Positions 1 through 64,000 of a DNA stretch of 64,000 nt are shown piece by piece. The stretch's first letter is position 1, and every line of letters starts with the position of its first letter. Source of the stretch: Nitrospirales bacterium (GTDB lineage: Bacteria > Nitrospirota > Nitrospiria > Nitrospirales > UBA8639); the NCBI GenBank assembly GCA_021604005.1, contig BQIV01000027.1:1-64000 (forward strand), written 5' to 3'. A model generated the notes under the pieces. The model was not told the origin of the DNA. It saw nothing but the letters and a program-made list of their open reading frames with translations, and did no database searches. The translations under genes were made by a program, and so were the position numbers.

Positions 1-236
1 GGTCACACTATCAGCACCCACGCGATATTCCCGTCACGTGGGCTCCCACCTTGGGTGCCACACACACTGGAACACATGCCTTGCCCCGTCAGGTCACACT
101 ATCAGCACCCACGCGATATTCCCGTCACGTGGGCTCTCACCTTGGGTGCCACACACACTGGAACACATGCCTTGCCCCGTCAGGTCACACTATCAGCACC
201 CACGCGATATTCCCGTCACGTGGGCTCCCATCTTGG
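1..236. repeat. 91-bp direct tandem repeat, about 2.6 copies
   Basis: Copies begin at 1, 92 and 183 with the same opening GGTCACACTATCAGC. They are nearly identical: I see one substitution, at about 137, between copies 1 and 2, and another near 231 in the partial third copy. Each unit contains an inverted repeat, CCCACG ... CGTGGG, around the segment CGATATTCCCGTCA. The window starts inside or at the edge of the array, so the true copy number is unknown. Short ORFs run through the repeat in several frames, but I see no ribosome binding site or coding character. Confidence 0.9.
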
Positions 237-320
237 AATTCAGTAGATGGACAGGCGAACTGGTCGGGAAACACATCGGCATAAATATCTACTCTATAGG
301 CCACGCGACATCATTTACGG

Positions 321-1064
321 TTAAGATGACGGTACATAAAAGTTCAAAGGGTTCATGGCGTGATAGCTCACGTTTGCGTGTTTTCCCGCATCCGGATCCA
401 CAAACCCATCGGTGTAGCCAGTTTCGTGTCGAATACTAAAATCCTTTGGTATCGGTTGCCTATTATGTTGATAGACAAGGCTGAGATATCGGTGTTTGCC
501 CTCTTCGATCCGGAGAATCTCATCGTCGGTCTCATACGCCACTTTGGGTGGATAGGAGCGGCACGCATCGATGGCGGTATTGAGAATTCGATGGATATAC
601 AAAAATGTGTTCAGCGCTTGATGCGCGATTGGGCGGAGGTCTTCGGGTTGTTCATTGATGAACGCCGGTCGAGACAGTCCTCCAGGGTAAGTGTCTGTGA
701 AGATGACGCCATGTTGGGTATCGAACGCAATGGCGCCTTTCGTCACTCGTCCGTTGGTGAGATCTGCTAGCTCGATGTAGTGGCTGTAGTCCTTCTGTCT
801 GGCTTCATCGGTATTGTTCGGAATGTATTGCCCTGGAACTCGTCTCACAATTACATCCCGATGATGTGCGATTTGTATACGAATGAATGCACCTTGTCCG
901 TTGCCTTTACACATGGTTGGACTAAATGGCTTGGCCGCGAGATGGAGAGAAAATAGTTGGTTGGCGTATCCCGTGGACGGAAGGCTGGCCATGGCTATGA
1001 ACGGTATCAACAGTATGGCGAACACATTTCCCTGGCTCGAATGGTAACGAGAGAAATTCATCAT
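321..1064 (-). CDS. hypothetical secreted protein
   Basis: I do not recognise the family. The reading frame is open upstream to 1148, but the start I prefer is the ATG at 1064 (or the adjacent ATG at 1061). It is preceded by GGAG at about 10 nt and followed by a Sec-type signal peptide: a hydrophobic stretch LLIPFIAMASL and a likely cleavage after GYANQ. The mature part is about 215 residues and polar, without membrane segments. The stop lies about 85 bp from the tandem repeat. It is on the same strand as the small secreted protein at 1204-1557, so both may be one transcript. The function is unknown; export to the periplasm or beyond is inference from the signal peptide. Confidence 0.6.
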   Translation of the reverse strand: MMNFSRYHSSQGNVFAILLIPFIAMASLPSTGYANQLFSLHLAAKPFSPTMCKGNGQGAFIRIQIAHHRDVIVRRVPGQYIPNNTDEARQKDYSHYIELADLTNGRVTKGAIAFDTQHGVIFTDTYPGGLSRPAFINEQPEDLRPIAHQALNTFLYIHRILNTAIDACRSYPPKVAYETDDEILRIEEGKHRYLSLVYQHNRQPIPKDFSIRHETGYTDGFVDPDAGKHANVSYHAMNPLNFYVPSS

Positions 1065-1203
1065 GATGTCAATGCTCCATAAGGCACGATACATCTTTAC
1101 CTTATAAATATAGCGGTACGATTGAGGTCGCACAGTATAGACCTGCATCTATACGAAAGGCAGGTACGAATGATCTGTGCTGTCTGGTCTGCGAATGAAC
1201 GAA

Positions 1204-1557
1204 TTATGAACAGTGATAGATGGGCGGGCCGCGAGACCCTGGAGAAAGGTTGAAGCAGAGAACATATTGTTCTCCCTCATGAGAGAGAAGGGGAGTGATG
1301 TAGGTATGGGCTTGGGCAAGCTGCACCGTTGGCGTCTGAATTGCCTGGCTTGCTTTACATAACCAATCGCACCAGGATTGTCCATGACTGTCCTGACTGT
1401 GATGAGCCGTCGCGTGATTGGCCATGGCGCCAGCATAGGTTGTGCTGACGGCTAGGAAACAACAACTCAGGACTATGGTGACGATTTTTTGGCTTACTCG
1501 ATGACTCATGTGAAACGCCAGTATGATGTCAATGACAGACCAGAAAAAACTGATCAT
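1204..1557 (-). CDS. small secreted His-rich protein, DUF2946-like
   Basis: The protein has a signal peptide (residues 17-43 in this frame, ending near TTYAGA), then a His-rich segment (NHATAHHSQDSHG), a CDWLC pair and a C-terminal SRGPP motif. The same plan of signal peptide, His-rich segment, CxxxC and SRGPP is found in the protein at 3743-4108, so the two are paralogues. Histidines, a Cys pair and a C-terminal R-[AG]-PP recall the DUF2946 family of small exported, probably metal-related proteins; that assignment is from memory of the family pattern and is tentative. The start could instead be the ATG at 1509, which gives a cleaner signal peptide. Confidence 0.55.
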   Translation of the reverse strand: MISFFWSVIDIILAFHMSHRVSQKIVTIVLSCCFLAVSTTYAGAMANHATAHHSQDSHGQSWCDWLCKASQAIQTPTVQLAQAHTYITPLLSHEGEQYVLCFNLSPGSRGPPIYHCS

Positions 1558-1646
1558 GCCCTTCCAATTGTTTCCCTTACTGTACTGGGAATACGCTTGT
1601 TCGTCTACAGATGTTTACTAAGCCCTGCAACAGTTTGTTGGAAAAA

Positions 1647-1777
1647 TTATCGTGATCCAGTGAGCACAGGCTCCCAATGTTCCTTGCGATTGCCTTGCAC
1701 AAGGGCATTTACGGATTCGTGGAAGATCCTGGGACTGTCTTTCCCAACTTTTGTGGCCTCCAGCCGCCTCTCTTGAC
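1647..1777 (-). pseudogene. 5'-truncated copy of the helix-turn-helix gene at 3348-3554
   Basis: The minus strand encodes the last roughly 40 residues of the HTH protein at 3348-3554, including the shared ending EHWEPVLTGSR and the stop codon. It reads LEATKVGKDSPRIFHESVN where the intact gene has LEATKIGKGSLRIFHESVN. The DNA match to 3348-3480 is very high. Homology stops abruptly near 1777, before the recognition helix, so the copy cannot make a DNA-binding protein. It is a relic of a duplication or recombination. Confidence 0.8.
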
Positions 1778-1884
1778 CCTATTTAGCACTGTTCAAATTT
1801 CTGCTTTTCTTGGGAATTTCCGCAAAATTAGGAAGAATTGTCTGTAAGGATAATCGCCATTCACAGACTTCGATGTTTGGAGCT

Positions 1885-2160
1885 TATAGCAAATCCAAAT
1901 ATGTTCCAAACGGAAAAATAGAACTATAGCGAATCCTAATACATTTCAGTTGAACCACCCTGACTTTCCCTGCGGAATTAAGGGCTTCAAGCTATCGAAG
2001 TTCGTAGAATCAGCTATAGCTCCACGCGGTACAACGTGAACATGAGGAAGGTTATGCCCGCCTGGATGACCACCTGCAGACGATTGATGGTTCTATAACT
2101 AAGGGTCAATCAACATTCAATGGGACGACATGCAGATTCGGCATAACTGAAACGGCTATA
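1885..2160 (-). mobile_element. MITE-like repeat, copy A (276 bp)
   Basis: It is bounded by TATAGC at 1885 and GCTATA at 2160. On the minus strand it begins TATAGCCGTTTCAGTTATGC, exactly as copy B at 30872. It shares the internal block around CATAACCTTCCT and GGTCATCCAG with copies B and C, and ends with the GGATTyGCTATA type terminus twice (near 1885 and 1924). It looks composite, with one terminus nested inside another. There is no coding capacity. Confidence 0.7.
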
Positions 2161-2167
2161 ACCCGTC

Positions 2168-2260
2168 TATAGCGGTTTCCAATAACATCCGCCGGTTAAG
2201 GTGCTCTCTGTCGCAGTGTGAGTTGAAGTCATGGAATGAAACTCATTGAAGTTCGCTATA
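2168..2260. repeat. short MITE-like element, 93 bp
   Basis: This starts TATAGCGGTTTCCAATAAC at 2168 and ends GTTCGCTATA at 2260, only 7 bp from copy A. The left end matches, in reverse complement, the inside of the element at 61046-61220 (GTTATTGGAAACGGCTATAG near 61125-61144). It is probably a deleted member of the same family. Confidence 0.5.
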
Positions 2261-2690
2261 AATGAGTAAGAGGGGCAGCTCGGTTTATCACAACGGATAC
2301 GAATCTTATCGAATAAGATACGCCATAATTCAATTCGTACGCCTTAAAGATTTTGAATTGTTAAGTAAATTGGAATCTTGTGAAAACGGCAAGATATTGA
2401 TTGTCGTGGCACTACACTTGCTCTCACTATCAGTAGCCAAGCAGCTTGCGAATCATAAATCGAGGAGATACAAAGGGGATAGTTCAGGAAATCTGATTTT
2501 AGTAGACATGGAAGTCGGTACGTTTCAAAAATTTCCTGACTAGCGTGAAACTTTATCAATTTGTTTATCAAAGGAGGTTTGCTGCTGGTGCAGTGCACGC
2601 ATGCTGCCTAAGACCATCATTGGATCTATGTCGTACGTTTGATCCGGTCTGACTTCACAGCCTTTGTAACTCCTATTCTGCTAACCAGGT
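2261..2690. other. non-coding or undetermined stretch
   Basis: One open frame on the plus strand (2262-2543, 93 codons) starts inside the repeat terminus and has no convincing ribosome binding site or family signature. An overlapping minus-strand frame (2344-2598) is equally unsupported. I see no RNA gene or repeat here. Confidence 0.4.
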
Positions 2691-2765
2691 CTGTTGAATA
2701 ATTTCTTGAAGAGAACGTTTTATAAATCTATAAGTTCCTTTCTTCATTTTTCTGCTATTCAACAG
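2691..2765. promoter_or_regulatory. perfect 10-bp inverted repeat upstream of the Cys-rich gene
   Basis: CTGTTGAATA at 2691-2700 is matched exactly by its reverse complement TATTCAACAG at 2756-2765, 30 bp before the ATG at 2796. The interval between is AT-rich with TATAAA-like boxes (2721-2735). It could be an operator pair, a promoter flanked by binding sites, or a leader stem; which one cannot be told from sequence. Confidence 0.45.
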
Positions 2766-2795
2766 CCACTTAATTGACCTATGGAGGGTAATATA

Positions 2796-3176
2796 ATGGC
2801 TGATCAACTCACTTCTTCACAAAATACGATTAATGTAATAGCCGGAAATCCTGGCCTTACCTTCAATGCTGCGCAAGTGAAGGCTATGAATGCAAGTATA
2901 CTTGTTCTCAACAGTCCCGTTGACTTCAAGCCGAAATGTATCACACACCTTCGGTATCAAAACGGCGACAAGGATCTGCAACAGATCACCTTGGACGACG
3001 GCACGTGGTTTAATACCACGACCGTGACGAATCTTAATGAATTTCGGGAAACGCTTCGCGACGCCGCTTGTTGCGGGCATGGCATCACCTTTTGTCTTGA
3101 TCGGGAGGAAAAACGGATGTTCATGCTCAATGTCTATCCATGCAAGTGTACGTGTCGAGATCGCGATAACGATTAA
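2796..3176 (+). CDS. cysteine-rich hypothetical protein, 126 aa
   Basis: Start ATG at 2796 is chosen because GGAGG at 2783-2787 sits 8 nt upstream; the earlier in-frame ATG at 2781 overlaps this site. There is no signal peptide or membrane segment. The N-terminal 70 residues are Cys-poor (one Cys at about residue 48). The C-terminal third carries AACCGHG, a later FCLD, and a terminal CKCTC followed by an acidic/basic tail RDRDND. The pattern suggests metal or disulfide chemistry, but I do not recognise the family. It is monocistronic, with an inverted repeat upstream and a very strong terminator right after the stop, the arrangement of an independently and probably strongly expressed gene. 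Confidence 0.7.
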   Translation: MADQLTSSQNTINVIAGNPGLTFNAAQVKAMNASILVLNSPVDFKPKCITHLRYQNGDKDLQQITLDDGTWFNTTTVTNLNEFRETLRDAACCGHGITFCLDREEKRMFMLNVYPCKCTCRDRDND

Positions 3177-3177
3177 A

Positions 3178-3215
3178 AAAGAAAGAGGGGGAGCTGCGGC
3201 TCCCCCTCTTTCTTT
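3178..3215. terminator. strong rho-independent terminator
   Basis: A stem of 16 bp, AAAGAAAGAGGGGGAG paired with CTCCCCCTCTTTCTTT, encloses a six-base loop (CTGCGG). The stem begins two bases after the stop codon of the Cys-rich gene and its 3' arm ends in a T-rich run. The symmetry means it could also stop minus-strand transcripts. Confidence 0.9.
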
Positions 3216-3347
3216 ACTGTTGGTTTTGTTGTGGATTGTAGCCTATTCAATCGTAGCGGTGTGTCGAGTTTAGCCATGTTACGAAGTATGTCGAGATGTT
3301 AGCGTTGATCTCCAAAAGGCAAAATGAGCGATGTTATCTATGAAGAT

Positions 3348-3554
3348 TTATCGTGACCCAGTGAGCACAGGCTCCCAATGTTCCTTGCGATTGTCTTGCA
3401 CAAGGGCATTCACGGATTCGTGGAAAATCCTGAGACTGCCTTTCCCGATTTTTGTGGCCTCCAGCCGGCCCTCTTCAACCCAACGATAAATCGTCCAGCG
3501 GCTGACATTGAGTACTTGAGCGGCTTCGCCAACGCGTAGCAATTGCTTGGTCAT
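3348..3554 (-). CDS. helix-turn-helix (excisionase/AlpA-type) DNA-binding protein, 68 aa
   Basis: This is a winged-helix protein of the excisionase/HTH_17 type. Residues 6-30 (LLRVGEAAQVLNVSRWTIYRWVEEGRL) form the helix-turn-helix, followed by the usual wing EATKIGKGSLRI. The start ATG at 3554 is preceded by GAGGAGGA at a good distance. Proteins of this size act as phage or plasmid directionality factors or as small regulators; no integrase is nearby, so a regulator or relic of a mobile element is equally possible. A truncated duplicate lies at 1647-1777. Its gene lies between the Cys-rich gene and the TonB operon. Confidence 0.8.
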   Translation of the reverse strand: MTKQLLRVGEAAQVLNVSRWTIYRWVEEGRLEATKIGKGSLRIFHESVNALVQDNRKEHWEPVLTGSR

Positions 3555-3742
3555 GGTGAGTATCCTCCTCTTTTTTTATTTCCTGTGTGCAAATGTGTTG
3601 GTATGGCATTGCTGTCAAAGCCTTGTGAAAAAATACGTTCCGTCTGCAGGACAGTCGGGCGTTCTTTCTCACGACGGTGCTCATGAGCAGACCTGTCAAC
3701 AAAGACACGTCTGATTGAACGACAAACGAATGCAATAAAGAA

Positions 3743-4108
3743 TTACACTGTCAGGAATGTTCGAGGAGGGCCACGGGATCGAATGGAGAGTGCATCGTAT
3801 TGAGGCGCTATGGTATGGGGGTGTTGAAGAATTGCGACAACGAGAAGGTCAGGTTTCGTATCGGGTGTTGAATCTAGCTGACCTGTTGAGGAATAGGAGC
3901 CGACTTGGCAGGCCCAAATACACAGTGTCGAATGATTGGCGGTCTGTTTATGGTGTGTGGTTTCATTGGGAGGAGCCGCATGGGCAAACAAGCAAAACGA
4001 GGCGGCCCCTAACAAAAACAGGTACAGTGATGAAAGAAGGATCCCTCCAGACCGAATAGACCATCTATGTGAGGAACGTGTCATCATTTCATTGGGCCAT
4101 TGAGTCAA
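3743..4108 (-). CDS. small secreted His/Cys protein, DUF2946-like, last gene of TonB operon
   Basis: After a hydrophobic export signal (about residues 22-45, ending FAHAAP) comes a His-rich stretch (NETTHHKQTANH), CIWAC, and a C-terminal SRGPP. This is the plan of its paralogue at 1204-1557. It lies 20 bp downstream of exbD in the same direction, so it is probably the last cistron of the TonB/ExbBD operon; that link suggests a role in uptake of a metal or metal complex (inference). The frame's first start is TTG at 4108; ATGs at 4087 and 4084 are alternatives. No strong ribosome binding site decides between them. Confidence 0.6.
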   Translation of the reverse strand: MTQWPNEMMTRSSHRWSIRSGGILLSSLYLFLLGAASFCLFAHAAPPNETTHHKQTANHSTLCIWACQVGSYSSTGQLDSTPDTKPDLLVVAILQHPHTIAPQYDALSIRSRGPPRTFLTV

Positions 4109-4128
4109 TTGGCCGCCAGGTCATTGGG

Positions 4129-4539
4129 CTACGGCCGTCTTCCAGGCTTGGTGGCGATGGCCATATCATGAATGCCGTGTTGTCTGACCTGATCCATCAC
4201 AGTGATCACCAAGCCATGCTGAATGCGTTCATCGGCATTGATGACGACCGAAGGGTTTGTGTGCTCTTGGATCATCCCTTGGAGCTTAGCACTCAGTTGC
4301 TCAAGCGTAATGGCTTCTTTATTGAAAAACAAGTCCCCTTGTTCAGTTATCGTTAATGAAGCAGGTTCGATGACGGAATCTGTGGTTGAGTTAGCTTCTG
4401 GAAGATTCACGGGCATGCCGTGCTGGGTCGTCATCGAGAGCGTGGCGATCATGAAAAACACCAAGAGAAAAAACATGGTGTCGATCATCGGGATGATTTC
4501 GATGCGTGCTTTCTTTTTGGCTGAAGCTGGAAGTCTCAT
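4129..4539 (-). CDS. exbD: ExbD/TolR-family biopolymer transport protein
   Basis: At 136 aa it has the usual length. One N-terminal transmembrane helix (about residues 16-38) carries the conserved aspartate of the family in the IPMIDTMFFLLVFFM segment, which conducts protons with ExbB/TolQ. A periplasmic domain follows. The start overlaps the 3' end of exbB by 4 bp, so translation is coupled. It works with the ExbB and TonB encoded immediately upstream in the transcript to energise outer-membrane transport. ExbD and TolR cannot be separated by eye; the tonB neighbours favour ExbD. Confidence 0.92.
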   Translation of the reverse strand: MRLPASAKKKARIEIIPMIDTMFFLLVFFMIATLSMTTQHGMPVNLPEANSTTDSVIEPASLTITEQGDLFFNKEAITLEQLSAKLQGMIQEHTNPSVVINADERIQHGLVITVMDQVRQHGIHDMAIATKPGRRP

Positions 4540-5141
4540 AACTGGCGTGGTGGAGTGTTGACGGCTAGAGCCGATTCAATCTGTGTGGCATATTGTTCCA
4601 TACGTCCGGTCTCTTGTTCCACTTTGGCAAGGAAATAATTATAGGGAATGAGGGTCGTGACGGCCACAAAAATTCCTGCTGCTGTGCAGACCAGTGCTTC
4701 GGCGACCCCCCCGGTGACGGCATGAGGTTGGCCGAGGCCCGATTCGGCCATGATGCCGAACGAGTCGATCATACCCACAATGGTCCCGAGCAAACCCAAG
4801 AGCGGACCGAGTGTAATAATGGTGTCGAGTGCGGATAGCCCTCGTTTGAGCCGCGCTAGTTCGGCAAGGCTTGCCGCTTCCATGGCTTTCTCAGGCAATT
4901 CATCTCGTTTCATGATGCCTGCGGTTAGGACACGCAACAGTGGCTTCTGGCGCTGTTCGGCAACAGCCAGTGCGTCGGTCAATTTTCCCTGTTCGGTGAG
5001 CGTAATGATTTTTTTGGCTTCAGTTTCATAGCCGAGGTGCCGGAAATAGAACAACCGTTCAAGGATAATGGCCACGCCTAGAACAGAACAAAGCACGATG
5101 GGCACCATCATCCAGCCGCCGGCTATTAATATTTGCATCAT
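4536..5141 (-). CDS. exbB: ExbB/TolQ/MotA-family proton channel
   Basis: The 201-aa protein has an N-terminal helix (WMMVPIVLCSVLGVAIILERLF), a cytoplasmic loop and two C-terminal helices within the conserved segment TIITLGPLLGLLGTIVGMI and the following EALVCTAAGIFVAVTTLIPYN. This is the ExbB/TolQ pattern. It forms the pentameric inner-membrane channel around the ExbD dimer. It lies between tonB (37 bp upstream) and exbD (4-bp overlap), in one operon. Confidence 0.93.
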   Translation of the reverse strand: MMQILIAGGWMMVPIVLCSVLGVAIILERLFYFRHLGYETEAKKIITLTEQGKLTDALAVAEQRQKPLLRVLTAGIMKRDELPEKAMEAASLAELARLKRGLSALDTIITLGPLLGLLGTIVGMIDSFGIMAESGLGQPHAVTGGVAEALVCTAAGIFVAVTTLIPYNYFLAKVEQETGRMEQYATQIESALAVNTPPRQL

Positions 5142-5178
5142 GTGCTCGATTGCCTCATGCTTTCCGGGAATTCATCGG

Positions 5179-6081
5179 TTATCCGTGAAGTCCAAATTTC
5201 AGTGGAACATCGACATGCTTCTCAATGACAAAGTTACCATCTTTGGCGGGAGCAAAACGCCATTGACGCATCGCCTCTACGGCGGCGTCATCTAAAATCT
5301 TATGACCGCTACTTTTTTGAATGGTAATTTTCCCAGGCCTCCCGCTGGTATGTACAAGGACACGAAGTAATACGATGCCCTCCCATCCTTCCTCCTTTGC
5401 CACCCGTGGATAGACCGGACGAACGGAATGGCGAACGCCGATTTTCTTCATGCCTAATTCTTCCGTGGTTGGAACGCTGGCCGTCAACCGCCGTGTTTTC
5501 GTTGGTAACGATGGTGGAGGTGTCGCTTTGATAGCGTGTATGGATGGACGCAACGGTTCAACCGTTGGATGTTGTGCAATGGTCAGTTGAGGGCTGGTTG
5601 ACGTGGATGAAGTTGCCAGGCTTGTCCTTGTGCGTTTCACCATTTTCGTCGCGCTTTGTGCGAACAACGCATCTGATGCCAATGTATCTTTCAACTTTCG
5701 TGTTTTCCTGGGTGACAGGGCCGCTGTTTTTGGTGGCGGTACGGCATCTAGTTGGAGTGCGGCAATGGCCTTCATGGGCTGAGGTTGCAAGATTTGTGGT
5801 TGGGTCGGCTGTGTCTCAGGTGGCGGAAGTACGCGACGGGTCAGGGTTTGGAGCGGTGGCGCGGTGGGTTCGGGTGCCGCACGAGGGGTTTCAGTTTTCG
5901 TCGGGACTTCAGTGGGGACGAGGGTGACCTTGACGGTCGGGCTGGTATCGGGGATGGAGGGAGATGGTTGGATAAGTGATATGCCCAGCAACACACCTGC
6001 ATGAAACACTATGGACAAGACGCCACAGACACTGAACGTTTGAGGTGAGAATTCTGGCTGAACGGCGGAGGCCGAGGTCAT
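5179..6081 (-). CDS. tonB: TonB energy transducer, Pro-rich linker form
   Basis: The 300-aa protein has one N-terminal membrane anchor (about residues 17-37), a long Pro/Thr-rich periplasmic linker (about 45-190), and a C-terminal TonB domain (about 215-300). That domain carries the pattern RPVYPRVAKEEGWEG...GRPGKITIQKSSG...LDDAAVEAMRQWRFAPAK. It transmits proton-motive force from ExbBD to outer-membrane receptors. Its ATG overlaps the end of the TPR gene by 4 bp. No TonB-dependent receptor is present in the window. Confidence 0.93.
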   Translation of the reverse strand: MTSASAVQPEFSPQTFSVCGVLSIVFHAGVLLGISLIQPSPSIPDTSPTVKVTLVPTEVPTKTETPRAAPEPTAPPLQTLTRRVLPPPETQPTQPQILQPQPMKAIAALQLDAVPPPKTAALSPRKTRKLKDTLASDALFAQSATKMVKRTRTSLATSSTSTSPQLTIAQHPTVEPLRPSIHAIKATPPPSLPTKTRRLTASVPTTEELGMKKIGVRHSVRPVYPRVAKEEGWEGIVLLRVLVHTSGRPGKITIQKSSGHKILDDAAVEAMRQWRFAPAKDGNFVIEKHVDVPLKFGLHG

Positions 6082-7166
6082 GGCTGAACTTTCTTAACTA
6101 ATTGTGTGATGCGTTCATCTGTCCCACCAAGCTTCAAGTATTCTCGATACTGTTGTAATGCCTTGTCCGTATCTTTGCGGTGAAATTCATAGAACACCCC
6201 AAGATTGTAGTAGCCTTCGGTGAGATTCGGTTCTAATGAAATGGCCGTAAGATACTCTTGTTCGGCTTCATCGAGTCGTTTGAGTCCCGCTAAGATCACT
6301 CCAAAGTTCAGATGGGCTTCTGGGTTTTCCGGGTCAAGCTTGGTGATGGCGGAAAAATGTTCGGCGGCCTGCTCACTTTTCCCCTGATCCTGGTACAGAA
6401 ACCCTAGGGCTTGGTGTGGGCCAAGCAAATCTCCTTTGATGCTGAGTGCCTGTTCGTAGGCCTGAACCGCCTCGTCCGGCTTGTTGGCTTTTTCAAAAAG
6501 TTCTCCTTTCAGAAGCCAGCCGTCGAGATGATTCTGATCGGTTGTATGTAAGCGCTCAAGCATCGTGTGGGCCTGTTCGTCTTCACCGGCTTGATGATGC
6601 CAATAGGCGAGTTTGTAGAGGATATCCGGCTGGTCAGGTTTCAGACTCAGGGCGGAGTTATAGGCCGTAATGGCTTTCTTCGGCTGAGCGGTTTGGTCGT
6701 ACAAGGCGGCCAGGGCGAGTTGAGCTTCAAGAAAACGAGGATACAGGGCAACGGCTTTTTGGTAGGCAGCCTCTGCATCGGCAACCTGCTGTTGGTGATG
6801 GAGGACAGTCCCCATATCCATGTGTGCACGTGCGAAGTTGGGATAATAGGAGACGGCCTGTTTGAATGCGGCAACCGCTTGTTCCGGTTGCTGCAATCCG
6901 GTGAAGTAGATGAGCCCAAGCAAATGATGGGCTTCAGCAAATCGCGGGTATGCGGCAATCGCCTTTTCAAGCGTGGCGACCGCTTGCTCATGTTGACCTT
7001 GCTGGATATATTGGTGCGCCTGGTTGAAGTAATTCAGAGCTTCATCTGCGAATGCGGCTGATGGAAAAAGCAGAAATACCCACCACAACATCATGATGAT
7101 CAACCATGCATGAAGGTTGAGGATAGGACGGTGCTGGCTCCTATTTGGTTTGGGGGCTGATCGCAT
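6078..7166 (-). CDS. TPR-repeat protein of the TonB operon
   Basis: I place the start at ATG 7166, 4 nt after the stop of the upstream tonB-like gene; the longer frame to 7253 would overlap that gene. A hydrophobic segment (LIIMMLWWVFLLFPSAAFA) is a signal peptide or anchor, followed by about nine tetratricopeptide repeats of the type EAHHLLGLIYF..Q.PEQAVAAFKQAV. The protein would act in the periplasm. TPR proteins scaffold protein assemblies; position between two tonB genes suggests it organises the energy-transducing complex (inference). It shares the operon with tonB, exbB and exbD. Confidence 0.85.
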   Translation of the reverse strand: MRSAPKPNRSQHRPILNLHAWLIIMMLWWVFLLFPSAAFADEALNYFNQAHQYIQQGQHEQAVATLEKAIAAYPRFAEAHHLLGLIYFTGLQQPEQAVAAFKQAVSYYPNFARAHMDMGTVLHHQQQVADAEAAYQKAVALYPRFLEAQLALAALYDQTAQPKKAITAYNSALSLKPDQPDILYKLAYWHHQAGEDEQAHTMLERLHTTDQNHLDGWLLKGELFEKANKPDEAVQAYEQALSIKGDLLGPHQALGFLYQDQGKSEQAAEHFSAITKLDPENPEAHLNFGVILAGLKRLDEAEQEYLTAISLEPNLTEGYYNLGVFYEFHRKDTDKALQQYREYLKLGGTDERITQLVKKVQP

Positions 7167-7170
7167 AATC

Positions 7171-7764
7171 TTAATTGGGTTGATCCAAGTCAAAGCGTAT
7201 TGGCAGGTCGACGGTTGAGGCAACATCGAATTCTCCGTTTTTGGCTGGGGCAAATATCCATTGTGTGACAGTTTGGACGGCGCTTTCGTCTAAAATGGGA
7301 TATCCTGAACTTTTTTGCGTTTTAGCCGAGGTCACGCTTCCATCCGATTCAATTGAAATTCGAAGGATTGTGATGCCTTCCCATCCCTGTTCTCTCGCAA
7401 AGCGCGGGTAGGGCGGGTGCTCGGCTTTGATGGGTTTCACGGGTGTGCGTATCCCGCGCACGCGCCCTATTGGGTCAAGAACGGGAGAGGGTTGTGGTCT
7501 GGCTCGGTCGATAATGCGAGAGTCTGGAATACGGAGCACAGGGTCGGCTGTTAGTATGGGGTGAAACGACGTGATGTCCGGTAAGGGAAATGTGATGGTT
7601 CGAGGGGTTCGAACGACGGCTGTGCCCGGGACTTCGATCATATCGAGTGTGTCAACCTCGTTGTGTTCGGTTGTCTGTGCCAACCCTGTTGAGATTCCAA
7701 TGAGAAGCGCAAATATCAGGACAATGGTTGAAGCCCCGATCGGTTTCAGTGATAGCTGTGTCAT
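7171..7764 (-). CDS. second TonB-family protein, short linker
   Basis: The 197-aa protein has an N-terminal hydrophobic segment (about residues 10-29) and a short linker. The C-terminal TonB domain reads EHPPYPRFAREQGWEGITILRISI...GYPILDESAVQTVTQWIFAPAK, clearly related to the TonB at 5179-6081. The hydrophobic segment ends in a signal-peptidase-like TGLAQT, so it may be secreted instead of anchored; if so it could not be driven directly by ExbBD. It is the first gene of the operon running to 3743. Confidence 0.85.
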   Translation of the reverse strand: MTQLSLKPIGASTIVLIFALLIGISTGLAQTTEHNEVDTLDMIEVPGTAVVRTPRTITFPLPDITSFHPILTADPVLRIPDSRIIDRARPQPSPVLDPIGRVRGIRTPVKPIKAEHPPYPRFAREQGWEGITILRISIESDGSVTSAKTQKSSGYPILDESAVQTVTQWIFAPAKNGEFDVASTVDLPIRFDLDQPN

Positions 7765-8019
7765 GGCATATGCGGTGAGCCGGTGTTGAGCGACACGTTG
7801 ATGTGACCCCGTATACTGATGCGTGTTGCCGTTGGGTGCCCGTTCAGTATTTGGAAGGTTTCACCATCTTATGGAAGGTATTTTGAGGGTGTCAAGAAAC
7901 CACACAGGCTCTTCATTCGCTGAATGTGCTCTCACATCCTCAATCGAATTGCGAGGACCGGCTGTATAGGAAAAATCCTGCCGGCCCTGTTCTCATTGAA
8001 AAGCGGTCTAGAATGTGAC

Positions 8020-8706
8020 TCAGCTTAAAACCCGACCACTCACTCTATCAGTCGATTGCTTTCGATAACGCAGAAGTCCTAGTCCAAGAATTCCAATGCC
8101 AAATAGGCCAAGGGTGCCAGGTTCAGGAACTGGGTTTGGATTTGGAGTGGATTCGGCCTGATGAACGTTCAAATTTGTTAAGACAAGTCTGGATGTTTCT
8201 CCAGGCAGCGCGTTGCCAAACGTAGCCGTGAACGACGAAATACCATGCCAGGCATTTGGATCGAACGTGAAAGAACCAGTGCCGGGAATGAGGGACGATG
8301 GGCCTGCCGTTGAACCTGTAAATGGTGTAAACAACGTATCGACAGTGCCCAGTTCCGTGACATCGACGCTAAACACGTCGAATGGGGTAGTCGGATTCGG
8401 ACCGTCAAATGTGAATCGTACGCCCTCGGAGTCTCCGGCCATGAGCAACCCATCCCCGAAAAGGTGAAAATGACTTTCTGGGTCTGTGTCTCGAATGGCC
8501 GTGGCATAGACACTATTTTCTGTATATTGAAAAATTCGAGCAGGGCTTATGGTGCTCTGCTCTACAATCATTCCGGGTCCGGCCGTGGGATCATTAAAGT
8601 CTGTCTTAAAGCTAATGCCATGGGCGAACACAGGAGTCGTACAGAAAAGGAATGTACATGAGATGAGGCAGAATAAAGATAGCCATTTTGTCAGAAGTGT
8701 TTGCAC
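8020..8706 (-). CDS. PEP-CTERM sorting-domain protein
   Basis: The GTG start at 8706 has AAAGGAG 7 nt upstream. Residues 1-28 are a signal peptide. The C-terminus is a textbook PEP-CTERM tail: PVPEPGTLGLFGIGILGLGLL followed by RYRK and a short basic end. Such proteins are cut by an exosortase (XrtA/EpsH type) and delivered to the cell surface or exopolysaccharide matrix. The roughly 160-residue body is beta-rich and Asp/Thr/Gly-rich with no enzyme motif that I recognise. No exosortase lies in the window, but the EPS locus at 47.6-60.3 kb contains the PEP-CTERM-associated deacetylase and transferase types. Confidence 0.92.
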   Translation of the reverse strand: MQTLLTKWLSLFCLISCTFLFCTTPVFAHGISFKTDFNDPTAGPGMIVEQSTISPARIFQYTENSVYATAIRDTDPESHFHLFGDGLLMAGDSEGVRFTFDGPNPTTPFDVFSVDVTELGTVDTLFTPFTGSTAGPSSLIPGTGSFTFDPNAWHGISSFTATFGNALPGETSRLVLTNLNVHQAESTPNPNPVPEPGTLGLFGIGILGLGLLRYRKQSTDRVSGRVLS

Positions 8707-9290
8707 GATGAGGCTCCTTTCGGCTTAGGTATGATAGCGGTTAAGGCCTATGTCTGCGCCGTATTGTTTGCTCAAGTCACAGGTATAGATTACTTGATGC
8801 AATCCGGGTATTTCTACGAGTCTTTGCCTACTTATACCAACAGATGCAACAGTTTGTGGAGCATCGGAGCTTTAATGACCAGAAAATAACGCGTCTTGTA
8901 AGGAAAGCCTACGATCATCAAGTGATGTATGAGAATGGACGTCGCATATAAATGTCAGAGACGATACCATGGGGTTTCTCTTGTGACTGGAAAGGTATTT
9001 TCTGAATGAATGAGTGGTGTCTTAGATTGAATCGGACAAAAAACGTTTGATGGTTTTACGTAAAGAAATATGCCTAGACAGTCCTCTCGTCCTTTCCAGG
9101 ATTTGGCTTTTGCAATCCATTTGTCAGTGGTCCCAAAACCATCATTCTCTTTGCTAGGGACGATGATTCTTGAGAAAGAAAACTTCCTGTGCAAGAAAAA
9201 TTCTTTCTTGACTGTATGGTTTTCGACTCTATCCCTGCTCGCCCATTGTTCATTGCTTTACAGGTCTCCCCCTATTGGTTCCATTTCCTT
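8707..9290. other. intergenic stretch without identified gene
   Basis: This stretch holds divergent upstream regions of the PEP-CTERM gene and secA. Short frames at 8701-8889, 8955-9194 and 9070-9294 have no supporting signals. I looked for a sigma-54 site upstream of the PEP-CTERM gene; the nearest candidate, around 8823-8840, has the wrong spacing. Confidence 0.4.
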
Positions 9291-9318
9291 TTGATTCTTA
9301 CCTTTATTCAGGTATACT
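9291..9318 (+). promoter_or_regulatory. candidate sigma-70 promoter of secA
   Basis: TTGATT at 9291-9296 and TATACT at 9313-9318 are separated by 16 bp, about 50 bp before the secA ATG. Both boxes are close to consensus. Confidence 0.5.
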
Positions 9319-9366
9319 AATTAGCAACGTCTGTTTTTTCTCATCTTCCTAGGTAAATCCCTTAAC

Positions 9367-12081
9367 ATGTTTATTCAACTCCTGAACATTCTATTTGGAA
9401 GCAAAAACGATCGTGAACTCAAGGCTTTCAAGCCGGTTGTGGACAAGATTAATGAGCTGGAATCCACGCTGACGCCGTTGTCGGATGAGGCCCTGGCCGA
9501 CAACACACAAACATTCAAAAAACGATTAGAAGGCGGCGAAACGTTGGACGATATTCTGCCGGAGGCTTTTGCCGTCTGCCGTGAAATGTCCAAACGGCGT
9601 TTGGGGATGCGGCATTTCGATGTCCAGCTTTTGGGTGGCATGGTGCTTCATCAAGGACGAATAGCGGAAATGCGAACGGGTGAAGGTAAAACGCTTGTTG
9701 CCACGCTTCCCATCTATCTCAATGCGCTGGCCGGCAAGGGAACGCATTTGGTCACGGTCAATGATTACTTGGCAAAACGCGATGCCCAGTGGATGGGCCC
9801 ACTCTATACGAGCTTAGGCTTGTCGCTTGGCATCATTCAGCATGATGCGTCGTTTCTCTTCGATGCCACCTATGATGCCCCTGATAAGCGCCTGCAATAT
9901 TTACGACCTTGTGAAAGGCGAGAGGCCTATCGAGCTGATATTACCTATGGAACCAATAATGAATATGGCTTTGACTATCTGCGAGATAACCTGACGGTTA
10001 CGGACTTAAATCAATATGTTCAGCGAAAGCCGTACTTTGCGATTGTCGACGAAGTCGACAGTATTCTCATCGATGAAGCTCGGACGCCGTTGATTATCTC
10101 GGGGCCGGCTGAAGCCAGCACGGATATGTATTACCGCATCAACAGCATCATTCCCAATTTACAGCATGAGCGCGATTATACTATTGAAGAAAAAACCAAG
10201 ACGGTGACGCTGACGGATGAAGGGAATGCGAATGTCGAAAAACAACTCGGTGTCGATAATCTCTATGATATGAAGCATTTGAGTCTCGTGCATCATGTCA
10301 TTAAGGCATTGCAGGCTCATGTGTTGTGGAAACGTGACGTGGACTATGTCGTGAAAGACGGCGAAGTGATCATTGTCGATGAGTTTACTGGACGATTAAT
10401 GCCGGGACGTCGTTGGAGCGATGGCTTGCATCAAGCCGTGGAAGCCAAAGAGGGAGTGAAGATCGCCAATGAGAATCAGACCCTGGCTTCCGTCACGTTT
10501 CAAAACTTTTTCCGCATGTATGAAAAGCTTGGTGGTATGACTGGTACGGCGGATACTGAGGCTGCGGAGTTTGCCAAGATTTATAATTTGGATGTCAATG
10601 TCATTCCCACGAATCGGCCCATGGTTCGGCAGGACTATGCCGATGTTGTCTTCCGAACGGAAAAAGAGAAGTTCAATGCCATTGCCGATGAAATCAAGGA
10701 ATACCATGATCGTGGTCAGCCGGTCCTCGTGGGAACGATTTCAATTGAAAAGTCCGAACGGTTGTCGACGCTCTTGAAGCATCGCGGGATTCCACATCAT
10801 GTCTTGAACGCGAAATTTCATGAGAAAGAAGCCGAAATTATTGCCCTGGCCGGTCAAAAAGGCGCGGTGACGTTGGCCACGAACATGGCCGGTCGTGGAA
10901 CGGATATTCTCTTGGGTGGAAGTCCGGAGGCGTTGTTTAAACAGCAGGTGATATATAAAGATGAAGGTCTGACGGAAGAGCAGCAAGCTGAAGCGTACGA
11001 AAAAATCAAGCAGCAATGTGAGGAGAATAAAGTCGAAGTGCTGGCGGCTGGCGGCGTGCATATTGTCGGTACTGAACGGCATGAGAGCCGGCGTATTGAT
11101 AATCAGCTCCGGGGTCGGGCGGGCCGTCAGGGCGATCCGGGTTCCTCTCGGTTCTTCCTATCGCTGGAAGATGACTTGATGCGAATCTTTGCATCCGAAC
11201 GCGTGTCCAACTTGATGCTCAAGCTGGGTATGGAAGAGGGTGTGCCTATTGAACATCGGATGGTGAGCAAGTCCATTGAAAATGCTCAAAAGAAAGTTGA
11301 AGGTCATAATTTTGAAATCAGAAAGCACCTGCTTGAATATGACGATGTGATGAATAAGCAACGTGAGATTATTTATGAACATCGCGCGATGGTGTTGGGT
11401 GCCGAAGACTTGTCTTCGGAAATTCAGGATATGATCACGGACACGGTTGATGGCTTAATCGATACCTATTGTCCGGAAGAGCAATATGCCGAAGAATGGG
11501 ATCTTGAAGGATTTAAGGAACAGATTCAAGGTCAATTTGGTCTTGATTTCCTTCGGATCGATGAACTCAAAGAGATGGGACGGGATGGCTTAAAGGAGGA
11601 AGTTCGAGAGCATATTCAACAGGCATATAAAGAAAAAGAGACACGTTCCGCTGAGGAGCAGGGTGTCACTTCGGAGATGTTCCGGTATTTAGAAAAAATG
11701 GTCTTGCTACAAGTCATCGATCAGCAATGGAAAGATCATCTGTTAGGCATGGATCAATTGCGTGATGGTATTGGCCTTCGCGGGTACGGACAGAAAGATC
11801 CGTTAGCGGAATATAAGCGTGAAGGCTACGACATGTTTGCCGGCATGATGGCGCGGATAAAAGGGGAAGCCTTAGAGCGGTTATTTAAGGTGCAATTGGT
11901 CCGAGGAGAGCGGCCAGAGCCGATTGCCGAAGCTCCGGTTGCGCCGCAGATGAGTTTTAATCGAGGAGAAGATTCGGCTCCGGCACAGAAGACCGTGGTT
12001 CGCACAGAGGAAAAGGTTGGACGCAACGATCCCTGTCCCTGTGGCAGCGGGAAAAAATATAAGAAATGCCACGGTCAGTAA
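9367..12081 (+). CDS. secA: SecA preprotein translocase ATPase
   Basis: At 904 aa this has normal length. The Walker A motif [14 protein letters not shown] lies near residue 102 and a DEAD-type Walker [18 protein letters not shown], near residue 225. The helicase segment [10 protein letters not shown] and the motif [17 protein letters not shown] are present. The C-terminal SEC-C zinc-binding motif [14 protein letters not shown], which binds SecB or ribosomes in known SecA proteins, is intact. SecA drives Sec export through SecYEG and is the export motor for the many signal-peptide proteins in this window. It stands alone, with a candidate promoter directly upstream. Confidence 0.98.
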
Positions 12082-12308
12082 TGATGCCGTTACAGTTTTC
12101 GTTCTCTTGTATGTGAATGCGTAGGCTGGCCGTTGTTCAATGGCGTCATGTCTGCGGCTGCCTCTCTTTCATGTCTCCTTCGTTCTCCGTACGATTCCAC
12201 GCACTATGTTCTTAGATGTTGATGTGTAAGCCGGCATGACACTGTTCGAGAGAAGATGATGAGGGTCGGGTCCTGAATTGGCGGTAGCCACAATAGAAGG
12301 TGACGTGA

Positions 12309-13916
12309 GTGAACAAGACCACGCAATTTAAACGGATGTTGGAATCAGATCGTTTGGAGTTTCTGCTGGAAGCCCATAATGGTTTGAGTGCCAAGATTGT
12401 TGAAGAGTCTGGGCATAAAGGCATTTGGGGCAGTGGTCTTGGTATTTCGGCAGCCTTAGGGGTAAGAGACAACAATGAGGCGAGTTGGACCCAAGTTCTT
12501 GAGGTCGTCGAATTCATGAGCGATGCGACGACGATCCCCTTGCTGCTTGATGCGGATACGGGATATGGGAATTTTAACAACGTTTGCCGACTTGTTCGAA
12601 AACTCGAACAGCGTCAAGTGGCTGCCGTATGTCTCGAAGACAAGTTATTCCCTAAAACCAATTCGTTCCTTGGTGAGCAACAGCCTCTCGCGGATATGGA
12701 TGAATTTTGCGGGAAGATTAAGGCGGCCAAAGACACCCAGCAGGATCCAGATTTTTGCGTGGTGGCTCGTGTCGAAGCGTTTATTGCCGGCTGGGGGCTC
12801 ACTGAAACGTTGAAGCGCGCTCAGGCTTACGCTCGCTCAGGAGCCGATGCCGTGCTGATTCATAGTAAGTTGTCGAAGCCCGATCAAATTTTGTCGTTTA
12901 TGAAGGAATGGCATGAGCCCTGTCCGGTGGTCATTGTGCCGACGATGTATTATGCCACGCCCACCAGCGTGTTCGAAGAAGCCAAGGTGAGCATGGTCAT
13001 TTGGGCTAATCACTTAGTCCGGGCGAGTATTTCGGCCATGCAGGATATTGCCAAAAAGATTTATGTCGAACAGTCACTCATGACGGTGGAAGACGCCATT
13101 GTGTCGGTTCGCGAAGTATTTCGTTTGCAAGACGCCGAGACCTTAAAAGCCGCAGAGCATGCCTATCTTCCGAACCGTCAAACTGAGCATGGGCGAGCCA
13201 TTGTGTTGGCCGCCTCAAAGGGGGCAGATTTAGGGTCCTTGACTGATGAGAAGCCAAAGGCCATGTTGCCGATTCAAGGGAAGCCGTTGTTACAGCGGCT
13301 GACTGACCATTTTCATGCGGTTGGGATTCACGACATTCTTGTTGTGGGTGGGTATAAATCTGAGACCATTGATGTTCCTGACATCAACTTGCTGGTCAAT
13401 GCCGAGTACGAACAGACCAAGGAATTGTCATCCTTGTATACCGCGCTAGATAATTTGGATCGGCCAGTCATTGTCTCGTACGGGGATATTCTGTTTAAAA
13501 ACTATATCTTGCTCCGGCTGCTTAATGAACCTGGGGATATTGTGGTCAGCGTGGATGCGAATCCCATACGTAGCCATGTCGTGAATCGTTTTACGGATTT
13601 CGTTCGATGTTCGCGAAGGTATGACACAGATTATTTCGAAGAGTCCGTGCGGCTCCTAGAGATGAATCCGTTTTTGTCTGCGGATCAAGCGGATGGAGAA
13701 TGGATTGGCTTAGTGAAATTAAGCGCTCACGGTGCGAAACACGTACATGTCGCGTTAGATGAGCTTCATCGTCGAGATGATTTCAAGACGCTACGAATGA
13801 ATGATTTATTTGAATATCTGATCCGCCAGCACTGTGAGATTCGCGTGGTGTATACCAATGGCCATTGGCTGGATATTGACGATCTTGAAATCTTATCGGA
13901 AGCTATGGAATTTTGA
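12309..13916 (+). CDS. phosphoenolpyruvate mutase fused to a nucleotidyltransferase domain
   Basis: Residues 1 to about 285 are a PEP mutase of the isocitrate-lyase superfamily. The diagnostic [10 protein letters not shown] (residue about 110) matches the EDKxxxxxNS signature that separates true PEP mutases from lyases. Residues about 294-535 form a sugar/choline-type NTP transferase ([12 protein letters not shown]...[18 protein letters not shown]), as in PepM-PntC fusions that make and cytidylylate phosphonates. The usual GxGxR of the nucleotide loop reads SKGADL here, so the glycine and arginine are altered and activity is uncertain. GTG start with AAGGTG upstream. No phosphonopyruvate decarboxylase or AEP transaminase is adjacent. 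Confidence 0.88.
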
Positions 13917-14160
13917 GTCATACAGCATCATCGCATTGGAGGTCTTGGCATCTGAATTTTTGATTTGACTTTTGTCATCCAGGTGGGAATCTTTCTGTTG
14001 ATTGCTTAGTCGTTTTTTTCTTCTCACCGCGTCCCATTCTTTCGTTCCGCAACACATCTTTCCTCTGCCTACACTTCGAAGCTTCGTCTAACCGCTGCAC
14101 ATTCTGTGCATGGCTGTATTCCCTCCGTGTCATCTTCTGGTCTTTGCTTGACTTGCTCAG
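13917..14160. other. intergenic region between PEP mutase gene and midA
   Basis: I see no gene or repeat here. The frame starting at 14106 is the upstream extension of the midA frame and lacks a ribosome binding site. Confidence 0.4.
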
Positions 14161-14167
14161 GCTTCGG

Positions 14168-14190
14168 CCCGTATCGTACGGGGTTGTTTT
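14168..14190 (+). terminator. possible weak rho-independent terminator
   Basis: CCCGTA and TACGGG form a perfect 6-bp stem with a 3-nt loop, followed by GTTGTTTT. It lies between the PEP mutase gene and midA. The T-run is interrupted and the stem is short. Confidence 0.35.
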
Positions 14191-14222
14191 CTAAGAAATA
14201 CTTGTATGTGAGGAGCGTTGTT

Positions 14223-15449
14223 GTGTCAGGTTTTGGCTCGACAGAGATTTGCCATTCGATTCTTCTTCAACGAATCATTGACGAAATTTCACAGCAGGGG
14301 CCAATGACCTTCGCTCGCTTTATGGAGTTAGCCCTCTATGATCAAGACGGCGGGTATTATATGACGAGTGGGACTCAAGCCTCTGATGTGTCACGAGAAG
14401 ATTCACGCATCGGCTGGACGGGAGATTTTTATACCTCATCCGATGTCCATCCACTGCTTGCACGATGCTTGATTAAACAAATTCAGGAAATGGATGCCCT
14501 GTTAGATCATCCTACGCCGTTTACCGTTGTCGAAATGGGGCCGGGGAAAGGGTTGCTTGCTCGCGATGTGCTGCAGGCCTGCGTCGATGATGACTCTGAT
14601 CTATCTTCGAGACTCACATACGTGTTGATCGAACGGAGTCCAGTGATGCGAGCAGCACAAGAATGGCATCTTCGTGACTATAGAGAGAAGGGACGCTCGA
14701 TAGAATGGCATTCCTCATTGTCAGCACTGGCTCATGGCTCGATTCACGGTCTCGTGTTGTCAAATGAGTTGGTTGATGCCTTGCCCGTTCATCGCGTCAG
14801 CATGGTCAACAACAGACTGAATGAGGTGTTTGTTGACTACCGGGATGGACAGTTTTGCCAGCACCTGGGTGAGCCTTCTACTCCGGACATTCTTGCCTAT
14901 ATAGATTCCTATACAGATGGAAGTAACCGGACATGGTCTGAAGGCTATTGCACGGAGGTTCATTTGGAGTCCGTGTGTTGGATGGCAGACGTGGCGCATG
15001 TGCTGCAACGTGGTTTTGTGCTCACGATAGACTATGGACATACGGCACAAGACTATTATGATGCGTCCCGAAACAATGGAACATTACTATGTTATCACAA
15101 GCATACAGCTTCTTCGAACCCATTTGTTCGAATTGGAGAGCAGGATATGACAGCGCATGTGAACTTTTCTGCGCTTGCGAGCAAAGGCGCGCACGTTGGG
15201 TTGTCTGTCACGGGATTTACCAACCTCATGCATTTTCTTCTCGGACTTGGAGCCGATAGGATGCTGACTGATGTGGATCCTGAATCAGAGGAAATGCAGT
15301 CGGCGATTCAATTTTTGAGACCGCATAGTATGGGACAAACCTTTAAAATTTTGGTACAACACAAAGCGCTTGAATCCCCGACATTACAAGGGCTGAAATA
15401 CCGTCCATTTTTTGATGGGGTCTTACAGGGTGATGGGTCGATAGGCTGA
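14223..15449 (+). CDS. midA: MidA-family (NDUFAF7-like) SAM-dependent methyltransferase
   Basis: GTG at 14223 is the likely start, with AGGAG 7 nt upstream; the open frame to 14106 has no such site. The 408-aa protein starts with the family's N-terminal pattern (ILLQRIIDEISQQGPMTFARFMELALYDQDGGYY), then has the SAM-binding motif VEMGPGKGLLARDVL near residue 103 and the LSNELVDALPVHRV segment. The mitochondrial homologue NDUFAF7 dimethylates an arginine of complex I subunit NDUFS2, the NuoD equivalent. Here the gene directly precedes nuoA by 124 bp in the same direction, so a role in complex I maturation is a strong inference. Confidence 0.88.
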   Translation: MSGFGSTEICHSILLQRIIDEISQQGPMTFARFMELALYDQDGGYYMTSGTQASDVSREDSRIGWTGDFYTSSDVHPLLARCLIKQIQEMDALLDHPTPFTVVEMGPGKGLLARDVLQACVDDDSDLSSRLTYVLIERSPVMRAAQEWHLRDYREKGRSIEWHSSLSALAHGSIHGLVLSNELVDALPVHRVSMVNNRLNEVFVDYRDGQFCQHLGEPSTPDILAYIDSYTDGSNRTWSEGYCTEVHLESVCWMADVAHVLQRGFVLTIDYGHTAQDYYDASRNNGTLLCYHKHTASSNPFVRIGEQDMTAHVNFSALASKGAHVGLSVTGFTNLMHFLLGLGADRMLTDVDPESEEMQSAIQFLRPHSMGQTFKILVQHKALESPTLQGLKYRPFFDGVLQGDGSIG

Positions 15450-15573
15450 GTCGAAATTTTGGGGACGCAATGTGAGCGGCGTGCCCCCTCTATGAACGAT
15501 GTCTGCTTTTTAACTAATTGCCGTTGCAGGCACATAGTATTGGCAAGAGAGACCGGAGCACGAGAGGTCAAGT

Positions 15574-15945
15574 ATGGGTGGAGAAGCCGTTCCGTTTAAT
15601 TACATCCCTATTGTTATTTTTATCGTCTTAGGGACGGCCTTCGGGCTGGTCTCGCTTCTTGTGGGCATTGCGTTGCGTCCGAATCGTCCCTACCGCGCAA
15701 AATTACTTCCGTATGAAAGTGGGAGTCCGTTGTTCATGGACGCTCGCATTCAATTTCCGATGCGCTATTACATTATTGCCATGCTGTTTGTCATTTTTGA
15801 TATTGAAATCATCTTTTTATTTCCTTGGGCTGTGGCTTTCAAACAGCTTGGGCTGTTGGGGCTGATTGAAATGGGGCTCTTTATTGCCATTTTGGTTGTA
15901 GGATTTTGGTATGTCTGGAAAAAGGGTGCATTAGATTGGGAATGA
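15574..15945 (+). CDS. nuoA: NADH-quinone oxidoreductase subunit A
   Basis: The 123-aa membrane protein has three transmembrane helices and the NuoA pattern KLLPYESGSPL...FPMRYYIIAMLFVIFDIEIIFLFPWA. The family's acidic residues in the second helix (FDIEIIF) are present. GAGAGG lies 6 nt before the ATG. It is the first gene of the complex I operon and contributes to the quinone-site loop between the membrane and peripheral arms. A small hairpin (TAGGCC-TTTA-GGCCTA at 15950-15965) follows in the 155-bp gap before nuoB. Confidence 0.96.
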   Translation: MGGEAVPFNYIPIVIFIVLGTAFGLVSLLVGIALRPNRPYRAKLLPYESGSPLFMDARIQFPMRYYIIAMLFVIFDIEIIFLFPWAVAFKQLGLLGLIEMGLFIAILVVGFWYVWKKGALDWE

Positions 15946-16103
15946 AATATAGGCCTTTAGGCCTAGCCAAAAAGGGGAGTGAACAGATAAAATAGCCCGC
16001 TAACAAGAACTCCCTTATCAAGGAATTCCTTAGTGAGGGTATTAACCATAGTGTGGTGAGGTGATCGGGTGGTCAAGAGACATTCTCGGTCGGATGGAGT
16101 TTG

Positions 16104-16583
16104 ATGAGTTTTCTTGAACGACAGCTTGAGCCTAATATTGTGACCACGCAGTTAGATTATTTCATTAGTTGGGCACGTAAATCCGCGTTATGGCCGATGA
16201 CGTTTGGATTAGCCTGCTGCGCTATTGAAATGATTGCGTCCGTGTCGTCTCGCTATGATATTGATCGGTTTGGTGCTGGAGTGTTTCGGGCCTCTCCACG
16301 GCAATCGGACTTAATGATTGTGGCTGGTACCGTCTGTCGAAAGATGGCTCCGGTCATTCGTCGTATTTATGACCAAATGGCCGAGCCTCGATACGTCATT
16401 TCCATGGGGTCCTGTGCGACGTCTGGTAATCATTATAATAGCTATAGTGTGGTCCAAGGCGTTGATCAGATTGTCCCGGTCGATGTCTATATTGCTGGTT
16501 GCCCTCCACGTCCGGAAGCCCTCCTCGATGGCTTGATTAAGTTACAAGAGAAAATTCAGCGAGAGAAGGTGTTCGTTAAATAG
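16104..16583 (+). CDS. nuoB: NADH-quinone oxidoreductase subunit B
   Basis: This subunit holds the terminal [4Fe-4S] cluster N2, next to the quinone site. The ligand cysteines are visible in [11 protein letters not shown] (adjacent pair near residues 38-39), SMGSCATSG (about 103) and [13 protein letters not shown] (about 133). ATG at 16104 is preferred over TTG 16101; GGAG lies just upstream. The length of 159 aa is normal. The gap to nuoCD is about 90 bp. Confidence 0.96.
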
Positions 16584-16663
16584 GTGAATCTCCACGGGTC
16601 GATCGCCACCGTCTTCATGTCTGTGAAGGGTTGGGATTGTAGCCAGGGGTGTTATACACGTGA

Positions 16664-18427
16664 TTGAATGACATCATGCATCTAGTACTAGAAACCTTAC
16701 AGCAACAGTTTCCATCGATTATTCAATCGGTGCATGAAGATACGCAGCGTCATGAGTTGTCGGCTCAGATCTTGCGTGACGGGTGGGGAGAAGTTGCGAG
16801 ATTTCTTCACGATGACCCAGCAATGGCGTTTGATCATATGACCGATATTTGTTCAGCAGATTATCCTGATGATCTTGAGAGATTTGAGGTGATCTATCAC
16901 TTTCTCTCGCTGCCGCAAGGGGTCAGAATCCGTGTGAAGGTACGCGTGACGGAGGAGGAGCCAAGCCTGGCAACGGTGAGTCATATTTGGGCTGGTGCGA
17001 ATTTTCTAGAACGGGAAGTCTATGACCTCATGGGGATACAATTTTCCGGACATCCCGATCTTCGCCGGATCTTGATGCCGGAAGATTATGACGAAGGGTT
17101 TCCCCTGCGAAAAGATTTTCCAGCTGAAGGAAAGGGCTGGAGAAGTCACATGGACTTTATTCCCCGGTTGGATGAGCCTGAAACCGTCTGGTCGGAAGAG
17201 GAGATTCCGTCGGATCAGCGACATCAATTCATGGCTGGCGATTCGCCTGAGGATTCGAAACGGACCACGGAAATGTTGTTGAATATGGGACCGCAACATC
17301 CAAGCACGCATGGTGTGCTGCGGGTTGTGTTAGAACTGGATGGCGAACGTGTGACAAAAGCCGTGCCGGATCTTGGCTATTTGCACCGTGGTGTAGAAAA
17401 ACTTGCTGAAGGGCTGCATTATATGCAGATTCTTCCCCATACCGATCGGTTGGATTATGTGTGTGCGATGACCAATAATTACGCGTATGTGCGTGCGGTA
17501 GAAAAGTTAGTGGGCATTACGATTCCTGAGCGTGCGGAGTATGTGCGGACCATTGTGGCTGAAATGCAGCGAATCGTGGGGCATCTCTTTTGGCTGGGCA
17601 CTCAAGCATTGGATATTGGGGCCATGACGGTGTTTTTTTTCACGTTCAGAGAGCGTGAAGTGTTGCTGGATATGTTTGAAAAGTTGTGTGGGGCTCGTCT
17701 GACATTAAACTATTTCCGTTTTGGCGGTGTCGATAGTGACCTGACTCCAGAAATTATTCACGGGTTAAAAGAATTCTTAAAAACCTTTTCTGAGCATATT
17801 GATGAGTACGATACGCTCTTAAGAGCCAATCGTATCTGGATTGCCCGCACCAAGGGTGTTGCCGTGATTTCAGGTGAAGACGCCATTAATTTTGGTCTGA
17901 CCGGCCCAAGTCTTCGAGGCTCTGGTGTGGCCTATGATATTCGGAAGTTGGAGCCGTATGGCGTCTATGATCGGGTTGAGTGGGAAGTGCCGGTTGGAAA
18001 GGATGGCGACACCTATGATCGCTATTGGATTCGCGTTGAAGAAATGCGACAGAGCGCGCGTATCATCGAGCAATGTTTGGAACAGATTCCGGAAGGGCCG
18101 ATAATCGCTGAAGATTCAAAAGTCATTCCACCTCCTAAGCCGGATGTCATGCGAGATATGCAGAGTTTGATTCATCATTTCATTATTTTTACCCAAGGGT
18201 TTAAGCCTCCGAAAGGTGAAACCTATTGTGCAACCGAGGTCCCAAAGGGCGAGCTTGGGTTTTTTCTGATTAGTGATGGCAGTCCAAGGCCGTATCGCAT
18301 GAAAATCCGGTCGCCGTCGTTTGTGCACATGGGGGCCTTCGATCATATGGCCCGCGGATATCTGATTTCAGATATTATTACGATTTTTGGGACGTATGAC
18401 ATCGTAATGGGCGAATGCGATAGATAA
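16664..18427 (+). CDS. nuoCD: NADH-quinone oxidoreductase fused subunits C and D
   Basis: Residues 1 to about 170 are the 30-kDa NuoC part (FEVIYHFLSLPQGVRIRVKV...HIWAGANFLEREVYDLMGI). From about 205 follows the 49-kDa NuoD part, starting MGPQHPSTHGVLRVVLELDG and ending with the conserved DIVMGECDR. The quinone chamber lies between NuoD and NuoB. The C-D fusion is known from enterobacteria and other groups. The start is TTG 16664 or ATG 16676; neither has an ideal ribosome binding site. The arginine methylated by NDUFAF7/MidA in mitochondria lies in this N-terminal part of NuoD, possibly the Arg of HGVLR; alignment is needed. Confidence 0.96.
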   Translation: MNDIMHLVLETLQQQFPSIIQSVHEDTQRHELSAQILRDGWGEVARFLHDDPAMAFDHMTDICSADYPDDLERFEVIYHFLSLPQGVRIRVKVRVTEEEPSLATVSHIWAGANFLEREVYDLMGIQFSGHPDLRRILMPEDYDEGFPLRKDFPAEGKGWRSHMDFIPRLDEPETVWSEEEIPSDQRHQFMAGDSPEDSKRTTEMLLNMGPQHPSTHGVLRVVLELDGERVTKAVPDLGYLHRGVEKLAEGLHYMQILPHTDRLDYVCAMTNNYAYVRAVEKLVGITIPERAEYVRTIVAEMQRIVGHLFWLGTQALDIGAMTVFFFTFREREVLLDMFEKLCGARLTLNYFRFGGVDSDLTPEIIHGLKEFLKTFSEHIDEYDTLLRANRIWIARTKGVAVISGEDAINFGLTGPSLRGSGVAYDIRKLEPYGVYDRVEWEVPVGKDGDTYDRYWIRVEEMRQSARIIEQCLEQIPEGPIIAEDSKVIPPPKPDVMRDMQSLIHHFIIFTQGFKPPKGETYCATEVPKGELGFFLISDGSPRPYRMKIRSPSFVHMGAFDHMARGYLISDIITIFGTYDIVMGECDR

Positions 18428-18449
18428 GAAGAATAGAATGCTAAATATA

Positions 18450-18502
18450 AATTGCAAAATGAAAATACGAAATGCAAAACGGACTTCTTTCATTTTGCAA
18501 TT
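18450..18502. repeat. AT-rich perfect inverted repeat between nuoCD and nuoE
   Basis: AATTGCAAAATGAAA at 18450-18464 is repeated as its exact reverse complement at 18488-18502, with a 23-nt loop. Related sequences rich in GCAAAAT occur in the loop and again between nuoL and nuoM. In the transcript it would form a long A-U stem inside the operon. Confidence 0.7.
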
Positions 18503-18530
18503 AATAATTTGAAATTTTCATTGCCGTACT

Positions 18531-19052
18531 ATGATTTTTGACAAACTCAAAGATGAAGTAGAAAAATTATTGTCTCGCTATCCGGTCAAGCGTTCGGCCC
18601 TGTTGCCCTTGTTGTATATTGCGCAACGGGAAGAGGGATATGTGAGTGAGCCGGCCATGAAAGAAATTGCCATGCTCTTGGATTTGACGCCTTCTCAGGT
18701 GTATGAAACCGTGACGTTCTATTCGATGTACAACCTCAAGCCCATCGGTAAGTACCACATACAGGTGTGCCGGTCCTTAATGTGTGCGTTAGTGGGCTCC
18801 GATAACGTAGTGGAATGGATTCATAAGAAGCTAGAGATTACTCCCGGCCAGACATCGTCAGATAAAAACTTTACCTTAAGTGTCGTGGAATGCCTGGGCT
18901 CTTGCGGCACCGGCCCAATGATGCAGGTGAATGATGACTATTATGAACGCTTGACCGAAGAAAAAGTCGGACACATTCTTGACGAACTGAAGCAAAAGGG
19001 ATCTTCTTCGATGAAGAGTGGACCCTTTATGTTTCCACAATTGGCTAAATGA
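18531..19052 (+). CDS. nuoE: NADH-quinone oxidoreductase subunit E
   Basis: This is the thioredoxin-like [2Fe-2S] subunit (N1a) of the NADH-oxidising module. Cluster ligands lie in CRSLMCALVG (near residues 80-85) and VVECLGSCGTGP (near 121-125). The N-terminal helical part matches the family (YPVKRSALLPLLYIAQREEGYVS). The length of 173 aa is normal. Presence of E, F and G shows that this complex I has the full NADH input module. Confidence 0.96.
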   Translation: MIFDKLKDEVEKLLSRYPVKRSALLPLLYIAQREEGYVSEPAMKEIAMLLDLTPSQVYETVTFYSMYNLKPIGKYHIQVCRSLMCALVGSDNVVEWIHKKLEITPGQTSSDKNFTLSVVECLGSCGTGPMMQVNDDYYERLTEEKVGHILDELKQKGSSSMKSGPFMFPQLAK

Positions 19053-19140
19053 AACATGTACATTCAGTCGTGAAATGAAATACGGAAAAAGGCTCATGCA
19101 ACACAGTATGATACACGTGAACACAAACTTTTTTCTTTGT

Positions 19141-19168
19141 TTCACGCTTCACGCTTCACGCTTCACGT
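19141..19168. repeat. heptamer repeat TTCACGC between nuoE and nuoF
   Basis: Three perfect TTCACGC units and a fourth ending in T (TTCACGT) occupy the gap just before nuoF. A partly complementary CGTGAACACAAA lies about 25 bp upstream, so a hairpin with CTTTGTTTCACG is possible. Confidence 0.75.
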
Positions 19169-19177
19169 CGTAATTCT

Positions 19178-20491
19178 ATGGCTAAGTACGAAAAAATTCT
19201 GTTTAAAAATATGGAACAACCGGGGTATGTCGGTTCTTTGAAGGAGTATGAACACCTAGGTGGTTACCAGGCCTTGAGAACGGTGTTTGCTGGAATGGCT
19301 CCTGCCGATATTATTGAGACCGTCAAGCAGTCTGGGCTTCGAGGTCGAGGTGGAGCCGGTTTCCCGACTGGTGTGAAATGGAGTTTCATTCCCAAAGACC
19401 ATCCTGGGCCGAAATACCTGTGTTGTAATGCTGATGAAAGTGAGCCGGGGACCTTTAAGGATCGCCAGCTTATGGAGCGTGATCCGCATCAAGTGCTGGA
19501 AGGCATGGCCATTACCTGTTATACGATCGGTGCAGAAACGGCTTACATTTACATTCGCGGCGAATTCTGGTTGGGCGCGCAGATCTTGGAGCGCGCGATC
19601 GAAGACGCGAAGCAGGCTGGTTATCTCGGCTCCGATGTTCTGGGTAGTGGAAAGACGATCAACATTTATGTCCATCGAGGTGCGGGAGCCTATATTTGTG
19701 GAGAGGAAACGGCGTTGCTTGAATCCTTGGAAGGCAAGCGCGGCAAACCGCGATTCAAACCGCCATTTCCTGCTACACACGGGCTCTATCAAAAGCCAAC
19801 GGTCGTGAATAATGTGGAAACGCTCGCCAATATTCCTCATATTATGAATCGCGGAGCCGAGTGGTTTGCGGCAATCGGCGAGCCTCCCAAGGGATCGGGA
19901 ACCAGAATCTTCTGTCTGAGTGGGCACGTCAAACGTCCAGGGAATTATGAAGTGCCTATGGGCGTGACGTTTCGTGAAATGATTTATGAAGTAGGCGGTG
20001 GGATGCGTTCGAATACGCCGCTCAAGGCGTTTATTCCTGGCGGGGCCTCCGCGCCGTTTCTGACTCCAGAACATTTGGATGTCAAAATGGATTTTGAGTC
20101 GGTGGCCAAGGCAGGGTCGATGCTCGGATCCGGGGGGATTACGGTCATGGAAGAAGGGACCAACATGGTCTGGGCTGCCCTTCGTTTGATGGAATTTTTC
20201 TATCACGAGTCTTGCGGGAAATGTACCCCATGCCGGGAAGGTAGTTCGTGGCTCGTGCAAACAATGCAACGAATTTGGCGTCGAGAAGGTCGTACGTCCG
20301 ATCTTGATCTCTTGCTGGATCTCTGTAAGAGCATCGAAGGGCGAACGGTCTGTGCATTTGGCGAAGCGGAGGTGTCACCGATTGTGAGTACCATGCGGCA
20401 TTGGCGGTCTGAATATGAAGAGCTTATTCGAGAAGCTGAGGCATCACGGCCAAACAGCAAACAGGAAATTCCGGTGTTGAGTCAAGCGTAG
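19178..20491 (+). CDS. nuoF: NADH-quinone oxidoreductase subunit F
   Basis: This is the FMN- and NADH-binding subunit. The Gly-rich nucleotide site GLRGRGGAGFPTGVKW is near residue 52, and the FMN-site segment CNADESEPGTFKDR follows. The [4Fe-4S] N3 ligands are in ESCGKCTPCREG (about 346) and GRTVCAFGEAE (about 391). The length of 437 aa is typical. It is 8 bp from nuoG. Confidence 0.97.
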   Translation: MAKYEKILFKNMEQPGYVGSLKEYEHLGGYQALRTVFAGMAPADIIETVKQSGLRGRGGAGFPTGVKWSFIPKDHPGPKYLCCNADESEPGTFKDRQLMERDPHQVLEGMAITCYTIGAETAYIYIRGEFWLGAQILERAIEDAKQAGYLGSDVLGSGKTINIYVHRGAGAYICGEETALLESLEGKRGKPRFKPPFPATHGLYQKPTVVNNVETLANIPHIMNRGAEWFAAIGEPPKGSGTRIFCLSGHVKRPGNYEVPMGVTFREMIYEVGGGMRSNTPLKAFIPGGASAPFLTPEHLDVKMDFESVAKAGSMLGSGGITVMEEGTNMVWAALRLMEFFYHESCGKCTPCREGSSWLVQTMQRIWRREGRTSDLDLLLDLCKSIEGRTVCAFGEAEVSPIVSTMRHWRSEYEELIREAEASRPNSKQEIPVLSQA

Positions 20492-20499
20492 ATAGTGCC

Positions 20500-23169
20500 A
20501 TGAGCGAACACACACCAACAGATATGGTGACGGTCACGATTGACGACGTGACGACGACGGTGCCAAAAGGCACGCTGGTCATTGAAGCGGCTCGTCAAGT
20601 TGGCGTGATGATTCCCCATTTCTGCTATCACCCCAAACTGTCTCCTGACGCCAATTGTCGAATGTGTTTGGTTGAAATCGAAAAAATGCCAAGACTGCAA
20701 ACGTCATGCAGCACGCCAGTGTCAGATGGCATGGTCGTCCGTTCGTCGGCGTCTTCAACCGTGAAGCAAGCCAGAAAGTCGGTCCTTGATTTTATTCTGG
20801 CCAATCATCCTCTCGATTGTCCGGTTTGCGATCAGGGTGGACGATGTGACTTGCAGGATTTTTCTCACGAATATACAGCGTCAGGCACGCAGTTTGTTGA
20901 GCTCAAGCGGGTATTTCAAAAAGAGTATTTTAGCCCAGTCATCGAGACACAAATGAATCGATGTGTGCAGTGTCTACGGTGTGTACGATATTGCGATCAA
21001 GTCATGGATGTCCGGGCCTTAGCTCCTGCAGGCCGAGGAACTATGACAAAAATTCAGTCGTTTGGTGTGCATGAACTTGATTGCGAATTTTGCGGTGGTT
21101 GTGTCCAGATTTGTCCGGTAGGGGCTATCACGAGCCGTCTTTCCATGTATGAATTTCGGCCTTGGATGCTGAAACGGACGGAATCCATCTGCGGCTATTG
21201 TGGCGATGGGTGCCAGCTGACGTTTCAGGCGAAAAATGATGATCTCATCGAAGTCAATTCTACCCATGGTGCCGGACGTAATAACGGGGATCTCTGCTCG
21301 CGTGGCTATTTCGGCTATCATGCCAATGTTCATGAAGATCGTCTCACGTCCCCACTCGTGCGTCGAGATGGCGAATTCGTCGAAGTCACCTGGGAAGAAG
21401 CACTGGAGGTTGTTGCTGAACACTTCTTACGCATACAAACGGAAAGTGGTCCTGATGCCATAGGCGGGTTGGTGGCTTCTCGTTGTACCAATGAAGATCT
21501 CTATCTCTTTCAAAAGTTTATGCGGGTCGTGATCGGCACGAACAATCTGGATAGTAGTGCTCGTTTTGGACATATGAACGGTGTCCAGGCACTTCGGCAG
21601 GTTCAGGGAACGCATCGTTGGACAGTCAGTTACGAAGATATTCTTGCTGCGAATGCGGTGCTTCTCGTTGGGACGAATATCACAGAGACTAATCCCATCA
21701 CGGCGTTGAAGGTCAAAGAGGCCGTCAAGAAACGTGGAGCGGATTTGATCACCGTAGAAGCCTTACGACCGGCTATTGGGGCCATTAGTAATATTACCTT
21801 GTTGTCTACCCATCATTTACCTGTTTCGCCGGATCAATTTGGGACAGGAGTCATCGGTCTGCTGAAGGCGGTGATTGAGGCCGACCTGGTCGATGCAGAT
21901 CTGTTGGTACAAGCGAAAGAGTATGTTTTGAGCGTGAAGGAACGTCTTGGTGCTATTTCCTGGAGCGAGATTGAAGCTCGCACAGGCCTGACGTCTACGG
22001 CGTTCAATGAGGCGGTAACGGTATTTACCAATGCTGATCGTGCGGTGGTCCTTGTTGGTCAGGGCGTTCTCCGAGGTGAAGGTGGGTTTGGTGTAACGTT
22101 AAATCTATTAGATTTACTTGTCTTGACTGGAAAGGTGAGTCGATCAGGATGTGGACTCGGTCCGTTGGCTGAAGAAAATAATGATCAAGGGGCTATAGAA
22201 ATGGGTGCTGTTGCTGAATGGCTGCCAGGTGCTCGTGATGTGGCTTCGCAAGAGGCTCGCCACACTCTTGAAACCGCTTGGGGATGTTCTTTACCGGCGA
22301 ACGCTGGTCTCTCACTCATGGACATGGTGAACAGCGCTAAAAACGGACAGTTGAAAGCTATGCTGGTGGTTGGGGAAAACCCGGTTGCCTCACTTCCGCC
22401 AGCTGCCGGTGCAAAAGAGGCGTTGGGAAATCTTGAATTTCTCGTTTGTCAGGAATTGTTTTTAACGGAAACGGCGCAATTAGCGGATGTGGTATTGCCA
22501 GCCTGTTCCTATGCTGAAAAAAATGGGACGTTTACGAATACCGAGGGGCACACGCAAGCCGTGAGAAAGGCGATTGATCCGCTTGGTGACAGCCGTCCGG
22601 ATTGGGAAGTTCTGTCTGCGCTCTCTGCCTTGATGGAACGTCCGCTTGAGTATGAAAGCGTAAAAGCCGTTGGGAAGGAAATGCGTAATGTGATTCCTGG
22701 GACTCGAACGCTTGGCCCCTCGCCGCTCCCGCCAACCGTGTGCCCTGAGACGGTGACACGCTATCTTCAAGAAGGCTATCGGTACGGTGTTCCTATGCGT
22801 TATCAGCTTTCGGGACTTCATGATTCATATATGTTTGTCCTGAATGTTGGGCAGTCACTTTTTCATTCAGGAAAGTTCTCGACTCGTGCGAAAGGGTTGC
22901 TTCGGATCCAAGATCATGGGGTCTTGAATATGAACCCTGAGGATGCGGAGCGGTTGGGGATTGCCTGTGGCTCTCATGTCCGTGTCTCGAATGCCCAAGG
23001 GCAGGTCACCACAACAGTCAAATTGCTTGATCGTCTTCCAGCGGGAGTGTTGTTTTTTCCCGAGCATTTTGATCAAGACATTCGAACGTTGCTGACCGTT
23101 TCTGTGGATGAGGATACAAAGGTTCCGTATGCAAAATATACGGTCGTGACTGTGGAAAAGGCCTCGTAA
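20500..23169 (+). CDS. nuoG: NADH-quinone oxidoreductase subunit G
   Basis: The 889-aa subunit has the N-terminal [2Fe-2S] ferredoxin domain (CYHPKL...CRMCLVEI...TSC), the His/Cys3 cluster N5 (HPLDCPVCDQGGRC), and two ferredoxin motifs (CVQCLRCVRYC and CEFCGGCVQICP). It also has the extra CGYCGDGC...C pattern of cluster N7, which is present only in some bacteria. A molybdopterin-oxidoreductase-like domain fills the rest. It passes electrons from NuoF toward NuoI. Confidence 0.97.
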   Translation: MSEHTPTDMVTVTIDDVTTTVPKGTLVIEAARQVGVMIPHFCYHPKLSPDANCRMCLVEIEKMPRLQTSCSTPVSDGMVVRSSASSTVKQARKSVLDFILANHPLDCPVCDQGGRCDLQDFSHEYTASGTQFVELKRVFQKEYFSPVIETQMNRCVQCLRCVRYCDQVMDVRALAPAGRGTMTKIQSFGVHELDCEFCGGCVQICPVGAITSRLSMYEFRPWMLKRTESICGYCGDGCQLTFQAKNDDLIEVNSTHGAGRNNGDLCSRGYFGYHANVHEDRLTSPLVRRDGEFVEVTWEEALEVVAEHFLRIQTESGPDAIGGLVASRCTNEDLYLFQKFMRVVIGTNNLDSSARFGHMNGVQALRQVQGTHRWTVSYEDILAANAVLLVGTNITETNPITALKVKEAVKKRGADLITVEALRPAIGAISNITLLSTHHLPVSPDQFGTGVIGLLKAVIEADLVDADLLVQAKEYVLSVKERLGAISWSEIEARTGLTSTAFNEAVTVFTNADRAVVLVGQGVLRGEGGFGVTLNLLDLLVLTGKVSRSGCGLGPLAEENNDQGAIEMGAVAEWLPGARDVASQEARHTLETAWGCSLPANAGLSLMDMVNSAKNGQLKAMLVVGENPVASLPPAAGAKEALGNLEFLVCQELFLTETAQLADVVLPACSYAEKNGTFTNTEGHTQAVRKAIDPLGDSRPDWEVLSALSALMERPLEYESVKAVGKEMRNVIPGTRTLGPSPLPPTVCPETVTRYLQEGYRYGVPMRYQLSGLHDSYMFVLNVGQSLFHSGKFSTRAKGLLRIQDHGVLNMNPEDAERLGIACGSHVRVSNAQGQVTTTVKLLDRLPAGVLFFPEHFDQDIRTLLTVSVDEDTKVPYAKYTVVTVEKAS

Positions 23170-23237
23170 TATTTGTGATGGGTATATACCTGTTGGAGTG
23201 TCGCATAGTTATTCTTTCTTAAATTTGGAGTAACCTC

Positions 23238-24299
23238 GTGTTTGACTTCGGCATAAAATTCGCGCTTACGTTGACCCAAATCGCCGCGGTGATGGGTATT
23301 GTGTTGCTGACCGTGGCCATTCTTACGCTACTGGAACGGAAGGTGTTGAGCTGGATGCAAGATCGTATGGGGCCGATGGAAGTCGGGCCGTACGGTATTT
23401 TGCAACCTGTTGCGGACGGTCTGAAGTTGTTCTTTAAAGAGGACATTATTCCCGCAGGTGCCAATCGGATGATGTTTATGATGGCGCCGGTGTTGTCCTT
23501 AGTTCCCGCGTTGATCGGGTTTGCGGTCATTCCATTCGGGCCAAATTGGACGGTTGATTTTTTCGGCGTTGAATTCAAACCATTCGCGATTAGCGATATC
23601 AATATCGGTATCTTGTATATTCTGGCATTTACGTCTATTGGTGCGTACGGAATTATTTTGGGTGGCTGGTCATCAAACAGTAAGTATTCCTTATTGGGTG
23701 GGTTGCGGTCGGCGGCTCAGCTTATTAGTTATGAGCTCAATGTCGGTCTTTCGATTGTCGGGGTGTTGTTGCTGACCGGTTCACTCAGTATGGTGGAAAT
23801 CACCGAAGCTCAATCTGGTGGATTTTGGAATTGGTTCTTCTTCGCGTTGCCATTTCCGCAAGCCATTGCTTTTGTCGTGTTTATTATTTCGGCTGTGGCA
23901 GAAACCAATCGGGTGCCATTTGATTTGCCTGAAGCAGAAAGCGAATTGGTGGCCGGGTTCTTTACGGAATACAGCGGCATGCGTTTCGCCTTTTTCTTTT
24001 TGGCCGAGTACGCCAACATGATCTTGGTCTCCTGCGTCGCCTCTGTCCTCTTTTTCGGTGGCTGGCAGGCGCCGTTGCCGATACTGCAAGGATCGGGGTC
24101 GATGGTCTGGCTTACCGGCATTATGTGGTTCACCTTGAAAGTCTATGCCTTTTTGTTTTTCTTCTTTTGGATCCGTGCCACGTTGCCGCGATTGCGCTAT
24201 GACCAGTTGATGCGATTCGGGTGGAAGGTGTTATTACCCATCGCGATTGGCAATATTGTCGTGACGTCTATTTTTGCCTATATGTTTCCAGGTTCGTAA
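23238..24299 (+). CDS. nuoH: NADH-quinone oxidoreductase subunit H
   Basis: This membrane subunit at the arm junction carries part of the quinone channel. Multiple transmembrane helices and the signature [24 protein letters not shown] are present, as is the early [17 protein letters not shown] start at 23238 with GGAG upstream; length 353 aa. Confidence 0.97.
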
Positions 24300-24317
24300 T
24301 CACGAAGTGAGTTGGCT

Positions 24318-24857
24318 ATGAAATTCAAAGAATGGATCAAGACGCTCACGTTTTATGAACTGTTGTTAGGCATGAAGACCACCATGTCGCATCTTCTTCG
24401 GTATCGGCCGATTACGATTCAATACCCTCACGAGAAAAAACCGCTTCCCGAGAATTACCGCGGCATGCTTGCATTATTGAAATATGATGACGAAACGGAA
24501 AAATGCGTGGGATGTGATTTGTGTGAAGCGGCGTGTCCTTCCCGAGTCATTCGTGTGGTGAGTGCCGAAGTGCCGGGTGAACCCATGAAACGCTATTCCA
24601 AAGAATATTACATGGATATGACGCGGTGTTTGTTTTGTGGTCTCTGTGTCCAGGCTTGTCCAGTTGACGCGCTGGGCATGACCCGTGAGTTCGAATGGGC
24701 CGTGTACGATAAGCGGAATCTCCACTTGGATAAGCAACAGTTATTAGCGATCGGGGATCGAGCTTTCCCGGTGCGTGAAAAACGCATCGAATTTCAGCAT
24801 CCCAATGTTGCCCACTTCAATGTGGCTTTCCAGCGCCTCCCACAAAAGGAGAGTTAA
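24318..24857 (+). CDS. nuoI: NADH-quinone oxidoreductase subunit I
   Basis: This is the eight-iron ferredoxin subunit. The two [4Fe-4S] motifs are CVGCDLCEAACPSRVI (near residue 61) and CLFCGLCVQACPVDAL (near 103). They link NuoG to cluster N2 in NuoB. I use ATG 24318; the frame could also start at TTG 24312. The gap to nuoH is 18 bp. Confidence 0.97.
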   Translation: MKFKEWIKTLTFYELLLGMKTTMSHLLRYRPITIQYPHEKKPLPENYRGMLALLKYDDETEKCVGCDLCEAACPSRVIRVVSAEVPGEPMKRYSKEYYMDMTRCLFCGLCVQACPVDALGMTREFEWAVYDKRNLHLDKQQLLAIGDRAFPVREKRIEFQHPNVAHFNVAFQRLPQKES

Positions 24858-24988
24858 ATACGCTGCTCTGCCGGCAGGGTATACCAGAGGCAGGGTTTTG
24901 CCAATTGGCAAGGGAAAGTTGAGTCGTATGCCACTGTGTGCTGAGTTAGGTTAAATAATGCTTCACGTTGATTTGGATTCATTGATGT

Positions 24989-25504
24989 ATGGATAGTCTC
25001 ATATTTTTTTACTTCGCCGGCATCATTCTCGTAACTGCGACATTAGTTGTTGCGCTTCGAAATCCCATTTATAGCGCCTTGTCTCTTCTGGTCATGTTTT
25101 TTCATGTGGCGGGACTGTACGTCACGCTCCATGCCGAGTTCTTAGCGGCGATCCAAATTATCGTGTATGCAGGAGCGATTCTTGTGTTGTATCTCTTTGT
25201 GGTCATGCTGCTCAATGTCAAACGAGAAGAACGGATTCATCGGCAATCTCTTGTGGCAGTATTGTTAGGCGCGACACTGCTGACGGAAGCTGCCTTATTA
25301 GTGTTTCAAAGCAAAGGGCCTGTCTTTCCGGATGCTACCTCGTCCGGGTCTGCCGGGGAGGTGACGGGAAATACCGAATCGATAGGGCAAGTCTTATATT
25401 CAACCTATCTCTTCCCGTTCGAAGTGGCCTCCTTAATTCTGCTGGTGGCGATGGTCGGGGCAGTGATTCTCTCGAAAAAAGGTCTGTTAGATCAGAAATC
25501 CTGA
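24989..25504 (+). CDS. nuoJ: NADH-quinone oxidoreductase subunit J
   Basis: The 171-aa membrane protein has five hydrophobic helices and the NuoJ pattern [50 protein letters not shown]. The stop overlaps the nuoK start by one base (TGATG). A 131-bp gap separates it from nuoI. Confidence 0.95.
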
Positions 25505-25809
25505 TGACTGTTCCTATTAGCTACTACGTTGTCTTAAGTGGATTAATCTTTCTGATCGGCTTAGTTGGTGTGTTAACGCGTCGAAACATCATTATTATTT
25601 TGTTATCAATCGAGTTGATGCTCAATGCAACCAACATTAATTTTGTTGCCTTTTCTGCGTATCTCGGGAATTTATCCGGTCAAGTGTTTGTCTTTTTTGC
25701 GTTGACTGTTGCCGCGGCTGAAGTCGCGGTCGGACTAGCAATTATTATTGCCTTATACCGTCATACTCCTAGTATTAATGTTGACGACTTCCGGTTGTTG
25801 AAGTGGTAA
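25504..25809 (+). CDS. nuoK: NADH-quinone oxidoreductase subunit K
   Basis: The 101-aa protein has three helices and carries the conserved membrane glutamates in [18 protein letters not shown] and [18 protein letters not shown]. These form part of the proton path next to NuoL/M/N. It overlaps nuoJ by one base. Confidence 0.96.
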
Positions 25810-25813
25810 GTCA

Positions 25814-27706
25814 ATGCTCTACGTCTTAATTCCTCTCCTCCCACTCTTGGCGTTTGTCAGTATTGGGCTCTTTGGCCAGCATTTCAAAGGCCGAAGTCAC
25901 TTTATTGCCGTTCCTGCCGTGCTGTGTTCCTTCGTCTTGTCTCTTGTGGCATTCTCGGAAGTGGCAAGCGGCAATATTCTGCACATTCCACTCTATACAT
26001 GGGCCACATCAGGCGATCTTCGCATTGAGCTGGGTCTCTATCTCGATCAGTTGACGGTGGTCATGCTGCTGTTGGTGACGATTGTGAGTTCGCTCGTCCA
26101 TATCTACACCATTGGCTATATGCACGGAGAACCGGCATACGATCGATTCTTTAGCAATATCGCGCTCTTTACCTTTTCGATGCTGATGCTCGTGATGTCG
26201 GATAACTTTCTGCAGCTGTTCGTCTTTTGGGAAGCGGTAGGCTTGTGTTCATACTTGCTGATCGGTCACTGGTACGAACGGCAGTCTGCCAGAGCCGCAG
26301 CGACGAAAGCGTTTGTCGTGAATCGTGTCGGTGACTTTGGCTTTCTGCTTGGGATTTTACTGGTTTTTGTCATGTTCGGGAGCTTGGCCTACCTCCCAGT
26401 GTTTGACGCGGCTCCAACCATGGCCAATGCCACGGTGAATGTCCTTGGCTCTGTCGGAGGCAGCTGGGAAGTTTCGGCCCTGACGTTAATTTGCCTCTTG
26501 CTCTTTGTCGGAGCCATTGGGAAATCTGCGCAGGTTCCACTGCATGTCTGGTTGCCAGATGCCATGGAAGGTCCGACGCCGATTTCCGCATTGATCCATG
26601 CCGCAACAATGGTGACGGCAGGAGTCTTTATGGTGGCGCGATTGTCGCCCCTGTATAACTTATCGCCAGTGGCAATGGATGTTGTGGCACTTGTGGGTGG
26701 ATTGACCATGGTTGTTGGTGCAACGATTGCTCTCACGCAAACCGATATCAAACGGGTGGTGGCCTATTCGACGATGAGCCAACTCGGATACATGATTATG
26801 GCCTGTGGTCTCGGTGGGTATGTGGAAGGCATTTATCATTTACTCACGCATGGTGCTTTTAAGGCCTTGCTCTTTTTGGGCTGTGGTTCCGTGATTATTG
26901 CGTTACATCATGAGCAGGATATGCGGCGAATGGGCGGGCTAAAAAATACATTGCCCATTACCTATTGGACATTTGTGATTGGATCATTAGCGTTGGCCGG
27001 ATTTCCGTTGACTTCAGGATTTTTCAGTAAAGATGCACTGCTGTTGGTGGCCTGGATGTCTGGAGATTTAGGGAAGGTCCTCACGGTTTTAGGCTTGTTG
27101 ACGGCTATGCTGACTGCATTTTACAGCTTTCGTTTAGTCTTTGTGACCTTTTGGGGAGAATCGCGAGTCGATCCTCATCATGCAGATCATATCCATGAAC
27201 CCTCCAACACGATGACCTATCCGCTTGTAGTTCTGGCGGCATTGAGCATCCTAGCCGGGTACATTGGTATTCCGGAATTTCTGCAGCCGGTGTTTCCTGG
27301 AAGTGGAGGTGATCATCATGGCATGGCGGCGACGGGTATTATGATTGCCGCAACCATTCTTGGACTCACAGGGATTGCTGCTGCATATTTCGTCTATGTC
27401 AAATCGCCTGGACTTCCTGAACGGTTGGCGAGCCAGTGGCAATCTCTTTACCAATTTTCTTTACACAAGTGGTATGTGGATGAAGCCTACGATGCGTCCA
27501 TTGTGACCCCGACATTCCGTGTTGCCGATCAGATGTGGAAACGTGTGGACGTTGCCGTGATAGACGGGGCGGTGAATGGGATAGCCCGTGGTGTGGCATG
27601 GGTTGGCTGGGTGGCCAGATTACTCCAAAGCGGAGAGGCGCAAAATTATGCGTTGGCCATGACTGTGGGGGCGGTCACCATTCTAGGAGTATATCTTTTT
27701 TATTAA
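25814..27706 (+). CDS. nuoL: NADH-quinone oxidoreductase subunit L (proton-pumping, Mrp-like)
   Basis: The 630-aa antiporter-like subunit contains the core motif DAMEGPTPISALIHAATMVTAG and the lysine/histidine line KRVVAYSTMSQLGYM. The last about 80 residues hold the lateral helix and final anchor segment that distinguish NuoL from NuoM and NuoN. It begins 4 bp after nuoK. Confidence 0.97.
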   Translation: MLYVLIPLLPLLAFVSIGLFGQHFKGRSHFIAVPAVLCSFVLSLVAFSEVASGNILHIPLYTWATSGDLRIELGLYLDQLTVVMLLLVTIVSSLVHIYTIGYMHGEPAYDRFFSNIALFTFSMLMLVMSDNFLQLFVFWEAVGLCSYLLIGHWYERQSARAAATKAFVVNRVGDFGFLLGILLVFVMFGSLAYLPVFDAAPTMANATVNVLGSVGGSWEVSALTLICLLLFVGAIGKSAQVPLHVWLPDAMEGPTPISALIHAATMVTAGVFMVARLSPLYNLSPVAMDVVALVGGLTMVVGATIALTQTDIKRVVAYSTMSQLGYMIMACGLGGYVEGIYHLLTHGAFKALLFLGCGSVIIALHHEQDMRRMGGLKNTLPITYWTFVIGSLALAGFPLTSGFFSKDALLLVAWMSGDLGKVLTVLGLLTAMLTAFYSFRLVFVTFWGESRVDPHHADHIHEPSNTMTYPLVVLAALSILAGYIGIPEFLQPVFPGSGGDHHGMAATGIMIAATILGLTGIAAAYFVYVKSPGLPERLASQWQSLYQFSLHKWYVDEAYDASIVTPTFRVADQMWKRVDVAVIDGAVNGIARGVAWVGWVARLLQSGEAQNYALAMTVGAVTILGVYLFY

Positions 27707-27715
27707 CAGACCATG

Positions 27716-27783
27716 CAAAGTGAAAATTGCAAAATTAAAAAAGTACGACAAGAGCACGTATTTCATTTTTTACTTTTGACTTG
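27716..27783. repeat. AT-rich spacer of the GCAAAAT type between nuoL and nuoM
   Basis: AAAGTGAAAATTGCAAAATT and a roughly complementary TTTCATTTTTTACTTTTGAC flank a short centre. The composition and words match the perfect inverted repeat at 18450-18502, which also interrupts this operon. Confidence 0.5.
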
Positions 27784-27800
27784 TTCTTTTTGAGAATCCT

Positions 27801-29378
27801 ATGACCGACATGGTGATGCCATCTGGAGGGTTCCCCTGGCTGACGCTGGTGATTTTTTTACCCATCGTCGGAGTGGGAGCGATCTTTCTTGCGAAAGAAG
27901 CTGCTGCCAGACAGGTCGCACTCGCTTTTTCGGGGTTGGTTCTGCTTGCGTCGTTGCCTCTTTGGGTGTTCTTCGATAATGCCAGTGCCGGGATGCAGTT
28001 TGTCGAACGGTATGTATGGATTGCCTCTCCTCCCATCAATTATTCCATTGGAATTGATGGAATCAGCATGCCTCTTGTTCTTCTCACCACCTTTCTGACT
28101 CCTCTCTGTATCCTCGTCTCATGGACGGCGATTGAAACGCGAGTTCGCGAATTTATGATCAGTTTACTGGTCATGGAAACCGCGACCATCGGGGTCTTTT
28201 GCGCGTTGGACTTCGTGTTGTTCTATGTATTTTGGGAAACCATGCTTATCCCGATGTATCTGTTGATTGGCGTGTGGGGTGGCCCGAACCGTGTCTATGC
28301 GGCTATTAAGTTTTTTCTGTATACCCTGGCAGGAAGTATTCTCCTCCTGGTTGCGATTTTGGTGTTGTTTTTCCAAGGCGGCCATACCTTCGATATTTTG
28401 TCATTGAGTCAGGCTGACTATGCTCCAAGTCTGCAGGCATTACTCTTTTGGGCCTTTTTTGCGGCTTTTGCAGTCAAGGTGCCGATGTTTCCATTTCATA
28501 CGTGGTTGCCCGATGCCCATGTTGAAGCCCCAACCGCCGGCAGTATTATTCTTGCGAGTGTGTTGCTGAAAATGGGGACCTATGGGTTTCTTCGTTTTTC
28601 CCTGCCAATGTTGCCTGATGCCACAGAACTGTTCACGCCCGCTATGATGACCTTGTCTGTCATTGCGATTATTTATGGGGCATATATGGCGCTTGCTCAG
28701 GCAGATCTGAAGAAACTCATTGCCTATTCCAGCGTGAGTCATATGGGGTTTGTGACGCTGGGTATTTTTGCGTTCAATGCTCAGGGGATCGAAGGCGCTA
28801 TTCTGCAGATGGTGAATCACGGGATTACGACTGGTGCGCTCTTTATGTGTGTGGGAATTATTTATGAGCGAACCCATAGCCGGCAAATTTCTGATAATGC
28901 CGGCTTGGCCACACCGATGCCACAATACGCTACGTTTCTTGTCATCTTTGCACTTTCCTCAGTGGGACTGCCTGGGATGAATAGTTTTGTTGGTGAATTT
29001 CTTGTGCTCATTGGAGCATTCGTATGGAGTAAGTTTGCCGCAACGCTTGCCTCACTGGGAATCATATTAGCGGCCGCCTACATCCTCTATATGCTGCAGC
29101 GAGTGGTGTATGGCACACCATCTGAACAGATGGCGCCAAAGCTCGTTGATCTGAACGTGCGTGAGTTCGGGATGATGGTGCCATTGGTTGTCTTGGTCTT
29201 CTGGATCGGACTCTATCCCAAGCCATTGTTGGATGTGATGCATGCCAGCGTCGATCGTCTGGTTCATCGTCAGGCGCAAGTCATGACCGTTAAGCAAGGT
29301 ACGCGTGATTCGCGAGACGGGTTATTGAGTACACGTCCTCGTCTAGAACCACTTACTTTAATGAGTCACACTCCATGA
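27801..29378 (+). CDS. nuoM: NADH-quinone oxidoreductase subunit M (proton-pumping)
   Basis: The 525-aa antiporter-like membrane subunit has the motif FHTWLPDAHVEAPTAGSIILA and LKKLIAYSSVSHMGFV. The glutamate in FYVFWETMLIPMYLLIGVWGG is in place. Only one nuoM copy is present here. The stop overlaps nuoN by 4 bp. Confidence 0.97.
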   Translation: MTDMVMPSGGFPWLTLVIFLPIVGVGAIFLAKEAAARQVALAFSGLVLLASLPLWVFFDNASAGMQFVERYVWIASPPINYSIGIDGISMPLVLLTTFLTPLCILVSWTAIETRVREFMISLLVMETATIGVFCALDFVLFYVFWETMLIPMYLLIGVWGGPNRVYAAIKFFLYTLAGSILLLVAILVLFFQGGHTFDILSLSQADYAPSLQALLFWAFFAAFAVKVPMFPFHTWLPDAHVEAPTAGSIILASVLLKMGTYGFLRFSLPMLPDATELFTPAMMTLSVIAIIYGAYMALAQADLKKLIAYSSVSHMGFVTLGIFAFNAQGIEGAILQMVNHGITTGALFMCVGIIYERTHSRQISDNAGLATPMPQYATFLVIFALSSVGLPGMNSFVGEFLVLIGAFVWSKFAATLASLGIILAAAYILYMLQRVVYGTPSEQMAPKLVDLNVREFGMMVPLVVLVFWIGLYPKPLLDVMHASVDRLVHRQAQVMTVKQGTRDSRDGLLSTRPRLEPLTLMSHTP

Positions 29379-30856
29379 TTCCTTCATTGATCGATCTCGG
29401 GGCGATATTGCCGGAACTTGTGATTGTTGGAGCCGCATGCCTGTTGCTCGTGCTCGACCCGATCACTCCGACCTCGAAGAAAGATCTCTTGGCGTGGATG
29501 AGTCTGGGCGCTCTTCTCGTGTGCGTTGTGCTTACGATTGGTGATTTACATCATCGGGTGTTGGCTTTTAGCGACTTGGTTGTCATTGATCCGTATGCCG
29601 CATTTTGGAAACTGTTGCTGTATCTCATCAGTGGGCTGACGATTCTTCTTTCAATGACCTATTTAAAGGAAGAGAAGATTGATCTTGCTGAATACTATGG
29701 CTTCATCCTGCTCTCACTGGCCGGGATGATGATCATGGTTTCAGGTGCCGATCTGTTGACGATTTACTTGGGCATCGAACTCATGTCGATCGCGCTGTAT
29801 ATCATGGCCGGCTTCAAACGGTTTGAGGCGAAGTCAATTGAATCTTCAGCGAAGTATTTTATTCTTGGGTCGTTTTCCTCAGGAATTCTGTTGTATGGCA
29901 TTTCGCTGTTATATGGCGTGTCTGGAAGTACGAAGCTGACGGACATTGCCCAGGCTGTCAATGCGCGCGGGTTTGATGATCCGCTTGTGCTCATCGCAAC
30001 GATGCTGTTGATCGTCGGGTTTGGGTTTAAAGTCTCGGCCGTCCCATTTCATATGTGGACTCCAGATGTCTATCAAGGGGCGCCGACCTCGGTTACTGCC
30101 TTCATGGCCGTGGCCTCTAAGGCTGCCAGTTTCGCCGCGTTCCTCCGGGTCTTACTGGAGGGATTCGGCGGTGTGAAACCGAATTGGCAAGGTCTTATTT
30201 TACTCATTTGTTTGGTGACGATTGTCCTGGGGAACCTTGTCGCGATTGTCCAGACAAACTTGAAACGGATGCTGGCCTATTCCAGTATCGCTCATGCCGG
30301 CTATGCGTTAATTGGGGTCGTCGTGGCCGGCTCCGTGGACAATGGAGACCCGATTGCTTCTCGTGGGGTTTCCAGTATTATGCTGTATTTAGCCATCTAT
30401 TCGTTCATGACGATGGGGGCATTTGCCATTATTGGAATATTGAGGCGTGGAGGGCTCGAGGGAGAAGAGCTTGACGATTTTACCGGTCTTGCCAAGCGTC
30501 ATAAGGGCGCGGCGTTTCTCATGATGGTGTTTATGGTCTCATTGGCTGGAATTCCACCAACGGCCGGATTCATGGGAAAGTTTTATCTCTTTATGGCTGC
30601 GGTGAATGCAGGCATGGCATGGCTTGCAATCATTGGACTGATCTTCGCAGCGATTTCCGCCTTTTACTACCTTCGTGTGGTGATGGTCATGTATATGCGA
30701 GAGCCCTCAGCGACTCAAGAGCATGACACTCGCCTGGCATTCTCTCCGACTACGTCTGTGGTACTTGCCTGTGCGCTGGCTGGAGTTGTCTTCTTAGGAA
30801 TATTCCCGGGTCCTTTGGTTTCCGTAACGACTTCGGCTGTCCTTGCATTGCCCTAA
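29375..30856 (+). CDS. nuoN: NADH-quinone oxidoreductase subunit N (proton-pumping)
   Basis: This is the third antiporter-like subunit at 493 aa. Motifs include LGIELMSIALYIMAGF, VPFHMWTPDVYQGAPTSVTAF and LKRMLAYSSIAHAGYAL. It is the last gene of the operon; a MITE-like repeat begins 15 bp after its stop. Confidence 0.97.
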   Translation: MIPSLIDLGAILPELVIVGAACLLLVLDPITPTSKKDLLAWMSLGALLVCVVLTIGDLHHRVLAFSDLVVIDPYAAFWKLLLYLISGLTILLSMTYLKEEKIDLAEYYGFILLSLAGMMIMVSGADLLTIYLGIELMSIALYIMAGFKRFEAKSIESSAKYFILGSFSSGILLYGISLLYGVSGSTKLTDIAQAVNARGFDDPLVLIATMLLIVGFGFKVSAVPFHMWTPDVYQGAPTSVTAFMAVASKAASFAAFLRVLLEGFGGVKPNWQGLILLICLVTIVLGNLVAIVQTNLKRMLAYSSIAHAGYALIGVVVAGSVDNGDPIASRGVSSIMLYLAIYSFMTMGAFAIIGILRRGGLEGEELDDFTGLAKRHKGAAFLMMVFMVSLAGIPPTAGFMGKFYLFMAAVNAGMAWLAIIGLIFAAISAFYYLRVVMVMYMREPSATQEHDTRLAFSPTTSVVLACALAGVVFLGIFPGPLVSVTTSAVLALP

Positions 30857-30871
30857 ATTTTGGATCATGCG

Positions 30872-31044
30872 CTATAGCCGTTTCAGTTATGCCGAATCTA
30901 CATGTCGTCGCACTGAATCCGGATTCCCCGAACCGTCAATCGCCTGCAGGTCATCCAGACGGGCATAACCTTCCTTACGTTCAGGCGGTACCGTGCGGAG
31001 TTTGTGGCATTTTCCTGTTTGGAACGTATTTGGATTCGCTATAG
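30872..31044 (+). mobile_element. MITE-like repeat, copy B (173 bp)
   Basis: It runs from CTATAGCC at 30872 to GGATTCGCTATAG at 31044. The left end equals that of copy A in reverse, and the internal GTCAATCG...CAGGTCATCCAG...CATAACCTTCCT...GCGGTACCG block is shared with copies A and C. It fills the space between two convergent genes, nuoN and the lipoprotein gene, and ends 5 bp from the stop of the latter. No coding capacity. Confidence 0.75.
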
Positions 31045-31048
31045 TGAT

Positions 31049-31441
31049 TTAAAATTCAGCTATCATCATTTCCTCATCAATATTTCTTATCTGTACGGCT
31101 CGCCCATGATTATCGGTATAGGCTCTGAGCCAGTCGCCTACATGAGCCGGCCGGTCAATCATCGTTTCTTGATCCACTGGTAGGCGTATGGAGTCTCCAG
31201 CGTTATTCGTGAGGAGATAGGCCGCGCCCTCAATTTTTTCGACTTGCCCGATCACGGTTTGTGTGGAGGGCCAAGTAGCCATCATCCGTAGTTGTTTTTC
31301 TTGCTCGGCTAATGATCCGACTACAATGCCTTTTCCCAGACTTTCTTGGTCTGACTGCAGAGTATTCGTTGCCGTTGAACATCCATAGGCAAGCGTACTT
31401 GTGAGGATGCTGAGTAAGCCGAGTGTGTTGAGTTTTGTCAT
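31049..31441 (-). CDS. small putative lipoprotein
   Basis: The 130-aa protein starts with a signal peptide ending in a lipobox-like LAYGC at residues 17-21, so it is probably lipid-anchored. The body contains one small beta-rich domain (VIGQVEKIEGAAYLLTNNAGDSIRLPVDQETMI...DWLRAYTDNHGRAVQIRNI), reminiscent of OB-like domains seen in bacterial lipoproteins. GGGAG precedes the ATG by 7 nt. No function can be assigned. It is convergent with nuoN. Confidence 0.7.
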   Translation of the reverse strand: MTKLNTLGLLSILTSTLAYGCSTATNTLQSDQESLGKGIVVGSLAEQEKQLRMMATWPSTQTVIGQVEKIEGAAYLLTNNAGDSIRLPVDQETMIDRPAHVGDWLRAYTDNHGRAVQIRNIDEEMMIAEF

Positions 31442-32065
31442 ATGTGTTCTCCCGTGGTTGTCAATTGAGTTGAGACGAACAGTCTGCGACAGGTTAGTAT
31501 TGTTCTAGCCGTTCAAATACCTTTGGCCGGTTGAATGAACGGGTGAATCGCACTGGGCGCATGATAGTTTTCTGTTTAACACGTAGTGGGATTCGCTATA
31601 CTTTTTATTGTGGCAGACTTTTGATCTTACGTGTAGTTTGGCCAAAAAATGTTTGATTATTGAGGGGTTATGGTTGATCCAATTAGGATGAATCGTATGA
31701 GTGTGACGATAGAAAGTCGACTCTGCCGTGCGGCGAGATGTAACGGGATTGTCCCTTGTACCGTTCTGCATTATCTCCTAATTTCACGAACGGATGGAGC
31801 ATTTGAGAAGAATCGAAAGATGCAGAACATGTCAACTGGGTGCGAGAGGCGATGCACAAAATAGGGGACGGAAGTTCCCTTTTAAGAATGCCCACGTATG
31901 TGCCTGTGGTTGATTGTTCATTGGTGGATGTTCGCCCAGAAATGGAGGAATGGTTTGGTGGTGTCTCGAGTGTGAGATGTGTGGAGTGAATCAGATAGGA
32001 TGCGACGAAGAGCAATTTCCCAATAGCGGGGATAGAAAAAACACGACTCAAAGGATTGTGATGAG
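31442..32065. other. intergenic region with degenerate MITE-like remnant
   Basis: 31503-31600 resembles the repeat family: CTAGCCGTTC at the left and TTTTCTGTTTAACACGTAGT followed by GGGATTCGCTATA at the right, matching the last 35 bp of copy B with several changes. Frames at 31505-31771 and 31683-32075 lack coding evidence. No promoter stands out. Confidence 0.45.
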
Positions 32066-33271
32066 ATGCCGACATCCGATTTTTTGGTAATTGGTGGAGG
32101 GATTATTGGGGTAAGTATTGCTCGCGAATTGCAGCGGTGCTTTACTGATTCCTCTGTGACCGTCCTTGAAAAAGAGGCGACGTCTGACCGGCATGCGAGC
32201 GGACGAAATAGCGGAGTTCTCCATGCCGGTTTTTATTATACCCCTGATAGTTTAAAGGCGCAGTTCACAAAGACAGGGAATGCTCTGTTGACAGCATATT
32301 GTGAAGCCAAGCATTTACCGTTGAATCGTTGCGGGAAATTGGTTGTGGCCAAGGATGTCCATGATCATGCTGCGATGGATATTCTGTTGGCCCGTGGGCG
32401 AGCAAATGCCATTGTGCTGGAAGATATTTCCGAACGTCAGGCGAAAGAAATTGAACCTCGAGTAAAAACCTGTGAGCGGGCACTGTTTTCGCCAACGACT
32501 TCGACAGTAGATCCCGTGAAAGTCCTTCACGCGATTGTTGATGACGCTCAACGTGAAGGCATCACCATTCACTATCAAACGAGATATGAGAAGAAAACCG
32601 AGGGGAAAACGATTCAGACATCACATGGAACATATGACGCCGGGTATGTTGTGAACGCTGCCGGTCTCTATGCGGATGTGATTGCCCGAGAGTTTGGTTT
32701 TTCCGATCGTTATCAGATTCTTCCGTTCAAAGGGCTATATCTGTATTCTGATGAGCCTGCTGGAGCATTTCGTACGAATATCTATCCGGTCCCAGACTTG
32801 AAGAACCCATTTTTAGGTGTGCATGTGACGGTGAATGTTGAAGGACGGTCAAAAATAGGCCCAACGGCTATTCCCGCATTTTGGAGGGAACAGTATCATG
32901 GTATCGATAATTTCAATATAACCGAACTGCTTGATTTACTGAAAAGGCAAACGGGGTTATTGGTGTCGTCTAATTTTGACTTTACTCGTTTAGCGTTCCA
33001 CGAACTCAGAAAATACTCTCGTCCTCACTTGATTCGTTTGGCCTCCTCTTTAGCGCACAAGATTTCGATAGATGCCTATACACAGTGGGGAAGGCCTGGG
33101 ATTCGAGCCCAGTTGATTGATGTTACGCAAGGAAAGTTAGAGATGGATTTTGTGCTTGAAGGTGACCGTACATCAATGCATGTCTTGAATGCCGTATCGC
33201 CAGGGTTTACCTGTGCCATCCCCTTTTCCAGCTATGTCTGTGAGAAAATTGAGCAGGTGCTTGCCTCATAA
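32066..33271 (+). CDS. lhgO: L-2-hydroxyglutarate oxidase-type FAD-dependent oxidoreductase
   Basis: The 401-aa DAO-superfamily protein has the FAD-binding VIGGGIIGVSIARELQ at residues 8-23. It has the LhgO-type segment SGRNSGVLHAGFYYTPDSLKAQFTKTGN and a C-terminal substrate domain. It oxidises L-2-hydroxyglutarate to 2-oxoglutarate in the characterised family; the electrons usually go to the quinone pool, which would fit the neighbouring complex I only loosely. It is monocistronic. Confidence 0.88.
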   Translation: MPTSDFLVIGGGIIGVSIARELQRCFTDSSVTVLEKEATSDRHASGRNSGVLHAGFYYTPDSLKAQFTKTGNALLTAYCEAKHLPLNRCGKLVVAKDVHDHAAMDILLARGRANAIVLEDISERQAKEIEPRVKTCERALFSPTTSTVDPVKVLHAIVDDAQREGITIHYQTRYEKKTEGKTIQTSHGTYDAGYVVNAAGLYADVIAREFGFSDRYQILPFKGLYLYSDEPAGAFRTNIYPVPDLKNPFLGVHVTVNVEGRSKIGPTAIPAFWREQYHGIDNFNITELLDLLKRQTGLLVSSNFDFTRLAFHELRKYSRPHLIRLASSLAHKISIDAYTQWGRPGIRAQLIDVTQGKLEMDFVLEGDRTSMHVLNAVSPGFTCAIPFSSYVCEKIEQVLAS

Positions 33272-33307
33272 AGGTTTGGCCTCGGCTCTGTTTCTGGGCT
33301 TATTGAG

Positions 33308-33964
33308 TCAACGGGCAACGAGCATTGTTGAGTCTTGAGACTGGTTCTGTGACGAAGGTGAAAACTCTGCTTGGGTTTCTACGGCATTGGCTTGCTGGAT
33401 TAGGTCAGACAGTAAGTGATGCCAGTGTTTCGTGCTGGCCATGGCTTTATTAAAGAGAATACCTTCTTCCTTTGTTTCCATATCCAAAAATGTAATCCTA
33501 TGGATTGAATGTTCTTGGTCAAGCGTCACGAGGCAAAGTTCAACTTTTTGATTGTTGGTGTTGTCACGTGCGTTCGGCGGTTCGGCTGCGTTGACTGCTC
33601 CTATTTGTTCCTGAAGTGTATTGGCTAGCATGGCATATTCCTGTGGCTGGGTTCTCAGCGTTGAGTGAATGACTGTTCCATTTTTCAGGATAAACGAGCC
33701 TGCGAGTTCCGTAAACTGAAGCAGCTGTGGGGGGCGTGTGCTGGAGTGAATAACGCAAATTGTTCGAGTTGACTCATTGAGCGCAATTCCGTGTTGCCCG
33801 GCATGATCAAGGTACATTTGAGTCGGCGTGAATTGTGTTTCGGCGAATGTAGAGGATGGAACAGCTGGCTCTGACGATGGTTGGTTGTTGCTTAAATGTA
33901 AAAGACTAAATCCTGCGCCAAGCATGACGACAATAATAAGAAAGATGATGCCGAATTCTATCAT
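33308..33964 (-). CDS. hypothetical membrane-anchored protein
   Basis: The 218-aa protein has one N-terminal helix (IEFGIIFLIIVVMLGAGFSLL) and a polar extracytoplasmic domain with a Gln/Ser-rich end. I recognise no family. The ribosome binding site is weak. It is convergent with lhgO. Confidence 0.55.
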   Translation of the reverse strand: MIEFGIIFLIIVVMLGAGFSLLHLSNNQPSSEPAVPSSTFAETQFTPTQMYLDHAGQHGIALNESTRTICVIHSSTRPPQLLQFTELAGSFILKNGTVIHSTLRTQPQEYAMLANTLQEQIGAVNAAEPPNARDNTNNQKVELCLVTLDQEHSIHRITFLDMETKEEGILFNKAMASTKHWHHLLSDLIQQANAVETQAEFSPSSQNQSQDSTMLVAR

Positions 33965-34393
33965 TTTGGATTTTCACTCAGGTGAATCATGAGGTTGATG
34001 AGTATCGTGTTATCGCATGCTGAACGTGCAAAGATTGATGCATCATAGTGAGCGAAGGGCGTTTTGTAGCATGTGTGACAAGAGTTGTTGGCACATGAAG
34101 GCCCTCCACGTCATTGGCGTGTTGTGTCGATAGCTATTATGATGATGTCATGAAAGAAAAGAGAACGGAAATTTCTACAGATGCCTCATGATCTTATGGA
34201 TAATTTCGGCCAGATGACGAACGAACTTAATTGAATGTTTTGAATAAAAATTAACTATAAAATTAATATGTTAGATAGAAAATCCAGGTCTTTCACTAAG
34301 GTGTTTTTGATGTCAAAACTACGGTTGGAACAAGATGTCAACACGGTTTCCCTATGTATGATGGATGAGAGGACGAATGGTGAGTCTTATTCG
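33965..34393. other. intergenic region upstream of purH
   Basis: AT-rich around 34220-34280. I see no gene, repeat or RNA motif. Confidence 0.4.
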
Positions 34394-34421
34394 TTGAAGT
34401 TTTTGTGGGCGATTTGATAAG
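34394..34421 (+). promoter_or_regulatory. candidate sigma-70 promoter of purH
   Basis: TTGAAG at 34394-34399 and GATAAG at 34416-34421 are 16 bp apart, about 70 bp before the purH ATG. The -10 match is only moderate. Confidence 0.35.
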
Positions 34422-34490
34422 CTACTGTCCCTTTCTCCTGAAAAATCCGTTGTATACAGTTTCCAGCACGAACAAAAGGTAGGCATTATT

Positions 34491-36047
34491 ATGGCGAACG
34501 TCAACAAGGTTTTGATTAGTGTGTCTGATAAAACTGGCGTGGTGAATATCGCCAAAGGGTTGGTCGCACTCGGCGCGGAAATTCTCTCGACCGGAGGGAC
34601 GGCCCAGGCATTGAGAGATGACGGTGTTGCCGTGACGGATGTGTCGGCGTATACCGGGTCACCGGAAATTCTTGGTGGGCGCGTGAAAACACTTCACCCG
34701 AAGATTCATGGCGGCTTGTTAGGGCGACGGCGGTTAGATATTCACGTCAAACAAATGCAGGAACATGCCATTGATCCAATTGATGTGGTGATTGTGAATT
34801 TATATCCATTTGAAGCGACCGTTGCGAAACCCGGATGCAGCTTTGAGGAAGCTATTGAGAATATCGATATTGGAGGTCCGTCGATGTTGAGATCGGCGGC
34901 CAAAAATCATGAAGATGTGCTTGTGATTGTCGATCCAGATGATTACGATCGTGTCCTTGAGGCCTTACAGACCGGAACCGTGTCGTTAGACCTGCGTCGG
35001 GAGTTGGCCAGAAAAGTGTATAGTCATACTGCGCGGTATGATGGGCTTATCGCCGCGTATTTGGAGCAACAGGCCAGTGAAACACCTGATCTGAAATTCC
35101 CATCGCACCTGTCTTTACAGTACAAAAAAGTTCAAAATTTGCGGTATGGAGAAAACCCACACCAACAAGGTGCCTTTTATCGTGAAGTGAATGCTCAGGA
35201 ACCGTCGATTTCCAGAGCACAACAACTTCATGGCAAAGCGATGTCTTATAACAATTATTTAGATGCGAATTCTGCTCTGGAATTAGTGAAAGAGTTTGAT
35301 GACACGGCCGTGGTGATTGTGAAACATAACAATCCTTGCGGCGTGGCATTGGGGGCAACCGCAGTGGAAGCCTATGTTCGAGCGCGAGCCACAGATCCAA
35401 CTTCGGCGTTTGGTGGAGTCATTGCATGTAATCGTGTTGTTGATCTTGAGACGGCGAAAGAAGTCACGTCGACCTTTGTCGAGGTGCTTGTGGCACCAGG
35501 TTTTGATGAGGATGCTCTGACTGAATTACGCAGGAAGAAGGATCTTCGGCTGCTAGATGTTGGCGCTCTTGATGCCAGTCAGCGAGAAGGGTTTGATCTC
35601 AAGAAAGTCGTTGGTGGCCTGTTGGTGCAAGACCGGGATCTTGGCACGTTGAAAGATCTTGGTGAGTTGAGCATTCCAACCAAGCGTCAGCCGACAACTG
35701 AAGAGTTTGAAGCGTGTGATTTTGCCTGGAAGGTGTGTAAGCATGTGAAATCAAACGCAATCGTTCTTGTCTCGAATAATCAAACTGTTGGAATAGGTGC
35801 TGGTCAAATGAGCCGGATTGATTCCGTAAAACTTTCCGAAATGAAGGCTGTTTTGCCGGTGAAAGGGACGGTATTGGCGTCTGATGCCTTCTTCCCATTT
35901 CGCGATGGGCTTGATGCCGCGGCGAAAGTTGGTGCCACGGCCGTGATTCAGCCTGGCGGTTCGATACGAGATGAAGAAGTCATCAAAGCCGCCGATGAAC
36001 ACGGATTGGCCATGATTTTTACCGGCATGCGGCATTTTCGACATTAA
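34491..36047 (+). CDS. purH: bifunctional AICAR transformylase / IMP cyclohydrolase
   Basis: The enzyme catalyses the last two steps to IMP. The N-terminal MGS-like cyclohydrolase domain (residues 1 to about 145) has [16 protein letters not shown]. The C-terminal transformylase domain carries KHNNPCGVA. The C-terminus [12 protein letters not shown] is typical. The length of 518 aa is normal, and AAGGTAGG lies upstream of the ATG. It is followed by purD 166 bp away. Confidence 0.97.
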
Positions 36048-36213
36048 TGCCAGTTGACGCATGCTCTTGATTGACCGATCATATCTCTGATACAGACTGC
36101 AGAATGACTGCCGGTATTGATCGCCACAAATGTTCCGTTGCTGTCCCAAAAACCGTCGAGTCTGTTTTGTCGAAATAGGCTGACTCCTACACATTATTCA
36201 TGATAGCGACACG

Positions 36214-37488
36214 ATGAAAATTCTTGTGATTGGAAATGGGGGACGTGAGCATACCCTCGTATGGAAATTAGCGCAATCTCCACGCGTATCCGCGCTGTAT
36301 TGTGCGCCGGGCAATGCTGGGATTCGTCAGTTGGCGACATGTGTGCCGATCAAGGTTGATGACCTTGCGGGATTGAAAAACTTTGCACAAGAGAAGGAGA
36401 TTGATCTCACGGTTGTGGGTCCTGAATTGCCGTTATCTCTTGGTATTGCCGATGAGTTCCGTAAGGCCAAGCTCCGGATATTCGGGCCGACACGAAATGC
36501 CGCATGCATCGAATCCAGTAAATCGTTTGCCAAAGATTTGCTACTTCGCTGTCATGTGCCGACCCCCAAGGCCAAGACCTTTGAGCAACTCGATCACGCG
36601 CTCGAGTATATTGACGGGCATTCAGTTCCTCTTGTCGTCAAAGCCGATGGGTTAGCGCAAGGGAAGGGGGTTGTGATTGCACGTACCAAGGAAGAGGCCA
36701 ATGACGCGGTGACGAATATGCTCGAACAACGGCAGTTTGGTGAGGCCGGGACGCGTGTGATGATTGAGGAGTTTCTTGATGGGGAAGAACTGACATTGAT
36801 GGCGTTTGCCGATGGTCGCACCGTCATTCCCATGATTGCGGCTCAGGATCACAAGCAGGTGGGGGAAGGTGATACCGGCCCCAACACCGGTGGCATGGGA
36901 GCCTATGCTCCTGCCCCGATTGCAACGGATTCGTTACGCCAACGGATTGTTCGAGACATCCTCAATCCTGTGGTTGAAGGGTTGTCGCGTGTTGGCAGTC
37001 CGTACTATGGTGTGCTGTATGCCGGCCTGATGATTCATCGAGGGGAGCCCTATGTCTTGGAGTTTAATGCGCGATTTGGCGATCCAGAAACTCAAGTTGT
37101 CTTGCCGTTGCTCAAGACGGATTTAGTCGATGTACTTGAAGCTGTCGTTGAGCACCGACTAGACCAAATGCCGATTGAATGGCATGATGAGGCGGCTGTA
37201 TGCGTGGTGCTCGCGTCCTACGGCTATCCGGGGCCGTATCAATCGGGACTGCCTATTTCTGGTTTGTCGGCTCTCGATCATGCAAGCGACTTACTTGCCT
37301 TTCATGCCGGAACTGCCACGCAAGGTAAGGAGGTGGTGACGAGCGGAGGGCGGGTCTTAGGGGTTACGGCTTTGGGGCCAGATTTACGGTCTGCCAGAAC
37401 TCGCGTCTATGAGGCTGTGAATTTAATCACATTTGATGGCCAGTATCATCGACGCGATATTGCGCATCGTGCTGTGCCAACGCCCTAA
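36214..37488 (+). CDS. purD: phosphoribosylamine-glycine ligase
   Basis: This is an ATP-grasp enzyme of purine synthesis (GAR synthetase). MKILVIGNGGREHTLVWKLA opens the protein, and the ATP-grasp core includes VVKADGLAQGKGVVIA and EFNARFGDPETQ. The length of 424 aa is typical. It is clustered with purH, as in many bacteria, and is followed 18 bp later by the Sua5-type gene. Confidence 0.97.
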   Translation: MKILVIGNGGREHTLVWKLAQSPRVSALYCAPGNAGIRQLATCVPIKVDDLAGLKNFAQEKEIDLTVVGPELPLSLGIADEFRKAKLRIFGPTRNAACIESSKSFAKDLLLRCHVPTPKAKTFEQLDHALEYIDGHSVPLVVKADGLAQGKGVVIARTKEEANDAVTNMLEQRQFGEAGTRVMIEEFLDGEELTLMAFADGRTVIPMIAAQDHKQVGEGDTGPNTGGMGAYAPAPIATDSLRQRIVRDILNPVVEGLSRVGSPYYGVLYAGLMIHRGEPYVLEFNARFGDPETQVVLPLLKTDLVDVLEAVVEHRLDQMPIEWHDEAAVCVVLASYGYPGPYQSGLPISGLSALDHASDLLAFHAGTATQGKEVVTSGGRVLGVTALGPDLRSARTRVYEAVNLITFDGQYHRRDIAHRAVPTP

Positions 37489-37505
37489 GCTTCGAAGGTC
37501 TAGGC

Positions 37506-38168
37506 GTGGCGACCGTCCTTCCCATTCCGCAAACACTCACCCCAGAAATTCTTGACGTTGTCTCGCAATGTATTCTGCAGGATGGCGTGTTAGCCGTAAC
37601 AACCGAAAGCTCCTATGCCTTGGCGGCTGGGCTGCACCAACCTCGGGCTATTGAACGCATTGCACAGATGAAGGGGGACCGGCAGACTAAGCCAATATTA
37701 TTGCTCGTCAGCTCGAAAGCGCAGGCGTTTCAGGTGGTTTCGGCTCTGTCGTCCACAGCTAAATTCTTAATGGATCGATTTTGGCCGGGACCGTTGACGC
37801 TTATTCTTCCCGCCGCCTCCAACCTTCCCATTTCCCTTACGGCCGGATCAGGAACGATTGGCGTTCGTCAGCCTCAACAACATCAACTCCTTCAACTCCT
37901 TGCGTCCACCGGCCCATTAACCGGAACCAGCGCCAATCGTTCTGGTCTGCCCCCCGCGACAACTGCGGAGGAGATTGTTCGAGAGTTTGCGGAAGAAGTC
38001 GACATGATCTTGGATAGTGGACCGTCACCGGGAGGTTCCCCTTCTACGCTTCTCGATGTGACCGATGGAATTCGCGTGTTGCGGCATGGGCCTATCACCG
38101 TGGAACGTCTGAATGATGCACTTACATCATGTGGACAGCGATGTCAGGATGAGCCCTTACGAAGCTGA
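37506..38168 (+). CDS. Sua5/YciO/YrdC-type threonylcarbamoyl-AMP synthase
   Basis: The 220-aa protein has the YrdC fold pattern: TTESSYALAAGLH at the substrate loop, KPILLLV, and the SANRSGLPPATTAEEI motif near residue 140. It would make the threonylcarbamoyl-AMP used for t6A in tRNA. The loop usually reads TETVYGLG; here it is TESSYALA, so a related YrdC function is not excluded. GTG start. Its 3' end overlaps the convergent reductase gene by 25 bp. Confidence 0.82.
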   Translation: MATVLPIPQTLTPEILDVVSQCILQDGVLAVTTESSYALAAGLHQPRAIERIAQMKGDRQTKPILLLVSSKAQAFQVVSALSSTAKFLMDRFWPGPLTLILPAASNLPISLTAGSGTIGVRQPQQHQLLQLLASTGPLTGTSANRSGLPPATTAEEIVREFAEEVDMILDSGPSPGGSPSTLLDVTDGIRVLRHGPITVERLNDALTSCGQRCQDEPLRS

Positions 38169-39001
38169 TTTGTGACCTCTGCAATTGATAGGAATGGTGT
38201 GTTGAGTAATTGCTTTGCCGTTTCAATAGAAAAGGCGAGGTCTTTGGGGCGAATTAACCCTGACTCATCGATGGTTGATGCGTGAATATTTGCTGTGGTC
38301 TTGCGTCCGACAAGGTGGAGAATGGCGTGGCCAAACTCCCAGCGATTCAGGGTTTCCGGTCCTGCCAGGTGAAGGATTCCTTGGAAGTTCAGCGTGCTTA
38401 ATTCAAGCAGAGCTGCAACAAGCGTATGCACCCAAATCGGTGATCGTCGTTCGTCGGTAAACAGCCGGATCGGCTTTTCTGTGTCCATCCCACGCAAGAG
38501 CCAACGAGTTTGATGATCAAGCGGGTCGATGCCATACATGAGCGATGAACGAATGATGGTCGCGGTTGGGCACTGTTGCGTGACAATGTGTTCTGCTTCA
38601 GTTTTAGCCTTTCCGTATGGGTGAAGAGGATTCGGTAGGTCGGTTTCCCGATACGGTGCACATGTGCCGTCAAATATGAGGTCTGTTGAGAGGTGCAAGA
38701 ATGCAAGCGAGTGTTGGTGTGCGATTGTCGAAAGATGGCGAGCTGCCGGTACAATGGCCTCAATTTCCTCGGCACTCTTGTTTGAGCAGGCCGTATGAAT
38801 GATGACGTCAGGTTTGATGGATGTGATGAGGTCGTGGACCTGATCGTTCTTGCTCACATCGCATTGATGGAATTGCGCTCGTGATGCAGCTGGAGGTGAG
38901 GTTCGGAAATACGTTGCGTGCGTCGTCCAGGACTGTGCGGCGTGAATAAGATGGTGGCCTAAATACCCGGTTCCACCTGTGATGAGTAGCGTTGGTGACA
39001 T
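38144..39001 (-). CDS. RmlD-like sugar-nucleotide reductase / NAD-dependent epimerase
   Basis: The 285-aa protein is an extended short-chain dehydrogenase with GGTGYLGHHL at residues 8-17 and the catalytic YGKAK at about 138-142. Segments such as STDLIFDG match the dTDP-4-dehydrorhamnose reductase (RmlD) family. No rmlA/B/C genes are nearby, so the substrate is open. It is convergent with the Sua5-type gene. Confidence 0.78.
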   Translation of the reverse strand: MSPTLLITGGTGYLGHHLIHAAQSWTTHATYFRTSPPAASRAQFHQCDVSKNDQVHDLITSIKPDVIIHTACSNKSAEEIEAIVPAARHLSTIAHQHSLAFLHLSTDLIFDGTCAPYRETDLPNPLHPYGKAKTEAEHIVTQQCPTATIIRSSLMYGIDPLDHQTRWLLRGMDTEKPIRLFTDERRSPIWVHTLVAALLELSTLNFQGILHLAGPETLNRWEFGHAILHLVGRKTTANIHASTIDESGLIRPKDLAFSIETAKQLLNTPFLSIAEVTNQLRKGSS

Positions 39002-39181
39002 CGTTCTAGCTCCGATCGTTCGTTATCGTCTCTTACCTGCTCGTATCAGGGAGAGCATGTTGGTTGAGTGCTTGTGCGTACGGTCCCCTCTTTCGTACAA
39101 TTTCTTAAGGACGGTTTATAAAGGTGTCCTTGAAAACCTTTTTCTTTGGAATGATGACCACGGGCGACATAAGGAATTGTC

Positions 39182-40222
39182 ATGATTGATTTACGAAGTG
39201 ATACGGTCACGAAACCGTCACCGGCGATGCGTGAAGCCATGGCTCAGGCTGATGTCGGTGATGATGTGTACGGGGAAGATCCGACCGTGAATCGACTCGA
39301 ATGCATGGCGGCGGAGCTTCTCGGAAAAGATGCTGGTTTGTTCGTACCATCCGGAGTTATGGGGAATCAACTCTGTATACGGCTGCATGCGCGTCCAGGA
39401 GATGAAGTGATTGTTGAAAGCCTCTCGCATATCATTCGTTATGAAGGGGGGTCTGCATCTTCATTGTCTGGAGTGCAACTCATGTGTGTGCCGGGGAATC
39501 GAGGAATATTAGCCGTTGAAGACGTGAAGGCTGTGATTCGGAAGCCTGACCTTCATAATCCTTCGACAACCTTGTTGTGTCTTGAGCAAACGCATAATTG
39601 CGGTGGAGGGACGGTCTACCCGTTGTCGACGATTCACGAATTAGCCGAGATTGCGCGGTCCAATGGATTGGCCTTGCATTTAGATGGAGCCCGGCTTTTC
39701 AACGCTGTTGCGGCAACTGGAATCGCGGCTTCGGACTATGCTCGTCCGTTTGATACGGTTTCCTTTTGTCTTTCCAAAGCGTTGGGAGCTCCGGTTGGAT
39801 CACTCATTGTGTCTGATGGCAAGCACATGACGACACTTCGCCGGTTACGTAAGTTGTTCGGTGGTGGGATGCGTCAAGTAGGTATTTTAGCTGCCGCAGG
39901 AATCTATGCGTTAGAACATCATGTGGGGCGATTATCCGAGGATCATCAACATGCCAAACGTTTAGCGCAGGTTTTATCTAACATTCCCGGCGTGCAGTGT
40001 GAGCCGGACGAGGTTGAGACCAATATGGTGCTGTTTCGTGTTGCGGAAAAACTTGGAACGACCGATGAATTGCTGGCTCATTGTCGAGAGGCTGGAGTGT
40101 TGTTGAACGCTGTGGGAAACCGGGCGTTTCGTGCTGTGACACATCTGGATGTATCCGCCGCCGACATTGATGAGGCCGGTAGAATGTTTGCTCAGGCGTT
40201 TTCTCTCGCCAACGTCCGTTGA
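39182..40222 (+). CDS. ltaE: low-specificity threonine aldolase
   Basis: The 346-aa PLP enzyme begins MIDLRSDTVTKPSPAMREAM, followed by DDVYGEDPTVNRLE, both hallmarks of the family. The PLP lysine is in FCLSKALGAPVGS near residue 200. It cleaves threonine or allo-threonine to glycine and acetaldehyde. Glycine could feed the nearby purD step, though no co-regulation is visible. Confidence 0.93.
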   Translation: MIDLRSDTVTKPSPAMREAMAQADVGDDVYGEDPTVNRLECMAAELLGKDAGLFVPSGVMGNQLCIRLHARPGDEVIVESLSHIIRYEGGSASSLSGVQLMCVPGNRGILAVEDVKAVIRKPDLHNPSTTLLCLEQTHNCGGGTVYPLSTIHELAEIARSNGLALHLDGARLFNAVAATGIAASDYARPFDTVSFCLSKALGAPVGSLIVSDGKHMTTLRRLRKLFGGGMRQVGILAAAGIYALEHHVGRLSEDHQHAKRLAQVLSNIPGVQCEPDEVETNMVLFRVAEKLGTTDELLAHCREAGVLLNAVGNRAFRAVTHLDVSAADIDEAGRMFAQAFSLANVR

Positions 40223-40278
40223 CAGCCTGCTCAGGCCCTTCTTACAATTTATGCCTTACCAATAAGGAGCCACTACAC

Positions 40279-40503
40279 GTGAAAAAGATGCAAGCTGTTT
40301 CGTTTCAACAAATCACGCAAATTTTAGAGTTAACAGATAGTTTAAATCTTTCGCGGGAATGGGTAGAGATACCGCTTTCACCAGAGAGTCCGGGGACGGT
40401 CAAAAAATTGCCCAATGGAAAACTTGAAGTCGTCGTCGATGCTGATATTTCATTTGACGAATGGTTTTCGACTCTCAAGGAAAAGATTCAAGCTGTGATG
40501 TAG
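40279..40503 (+). CDS. small hypothetical protein, 74 aa
   Basis: GTG at 40279 is chosen because AAGGAG at 40264-40269 lies 9 nt upstream; the longer frame from 40219 overlaps ltaE. The product has no membrane segment or Cys, and ends in an amphipathic region (FDEWFSTLKEKIQAVM). I do not recognise it. It is probably co-transcribed with ltaE (56 bp). Confidence 0.6.
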   Translation: MKKMQAVSFQQITQILELTDSLNLSREWVEIPLSPESPGTVKKLPNGKLEVVVDADISFDEWFSTLKEKIQAVM

Positions 40504-40604
40504 GAATGGAAAGCAGGGAATCGTGCAGTTCAAAAGTGAGTGAATTGACCAAATGATTGATCAGTTGGTCGAGAAGGTTTTGACGTAAAAGAAAGTTGTT
40601 CTTG

Positions 40605-40811
40605 ATGGCGGTTCGTGATCGGGATTGGCCCGGGTATACAAGTTGGTATTGTTGTCAAGAGTGTGGCCGTCTCTGGACCTTCCAGGGGAACGATGTGGTC
40701 GCGCTTGACTTGAGTTGTGCGCTAGGTCCGGCTCAAGCAGGTGACGGGGTGCCTTGTCGAACCTGTACGATATGTGAAGGAACCTGTCAGGCGCCAGCCG
40801 CAGAAATCTAG
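40605..40811 (+). CDS. small Cys-rich, zinc-ribbon-like protein, 68 aa
   Basis: The start ATG at 40605 gives a protein with WYCCQECGRLW near the N-terminus and CRTCTICEGTC near the C-terminus, seven Cys in two groups as in small zinc ribbons. The family is unknown. A clear ribosome binding site is lacking. Confidence 0.5.
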   Translation: MAVRDRDWPGYTSWYCCQECGRLWTFQGNDVVALDLSCALGPAQAGDGVPCRTCTICEGTCQAPAAEI

Positions 40812-40977
40812 TCTGTACACTACGTGCATCGGTGTGTTGCTTTTCTTGCTCTCGTGATTCCGTGAAAATCAGGGTGCATATACTGTCGCAAAGGCGTGGG
40901 TGTTGAGAATTGCCGAGTCAATACGTTGTCTCAAATACCTTCGAAGCTTCCACGACGAGACGGAACATGTTTTGACC

Positions 40978-41409
40978 TCACTCTGATGCCACGGCGACTG
41001 CTTTTCCCTTCATATCGGACTCACCTTCCTTCCCTTTGAGCTTTTCAATCGACCATTCCTTCTGGGTAATTGTCAGCAAATGGCCTTTAAGCGTATAAAA
41101 CTCTCCTTGAGGTATTTCTATGTGTCCTTCGTCTTTTAGATGTAAGTCAAGAACGGTTTTGCCTGAATCTTTTTTAGTGAGGAGAAATCGTTTGTCGCTT
41201 TTCACGAGATCGTAGGCACCTTGTTCATTGATTACCATTGAGCTGCGTTCAACCTTAGCATGGAGTTTTCCACCTGAGTCGAAAATTGCGAAATTGACGC
41301 CAAGCGGGCCTTCTGGTTTTCGTAACAACAATTCAATTTGCGGTAGTCCTTCAATTTCAATGATCCCATCTGAATTACGATACCAATGCGGTCCAACTTT
41401 GACATCCAT
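40978..41409 (-). CDS. hypothetical protein, 143 aa
   Basis: The ATG at 41409 has GGGAG upstream at 9 nt and is preferred to the longer frame from 41499. The protein is soluble and beta-rich (HWYRNSDGIIEIEGLPQIEL...NFAIFDSGGKLHAKVERS). I recognise no family. It follows comM and the small membrane gene in the same direction and may be in their transcript. Confidence 0.65.
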   Translation of the reverse strand: MDVKVGPHWYRNSDGIIEIEGLPQIELLLRKPEGPLGVNFAIFDSGGKLHAKVERSSMVINEQGAYDLVKSDKRFLLTKKDSGKTVLDLHLKDEGHIEIPQGEFYTLKGHLLTITQKEWSIEKLKGKEGESDMKGKAVAVASE

Positions 41410-41529
41410 GCGCCCATTCTCCCTTCGTCTGAAAAGTGTATGAGGATAATTTCGAGTAGAAAAATCTTTGAAACAGCTGGTGACGGGGTCAGGTTTCACT
41501 GATCATGTGTATCATGACATGGTGATCGG

Positions 41530-41748
41530 CTATTGGTTGCTTTTTTTAATACGGTTCAATATGAGGGCAATGCATCCACCAAGTAGCCCTCCTCCCACAA
41601 TGGGCGGGACTAATTCTACTAATTTTACATCCCATATCGGTTCTTGGGCCAGCATCAAATCCCGCATGCCCCCTTGGATCATGATGACGGCTAAGGCCAT
41701 CATGGCGCCAACCAGGAACCACCATCGAAAGATTTTAAAAGACTGCAT
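41530..41748 (-). CDS. small membrane protein, 72 aa
   Basis: Two transmembrane helices: FLVGAMMALAVIMIQGG and VPPIVGGGLLGGCIALIL. It starts 10 bp after the comM stop, so it is probably translated from the same mRNA. The function is unknown. Confidence 0.6.
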   Translation of the reverse strand: MQSFKIFRWWFLVGAMMALAVIMIQGGMRDLMLAQEPIWDVKLVELVPPIVGGGLLGGCIALILNRIKKSNQ

Positions 41749-41758
41749 GGGCGTTGGT

Positions 41759-43285
41759 CTATACCGTTAGAGGACGGTCAAATGTCCGATATTGAATGGC
41801 TTCCGCGACGTGAGGAGGAGCAATGACCTCCGATTCGGCTAAATCAGCAATGGTTCGTGCGACCCGAAGAATGCGTCCGAAAGCCCGTGCTGAGAGCCCA
41901 AGCTTGGAAACAGCACGTTCTAACAGGTTCTGCCCTGTCGGATCAATCTTACAGTATTGTTGAAGATGGCGCGGTTTGAGTTGGGCATTGCTGAAGAGCT
42001 GGTCTTTTTGATAGTGGGAGATTTGCCGTTCGCGGGCGGCAGCGACACGTTGCCGGATATCCGCGGAGGTTTCTCCTGTTCCAGTTTTTGACAAATCTCC
42101 AACTGGAACGGCTGGAACATCCAATTGAATATCCAACCGGTCGCGTAATGGGCCGGAAAGTCGTGAGCGATACCGGCGTATTTGATAAGGCGTGCAGAGA
42201 CATTCATGACTGCGATCACCAAGATACCCGCAGGGACAGGGATTCATGGCGGCGATGAGCATAATGCGCGCAGGGTAGGTCAAGGTGGCGTTGACACGAG
42301 TGACTGTCACGGTCCCATTTTCTAATGGTTGCCGAAGTCCATCGAGAACCGATCGTTTAAATTCCAGCACTTCGTCCAAAAATAATACACCGTGATGTGC
42401 TAATGAGACTTCGCCTGGCCGGGGGATTGTTCCTCCACCTATTAGTCCGGCCTCTGAAACATTATGATGCGGTGCTCGAAACGGACGTGTCGTCATGAGT
42501 GGAGCATGTGGGCGTAATATGCCGGCAATGCTATGGACTTGACTGGATTCGAGGCATTCCTGCATCTGCATGGGAGCAAGGATACCAGGTACTCGTTGGG
42601 CAAGCATGGTTTTCCCCGACCCGGGAGGGCCGATCATGAGGATATTGTGTCCACCGGCGGCTGCAACCTCCAGTGCGCGTTTCGCATGCAATTGTCCCTT
42701 CACATCGGTAAAGTCGTCGTCTAAGAGTGTGTTCGTCTGTTGTGGTAGCTGTGTGTGATGAGCCGTTGGTGTGAGCGCAAGAGCGCCATTCAGAAATTCC
42801 ACAACCTCCGGCAACGTGTGAACGCCATACACGGTGACATCTTCGATAACGGCCGCTTCTGCGGCATTCTCAATGGGAAGGAGCAATGGATGGGCCTTGC
42901 GGCACACCATCCCGATTGAGAGTGCGCCTGAAACGGGTTTAATTCGTCCATCGAGAGAAAGTTCTCCCACAAAAACAAATGGCTCTACCGTTTCAGCCGA
43001 CAGGATGCCTTCCGCAACCAGCATGGCGATGGCGATGCCAAGTTCAAGCCCAGCGCCTTCTTTTTTGATGCCGGCCGGTGCTAAATTGACGGTAATCTTT
43101 TTTGGTGGAAATTTAAACCCGGTGTTCTTGAGTGCGGCTCGTACGCGATCGCGGCTTTCGCGCACGGTGGTGTCCGGTAATCCAACAATTGAAAATTGAG
43201 GCAACCCGCCACCGATATCAACTTCCACCTCGATGAGATGTGCCTCGAGTCCCCACAATCCAGCGCTCAACACCTTTGCTAACAC
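41759..43285 (-). CDS. comM: ComM/YifB-family Mg-chelatase-like AAA+ ATPase
   Basis: GTG at 43285 has AAGGAG 6 nt upstream; the frame's open extension to 43363 lacks such a site, and homologues begin near this point. The 508-aa protein has the ChlI-like N-terminal domain (GLPQFSIVGLPDTTVRESRDRVRAALKN split by strands), the Walker A motif MIGPPGSGKTMLAQ, the Walker B motif LFLDEV and a C-terminal Mg-chelatase domain. In naturally transformable bacteria ComM is a branch-migration helicase for incoming DNA. Confidence 0.93.
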   Translation of the reverse strand: MLAKVLSAGLWGLEAHLIEVEVDIGGGLPQFSIVGLPDTTVRESRDRVRAALKNTGFKFPPKKITVNLAPAGIKKEGAGLELGIAIAMLVAEGILSAETVEPFVFVGELSLDGRIKPVSGALSIGMVCRKAHPLLLPIENAAEAAVIEDVTVYGVHTLPEVVEFLNGALALTPTAHHTQLPQQTNTLLDDDFTDVKGQLHAKRALEVAAAGGHNILMIGPPGSGKTMLAQRVPGILAPMQMQECLESSQVHSIAGILRPHAPLMTTRPFRAPHHNVSEAGLIGGGTIPRPGEVSLAHHGVLFLDEVLEFKRSVLDGLRQPLENGTVTVTRVNATLTYPARIMLIAAMNPCPCGYLGDRSHECLCTPYQIRRYRSRLSGPLRDRLDIQLDVPAVPVGDLSKTGTGETSADIRQRVAAARERQISHYQKDQLFSNAQLKPRHLQQYCKIDPTGQNLLERAVSKLGLSARAFGRILRVARTIADLAESEVIAPPHVAEAIQYRTFDRPLTV

Positions 43286-43551
43286 TCTTTTCTCCTTGCG
43301 TTCTAGTTCCCCAATCGTGAGTTCCTGAGAGAGAGTATAGGAATGCGTTTTCATTTTTTTCAATGAAGGAAATTTCTACTACGTATTTCCATCATTACTC
43401 GTTAGAGGGGTAATGCGAGTACGGAACGATAGGAGATGAAATTCTTTTGAAGGGGTGCGGATAGTTTGATCGATAGGTATTCGATGTCGTATTGGCCTTA
43501 CATTCGAGACTGGCACTTATTGTAATGTGATATGAGTATTCACTCAAAACG

Positions 43552-43770
43552 TTATGGGGTTCGATGGATTTTATTTCCGGTATAGTGTCCACAACTTGGG
43601 CATTTGATGCAGAATGGGGTCAGGTCGTTATTCCAATCTGAATGAATACGATCTTCTGAAATATCGTCGTCTGGCCAATCGTCAGGATAGCCTTCTCTCG
43701 TCATTTTGTGTTTGCAAGATGGGTTTTTGCACTCGATCACACTGAGTACGCGTTTGTGCATGTCATCCAT
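43552..43770 (-). CDS. small zinc-ribbon-like protein, 72 aa
   Basis: Cys pattern CKNPSCK near the N-terminus and FCIKCPSCGHYTG near the C-terminus, with an acidic Asp/Trp-rich middle (DDWPDDD). GGAG lies 7 nt before the ATG. Probably a zinc-binding small protein; the family is not recognised. Confidence 0.65.
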   Translation of the reverse strand: MDDMHKRVLSVIECKNPSCKHKMTREGYPDDWPDDDISEDRIHSDWNNDLTPFCIKCPSCGHYTGNKIHRTP

Positions 43771-43983
43771 TGTTCGGCTCCTTGATGAAGTCGCTACTCG
43801 TATCGCACCCTTCGTGTTATAGACTCGCAGAGGCCAGTTTGCAGAGTTGTGTGTCGTATTCGTGTTGATGAGATAGAGCGGGGAACGGGTTGAGCCAGCG
43901 CTTGGTGCTATGCAGAAGCGGTGATGCCATGACGCTCTCTCTCGTGGCGAAGCCGAACGCGTTTTGAGTGCTGTGTGGGCGTC

Positions 43984-45222
43984 CTATGCCTTTTGCGGCC
44001 GATGCTTTTCACGTATGGCATTGGCTCGAGATTCTAGTGGCTTCGCTTCTTTGGCTCGGTTGTGTTGCTTAAGGTAGCTGGCATAATTTCTGAGCGTTCG
44101 TTCTAAGAGTGGGTGATCGTGTCCTTTTGTTTTTTCAATCATGGTAATGGTGTGTTGAAACAGTTCTTCGGCTTTTTGCCCTTGGTTTTGGATTGCATAG
44201 ACCAGCGCGAGGTTGTTGAGGATTCTTGCAAGCCGTGGATCTTCATTTCCTAATTTTTTCTCAAGATTTTTTCTCGCACGTTCGAGCAGGGATTGCGCCT
44301 TATCATATTGTTGTTGGGCATGATAGAGCGAGGCAAGTTGACTCAAGCTTGCGGCCACTTGCGGGCTGTTTGGTCCTAAGGCTTTTTCATAGATACTGAG
44401 AATTCGTTTCAGCAGGGTTTCGGCTTGTGCATAATCTTTTTGCTCATTGTACAGTAAGGCCAGATTATTCAGACTCCCGGTGAGCCGAGGGTTGTCGCCT
44501 CCCATGGATTCTTCATTAATGGCAATGGCTTGTTTGAGCAGGGTTTCTGCCTCACTCAGACGTTTTTGGGCTTGATAGAGAAGCGCTAAATTATTGAGGT
44601 GTGGAACTAAATTGGTACTGTCCGGCCCTGAAACTTTTTCAATGATACCAAGGGCACGTTTGAGATATGGCTCAGCTTGCTCATAGTGTTGCTGTCGAGC
44701 GTACAGGCCGGCCAGGTTTTTAAGATCATTGACTAAGTCTTTGTGATCTTTCCCAAGTTCTTGTTCTCGTATCTCAATGGCTTGTTGAAATAACGGTTGA
44801 GCCTTGTCGTATTGTTCTTGTGCATAATAGACTGCACCTAAGTTGCTGAGGGTTGAGGCGAGGTCGAGCTGGTGGGATTGTGGTTCGCGTTTGTAGATCT
44901 CGACGATTTTCGTTAAAAAGTGTTCGGCCTTGTCATATGCACCTTGCGCGTCGTGGAGAACCGCGAGCTTGTGTAAGCTCTTGGCTATGCGAGGATCTTG
45001 GCTATCTTTTTTCTGTGCTTCCTTTAATGCGGCTGTATATTCTTTCTCCGCGTCTGGATATTTCCCCTGTTGGAGGAATTGGTCGCCGTTCTGCGTATAT
45101 TCATCCCACACGGTGGTTTCTTCTGTGCAGCCTTGCCCGATCGTGAGCAGAAGGCAGAGGCCAATAATCCAATGCGCGCACGTAGCCTGTGATCGCGGTG
45201 ATGCTGACGGTAAAGTGATCAT
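43984..45222 (-). CDS. TPR (kinesin-light-chain type) lipoprotein
   Basis: The 412-aa protein has a signal peptide with lipobox-like IGQGC (residues about 28-32). It then has seven to eight 42-residue TPR_12-type repeats of the form LNNLALLYQAQKRLSEAETLLKQAI. It is probably lipid-anchored on the periplasmic side and scaffolds other proteins; partners are unknown. Confidence 0.8.
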   Translation of the reverse strand: MITLPSASPRSQATCAHWIIGLCLLLTIGQGCTEETTVWDEYTQNGDQFLQQGKYPDAEKEYTAALKEAQKKDSQDPRIAKSLHKLAVLHDAQGAYDKAEHFLTKIVEIYKREPQSHQLDLASTLSNLGAVYYAQEQYDKAQPLFQQAIEIREQELGKDHKDLVNDLKNLAGLYARQQHYEQAEPYLKRALGIIEKVSGPDSTNLVPHLNNLALLYQAQKRLSEAETLLKQAIAINEESMGGDNPRLTGSLNNLALLYNEQKDYAQAETLLKRILSIYEKALGPNSPQVAASLSQLASLYHAQQQYDKAQSLLERARKNLEKKLGNEDPRLARILNNLALVYAIQNQGQKAEELFQHTITMIEKTKGHDHPLLERTLRNYASYLKQHNRAKEAKPLESRANAIREKHRPQKA

Positions 45223-45328
45223 GGTATTTCGTAAATCCTCATTGTTGACGGTCGTGCAAAATAGTTGAACACACGATTGTACTTCACCGCTTTCATGGTT
45301 GTCAGTTCTTAGGAAAGAACTCGAATGG

Positions 45329-46351
45329 TTACATGTCGTGAAAGAGGTGTGTTTGCTGAGGACCGGGGCGTCGAAATGTGTGGGGAATAGCGTGAGTGTC
45401 GTGTGAACGAAACCCGAGTTGTTTACAACTCAGTTGAAAGAGCTGTTCGATGATATGCCAGGTCGTTCCGTGGCCATTCTGACGTGCGAAGAATTTTTCT
45501 TCCGACACCGCTCCATGCCGTAATTCGCGTAAACGATTCAAAATTTTCTGTATACGATCTGGAAATTGTTTCGTCATTCGTTCGATGAATACCGGTTCCA
45601 CATTTCCATTGAGACGGAGAAGACTGTAGGTTGCGGTGGTGGCTCCCGCGTCATGCGCCATTCTGAGTATAGTCGGAATGTCCTCTTCATTGAGGCCGGG
45701 AATGATAGGGGCCAGGGAGACGGCGGTGGGAATGCCTAGCCGGGAAAGCTGTTCCATCGCTTCAAATCTGCGGGAGATTGAGGGGGCTTGAGGTTCCACT
45801 TTCCTCGCCGTCTCATTTTTAGCAAACGGGATACTGAAATATACGCGAAGCCAGGCCTCGTTGTGCAGTTGGTGAAGAATATCCTGGTCGTGAAGAATGA
45901 GGGGTGATTTCGTAATGATTCCTACGGGATTGTGATAGGCTTGGCACACGGCAAGACAGGCCCTCGTCAATCGATAGGTGGATTCTATCGGTTGATAGCA
46001 GTCGGTATTCCCCGAAAAGACAATCAGTTCTCCCTTCCATGATCGCTTATTCAAGGTATGCTGAAGTTGTTGTGGTGCGTTTGTCTTGGCCACAAGTTTC
46101 GAGTCAAAATCCGTCCCTGCACCAAATCCCCAATATTCGTGAGTTGGTCTGGCATAGCAATACGCACATGCATGGAAGCACCCTCGGTAGGGGTTGAGGC
46201 TCCATCGAAACGGCAGGTCCGGACTATCATTCCGACTGAGGATGCTTTTGGCATGTTCGTGGTACACGGTGATCTTGGTCTGACTTGACGAATCTATCAG
46301 TTCCCGTTGTTCTGAAAGAAATCGATTGGCTGGATTAGAAATGATTTTCAT
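45329..46351 (-). CDS. PA0069-family radical SAM protein (SplB-like)
   Basis: The 340-aa protein has the radical SAM cluster motif CFHACAYC near residue 57, preceded by WSLNPYRG and followed by ARPTHEYWGF, the PA0069/spore photoproduct lyase-like signature. Biochemical function of this family is not settled. It is monocistronic; a perfect palindrome lies about 60 bp upstream. Confidence 0.88.
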   Translation of the reverse strand: MKIISNPANRFLSEQRELIDSSSQTKITVYHEHAKSILSRNDSPDLPFRWSLNPYRGCFHACAYCYARPTHEYWGFGAGTDFDSKLVAKTNAPQQLQHTLNKRSWKGELIVFSGNTDCYQPIESTYRLTRACLAVCQAYHNPVGIITKSPLILHDQDILHQLHNEAWLRVYFSIPFAKNETARKVEPQAPSISRRFEAMEQLSRLGIPTAVSLAPIIPGLNEEDIPTILRMAHDAGATTATYSLLRLNGNVEPVFIERMTKQFPDRIQKILNRLRELRHGAVSEEKFFARQNGHGTTWHIIEQLFQLSCKQLGFRSHDTHAIPHTFRRPGPQQTHLFHDM

Positions 46352-46404
46352 GAGTATATTGATACGTATTTTTAGCTATTCTAACATGTAGAATACGTTG
46401 TCTC

Positions 46405-46425
46405 TTCGATAGTACGATTATCGAA
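46405..46425. promoter_or_regulatory. palindrome upstream of radical SAM gene
   Basis: TTCGATA-N7-TATCGAA is a perfect 7-bp dyad, 54-74 bp upstream of the minus-strand radical SAM start. It is a possible operator. The remainder of 46352-46802 has no supported gene; the open frame at 46427-46774 lacks a ribosome binding site. Confidence 0.3.
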
Positions 46426-46802
46426 TGTGTATCAACGGGCGCATGCCCGTGCATGTTTTGGTTCCCGTAGCGCTCCCTATTTATCAAGCAGGAAGTTTCG
46501 TGCCAATGGTTCTTTTCTGACTGTGTCGTTCATATACGTGTTGTGTCCAGAAAAACACATGATGTTGCTGAAAAACAATCTACGTCAGATCATGATTCCG
46601 GGTAGGCAATTTGATATGTCAGAATTTCATGCAGCAGTTTGTCATAAAACTCGTTGGGCAACATCTCGTTTTGTGTTGCAGCGTACTCATGAGCTTGTAG
46701 CGTTTATGAAGTTGCGTATTTCAGTTCTTTCCTTGTTTGGTTCCTTGAATTCTTGTAGACTTCGTAGAGAGTAACCTTATGTTTCTTGAGGTCTTTCTTC
46801 TT

Positions 46803-46879
46803 GCCCCCGTAGCTCAGGTGGATAGAGCAGCGGTTTCCTAAACCGGAGGTCGGACGTTCAAATCGTCTCGGGGGCACCA
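46803..46879 (+). tRNA. tRNA-Arg (anticodon CCT), CCA encoded
   Basis: A full cloverleaf of 77 nt. The acceptor stem is GCCCCCG/CGGGGGC, the D-stem GCTC/GAGC and the anticodon loop TTCCTAA, giving anticodon CCT. The T-arm is GGACG-TTCAAAT-CGTCT and the 3' end ACCA is encoded. The first pair of the anticodon stem is a G-G mismatch. Confidence 0.95.
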
Positions 46880-47356
46880 TTTCGATTATGTCGTTCATTT
46901 CATTCTGGAAGTTTTCTTGACAGGTCCCATTGACCCTACGCAATTCTCTGACCCTTCTTTTCCCTTGAAGGCACTGCATGAATTTACGTGCCGATGGATG
47001 ACATTCTAGGCCATTTCTCGACAGATGAGTATTGGATTGTGCGCAGTAGACGAGTTAACACGTTACTGACGGTGTCGATCATTTGCCAATTCTTGAATAA
47101 AACTTTCATTAAAGAATGCGTATTGAAGTAACCGAAGGATAAAATTAGTGGAGAGGTGAAGTTTGGATGGCCTGATATTCGTGTCGATTGTATGATGACC
47201 TCAAGTCTTAAAGAATATTAACATTATAGTAGCTAGTGATGGTATTTGTATTGCATGTCGGTCTAGACGATGTAGAGCGATATGAGCTCAAGTAAGAATG
47301 TCTGTCCGTTGTAGGTATACGTGGGACTTCATTGGGCTAATGAAGCTATTATGGTC
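46880..47356. other. intergenic region between tRNA-Arg and the EPS locus
   Basis: I see no gene, no clear terminator after the tRNA, and no repeat. Confidence 0.4.
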
Positions 47357-47385
47357 TTGAGAGGTATCACTCTTTCCACTATTAT
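47357..47385 (+). promoter_or_regulatory. candidate sigma-70 promoter upstream of EPS locus
   Basis: TTGAGA at 47357-47362, a 17-bp spacer and TATTAT at 47380-47385. It is about 260 bp before the first EPS gene, so the leader would be long and would pass through the sigma-54-like site. Confidence 0.35.
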
Positions 47386-47460
47386 AGTATACTTTTACAA
47401 TGGAGGAGAGCGGTTTTTTGCTGATATTTATTATGTATAAATACGTAAATTTTGGCTAAA

Positions 47461-47476
47461 TGGCACTGCGGATGCT
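47461..47476 (+). promoter_or_regulatory. sigma-54-type promoter match upstream of EPS locus
   Basis: TGGCACTGCGGATGCT fits the -24/-12 consensus TGGCACG-N4-TTGCW with only two mismatches, with the invariant GG and GC in correct spacing. It is about 170 bp before the first EPS gene. PEP-CTERM/EPS systems are known to be controlled by PrsK/PrsR with RpoN in some bacteria, which would explain it. Confidence 0.5.
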
Positions 47477-47648
47477 CAATATGTTGTTGCTGAGTGGTAT
47501 TTGGCTGGTGGGTGGTTTGATTTGTTATAGGCAGTAAAAGTATGCACGGGGTGGATTGCACGGACATTTGTTATGCCACTGATCTATCAACGGAAATCGA
47601 TTAAATGAGGATGCATGTTCGCTATTCTCTTAGGGACGAGGTGAGATT

Positions 47649-48296
47649 ATGAGAGTTTGCAGAGGCAAGGGTGGATCCGTCGTGTTGATGTTACTGACGT
47701 TCGCTATGTGTGTTGGTGTGGGGACTGGCCACGCTCAGGAGGCTTCAGATACAGAGAGACGAGCAGAAAAGACAGCATTAATCGTAACAGAGGAATATAT
47801 CATAGGGCCTGAGGATGTTCTGGAAATTAGTGTGTGGAAAAATACAGATTTATCTCGAGAAGTCGTCGTAAGACCCGATGGACGTATTACTTTGCCATTG
47901 ATTGGAGACGTGAAGGCCGTTGGTCGAACGACGCAAGAACTTAGACAGGAAATTACACAGCGGTTAAGTGCGTATAAGGAAAGTCCTACGATTGCCATTG
48001 TTGTGAAGGCTGTAAATAGTTACTACTATTATGTTCAGGGTGCCACAGGGACGAGCGGGAAGCTTCCGCTCTTGAGTCGCACAACGTTGGTTCAGGCCAT
48101 CACCTTAGCCGGTGGGTTAACTCCGGATGCCGTAAGGAGTCGGATCGTCATTTTTCGACTAGGAGTCAATGGGGATGGGTCGGATAAGCTGATTGTTAAT
48201 TATGATGATATTATTCTGCGCGGAGCAGAAAATGTTGTGATTAAACCGGGTGACACGATTGTTGTGCCTTCGGAGACTATGGTGTTGTTACCTTGA
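47649..48296 (+). CDS. Wza-like polysaccharide export protein (first copy)
   Basis: The 215-aa protein has a signal peptide ending in GTGHAQ, no lipobox Cys, then a Poly_export domain (IIGPEDVLEISVWKN...VVVRPDGRITLPLIGDV) and an SLBB-type domain (YYVQGATGTSGKLPL). It belongs to the outer-membrane or periplasmic exporter family that passes exopolysaccharide through the envelope. GAGGTGA precedes the ATG. It is the first gene of the EPS locus and is closely related to the next gene. Confidence 0.9.
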   Translation: MRVCRGKGGSVVLMLLTFAMCVGVGTGHAQEASDTERRAEKTALIVTEEYIIGPEDVLEISVWKNTDLSREVVVRPDGRITLPLIGDVKAVGRTTQELRQEITQRLSAYKESPTIAIVVKAVNSYYYYVQGATGTSGKLPLLSRTTLVQAITLAGGLTPDAVRSRIVIFRLGVNGDGSDKLIVNYDDIILRGAENVVIKPGDTIVVPSETMVLLP

Positions 48297-48339
48297 GCTT
48301 TCTACGAATTCAAAATTTTCAGGATAGGCGGTGGAATAC

Positions 48340-48945
48340 ATGATCCGATGCAAACATCTGTTCTTTGTCCTGTTGATTGTTCTTATTTCTACCTTTCTCT
48401 TGGGTTGTCCACGGCCCGATGTCATCGTGCCTCCCGGTCCTCCGGAAGAAGGGTTTCTTTTGGGTCCTGAAGATGTCTTGGATGTTGTGGTGTGGAAAAA
48501 TGAAGACCTTTCGAAGGAAGTGGTTATTCGTCCAGATGGGAAGGTTTCATTACCGTTGATCGGAGATGTTCCTGCTGCAGGCCTCACTGCTGATCAACTT
48601 GCCGAAGAAATCGAAGAACGCTATAAAGCCTTCAAAGAAAACCCGGCTGTGTCTGTCAATGTGATTGAAGTGAATAGCTATTACGTGTTTGTTGTAGGCG
48701 AGGTGAACAGTCCTGGCAAACTTCAGATGAAATCCTACACGACAATTTTACAGGCGGTCTCTCTTGCGGGAGGCTTCACGCAATTTGCCTCACAAAATGA
48801 TATCCGCATTATCAGGAATGTCTTGAATGGTGATGGGAAAGTCAAAGAATTACGGATTCCCGTTCGGTACGATGACCTTATTTCTGACGATGGCGCGGCG
48901 TACAATGTGACCTTGCAATCAGGGGATACGATTGTCGTTCCTTGA
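48340..48945 (+). CDS. Wza-like polysaccharide export lipoprotein (second copy)
   Basis: ATG at 48340 follows GGTGG at 5 nt. The signal peptide ends in the lipobox LLGC, so this copy is lipid-anchored, unlike the preceding one. Poly_export and SLBB domains follow (FLLGPEDVLDVVVWKNEDLS, YYVFVVGEVNSPGKLQM). The two paralogues share about half of their residues over the central part by eye and may form a mixed channel or be alternative forms. Confidence 0.9.
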   Translation: MIRCKHLFFVLLIVLISTFLLGCPRPDVIVPPGPPEEGFLLGPEDVLDVVVWKNEDLSKEVVIRPDGKVSLPLIGDVPAAGLTADQLAEEIEERYKAFKENPAVSVNVIEVNSYYVFVVGEVNSPGKLQMKSYTTILQAVSLAGGFTQFASQNDIRIIRNVLNGDGKVKELRIPVRYDDLISDDGAAYNVTLQSGDTIVVP

Positions 48946-49068
48946 CAGAGGACGCACCGGGATAACAGATCAAGGCTTGTTGTCTTCATACACGTATTTT
49001 TGTGTGTTCATTATAAATAAAGCAAAATACTTTTCTATCTTAAGAGGGCGAACGATCTCGTAACACAT

Positions 49069-51456
49069 ATGGAATCAGGAAACATCTCAAATTCAAGTAG
49101 TGCGAGTGGCGGCGATAATCTCATGATCCAGGCCTATCTGGAGGAACTTTTGGACATTGCCGTCCGCCGGAAGTGGTTGATCATCAGTATCGTCCTCCTC
49201 TGTGTGGTGGCTTCTGGAGTGTTTGCTTGGAATCAGCCTGAAATTTATCGTTCGAGCACAACGATTTTGGTGGAACATCAAAAGATTCCCGGCAATATCG
49301 TGCGACCTATGGTTGCCGATGGGGTGGCCGAACGAGTCTCGACCATTACACAGCGAGTTCTCAGCCGTACCAGTCTGCAAAAAGTCATTGAAGAGCTGAA
49401 TCTATACCCGGAAATTATCAAGAAAGATGGGTATGATGCCGTGATTGCTGCTCTTGCTAAAAATGTCACCTTAGAAACAAAGGGGTCACGAGGTCGCTTG
49501 GAGTCGTTTACGATTTCATACGCGCATGGCGATCCCATGACTGCGATGAAAGTGACGGCCAAAATTGCTTCTCAATACATTGATCAAAATTTGAAGATCC
49601 GTGAGCAGTTTGTGGAGGGAGCGTCAGAATTCCTTAATCAGGAGTTAGAAATAGCTCGGAAGGAATTAGACGAAAAGGAAAAGTTATTAAGCGAGTTTAA
49701 ATTGAAACATGTCGGACAACTACCTGGGCAACTGACGACCAATCTTCGAAGTTTGGATCGACTCCAAGCCGAGAAGGAATCCATTCAGGAGTCGTTGAAT
49801 AATCTGAGTACGAGGGTGGAACTGACTAAGAAGTCCATTCGTGACTATGAAGCTATGGCAGGAACGATGGCGGACATGTCAAGTTTTAATCCAACCGGCG
49901 CGACAGGTGCTCCAATGGCTGACCCGCTCGTGCAACGTTTGGAGGCGATGAAGGAAGACCTGGCTAAAATGTTAGTGGAATATACCGAGTCTTATCCCGA
50001 TGTCATTTCATTGAAAAATCATATCAAACGGCTTGAAACCGAAATTGCAGAGCGAGATACGCTTGATATGGGGTCAGAGGAATCTCTTGCCGATGATTTT
50101 CTAGCTGAAGGATTGGGCGATTCGTCACAAAAATTTGATCCGTATCTTCAAGACTTACTCAATACCCAAGCTGAACTCAAAATGCAGATTCAGACGCTGA
50201 AGTCTCGGGGGAAGAACATTGATGCCGATATGGCAAAATATCAGAAGAATATTGAAGTCACTCCGCAATACGAACAAGAGTTACTGGTGTTGCAGCGTGA
50301 CTACGCCAATATGCGGGAAAACTACCAGCGTTTGCATGAAAAACAACTCAATTCTCGAATTTCTGAAAATTTAGAAAAACGGCAAAAAGCTGAGCGATTC
50401 CGAATCCTGGACCCCGCAAATTTGCCAACAATTCCAGAAGGCCCGCCGCGCTACCTCATTGTGCTTGCGGGATTTGTGGTCGGGTGTGGTCTTGGATATG
50501 GCTTGGCGTTTATTCTCGAGCAATGGAAGCCAACGTTTCGTCGTTCTGAAGATGCGGAAGTCTCCATTGGATTGCCAATTCTTGCAACGATTCCCAGTTT
50601 CCAAATTGCCTATGGAAAGTCCTTCAAGAGTCTCTCGCATACACCATCGGAGTTGAGTCCTGGGCCTCGCGATGACCGTGGCTTGAGTGCGCATTACCTC
50701 CCGCAGGGGTTTCCAGTGAAAACCACAAATGGGAAGTCTGGAAATCATTCGAAAAATGGATTTCCTCAAGAGCTTGGACTTGTCGCCAAATGGAGGCCCG
50801 GGTCCATAGTTGCTGAGCAGTTTCGAGTGGCTGCGACAAGACTCAATCTTATGCATTCGACGCAAGAAGGCACGGTAGTTCTTGTCACGAGTTCCATGAA
50901 AGGTGAAGGGAAAACTTCAACAGTGGCGAATCTCGGGTACACACTCGCGAATGATCTCAATGAATCGACCCTCGTCATTGATTGTGATTTCAAACGTCCA
51001 GCCGTGCATGAACTCATGTCGATATCGAGTGAGCCGGGACTTGCCGAGTATTTTCATGGGGAAGAACCACTTGAAGCCTGCATGCATCAAGTGTCTGATG
51101 GTCCGCTTTGGACCTTGACCGTCGGAAATATCAAAGAGTTTCCCGTTCCGCTTTCCAAGTTTCCGCAACTGGCGTCGGTCATTGAGTCGTTAAAGCCACG
51201 GTTCCGCTATATTCTGTTAGATTCTCCTCCTATTCTCCCATTGGCTGATATTAATGCCTTGACCGGCCTGGCCGAAATTCTTCTCTTCGTCGTTCGATCG
51301 GGAAGTACACCCAAAGATGTTGTGATGAAAGCAACCGATATGCTGAAGACAACGGCGCAGGCTCGTTTAATATTGACCGATGCCTGGTCTCAAGGGATGC
51401 CCTATTATGTGCGACAAGGTTACGAAGTGCCTTATGCCATTGGCGAAAGAGGATGA
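49069..51456 (+). CDS. Wzc-like chain-length regulator fused to a tyrosine kinase
   Basis: Residues about 32-52 and 460-485 are transmembrane helices that enclose a Wzz domain with long coiled coils. The C-terminal BY-kinase domain has Walker A in SSMKGEGKTSTVANLGY (about 606), Walker A' in IDCDFKRPAVHE and ILLDSPPILPLAD. A C-terminal tyrosine cluster (YYVRQGYEVPYAIG) is available for autophosphorylation. It controls polymer length and export together with the Wza-like proteins. Length 795 aa. The gene ends in ATGA overlap with the sugar transferase gene. Confidence 0.93.
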   Translation: MESGNISNSSSASGGDNLMIQAYLEELLDIAVRRKWLIISIVLLCVVASGVFAWNQPEIYRSSTTILVEHQKIPGNIVRPMVADGVAERVSTITQRVLSRTSLQKVIEELNLYPEIIKKDGYDAVIAALAKNVTLETKGSRGRLESFTISYAHGDPMTAMKVTAKIASQYIDQNLKIREQFVEGASEFLNQELEIARKELDEKEKLLSEFKLKHVGQLPGQLTTNLRSLDRLQAEKESIQESLNNLSTRVELTKKSIRDYEAMAGTMADMSSFNPTGATGAPMADPLVQRLEAMKEDLAKMLVEYTESYPDVISLKNHIKRLETEIAERDTLDMGSEESLADDFLAEGLGDSSQKFDPYLQDLLNTQAELKMQIQTLKSRGKNIDADMAKYQKNIEVTPQYEQELLVLQRDYANMRENYQRLHEKQLNSRISENLEKRQKAERFRILDPANLPTIPEGPPRYLIVLAGFVVGCGLGYGLAFILEQWKPTFRRSEDAEVSIGLPILATIPSFQIAYGKSFKSLSHTPSELSPGPRDDRGLSAHYLPQGFPVKTTNGKSGNHSKNGFPQELGLVAKWRPGSIVAEQFRVAATRLNLMHSTQEGTVVLVTSSMKGEGKTSTVANLGYTLANDLNESTLVIDCDFKRPAVHELMSISSEPGLAEYFHGEEPLEACMHQVSDGPLWTLTVGNIKEFPVPLSKFPQLASVIESLKPRFRYILLDSPPILPLADINALTGLAEILLFVVRSGSTPKDVVMKATDMLKTTAQARLILTDAWSQGMPYYVRQGYEVPYAIGERG

Positions 51457-52511
51457 TTGACTCTCACTTAGGTGATCTACCGCATGTTATGTCGGAGCGC
51501 GTTGGGTTCCTGGAGCGGCTCTTTGAAGTCCTAGGTCTTCGAAGGAGGGTGTTAATCCTTGGCGATGGAGGTTTGGCGAGTAATCTTGCCCGAGTGCTCG
51601 TTACCAATGGACGAAGTCGATTTGATGTCGTTGGATTTTTATCCAAGAATCTTGCTTCCGTCAGTACCTCTTCTTCCATCCCTCCGGTCATTGGGACAAT
51701 TGATCAACTGTTTGAAGTAACCGAGAACCATCGTGTGCAAACCATAGCTGTCTGTTTTGAAGATCGCCGTGGAACGATGCCGCTGGATGCCTTGCTGGAT
51801 ATTAAATCCCTAGGCGTTGAAGTGGTCGATGGGCATCGAATGTATGAGGCGGAATGCGGACGGTTGAGTATTGATGAGCTGAAGCCGAGTTTTTTGATTT
51901 TTTCTCAAGGGTTTCGACGTAAACCGGTCGTGATGGTTTTGAAGCGGTTGGTTGATGTCCTTGGTGCCTCGTTAGGGTTGCTTCTTTTAGCTCCGCTGCT
52001 TCTCATCATTGCAATACTCGTTAAACTCGATTCACATGGGCCTGTGTTTTATCGACAGACTCGAGTCGGCCTTCATGGGTATCCCTATGTGCTTCGAAAG
52101 TTTCGTTCCATGAAGCATAATGCCGAAGATGATGGCGCCAAATGGGCCTCTGTGTCGGACGATCGTGTCACGAGGATAGGCTATTGGTTACGGCGGTTGC
52201 GGCTTGATGAATTGCCGCAATTTATCAATGTGCTGAAGGGAGAAATGAGTCTTGTAGGACCAAGGCCTGAGCGTCCGCATTTTGTGCAAGACCTTCGGAC
52301 GTTTATTCCGTTTTATGATCTTCGGCATACCGTTCGTCCTGGGATTACCGGGTGGGCACAGACATGCTTCCAGTATGCGGCGTCATTAGAAGATTCGCAT
52401 ATGAAGTTGCAATATGACCTCTATTACGTGAAAAATCTTTCGCTATGGCTCGACATTCGAATCTTGCTTCGGACGTTTCATGTCGTGCTGCTAGGGACCG
52501 GGGCGCGGTAG
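51453..52511 (+). CDS. exopolysaccharide sugar-1-phosphate transferase (PEP-CTERM/XrtA type)
   Basis: The 352-aa protein has the C-terminal bacterial sugar transferase domain: one membrane helix (LGASLGLLLLAPLLLIIAILV), FRKF/LRKFRSMKHNAEDDGAKW, LDELPQFINVLKGEMSLVGPRPE and GITGWAQ. It starts polymer assembly by moving a sugar phosphate to undecaprenyl phosphate. A Rossmann-like N-terminal part remains, but the multi-helix membrane bundle found in many family members is missing. Its start overlaps the kinase gene stop. Confidence 0.9.
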   Translation: MIDSHLGDLPHVMSERVGFLERLFEVLGLRRRVLILGDGGLASNLARVLVTNGRSRFDVVGFLSKNLASVSTSSSIPPVIGTIDQLFEVTENHRVQTIAVCFEDRRGTMPLDALLDIKSLGVEVVDGHRMYEAECGRLSIDELKPSFLIFSQGFRRKPVVMVLKRLVDVLGASLGLLLLAPLLLIIAILVKLDSHGPVFYRQTRVGLHGYPYVLRKFRSMKHNAEDDGAKWASVSDDRVTRIGYWLRRLRLDELPQFINVLKGEMSLVGPRPERPHFVQDLRTFIPFYDLRHTVRPGITGWAQTCFQYAASLEDSHMKLQYDLYYVKNLSLWLDIRILLRTFHVVLLGTGAR

Positions 52512-52532
52512 GGGGTTGAGGGAGTGAGAAAC

Positions 52533-53468
52533 GTGACTCATAGTTTAAGTTTTGATATTGAAGAACACTTTCAGGTTGCAGCCTTTGATTGCCCGGCTCG
52601 GCGTCGGCATTGGGAGGTGCTTCAAAGTCGGGTTGAAAAGAGTACGGACACCATCCTGACGTTGCTTGATTCAGCGAACGTGAAAGCCACCATGTTTATT
52701 CTGGGTTGGGTGGCTGAGCGGCATCCAGGAATGGTAAAACGGATTGCCGATGCCGGACATGAAATCGCCTGCCATGGCTATTCACATGAACTTATTTCCG
52801 TGCAGAATCCAACAACCTTTCGCGAAGACATCAGGTGTGCGAAGAACATTCTCGAAGATATCACAGGACAGGCTGTTCTTGGCTATCGTGCTCCAACGTT
52901 CTCGATTACAAAAGAAACAATGTGGGCCTTGCCCATCCTTGTAGAAGAAGGCTTTCTGTACGACTCAAGTATCGTTCCGGCCATGCATGATTCCTATGGA
53001 ATTCCTGATGCCAGTCCGAGGGTTCATTCCCTTGAGACAAGCTCGGGAATGCTCTGGGAAGTGCCACCGTCGACTTGTAAGGTGGCATGGCTGCGTATTC
53101 CTGTTGGTGGAGGGGGGTATTTCCGTCTTTTCCCATATTCAATCTTCCGTTGGTTTCTTCACAAAGTTGAACGGGAAGGACATTCTTTGGTTATGTATTT
53201 CCATCCATGGGAACTTGATCCTGAGCAACCAAAGATGAACGGGTCGCTCCTTTCGAAATTTCGTCATTACGTAAACCTTCAGAAAACGCAAAAACGAATG
53301 ACGTGCCTTCTACAGGATTTTCAATTTTCGCCAGTGCGTGACGCTCTCCCTTCTTCCCCTTCTCCTTTTGGGCAACATCCAGTCTCAGGCCAACAAGATG
53401 AAGAGATTGAATCATTTGTGAGTCTCCCTGATCATTCAGACTCAACGAATAGTTATACGCCTAAATAG
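52533..53468 (+). CDS. PEP-CTERM-system polysaccharide deacetylase
   Basis: GTG at 52533 is preferred; it has GGAG at 8 nt and gives THSLSFDIEEHFQVAAF, the usual family opening. The NodB-type deacetylase motifs are FDIEEH (metal Asp), HGYSHELI (HxxxH) and GYRAPTFSI. A C-terminal extension with YFHPWELDPEQP belongs to the PEP-CTERM-associated subfamily. It would remove acetyl groups from the polymer. Length 312 aa. This gene type ties the locus to exosortase-dependent surface display. Confidence 0.92.
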   Translation: MTHSLSFDIEEHFQVAAFDCPARRRHWEVLQSRVEKSTDTILTLLDSANVKATMFILGWVAERHPGMVKRIADAGHEIACHGYSHELISVQNPTTFREDIRCAKNILEDITGQAVLGYRAPTFSITKETMWALPILVEEGFLYDSSIVPAMHDSYGIPDASPRVHSLETSSGMLWEVPPSTCKVAWLRIPVGGGGYFRLFPYSIFRWFLHKVEREGHSLVMYFHPWELDPEQPKMNGSLLSKFRHYVNLQKTQKRMTCLLQDFQFSPVRDALPSSPSPFGQHPVSGQQDEEIESFVSLPDHSDSTNSYTPK

Positions 53469-53908
53469 GCAACGCCGTGTATATCGTTGCGTAAAGAACC
53501 TTCATCTCCAGTCTGAATCGTACTTACAAAGGGTTACGTATACCTTTCAATGTATGGGTATGGGGGTATCAGTGCAGTCAAAGAAACTTTTCTTAACGAA
53601 TGGGTGCATTTTTCTCCAAAATAGGCTAGCCTGGTATTTCAACGGAAGGTGGGAGCGGTTAATCGTATTTCACTGAAGTGCAATGAACTCTGTGAATGTT
53701 ATATAAAGTTCATCTCGTATGGCGAATAGATTCTTTTTACACAGAGGCGATAGCTGTGAATCGCACGCAAGACACCGTTCACAATGCCGAGAACCTGTGA
53801 GTCATGTGTGTATGGCGGGTCTGGGCTTCGTGGGTGGACGTGTGCATGAAATATACTCAGAACGTTAAGAGTCTGTACACTGTCGTCTATTGGCGATCAT
53901 AAGTATGT
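53469..53908. other. intergenic region inside the EPS locus
   Basis: No gene, strong terminator or repeat found. A new promoter for the GT4 gene is possible but none is convincing. Confidence 0.35.
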
Positions 53909-55096
53909 ATGAATATTTTATTCCTTGCCCCTCATCCCTTCTATCAAACGCGTGGAACCCCCATTGCCGTGGATATGCTCTTAAGAGTGCTTGCTGAACG
54001 AGGAGAGTCGGTTGACTTAATCACGTACCATGAAGGAAGCGATGTCCAGTATGAGCAATTGACGGTACGTCGGACTCCCAAGTTTCCGTTTGGCAAAGAT
54101 ATTCCACCAGGTTTTTCCCTGAAGAAACTTGTGGCTGACGGCTTGATGGCAGTGCAGGCGGTTCGGCAATCTTGGAGAAAACGATACCATGTTGTTCATG
54201 CGGTTGAAGAATCCGTGTTTATTGCGTTGGTGCTCAAGCTGATGTTTCGAGTTCCGTATGTGTATGACATGGACTCTTCGTTGGCGCAACAAATGATGGA
54301 AAAGTATCCACGGTTACGCCGATGTGCCTTTCTTCTCAACTATTGTGAATCCGTTGCCTTAAAGCACGCGCTTGTCGTTCTTCCGGTATGTGATTCTCTT
54401 GGGCACATTGCCTTGAGTCATGGCCACCCTCATGTCCGGACACTGCATGATGTGCCCATGTTTGATGAAGGATCCCATGAGGAGTCCGACAGTCTTCCTC
54501 GTGGGGTTCAGCAGGGTCGGTTGAGAGTGATGTATGTTGGAAATTTAGAAACGTATCAAGGCATCGACCTCCTCTTAGAGAGTTTCTCCCTTATTTCGTC
54601 AGAAGCCGATCATGTCGACTTAGTGATTGTGGGTGGAGCAAAGGAGGATATTCACAAGTACCAGGAAAAATCCAACGCGTTGGGGGTGCAAGATCGAGTA
54701 TCATTTTTAGGTCAAAAACCTATTTGCCGATTAGCCTCATTTCTCGCGGAAGCCGATATTCTGGTTTCGCCACGGATTCACGGACACAATACTCCGATGA
54801 AACTGTATTCCTATCTGCAAAGTGGAAAACCTATTGTAGCAACGAATTTACCAACACATACCCAAGTGCTTACGAAAGAGGTAGGCATACTCGCTGACCC
54901 CTATCCTGATGCATTTGCCCAAGGGATGCTCTGTCTGATTCATGATCAGGAACTCGCCCTGAAAGTTGGTTTGGCTGGTAAACAGTTAGTAGAGCAAAAG
55001 TTTAGTTATGCCGCATTTCGTGAAAAGGTCAATGATCTGTATAACTGGCTTGAGACAGACCGTGAACCTTCCACGACAATCCCAGGGGCAGGGTGA
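53909..55096 (+). CDS. GT4-type glycosyltransferase
   Basis: The 395-aa GT-B fold enzyme has an N-terminal acceptor domain (HPFYQTRGTPIAVDMLLRVL), a GT4 C-terminal domain with DRVSFLGQ and SPRIHGHNTPMKLYSYLQSGKPIVATN. Donor and acceptor are unknown; the context says EPS repeat-unit assembly. Confidence 0.88.
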   Translation: MNILFLAPHPFYQTRGTPIAVDMLLRVLAERGESVDLITYHEGSDVQYEQLTVRRTPKFPFGKDIPPGFSLKKLVADGLMAVQAVRQSWRKRYHVVHAVEESVFIALVLKLMFRVPYVYDMDSSLAQQMMEKYPRLRRCAFLLNYCESVALKHALVVLPVCDSLGHIALSHGHPHVRTLHDVPMFDEGSHEESDSLPRGVQQGRLRVMYVGNLETYQGIDLLLESFSLISSEADHVDLVIVGGAKEDIHKYQEKSNALGVQDRVSFLGQKPICRLASFLAEADILVSPRIHGHNTPMKLYSYLQSGKPIVATNLPTHTQVLTKEVGILADPYPDAFAQGMLCLIHDQELALKVGLAGKQLVEQKFSYAAFREKVNDLYNWLETDREPSTTIPGAG

Positions 55097-55453
55097 CGTG
55101 TGGAGTCGTGTTAGGGTTATCCCGGATTTTTCAAGTTGAGGGCGCTTGCCTGCTCACGGCAGAGTCTAAGGGTAGGGCTACGTATGATGCCTTTACAGAC
55201 AGAACATGAAATGCTCATGAACAAGGAACGGGAAATGGATAGCAAGAATAAGCGTACGGAAGAACGACAGAGTGTGCGGTCGGCCTATTATCCTCGTGAC
55301 GTGATCGAGCAGGTATGACACTGGTCAATAAATCAAATTTGTGTGTCACAGATGGGCGGGTATGTCCAGGGATGAGCGGCAGGCTTTTCCTTAATCAATG
55401 CACAGCCATGACCGATAACAAGGTGTGGCAGGCGAATAGAGGCATATAAAGGT
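55097..55453. other. intergenic region, possible 44-codon ORF
   Basis: ATG at 55188 with AGGG 6 nt upstream opens a 44-codon frame to 55318, Glu/Lys/Arg-rich. It has no recognised family and is not called as a gene. Confidence 0.3.
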
Positions 55454-56233
55454 GTGGAGAGCATGATTTCGGCCAAATCTGAGCAGGTGATTGAAAAAAA
55501 GCCACTTGTGAAAAGCTTAGCAGAACCGCAAACCTCTGCCTTGAAGAAGTACCAGATGTTCTTTGTGGGTTCTTCCAGTTTTGGGGCGTTACTGAAGTTT
55601 GAACTGGTGACGATGTTGTTTGGTCCGCTGCCTGGCGCTCTTGGCTTGATACTCCGGAAGCAGTTGTTTCCGTCATTATGTAAAAAAGTTGGGGCAGGGG
55701 TCGTGTGGGGACGAAATATTTCTCTCCGACATCCAGGGAAAATCGAACTTGGTGATCGCGTGGCCATTGATGATTATTGTTTGGTGGATGCGAAAGGCGG
55801 GGAAGCTCAAGGCATTACTATTGGGAACGATGTGTTGGTCGCACGGAGTTCGATTATTCAAGCCAAAAATGGCCCCATAGTGATCGGAGACTCTTGTTCA
55901 ATCGGAAGCCAATGTCAGTTGAGCTCAGTCGGTGGCATAACCTTGGGACGGTCGGTCATGATGGCGGGGCAATGCTATATTGGTGGCGGGCGGTATCATA
56001 CCGCTGACAGAGAGATCCCTATGATGGAGCAGGGGTTGTACTCTCAAGGTCCCGTTGTCATTGGGAATGACGTCTGGATCGGCTCCGGTGTGATTGTGCA
56101 AGATGGGGTGAGGATTGGCAATGGATGTGTCATTGGATCGGGTGCCGTTGTCACTGAAGACATTCCTGATTTTGCGATTGTCATTCCGAATAGGAAACTT
56201 TTGTTTCTTTCTCGAGGTGAGTCATTGTCATAG
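55454..56233 (+). CDS. hexapeptide-repeat acyltransferase
   Basis: The 259-aa left-handed beta-helix protein contains many [LIV]-G-x4 hexapeptides ([58 protein letters not shown]). The catalytic-type histidine is in [16 protein letters not shown]. The family transfers acetyl or other acyl groups to sugars. GTG start; ATG 55463 is an alternative. It is directly followed (51 bp) by the E1/E2/ACP module, which could supply its acyl donor. Confidence 0.85.
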
Positions 56234-56284
56234 CTCCTATGCGTGATGCATGTGAGCGTCTCATTATAACGGAACGGGTACGCG

Positions 56285-58246
56285 ATGATTTCTGAAAAAA
56301 CAACGCAGGTTGGCCTCCATCTTCACGCGAAAGCGATCCTTATTCGACGTGTCGAGCAGAGGTTGCTTGAGCTATTCAAGGAGGGACGGTTGTTTGGGAC
56401 TGTGCACACCTGTATTGGGCAAGAATGGACTGGGGTGGCAGTTAGTGAGGCATTACAAGATGGAGATCTGATTTTCAGTAATCATCGATGCCACGGTCAT
56501 TATTTAGCGAAAACGGGGGATGTCGAAGGGCTTATCGGTGAAATCATGGGAAAGCAGAACGGCATGTGTGGCGGCCGAGGAGGGAGTCAGCACATCTGTT
56601 CTCAAGGGTTCTACAGTAACGGAATTCAAGGCGGCATTGTTCCGGTATCTGCAGGTCTTGCCATGGCTCAAAAAATGACCGGAACGGGGTGTATTGCGGT
56701 CGTGTTCATTGGAGACGGAACATTGGGTGAAGGCGCACTCTACGAAACGCTCAATATTGTGTCTAAGTGGGAATTACCCTTACTCGTTGTGCTGGAAAAT
56801 AATTACTATGCTCAGAGTACGTCTCAGCATCAGACCTTGGCCGGTAACATCTTGGCACGTGGTGAAGCGTTTGGGATCAAGAGTGCTCATGCCAACACGT
56901 GGGAAACAGAAGAGCTTATGATGACGGCTGCCAGCTCTGTTCAGTATGTCCGAAGCGAATGCCGACCACTCTTTTTACAAATTGACACGTATCGGCTTAT
57001 GGCTCACTCCAAAGGTGACGACGACCGGGACCCGGAGGAAGTCAAAGAATATTGGGCTAAAGATCCCATTGAACTCTTCCGTCAGCAGACCACTCCGAAG
57101 GAAATCGAAGAGATTGATCGACAGATCCAAGTGAGCATTGATGCAGCGGTGTCACGGTCCGATGCGACACCCTATTCTGTCGCAAGTGCGATACATGACG
57201 AAGAACCTGTCTCAACGACTGTGGAATGGACCCCAACGCAGATTCAATCGACCGAACGAATGGTGAATGCGATTCATCTCTCACTGCAGCGTAATATGCA
57301 ACGGAATGACAAGATTGTCTTGATAGGGGAAGATATTGAAGGACCCTATGGTGGAGCCTTTAAGGTGACCAAGAATCTGAGTCAAGAGTTTCCAGGGCGC
57401 GTCCGAAACACGCCAATTAGTGAGTCGGCATTAGTAGGATTAGGTAATGGGTTGGCACTCAACGGATTACTCCCTGTGTGCGAAGTCATGTTTGGTGATT
57501 TTCTGTGTTTGGCATTCGATCAACTGTTAAACCACGCCTCGAAATTCCGCTATATGTATAACGAGCAAGTACGTGTGCCGTTGGTTGTGCGAACCCCTAT
57601 GGGGGGAAAGCGTGGCTATGGGCCGACGCATAGTCAAAGTATCGAGAAGCATTTCATGGGCCTGCCAGGGACTCGAATGTTGGCTCTACATTCTCGATTT
57701 GATCCGGGGCTTGTCTATGATGAAGTCTTTTCGTCCATCGATCGGCCGACTATTATGATTGAGAATAAATTGCTCTATGGACTTCGTGTTACTGATCAGG
57801 TTCCCGGTGGGTTTGTGCTTGAACAGAGTCATGAGCAATTCCCCACGACACGTATTCGTCCGTTGAGCACCCCTGATCTTACGGTGTTGTGTTATGGGGG
57901 TATGCTGGTCGATGTTGAGCGTGCGATCCAGGAGTTGTGCGATGAACATGAGGTGCTGTGTGAAGTCTTGTGTCCTCTCCAGTTATATCCATTTAATCCT
58001 TGGCCGGTAATCGAATCGCTTCACACAACGCGCAAGCTGATGATTGTGGAAGAGGGAATCGGTTTTGCCGCTCTTGGCTCTGAACTGTTGGCTCAGATTT
58101 CCGAATATCAGCCAGACCTTCTTCAGCACGTGTGTCGTGTCTCGTCACCGATGCACCCAATTCCGTCAAGCGGACCTCTTGAGAAAGAATGTCTTCCCGG
58201 TGAAAGTCATGTCGTGAAAACAGCCTTAACGATGATGAATCTATGA
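56285..58246 (+). CDS. fused E1 alpha-beta 2-oxoacid dehydrogenase (ThDP enzyme)
   Basis: Residues 1 to about 310 are E1-alpha, with the ThDP motif starting GDGTLGEGALYETLN at residue 143 and ending ENN, and the NHRCHGHYLAKTGD segment. Residues about 320-653 are E1-beta, with GEDIEGPYGG and TPISESALVGLGNGLALNG, whose glutamate activates ThDP. The alpha and beta parts are separate genes in most pyruvate-type complexes; here they are fused. The start follows an EPS acyltransferase gene by 51 bp and the stop overlaps E2 by 4 bp. Substrate (pyruvate, branched oxoacid or a ketose) is unknown. Confidence 0.92.
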   Translation: MISEKTTQVGLHLHAKAILIRRVEQRLLELFKEGRLFGTVHTCIGQEWTGVAVSEALQDGDLIFSNHRCHGHYLAKTGDVEGLIGEIMGKQNGMCGGRGGSQHICSQGFYSNGIQGGIVPVSAGLAMAQKMTGTGCIAVVFIGDGTLGEGALYETLNIVSKWELPLLVVLENNYYAQSTSQHQTLAGNILARGEAFGIKSAHANTWETEELMMTAASSVQYVRSECRPLFLQIDTYRLMAHSKGDDDRDPEEVKEYWAKDPIELFRQQTTPKEIEEIDRQIQVSIDAAVSRSDATPYSVASAIHDEEPVSTTVEWTPTQIQSTERMVNAIHLSLQRNMQRNDKIVLIGEDIEGPYGGAFKVTKNLSQEFPGRVRNTPISESALVGLGNGLALNGLLPVCEVMFGDFLCLAFDQLLNHASKFRYMYNEQVRVPLVVRTPMGGKRGYGPTHSQSIEKHFMGLPGTRMLALHSRFDPGLVYDEVFSSIDRPTIMIENKLLYGLRVTDQVPGGFVLEQSHEQFPTTRIRPLSTPDLTVLCYGGMLVDVERAIQELCDEHEVLCEVLCPLQLYPFNPWPVIESLHTTRKLMIVEEGIGFAALGSELLAQISEYQPDLLQHVCRVSSPMHPIPSSGPLEKECLPGESHVVKTALTMMNL

Positions 58247-59643
58247 ACAGTATTCCAGTCATTATTCCCCAGGACAATGTGAACGACGAATCCGTGACCT
58301 TGTTGTCTTGGTCTGTTGCCAATGGAGAGCTCGTGTCACAAGGGCAAGCAATTGCTGAAATCGAGACAAGCAAGGCCGTGATGGAAATAGAGGCCCCAGC
58401 CGCCGGAATTTTAGAGTATTCGCTTGAACCAGGTAGCGATATTGATGTTGGAGCCTTGTTATGTCGTATTCGTAGTGAAGCGCAAGAAGGTGAAGTTGGG
58501 AGTGAGTCGCTTATGACGGAAGATGTGTCGGTCGCTTCAGTGGATGTCAAAACAAACGGTCAAGGTTCTCAGGCTCTTCCCGCAAACGAAAATAATCAAA
58601 CGCACTTTACAAAGAAAGCGCAAGCATTGCTAGAGCAACGTGGCCTCCCACTTGAACGTTTTGCAGGTCGAGGCCTTGTCCGGACAACAGATATCCTGCT
58701 TGAATTAGGTGAAATGTCTCCAACGCAGACACCGCCTCCTGCCCAGCGAACTGTTGTTCAAGGGGAGCGGTCGATCTCTCGGGTATCACCGATCCCGGCG
58801 TTTGGTATTCCCTTTCAAACAGAAAAGTTATCAAAAGGCAAACGAACCGAAATCGGGTATTTGTCCTCAGGCTCTCAGAATGCGTTGCCAAGCGTGATTA
58901 CGGTGGCGGTCCCAACCAGAGGTCTTCGAGCAGCGGTTGAACAGCATAAGCATATTGATGCATCGGTCACTGCCGTCATTCTTTTTGAAGTCGCGCGATT
59001 GTTGCGTCACTATCCATGGTTTAATGCGTTTTATCAAAATGGACATGTGAATGTGTATGACGAAGTGAATATTGGGTTTGCTATTGATGGAGATTTTGGC
59101 TTGAAGGTTCCGGTGATCCGCACTGCGGATACAAAAAGTATTGCTGAGATTACCAATGAGATCCAAGAATTAATGATCGCATACCTCGAGAATACGCTTT
59201 CCAGTGCCAATCTTCAGGGTGGTACGTGTACGGTGACAGATTTGTCAGGCGAGGGAGTCTTTGCGTTTCATCCGCTTCTCAATCAGGGCCAATCAGCAAT
59301 CCTGGGTGTCGGAGGAGAGTTTTTTCTGCCCGGAAGTCGAGAAGGAATCTTTAACCTGATATTAGCGTTTGATCATCAAGTATCTGAGGGTCGTCAAGCG
59401 GCCAGGTTTTTACGCGAACTCGGTGAGCATCTTCAGGCATATGAGGCTGCCCTTGCTGGAGCTTCGTCTAGTGATCAAGACGCAGAAGATGTAAGCAGGC
59501 TCAGTTGTGCACGTTGCCTTACTCCGCTTGCCGATATTCAAGAATGGGATAAATTTGAACATTGGGATCACTTTATGGTGCCAATGGTGAAGCCTGACGG
59601 ACAGCGTGGATATTTGTGTAGTGTCTGCGTGAGGGGGTGGTAG
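58243..59643 (+). CDS. 2-oxoacid dehydrogenase E2 with C-terminal zinc ribbon
   Basis: One lipoyl domain (residues 1-80) has the modified lysine in EIETSKAVMEIEAPAAG (about K44). A subunit-binding domain (about 120-155) is followed by the catalytic acyltransferase domain (about 215-405). The active-site motif HRxxDG reads DHQVSEG, so His is kept but the Asp is Glu. Residues about 424-466 add SCARC ... LCSVC, a Cys4 zinc-ribbon tail not normally present in E2 proteins. No E3 gene is near. The gene is translationally coupled on both sides. Confidence 0.9.
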   Translation: MNSIPVIIPQDNVNDESVTLLSWSVANGELVSQGQAIAEIETSKAVMEIEAPAAGILEYSLEPGSDIDVGALLCRIRSEAQEGEVGSESLMTEDVSVASVDVKTNGQGSQALPANENNQTHFTKKAQALLEQRGLPLERFAGRGLVRTTDILLELGEMSPTQTPPPAQRTVVQGERSISRVSPIPAFGIPFQTEKLSKGKRTEIGYLSSGSQNALPSVITVAVPTRGLRAAVEQHKHIDASVTAVILFEVARLLRHYPWFNAFYQNGHVNVYDEVNIGFAIDGDFGLKVPVIRTADTKSIAEITNEIQELMIAYLENTLSSANLQGGTCTVTDLSGEGVFAFHPLLNQGQSAILGVGGEFFLPGSREGIFNLILAFDHQVSEGRQAARFLRELGEHLQAYEAALAGASSSDQDAEDVSRLSCARCLTPLADIQEWDKFEHWDHFMVPMVKPDGQRGYLCSVCVRGW

Positions 59644-59651
59644 GCATTCGT

Positions 59652-60332
59652 ATGGAACAGGAACTGAAGCAAGTCGTTGCCGAGTTGTTTGATACGAACC
59701 TTCAGCAAATCACCACTGATTTTCTCTTGTCCACAAGGCGTATGCAAGGCTCCTTGGCCAGGGCGAAGCTTGATGCGGCCATCCGACATCGTCTTGGGGT
59801 GAAATGTCGTGGAGTCTATTCGGCTCAAACCTATGGTGAATTGCAAGAAGCTGTGCTTGGGGGTTCTGCCAACGGTGCCGAGACGCATGCATCCGCCTCG
59901 AAGGTTTTGGCTGTGACGAATACGGAGACTTCTGCGGCGGTGGCAGCCAATCGTATTGGGACGGCACCTGTGCTCAGTTGCGGAATTGATATTGAAATGG
60001 TCGAAAGCTTTCCTGAGGTGGACGACTATTGGAAGGACTCCTTTTATACAAGCTCATTTTCATCTGTTGAGATTGCGTATTGTCTTCTGCAGGAACATCC
60101 CCGTATGCATTTTGCAGCTCGCTGGTGCGCAAAAGAAGCACTCAAAAAATGTCAACCGTTGTACCTCCACGAAGCAATGAATCATCTGGAGTTAGTGTCT
60201 CCCGATGAGGGCCCGCCAATGCTTCGACATTATCAACATGGAACGTCTGTCCCTATCCCTTTTGCCGTGAGCATTTCCCATACTCAACACATAGCTATTG
60301 CAATGGTTGTGACGCAGGTTGCGTTGCCTTGA
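59652..60332 (+). CDS. acyl-carrier domain fused to a phosphopantetheinyl transferase
   Basis: Residues 1-70 look like an acyl carrier protein (helix LKQVVAELF, then MQGSLARAKLDAAI in place of the usual DSLxxxEL, then VYSAQTYGELQEAV); the Ser near residue 34 is kept but the Asp is Gly. After a linker, residues about 112-226 form an AcpS-like transferase with GIDIEMVESF and WCAKEALKKC, the family's two signatures. ATG 59652 is preferred (TAGG 7 nt upstream); GTG 59637 is possible and overlaps E2. The fused transferase could load its own carrier domain. Confidence 0.78.
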   Translation: MEQELKQVVAELFDTNLQQITTDFLLSTRRMQGSLARAKLDAAIRHRLGVKCRGVYSAQTYGELQEAVLGGSANGAETHASASKVLAVTNTETSAAVAANRIGTAPVLSCGIDIEMVESFPEVDDYWKDSFYTSSFSSVEIAYCLLQEHPRMHFAARWCAKEALKKCQPLYLHEAMNHLELVSPDEGPPMLRHYQHGTSVPIPFAVSISHTQHIAIAMVVTQVALP

Positions 60333-60402
60333 CTCGATATTGGACTGAAATTGCTGTTGAGTGTTTTTCATCCCACGGTGTGGTGCCGGCACGCATGTTC
60401 CC

Positions 60403-60501
60403 ATGACTCGTGATACATGTTATGAGTGTGTACAAGGCGTTTTTCATCTGAACATGCAGTGTAAAGTCTGTCGCACGAATGGTCGACTACGTATGAAGTA
60501 G
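60403..60501 (+). CDS. possible 32-aa zinc-ribbon mini-protein
   Basis: The frame encodes TCYECVQGVF followed 10 residues later by QCKVCRTNGR, two CxxC pairs with zinc-ribbon spacing, and ends MK-stop. It lies 70 bp after the ACP/transferase gene. An in-frame GTG at 60361 would lengthen it. No good ribosome binding site, so it may be a degraded remnant. Confidence 0.3.
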   Translation: MTRDTCYECVQGVFHLNMQCKVCRTNGRLRMK

Positions 60502-60536
60502 GTTGAGATATCTGAGCCTGGGTTGCATGGTCCCGT

Positions 60537-60700
60537 TATAGCCGTTTCAGTTATGACGAATCAGTGCTCCATCGACCTACTGTATTCTGATTGACCCTTC
60601 GTCATTGAACCGTCAATCGTATACAGGTCATCCAAGCGGACATAACCTTCCTCATGTAAACGCGGTACCGCGCGGAGCTATAGCCGATTCACATAACTTC
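60537..60700 (+). mobile_element. MITE-like repeat, copy C (3' end unclear)
   Basis: It starts TATAGCCGTTTCAGTTATGA. It shares with copies A and B the blocks AACCGTCAATCG, CAGGTCATCCA, CATAACCTTCCT and GCGGTACCG, and has GGAGCTATAGC at 60675-60684 as in copy A. The right end typical of the family is not found, so it is truncated near 60700. Confidence 0.65.
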
Positions 60701-60799
60701 CTCTTGTTTGCAGTGAGTCATGGACGCGCAATGAGTCATATAGTCTTTTAACTTTTTCTCAGTACCTATGACCTGACGCCTTCAGGCCAGTCTGCTGAG

Positions 60800-60963
60800 T
60801 GAACGCCTCTCATAGTGGGCGGGGCTTGTTTGAGCGCAGCGAGTTGGCACGCCCCACCAACCGGGGTTCATCTCATCCCCGACGAGCCTGGCCTGGGCGT
60901 TCATGGTTTTGGGTCCTTTTGCCGAAACAAAAGGGCCTCGGCTGCCGGGACGAACCCCGGCAG
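60800..60963. repeat. GC-rich segment with two consecutive hairpins
   Basis: CCTTTTG-CCGAAA-CAAAAGG at 60915-60934 and CTGCCGGG-ACGAAC-CCCGGCAG at 60942-60963 are perfect stems of 7 and 8 bp. The upstream part is clearly richer in G+C than its surroundings. It resembles high-copy intergenic repeats of the REP/BIME type; frames through it on both strands (60782-61018, 60815-61006) are not supported as genes. Confidence 0.5.
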
Positions 60964-61045
60964 AGAGCAAAAACCTAGGACGATAAGCAGTGCAGGTGAT
61001 GAATGAGGGAAGAAGCAATATTTTTAAGCAAAAGCTCCTCTACCA

Positions 61046-61220
61046 CTATAGCGAATCCACATACGTTCAAAACAGGAAAATGCAGCTAACCCAGCACGGT
61101 ACAACGATTGGATCAGCGGAAGTTATTGGAAACGGCTATAGCATTTTCCAGACAAATAGGTCTTCATGAAAAGTTAAAAAACTATACTTTATCGCGTGGA
61201 ACGTATGTGGATTCGCTATA
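61046..61220. mobile_element. MITE-like element with perfect 22-bp terminal inverted repeats, copy D
   Basis: Bases 61047-61068 (starting TATAGCGAATCCACATACG) are repeated exactly in inverted orientation at 61199-61220. The ends begin with TATA, as expected if insertion duplicates a TA dinucleotide like IS630/Tc1-type elements (inference). The inside contains GGAAAATGC and GGTACAACG words shared with other copies. No ORF. It lies 88 bp upstream of the flippase-like gene. Confidence 0.85.
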
Positions 61221-61308
61221 AGCTGTAGTGTTGAGGCTGTACTGTGATTCAGAGAAAGATCAAAACATCTATGCATGATGGTGGTATTTGGGAATTGGAC
61301 GACGTGCA

Positions 61309-62274
61309 ATGAACTACGCCTTTTGGTTTCGTCTTGCGGTGAGTTTTGTTGTCACGATTGTGCTCATTCGAGTCATTGACTGGGACGCGTTGCCCGGGCT
61401 GGATGATATTACTGTTGGCTATCTGTTTGGTGCCGGATTGCTGGTTATTCTCAATCGGTTGGTGAATGCCTATCGGTGGTATCTGCTCATTAATGATTCG
61501 TCGTCGGTTGTATGTCTTCGTCATGTTGTGGGAATTTATTTCAAAAGCTCATTTGTTGGACTTGTAATGCCCACGAGTGTCGGAAGTGAATTTTTAAAAG
61601 GCTATGGACTCATGAAGTCAGGGGCTGGAGCTATTGATTCATTTTCTTCGATCTTTATGGAACGACTCCTCGGTCTCCTCTCGTTACTCGGATCTGCGTT
61701 GATAGGTTTTTTGTTTTTAAATATTCAATTGGACGAAATACACGCACTAGCGATTGGTCGAGTGTTTGGGGTTTTCTTGACTTTGATTGTTGGTAGTCCT
61801 ATCGCTTGTTACTTTTTCATTCCTTGGGTTGAGAAACGACTGAATCCTCAATCTAAGTTTGCCTTGTTGATTCTGAAGCTACGTCATGCCTTTTTCTTTT
61901 ATCAGAACATTAAAGCTCGATTGCTTTTGGCTTTTCTGCTGTCTTTTAGTATTCAAGGATTTCGTATTTTGGGCGCCTGGCTGGTTGGATTAGGTATAGG
62001 TGTGTCCGTGGAGTTTGCATATTATGTCTTATTCATTCCGATCATTTCCTTGATTAGCATGCTCCCTATATCCATTGCGGGTCTTGGGGTTCAAGAAGGC
62101 GCATATGTCTATTTTTTTTCGTTGACGGGAACCAATACAACGATCATTCTTGCAATGGCGCTTGTGTTGCGATTTTTGTTGATTTTTGCCGTTCTTCCAG
62201 GAGGTGTCCTATACTTACGGGAAGGCCTTTGGAAAAACTCAAACCTGAAGAAAACGATCAATCCGCAGATATAG
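61309..62274 (+). CDS. flippase-like integral membrane protein (UPF0104/LPG-synthase TM family)
   Basis: I take ATG 61309 as start; the frame is open from 61288. The 321-aa protein has seven to eight transmembrane helices and the family motifs AYRWYLLI near the start, MPTSVGSEFLKGYGL and LPISIAGLGVQEGAYVYFFSL. The family includes the membrane half of lysylphosphatidylglycerol synthase and putative lipid or glycan flippases. Position next to the EPS locus suggests a lipid-linked substrate. The gene is bracketed by repeat copies D and E. Confidence 0.82.
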   Translation: MNYAFWFRLAVSFVVTIVLIRVIDWDALPGLDDITVGYLFGAGLLVILNRLVNAYRWYLLINDSSSVVCLRHVVGIYFKSSFVGLVMPTSVGSEFLKGYGLMKSGAGAIDSFSSIFMERLLGLLSLLGSALIGFLFLNIQLDEIHALAIGRVFGVFLTLIVGSPIACYFFIPWVEKRLNPQSKFALLILKLRHAFFFYQNIKARLLLAFLLSFSIQGFRILGAWLVGLGIGVSVEFAYYVLFIPIISLISMLPISIAGLGVQEGAYVYFFSLTGTNTTIILAMALVLRFLLIFAVLPGGVLYLREGLWKNSNLKKTINPQI

Positions 62275-62278
62275 CTGT

Positions 62279-62556
62279 TATAGCCGATTCAGTTATACCG
62301 AAACGAGAAAGCGCCACCTTGTACACATTTGCCATTCAATACGTGATAGGCAACGTCAAGCATGGTCAGTCAAGCCAAGAGGGTATAATCTTCCGATGTT
62401 TGACGCGTTGGATATCGCGCAGAAATTCCTTACTTGGGCACCTGTAATGGAGATATGCGTAGCCAGTATGATCACAACAACGATTGCCCATCAGGTGCAA
62501 CCGGGTCGCTCAACAACCGTGTCCAAGCATACTGATGTATATTCGGATTCGCTATA
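62279..62556 (+). mobile_element. MITE-like repeat, copy E (278 bp)
   Basis: From TATAGCCGATTCAGTTATAC at 62279 to CGGATTCGCTATA at 62556. Ends are of the same family as copies A-D, with imperfect inverted repeats; the inside differs from copies A-C, so it is another internal variant. It begins 5 bp after the flippase-like gene's stop codon. Confidence 0.65.
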
Positions 62557-62854
62557 ATATGAGTTCTTCCCATGCGTATTTCACGGTCGTAAGAATCTTG
62601 TCATTAATATGTGTTGCAAGATATTGTCTGAATCTGTTGAGTGAGCATCGTTGTACGGCGGGCGATTCGCTAGCGAGGTGAGGCGACGAGTCTTCACTTA
62701 TTGCGTGTATTTACCTAGACATAAATTGTCTAACGACTATTCACAAGAAATGCGGAATATGGTATGAGATAATTCTACGTGTCATGATGACGAACCCCTA
62801 CTTTACCCCCAACATTTACTGAACATTCGCTATCGGTGATCTACTAAGAAAGTT
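62557..62854. other. intergenic region upstream of glpD-like gene
   Basis: AT-rich; no gene, terminator or clear promoter found. Confidence 0.35.
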
Positions 62855-64000
62855 ATGAATCGAGCCGTCGAAGACACCGTGAACACAGAATATGATGTAT
62901 TAGTCATTGGGGGAGGAATTTATGGGGCATGTGTCGCTCGTGATGCCGCACTTCGCGGGTTACACGTCGTTCTTTTGGAAAAAGGCGACTTCGGTCATGC
63001 GACATCAAGTAATAGCCATAAGATTATTCATGGTGGATTACGGTATTTGCAGCATGGGAATTTCCCTCGAATGCGAGAATCGATTCAAGAACGACGCACG
63101 CTTGTGCGAATTGCTCCGCATCTTGTCAAGCCGATGCCGTTTCTCATTCCTACCTATCAGCACATTGGGGCTAAGAAATTTCTGTTGCGGTTGGCATTGC
63201 TGGCGAATGACATTATTGCCTGTGACCGGAACCGTGATTTGCCCAAGTCGGCCCATTTCCCTGCAAGCCGTATAATGTCAAACAAACAGTCCTTGGCGCA
63301 CTGTTCCGTCATGAATCAATCGAAGTTGACTGGAGGGGCGTATTATTATGATGCCCAGGTCCATAATTCCGAACGTCTGCTCCTTTCAATGCTGCAGTCT
63401 GCTCATGGTGAAGGGGCCACTATACTTAATTATGTCAATGTGACTCAGCTTCTTGTCAGTTACGGTTCGGTAATTGGCGTTTGTGCCGAGGATATGCTGA
63501 CTCATGCTCAGATGGAAATCCGGGCTAAGTGTGTCGTCAATTGTGGTGGACCTTGGGTGGCTCGGTTAGGGGCGTTGTCCTCCAGTGCATCGGTCCCGTT
63601 TCACGTTCCACTTCTTAAGGCTGTGGTTCTTGTAACCGATTCTATAGTAGACCGTGTGGCTCTTGGCGTCCCGAGTACACATTCTTATGTGGATGCCGAC
63701 GCGGTCATGAATAAAGGGTGCCGATATTTCTTTATTACCCCATGGCGAAATCGATCATTAGTGGGTACGTTTCAATCACGATATGATGGAAATCCAGACG
63801 ATCTTTGTGTGACAGAGAAAGAGATTGAGGCGCATATCAAGGAAGTGAACGAGAGTTTACCCGGAGTCAAACTGACTCGAAGCGATGTACATTTAGTCAA
63901 TTGTGGACTCCTGCCCAGAAATGAAATAGCTGATGTCACTGCGGACGTTCAGTTAGCCAAACATTCCGTGATTTATGATCATGAAACAATGGGTGATGTC
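62855..64000 (+). CDS. glpD: FAD-dependent glycerol-3-phosphate dehydrogenase, partial at window end
   Basis: The frame stays open for 382 codons from ATG 62855 to the last base. The FAD motif VIGGGIYGACVARDAALRG is at residues 18-36, followed by LLEKGDFGHATSSNSHKIIHGGLRYL and the GlpD-typical RERR-like ESIQERRTLVRIAPHLVKP. The enzyme oxidises sn-glycerol-3-phosphate to dihydroxyacetone phosphate and gives electrons to quinone. The C-terminus, usually about 100-150 residues more, lies outside. No glpK or glpF is visible. Confidence 0.9.
   Translation, partial: MNRAVEDTVNTEYDVLVIGGGIYGACVARDAALRGLHVVLLEKGDFGHATSSNSHKIIHGGLRYLQHGNFPRMRESIQERRTLVRIAPHLVKPMPFLIPTYQHIGAKKFLLRLALLANDIIACDRNRDLPKSAHFPASRIMSNKQSLAHCSVMNQSKLTGGAYYYDAQVHNSERLLLSMLQSAHGEGATILNYVNVTQLLVSYGSVIGVCAEDMLTHAQMEIRAKCVVNCGGPWVARLGALSSSASVPFHVPLLKAVVLVTDSIVDRVALGVPSTHSYVDADAVMNKGCRYFFITPWRNRSLVGTFQSRYDGNPDDLCVTEKEIEAHIKEVNESLPGVKLTRSDVHLVNCGLLPRNEIADVTADVQLAKHSVIYDHETMGDV

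Follow-up and report, generated by a model that had tools for sequence, protein, structure and literature searches.

Behind a hexapeptide acyltransferase gene (HexAT) in a Nitrospirales exopolysaccharide (EPS) locus, three consecutive genes encode a ThDP-dependent E1 fusion, a lipoyl E2 and a carrier domain fused to a 4'-phosphopantetheinyl transferase (PPTase), and this trio probably forms a self-contained unit that loads an acyl group onto an ACP for use by a glycan acyltransferase. The window, meaning the whole 64,000-nucleotide stretch of DNA that was analysed, was considered together with related loci in other genomes (Table 1). Gene content, domain integrity, catalytic residues, an ACP-like predicted fold, conservation, recurrence, the exchange of the trio for a ligase and an ACP in relatives, and lipoyl fusions were observed directly, and from these we infer the chemical steps, the acyl group and the acceptor. 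The PPTase half would attach phosphopantetheine to Ser34 of its own carrier half, while E1 with ThDP would draw a small acyl precursor from a 2-oxoacid or a ketose phosphate and reductively acylate Lys44 of the E2 lipoyl domain. The E2 catalytic domain would then hand the acyl group on to the thiol of the carrier, bypassing CoA, and the neighbouring HexAT would transfer it to the polysaccharide itself or to its nucleotide-sugar precursor, at a hydroxyl or an amino group, with a shared E3 reoxidising the lipoyl group. A glycolyl (hydroxyacetyl) group derived from a ketose phosphate appears the most likely cargo, followed by acetyl.

Table 1 Features of the locus in the window (positions in nucleotides)
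Feature	Position	Strand	Basis
Two polysaccharide export proteins	47649-48296, 48331-48945	+	Assigned by position and sequence
Chain length determinant/tyrosine kinase	49069-51456	+	Passes NCBIfam curated cut-off
Sugar transferase EpsB_2	51453-52511	+	Passes NCBIfam curated cut-off
Polysaccharide deacetylase	52524-53468	+	Passes NCBIfam curated cut-off
GT4 glycosyltransferase	53909-55096	+	Pfam Glyco_trans_1_4 / Glycos_transf_1, 84/83 bits
HexAT, hexapeptide (left-handed beta-helix) acyltransferase	55454-56233	+	Pfam Hexapep 50.6 bits; nearest to WbbJ/WcaF type
ThDP-dependent E1 alpha-beta fusion, 653 aa	56285-58246	+	Pfam
Lipoyl E2, 466 aa	58243-59643	+	Pfam; PDB profile match
E2 lipoyl domain (Lys44 codon 58372-58374)	58243-58473	+	
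E2 degenerate E1/E3-binding domain	~58612-58719	+	
E2 catalytic domain (His378 codon 59374-59376)	58897-59454	+	
E2 C-terminal CxxC...CxxC tail	59494-59640	+	
Carrier/PPTase gene	59637-60332 (GTG start, 231 aa) or 59652-60332 (ATG start, 226 aa)	+	
Acyl carrier domain, predicted (Ser34 codon 59751-59753, ATG numbering)	59652-59876	+	Invariant Ser, predicted fold, hhalign
4'-Phosphopantetheinyl transferase domain, AcpS/fungal FAS-PPT type, fused to carrier	59967-60332	+	PF01648
LPG_synthase_TM-like (flippase-like) membrane protein, same locus	61288-62274	+	Pfam PF03706 113.6 bits

The locus and the domains of the trio

By their sequences, the upstream genes of this Nitrospirales bacterium are assigned to an XrtA/PEP-CTERM-type EPS locus, the genes at 49069-53468 scoring 288, 414 and 364 bits against NCBIfam cut-offs of 279, 393 and 276 bits (TIGR03007, TIGR03013 and TIGR03006). 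The upstream EPS genes at 47649-53468 occur in the same order in L040 and L092, and in L092 a gene for a PF03706-type membrane protein likewise lies behind the trio. An earlier sequence-only reading had described three overlapping or nearly overlapping genes after a hexapeptide acyltransferase, and these were recovered as open reading frames with matching Pfam domains, E1 and E2 overlapping by 4 nt. The operon is kept in four out of five genomes of the source genus, and its dN/dS of 0.04-0.12 against the nearest relative indicates purifying selection; together, these observations argue that the arrangement is not due to chance.

The E1 gene product combines an alpha part (approximately residues 1-298) and a beta part (approximately 320-653), with Pfam matches to E1_dh (172 bits), Transket_pyr (89) and Transketolase_C (43). 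Among named E1s the closest is RenH (48.6% identity), from the NRPS cluster for renieramycin; the two share a clade of support 99/98, and the organism's own pyruvate dehydrogenases (PDHs) fall outside this clade. In the region around the HSQ motif only the following Lys is clade-specific: the Lys of HSQxxEK occurs in 14 out of 14 clade members as well as in the split Chloroflexota E1, and in none of seven outgroup E1s. A nearby GPTH was rejected as a transketolase signature, as other E1s carry G[AP][ST]H.

E2 matches 2-oxoacid_dh (131 bits) and Biotin_lipoyl (47) in Pfam, and its profile spans whole PDH E2s of the PDB (E 8e-63). Across an alignment of 14 members, Lys44 is present in all and His378 in 13, and DHxxxEG replaces DHxxxDG in most. 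There is no E3 gene in the trio neighbourhood, which the sequence-only reading had taken to fit a non-oxidative reaction. This part of the reading fails: whenever ThDP hands an acyl group to lipoamide, dihydrolipoamide is left behind and calls for an oxidant, and the genome encodes a genuine E3 on another contig (G000:C8). The E1/E2 reaction requires E3, which is encoded elsewhere in the genome.

The carrier half gave no Pfam match up to E 1, PF00550 included, and its profile retrieved from PDB sequences noise and one weak ACP match (E 0.8). In the AlphaFold models of the domain, however, helix II begins at the invariant Ser, and Foldseek matched the model almost exclusively to ACPs among its top PDB hits (probability 1.00, TM ~0.6-0.73, best E 4e-3), while hhalign aligned the carrier profile to carrier proteins (E 7e-6, probability 84%). 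Ser34, the proposed phosphopantetheine site, lies within GSL instead of DSL and is invariant in nine out of nine homologues, which have GSL or SSL, among them L096, where the carrier occurs as a separate 73-aa gene. Fold and invariant Ser, as opposed to a family model, thus identify the domain as a predicted ACP and bear out the carrier claimed earlier.

The fused PPTase domain (ACPS, PF01648, 41.2 bits, cut-off 25) has invariant D118, K166 and E167 and resembles FAS PPT and AcpS in Foldseek. Judged by its residues, namely the retained Ser and the retained catalytic residues of the PPTase, the carrier should be fit for pantetheinylation, as the reading had supposed. The trio PPTase was rejected as the housekeeping AcpS, since the genome has two further PPTase genes. 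The carrier/PPTase fusion, together with a GSL site in place of the canonical one, brings up the question of cis-dedicated pantetheinylation, and having its own PPTase in cis would suit a carrier poorly recognised by the housekeeping AcpS.

Recurrence of the trio and the acyltransferase slot

The trio was found in five lineages, and in four of them it adjoins polysaccharide or surface-acylation genes, with a hexapeptide enzyme in three and an MBOAT-SGNH pair in one. Outside the source genus the full trio is present at four loci (L101, L102, L039 and L036), three of which lie beside polysaccharide or surface-acylation genes together with an acyltransferase. This supports the sequence-only reading, which would have been refuted by homologues lying mostly apart from such genes. 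In L102 it is accompanied by GT4/Wzy/GT2/Wzx genes with a hexapeptide gene directly behind, and in L101 by an ABC polysaccharide exporter, a GT2 and a hexapeptide gene; both hexapeptide enzymes are of other subtypes than HexAT. In the Opitutaceae locus L039 an MBOAT gene directly precedes the trio and an SGNH-like gene follows it, and the MBOAT ends in FIYFQF, which fits the acyl-Tyr shuttle motif FXYXXF (PMC12148441). A wider search of the order of this Opitutaceae genome found no second copy. No glycan acyltransferase is adjacent in L036, L095 and L096, of which L036 has the full trio. Across phyla the genes for E2 and carrier/PPTase stay together, lying end to end or overlapping.

The slot behind HexAT can be filled differently. 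In the syntenic EPS locus of three genomes from sister genus g5, a HexAT homologue is followed by an AMP-forming acyl ligase (252 bits against the XrtA-type, TIGR03098-like model, cut-off 592) and a separate DSI-type ACP, which phmmer with the E. coli AcpP query missed and which was identified by eye, then by alignment and weak, below-cut-off PP-binding matches. Elsewhere the lipoyl domain is fused to the acyltransferase itself: L093 (Verrucomicrobiota) has a lipoyl-hexapeptide fusion beside an E1 fusion and Wza/chain-length genes, and five Chloroflexota genomes encode a lipoyl-PglD type fusion behind split E1 genes, in one case with a DegT aminotransferase behind it and a sugar transferase in the same gene run. 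Because the trio recurs in polysaccharide loci, is exchanged for ligase and ACP in g5, and has lipoyl-hexapeptide fusions in relatives, these lines of evidence support the proposal that the trio would supply acyl groups to polysaccharides. HexAT would be the receiver of the carrier-bound group. Its orthologues at 88-93% occur only in trio-bearing genomes of the source genus, and homologues at ~40% are present in G004 and g5 at loci without the trio; since the nearest named families, WbbJ and WcaF, use acetyl-CoA, HexAT need not take acyl-ACP.

Alternative explanations and significance

It is rather unlikely that the acyl-ACP loaded by the trio is destined for a lipid or a diffusible secondary metabolite, with the trio's EPS location incidental and HexAT an ordinary acetyl-CoA O-acetyltransferase. 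E1/E2 pairs without the carrier/PPTase do occur in NRPS clusters (L034; RenH/RenI), L035 has E1/E2 relatives with a carrier-sulfotransferase-thioesterase protein, and HexAT homologues exist without the trio; against this, no NRPS, PKS or thioesterase gene was seen at 40-64 kb of the window, the full trio stands with polysaccharide genes again in unrelated phyla, and the g5 ligase and ACP occupy the identical slot. The occurrence in NRPS clusters makes the pair a general loader rather than one specific to EPS, which corrects the sequence-only reading. Considerably less probable is that E1/E2 works as a conventional dehydrogenase of 2-oxoacids (or acetoin) whose acyl-CoA is used by HexAT, the carrier and PPTase serving another purpose. 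Homology of E1 and E2 to the PDH family is clear and E3 is available in the genome, yet the scores of E1 and E2 lie far below the NCBIfam equivalog cut-offs (226.7 vs 393.9 and 134.7 vs 722 bits), the closest named E1 is an NRPS-cluster protein, and E2 and the carrier/PPTase are kept abutting or overlapping across phyla. Being the organism's PDH was likewise rejected for E1/E2, as two separate PDH-like sets lie on C7.

Of marginally lower probability still is N-acylation of a nucleotide amino sugar by a PglD-like HexAT before polymerisation, in place of an ester on the polymer: the PglD-type Chloroflexota fusions, including the one with aminotransferase and sugar transferase, speak for it, whereas HexAT is nearest to the O-acetyltransferases WbbJ/WcaF and no aminotransferase was noticed beside it in the window. 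A functionless carrier half, leaving a gene that works as a PPTase alone, is very improbable; GSL/SSL in place of DSL and the silence of Pfam would be expected from it, but the Ser is retained in all nine homologues, even in the separate carrier gene, the model is ACP-like with the Ser at the start of helix II, and dN/dS is ~0.12.

Glycan acyltransferases are generally thought to be fed by acyl-CoA, or by ACPs that receive their acyl group from ligases or from fatty-acid synthesis. With an acyl-ACP loader as the preferred reading, we consider it an evenly balanced proposition that a third, CoA-independent supply route for glycan decoration exists in several phyla, in which two-carbon groups taken from central metabolism, perhaps glycolyl, move from E1 via a lipoyl arm to a dedicated ACP (the trio) or to a fused hexapeptide acyltransferase (L093; Chloroflexota E1a-E1b-lipoyl/PglD) and onto polysaccharides or amino sugars. 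If so, ThDP/lipoyl supply would make 2-oxoacids or sugar phosphates a direct source for decorating the coat, glycolyl or related groups overlooked by routine acetyl assays would be predicted, and a loader of antibiotic assembly would also work in cell-surface chemistry. An E1 beside a lipoyl-hexapeptide or ACP-PPTase fusion offers a search signature for such decorations; it was seen in the Nitrospirales lineage and several other phyla, mostly in metagenome assemblies. Antibiotic pathways are already known to contain such parts, and the use of these parts for polysaccharides appears new, as a literature search of partial coverage returned nothing relevant on such an E1/E2-carrier module with polysaccharides.

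Comparison with known systems

With the pyruvate dehydrogenase complex the trio shares the E1/E2 folds, the lipoyl lysine and the catalytic His, and differs in its sub-cut-off equivalog scores, the lack of an adjacent E3, the prevalent DHxxxEG and the additional carrier and PPTase. In the Dlt system an AMP-forming ligase charges the carrier with an amino acid. From this dedicated carrier protein the group reaches a cell-surface polymer via MBOAT and SGNH proteins (PMC12148441). The Opitutaceae trio, flanked on both sides by such genes, resembles this arrangement, whereas the trio of the window, with no MBOAT or SGNH genes beside it, has a hexapeptide enzyme and, as proposed, charging by E1/E2. 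The XrtA-associated ligase and ACP (TIGR03098-like) of the sister genomes also sit directly behind HexAT and are distinguished by ATP activation of a free acid, as against the ThDP-bound intermediate proposed for the trio.

The nearest parallels are found in antibiotic assembly. In naphthyridinomycin-type clusters a PDH-like ThDP enzyme and a lipoyl E2 load a two-carbon unit onto a phosphopantetheinyl carrier (PMC7570522), and the NapB/NapC/NapD, DinS/DinT/DinU, QncN/QncL and RenH/RenI loaders are alike in having E1, lipoyl E2 and carrier; RenH was compared by sequence, NapB/QncN by description. In the pepteridine cluster of Photorhabdus (plu2792-2799), an E1 and the lipoyl E2 of an E2-T-C fusion likewise prime a carrier domain, with no E3 in the cluster and the host as presumed supplier (PMC5384830); here the acyl group goes to a pterin via a condensation domain, and there is neither a PPTase fusion nor polysaccharide genes. 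The trio has a RenH-related E1, an E2 with Lys and His, and a predicted carrier encoded alongside, and it has no NRPS-like recipient. Unlike Nap, Qnc and Ren it comes without NRPS genes, its carrier is fused to its own PPTase, and it lies in a polysaccharide locus with HexAT as the likely recipient. It is not a member of these systems in the narrow sense but would work like the Nap/Qnc/Ren/pepteridine loaders.

Gene layout and the divergent carrier domain

The sequence-only reading had placed the E1 alpha-beta fusion, the lipoyl E2 and the carrier/PPTase fusion (the trio) in overlapping or nearly overlapping order, and an ORF check of the window sequence bore out both positions and overlap. 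Pfam recognizes a complete E1 (E1_dh, Transket_pyr and Transketolase_C), the lipoyl and catalytic domains of the E2, an ACPS-type PPTase in the third gene and a hexapeptide repeat in HexAT, the acyltransferase gene directly before the trio.

Features of the window and of compared loci (L-numbers), with positions in the respective sequence
Feature	Position	Description
XrtA/PEP-CTERM EPS genes	49069-53468	three genes reaching the NCBIfam cut-offs
HexAT	55454-56233	ends 51 nt ahead of E1
E1	56285-58246	overlaps E2 by 4 nt
E2	58243-59643	overlaps E1 by 4 nt
E2 C-terminal tail	59494-59640	CxxC...CxxC, zinc-ribbon-like; among the aligned E2s limited to Nitrospirales and, outside them, to acidobacterial E2s (L034, L101, L102)
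Carrier/PPTase	59637 or 59652 to 60332	start GTG 59637 (within E2 end) or ATG 59652 (8 nt past E2)
Repeats	60535-61220 and 62277-62302	non-coding; several inverted repeats (one of 22 nt with 100% complementarity) as well as a direct repeat of 26 nt, resembling remnants of small mobile elements
L102, trio		Acidobacteriota; trio surrounded by GT4, Wzy, GT2 and Wzx, hexapeptide gene 70 nt downstream
L101, trio	4718-8865 (E2 copies)	Acidobacteriota; two E2 copies in one polysaccharide locus, which also holds a sugar dehydratase, an ABC exporter, GT2 and a hexapeptide gene
L039, trio		Opitutaceae; MBOAT immediately upstream, SGNH-like gene immediately downstream
L036, trio		Elusimicrobia; POTRA protein upstream, polysaccharide deacetylase downstream on the opposite strand
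L034	2-18145	acidobacterial NRPS cluster; E1/E2 pair without PPTase fusion
L035	10001-15235	planctomycete; E1, E2, then a carrier-sulfotransferase-thioesterase protein, as an isolated three-gene unit
L093	10780-11877	Verrucomicrobiota (genome G602); lipoyl domain (ETSK), binding-type linker domain and hexapeptide acyltransferase in one protein
L041	1135-4281	Chloroflexota; split E1a, E1b, then one protein joining a lipoyl domain to a sugar acyltransferase of the PglD type (also L143-L146)

Residues 1-75 of the third protein, to which no Pfam model matched, are taken here as a probable divergent ACP. A single serine (Ser34, ATG numbering) is invariant in all nine aligned carrier homologues in a G/S-S-x setting, and AlphaFold places it in the first turn of a long helix II whether the full-length protein or just the domain is modelled. 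When the domain was compared with the PDB by Foldseek, the best 50 matches were nearly all ACPs or ACP-holding complexes (probability 1.00, TM ~0.6-0.73; E-values weak, the best being 4e-3), and a profile-profile comparison with carrier proteins aligned serine with serine (E 7e-6, probability 84%). In one Elusimicrobiota genome (L096) the same domain forms a separate 73-aa gene after E1 and E2. The PPTase half retains D118, K166 and E167 and has a fold like that of AcpS and the fungal FAS PPT domain. The genome encodes other PPTases besides that of the trio. The pairing of a DSL-less carrier with its own PPTase is suggestive, and the housekeeping AcpS may fail on this carrier.

E1 and E2 families

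The tree places the window E1 in a 14-member clade (support 99/98) whose sequences come from Nitrospirota, Acidobacteriota, Planctomycetota, Elusimicrobiota, Verrucomicrobiota and one gammaproteobacterial sponge symbiont, the latter contributing RenH, the E1 of the renieramycin plasmid (48.6% identity to the window E1). Both PDH-like E1 sets of the window E1's own genome fall outside this clade. Among the residues common to clade members is the lysine of HSQxxEK, which lies close to the catalytic histidine, is absent from all seven outgroup E1s and possibly has a sugar-phosphate binding role. E1 relatives with E-values no higher than 1e-90 occurred in 6 of 289, 10 of 255, 3 of 160 and 4 of 247 genomes of the phyla of the Opitutaceae genome, the planctomycete, the elusimicrobium and the acidobacterium, respectively, many of them being a remoter type with 34-39% identity. 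A second, remoter E1 type (36-39%) seen in Planctomycetota and Verrucomicrobiota (L100, L103, L097, L099) is fused or split and mostly has no recognised E2 gene adjoining. The only trio-less genome of the window genus (G004) gave no E1 match at 1e-10 and so may be devoid of PDH-type E1 genes.

The E2 profile matches PDH E2s of known structure along their lipoyl, linker and catalytic domains, and the lipoyl lysine is present in 14/14 and the catalytic histidine in 13/14 aligned E2s, most of which carry DHxxxEG, not DHxxxDG. Of the two copies in L101, the first has lost this histidine (DARIVSGR) and the second has kept it. A degenerate E1/E3-binding domain is discernible in the E2. The missing E3 gene had been read as fitting either a non-oxidative reaction or one with a shared E3; the non-oxidative reading does not hold: the lipoyl arm is left reduced whichever acyl group is carried, so that an E3 is required, and a genuine one is encoded on another contig of the genome (528.5 bits, cut-off 408.8).

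Distribution of the trio and its proposed link to acyltransferases

Across 396 Nitrospirota genomes plus the window genus, the carrier/PPTase fusion was found only in four of the five genomes of that genus. Overall, five lineages have the full trio, the window genus and those of L102, L101, L039 and L036, and in four of the five its neighbours include polysaccharide or surface-acylation genes as well as an acyltransferase. Because EPS loci are full of hexapeptide genes, recurrence in such loci is a stronger statement than hexapeptide adjacency. E1/E2 without the PPTase fusion also occurs in the renieramycin cluster and in L034. The latter additionally encodes a terminal reductase, a LanB-like protein, DAHP synthase, MbtH and a radical SAM protein of its own that resembles lipoyl synthase, and may be an uncharacterised tetrahydroisoquinoline-type cluster. 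Around the L035 unit no NRPS or PKS genes were noticed.

HexAT orthologues at 88-93% exist only in trio-bearing genomes of the window genus, and homologues at ~40% in G004 and in g5, a sister genus of the same family. In three g5 genomes the homologue stands in the EPS locus and is followed by an acyl ligase of the AMP-forming type and a separately encoded DSI-motif carrier protein, the order being fullest in L125 (EpsB_2, deacetylase, GT4, FAD oxidoreductase, methyltransferase, epimerase, HexAT homologue, ligase, carrier); in the window genus the slot after HexAT holds E1, E2 and carrier/PPTase. A charged carrier is the endpoint of both slot versions, which argues that some member of the locus, most simply HexAT, would require acyl-ACP. 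This swap is not universal, since the slot in G004 is filled by an asparagine-synthase-like gene.

The most direct sign that hexapeptide enzymes may be fed by acyl-lipoyl groups comes from protein fusions. The L093 protein, whose hexapeptide part is serine-acetyltransferase-like, directly follows a fused E1 and lies near chain-length and Wza-like genes. In the Chloroflexota operon the acyltransferase stands in place of the E2 catalytic domain; all five Chloroflexota genomes with the fusion (45-49% identity to L041) share this gene order, and in one of them a sugar transferase flanks the operon on one side and a DegT aminotransferase on the other.

The acyl group and comparison with known systems

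With regard to the acyl group carried, we tentatively favour glycolyl, because the E1 falls in one clade with RenH and the Nap/Din loading enzymes of tetrahydroisoquinoline antibiotics are ketose-fed (PMC7570522). Acetyl is in our judgement the main alternative and only somewhat less probable, considering that 2-oxoacid substrates were proposed for the pepteridine enzymes (PMC5384830), while any other group seems unlikely. In a literature search of partial coverage we found no description of the EPS placement, the carrier-PPTase fusion or the lipoyl-hexapeptide fusions. The component parts and the loading principle are already known; if, in addition, the lipoyl-hexapeptide fusions are counted as a separate CoA-free route, the whole would come nearer to a new kind of system.
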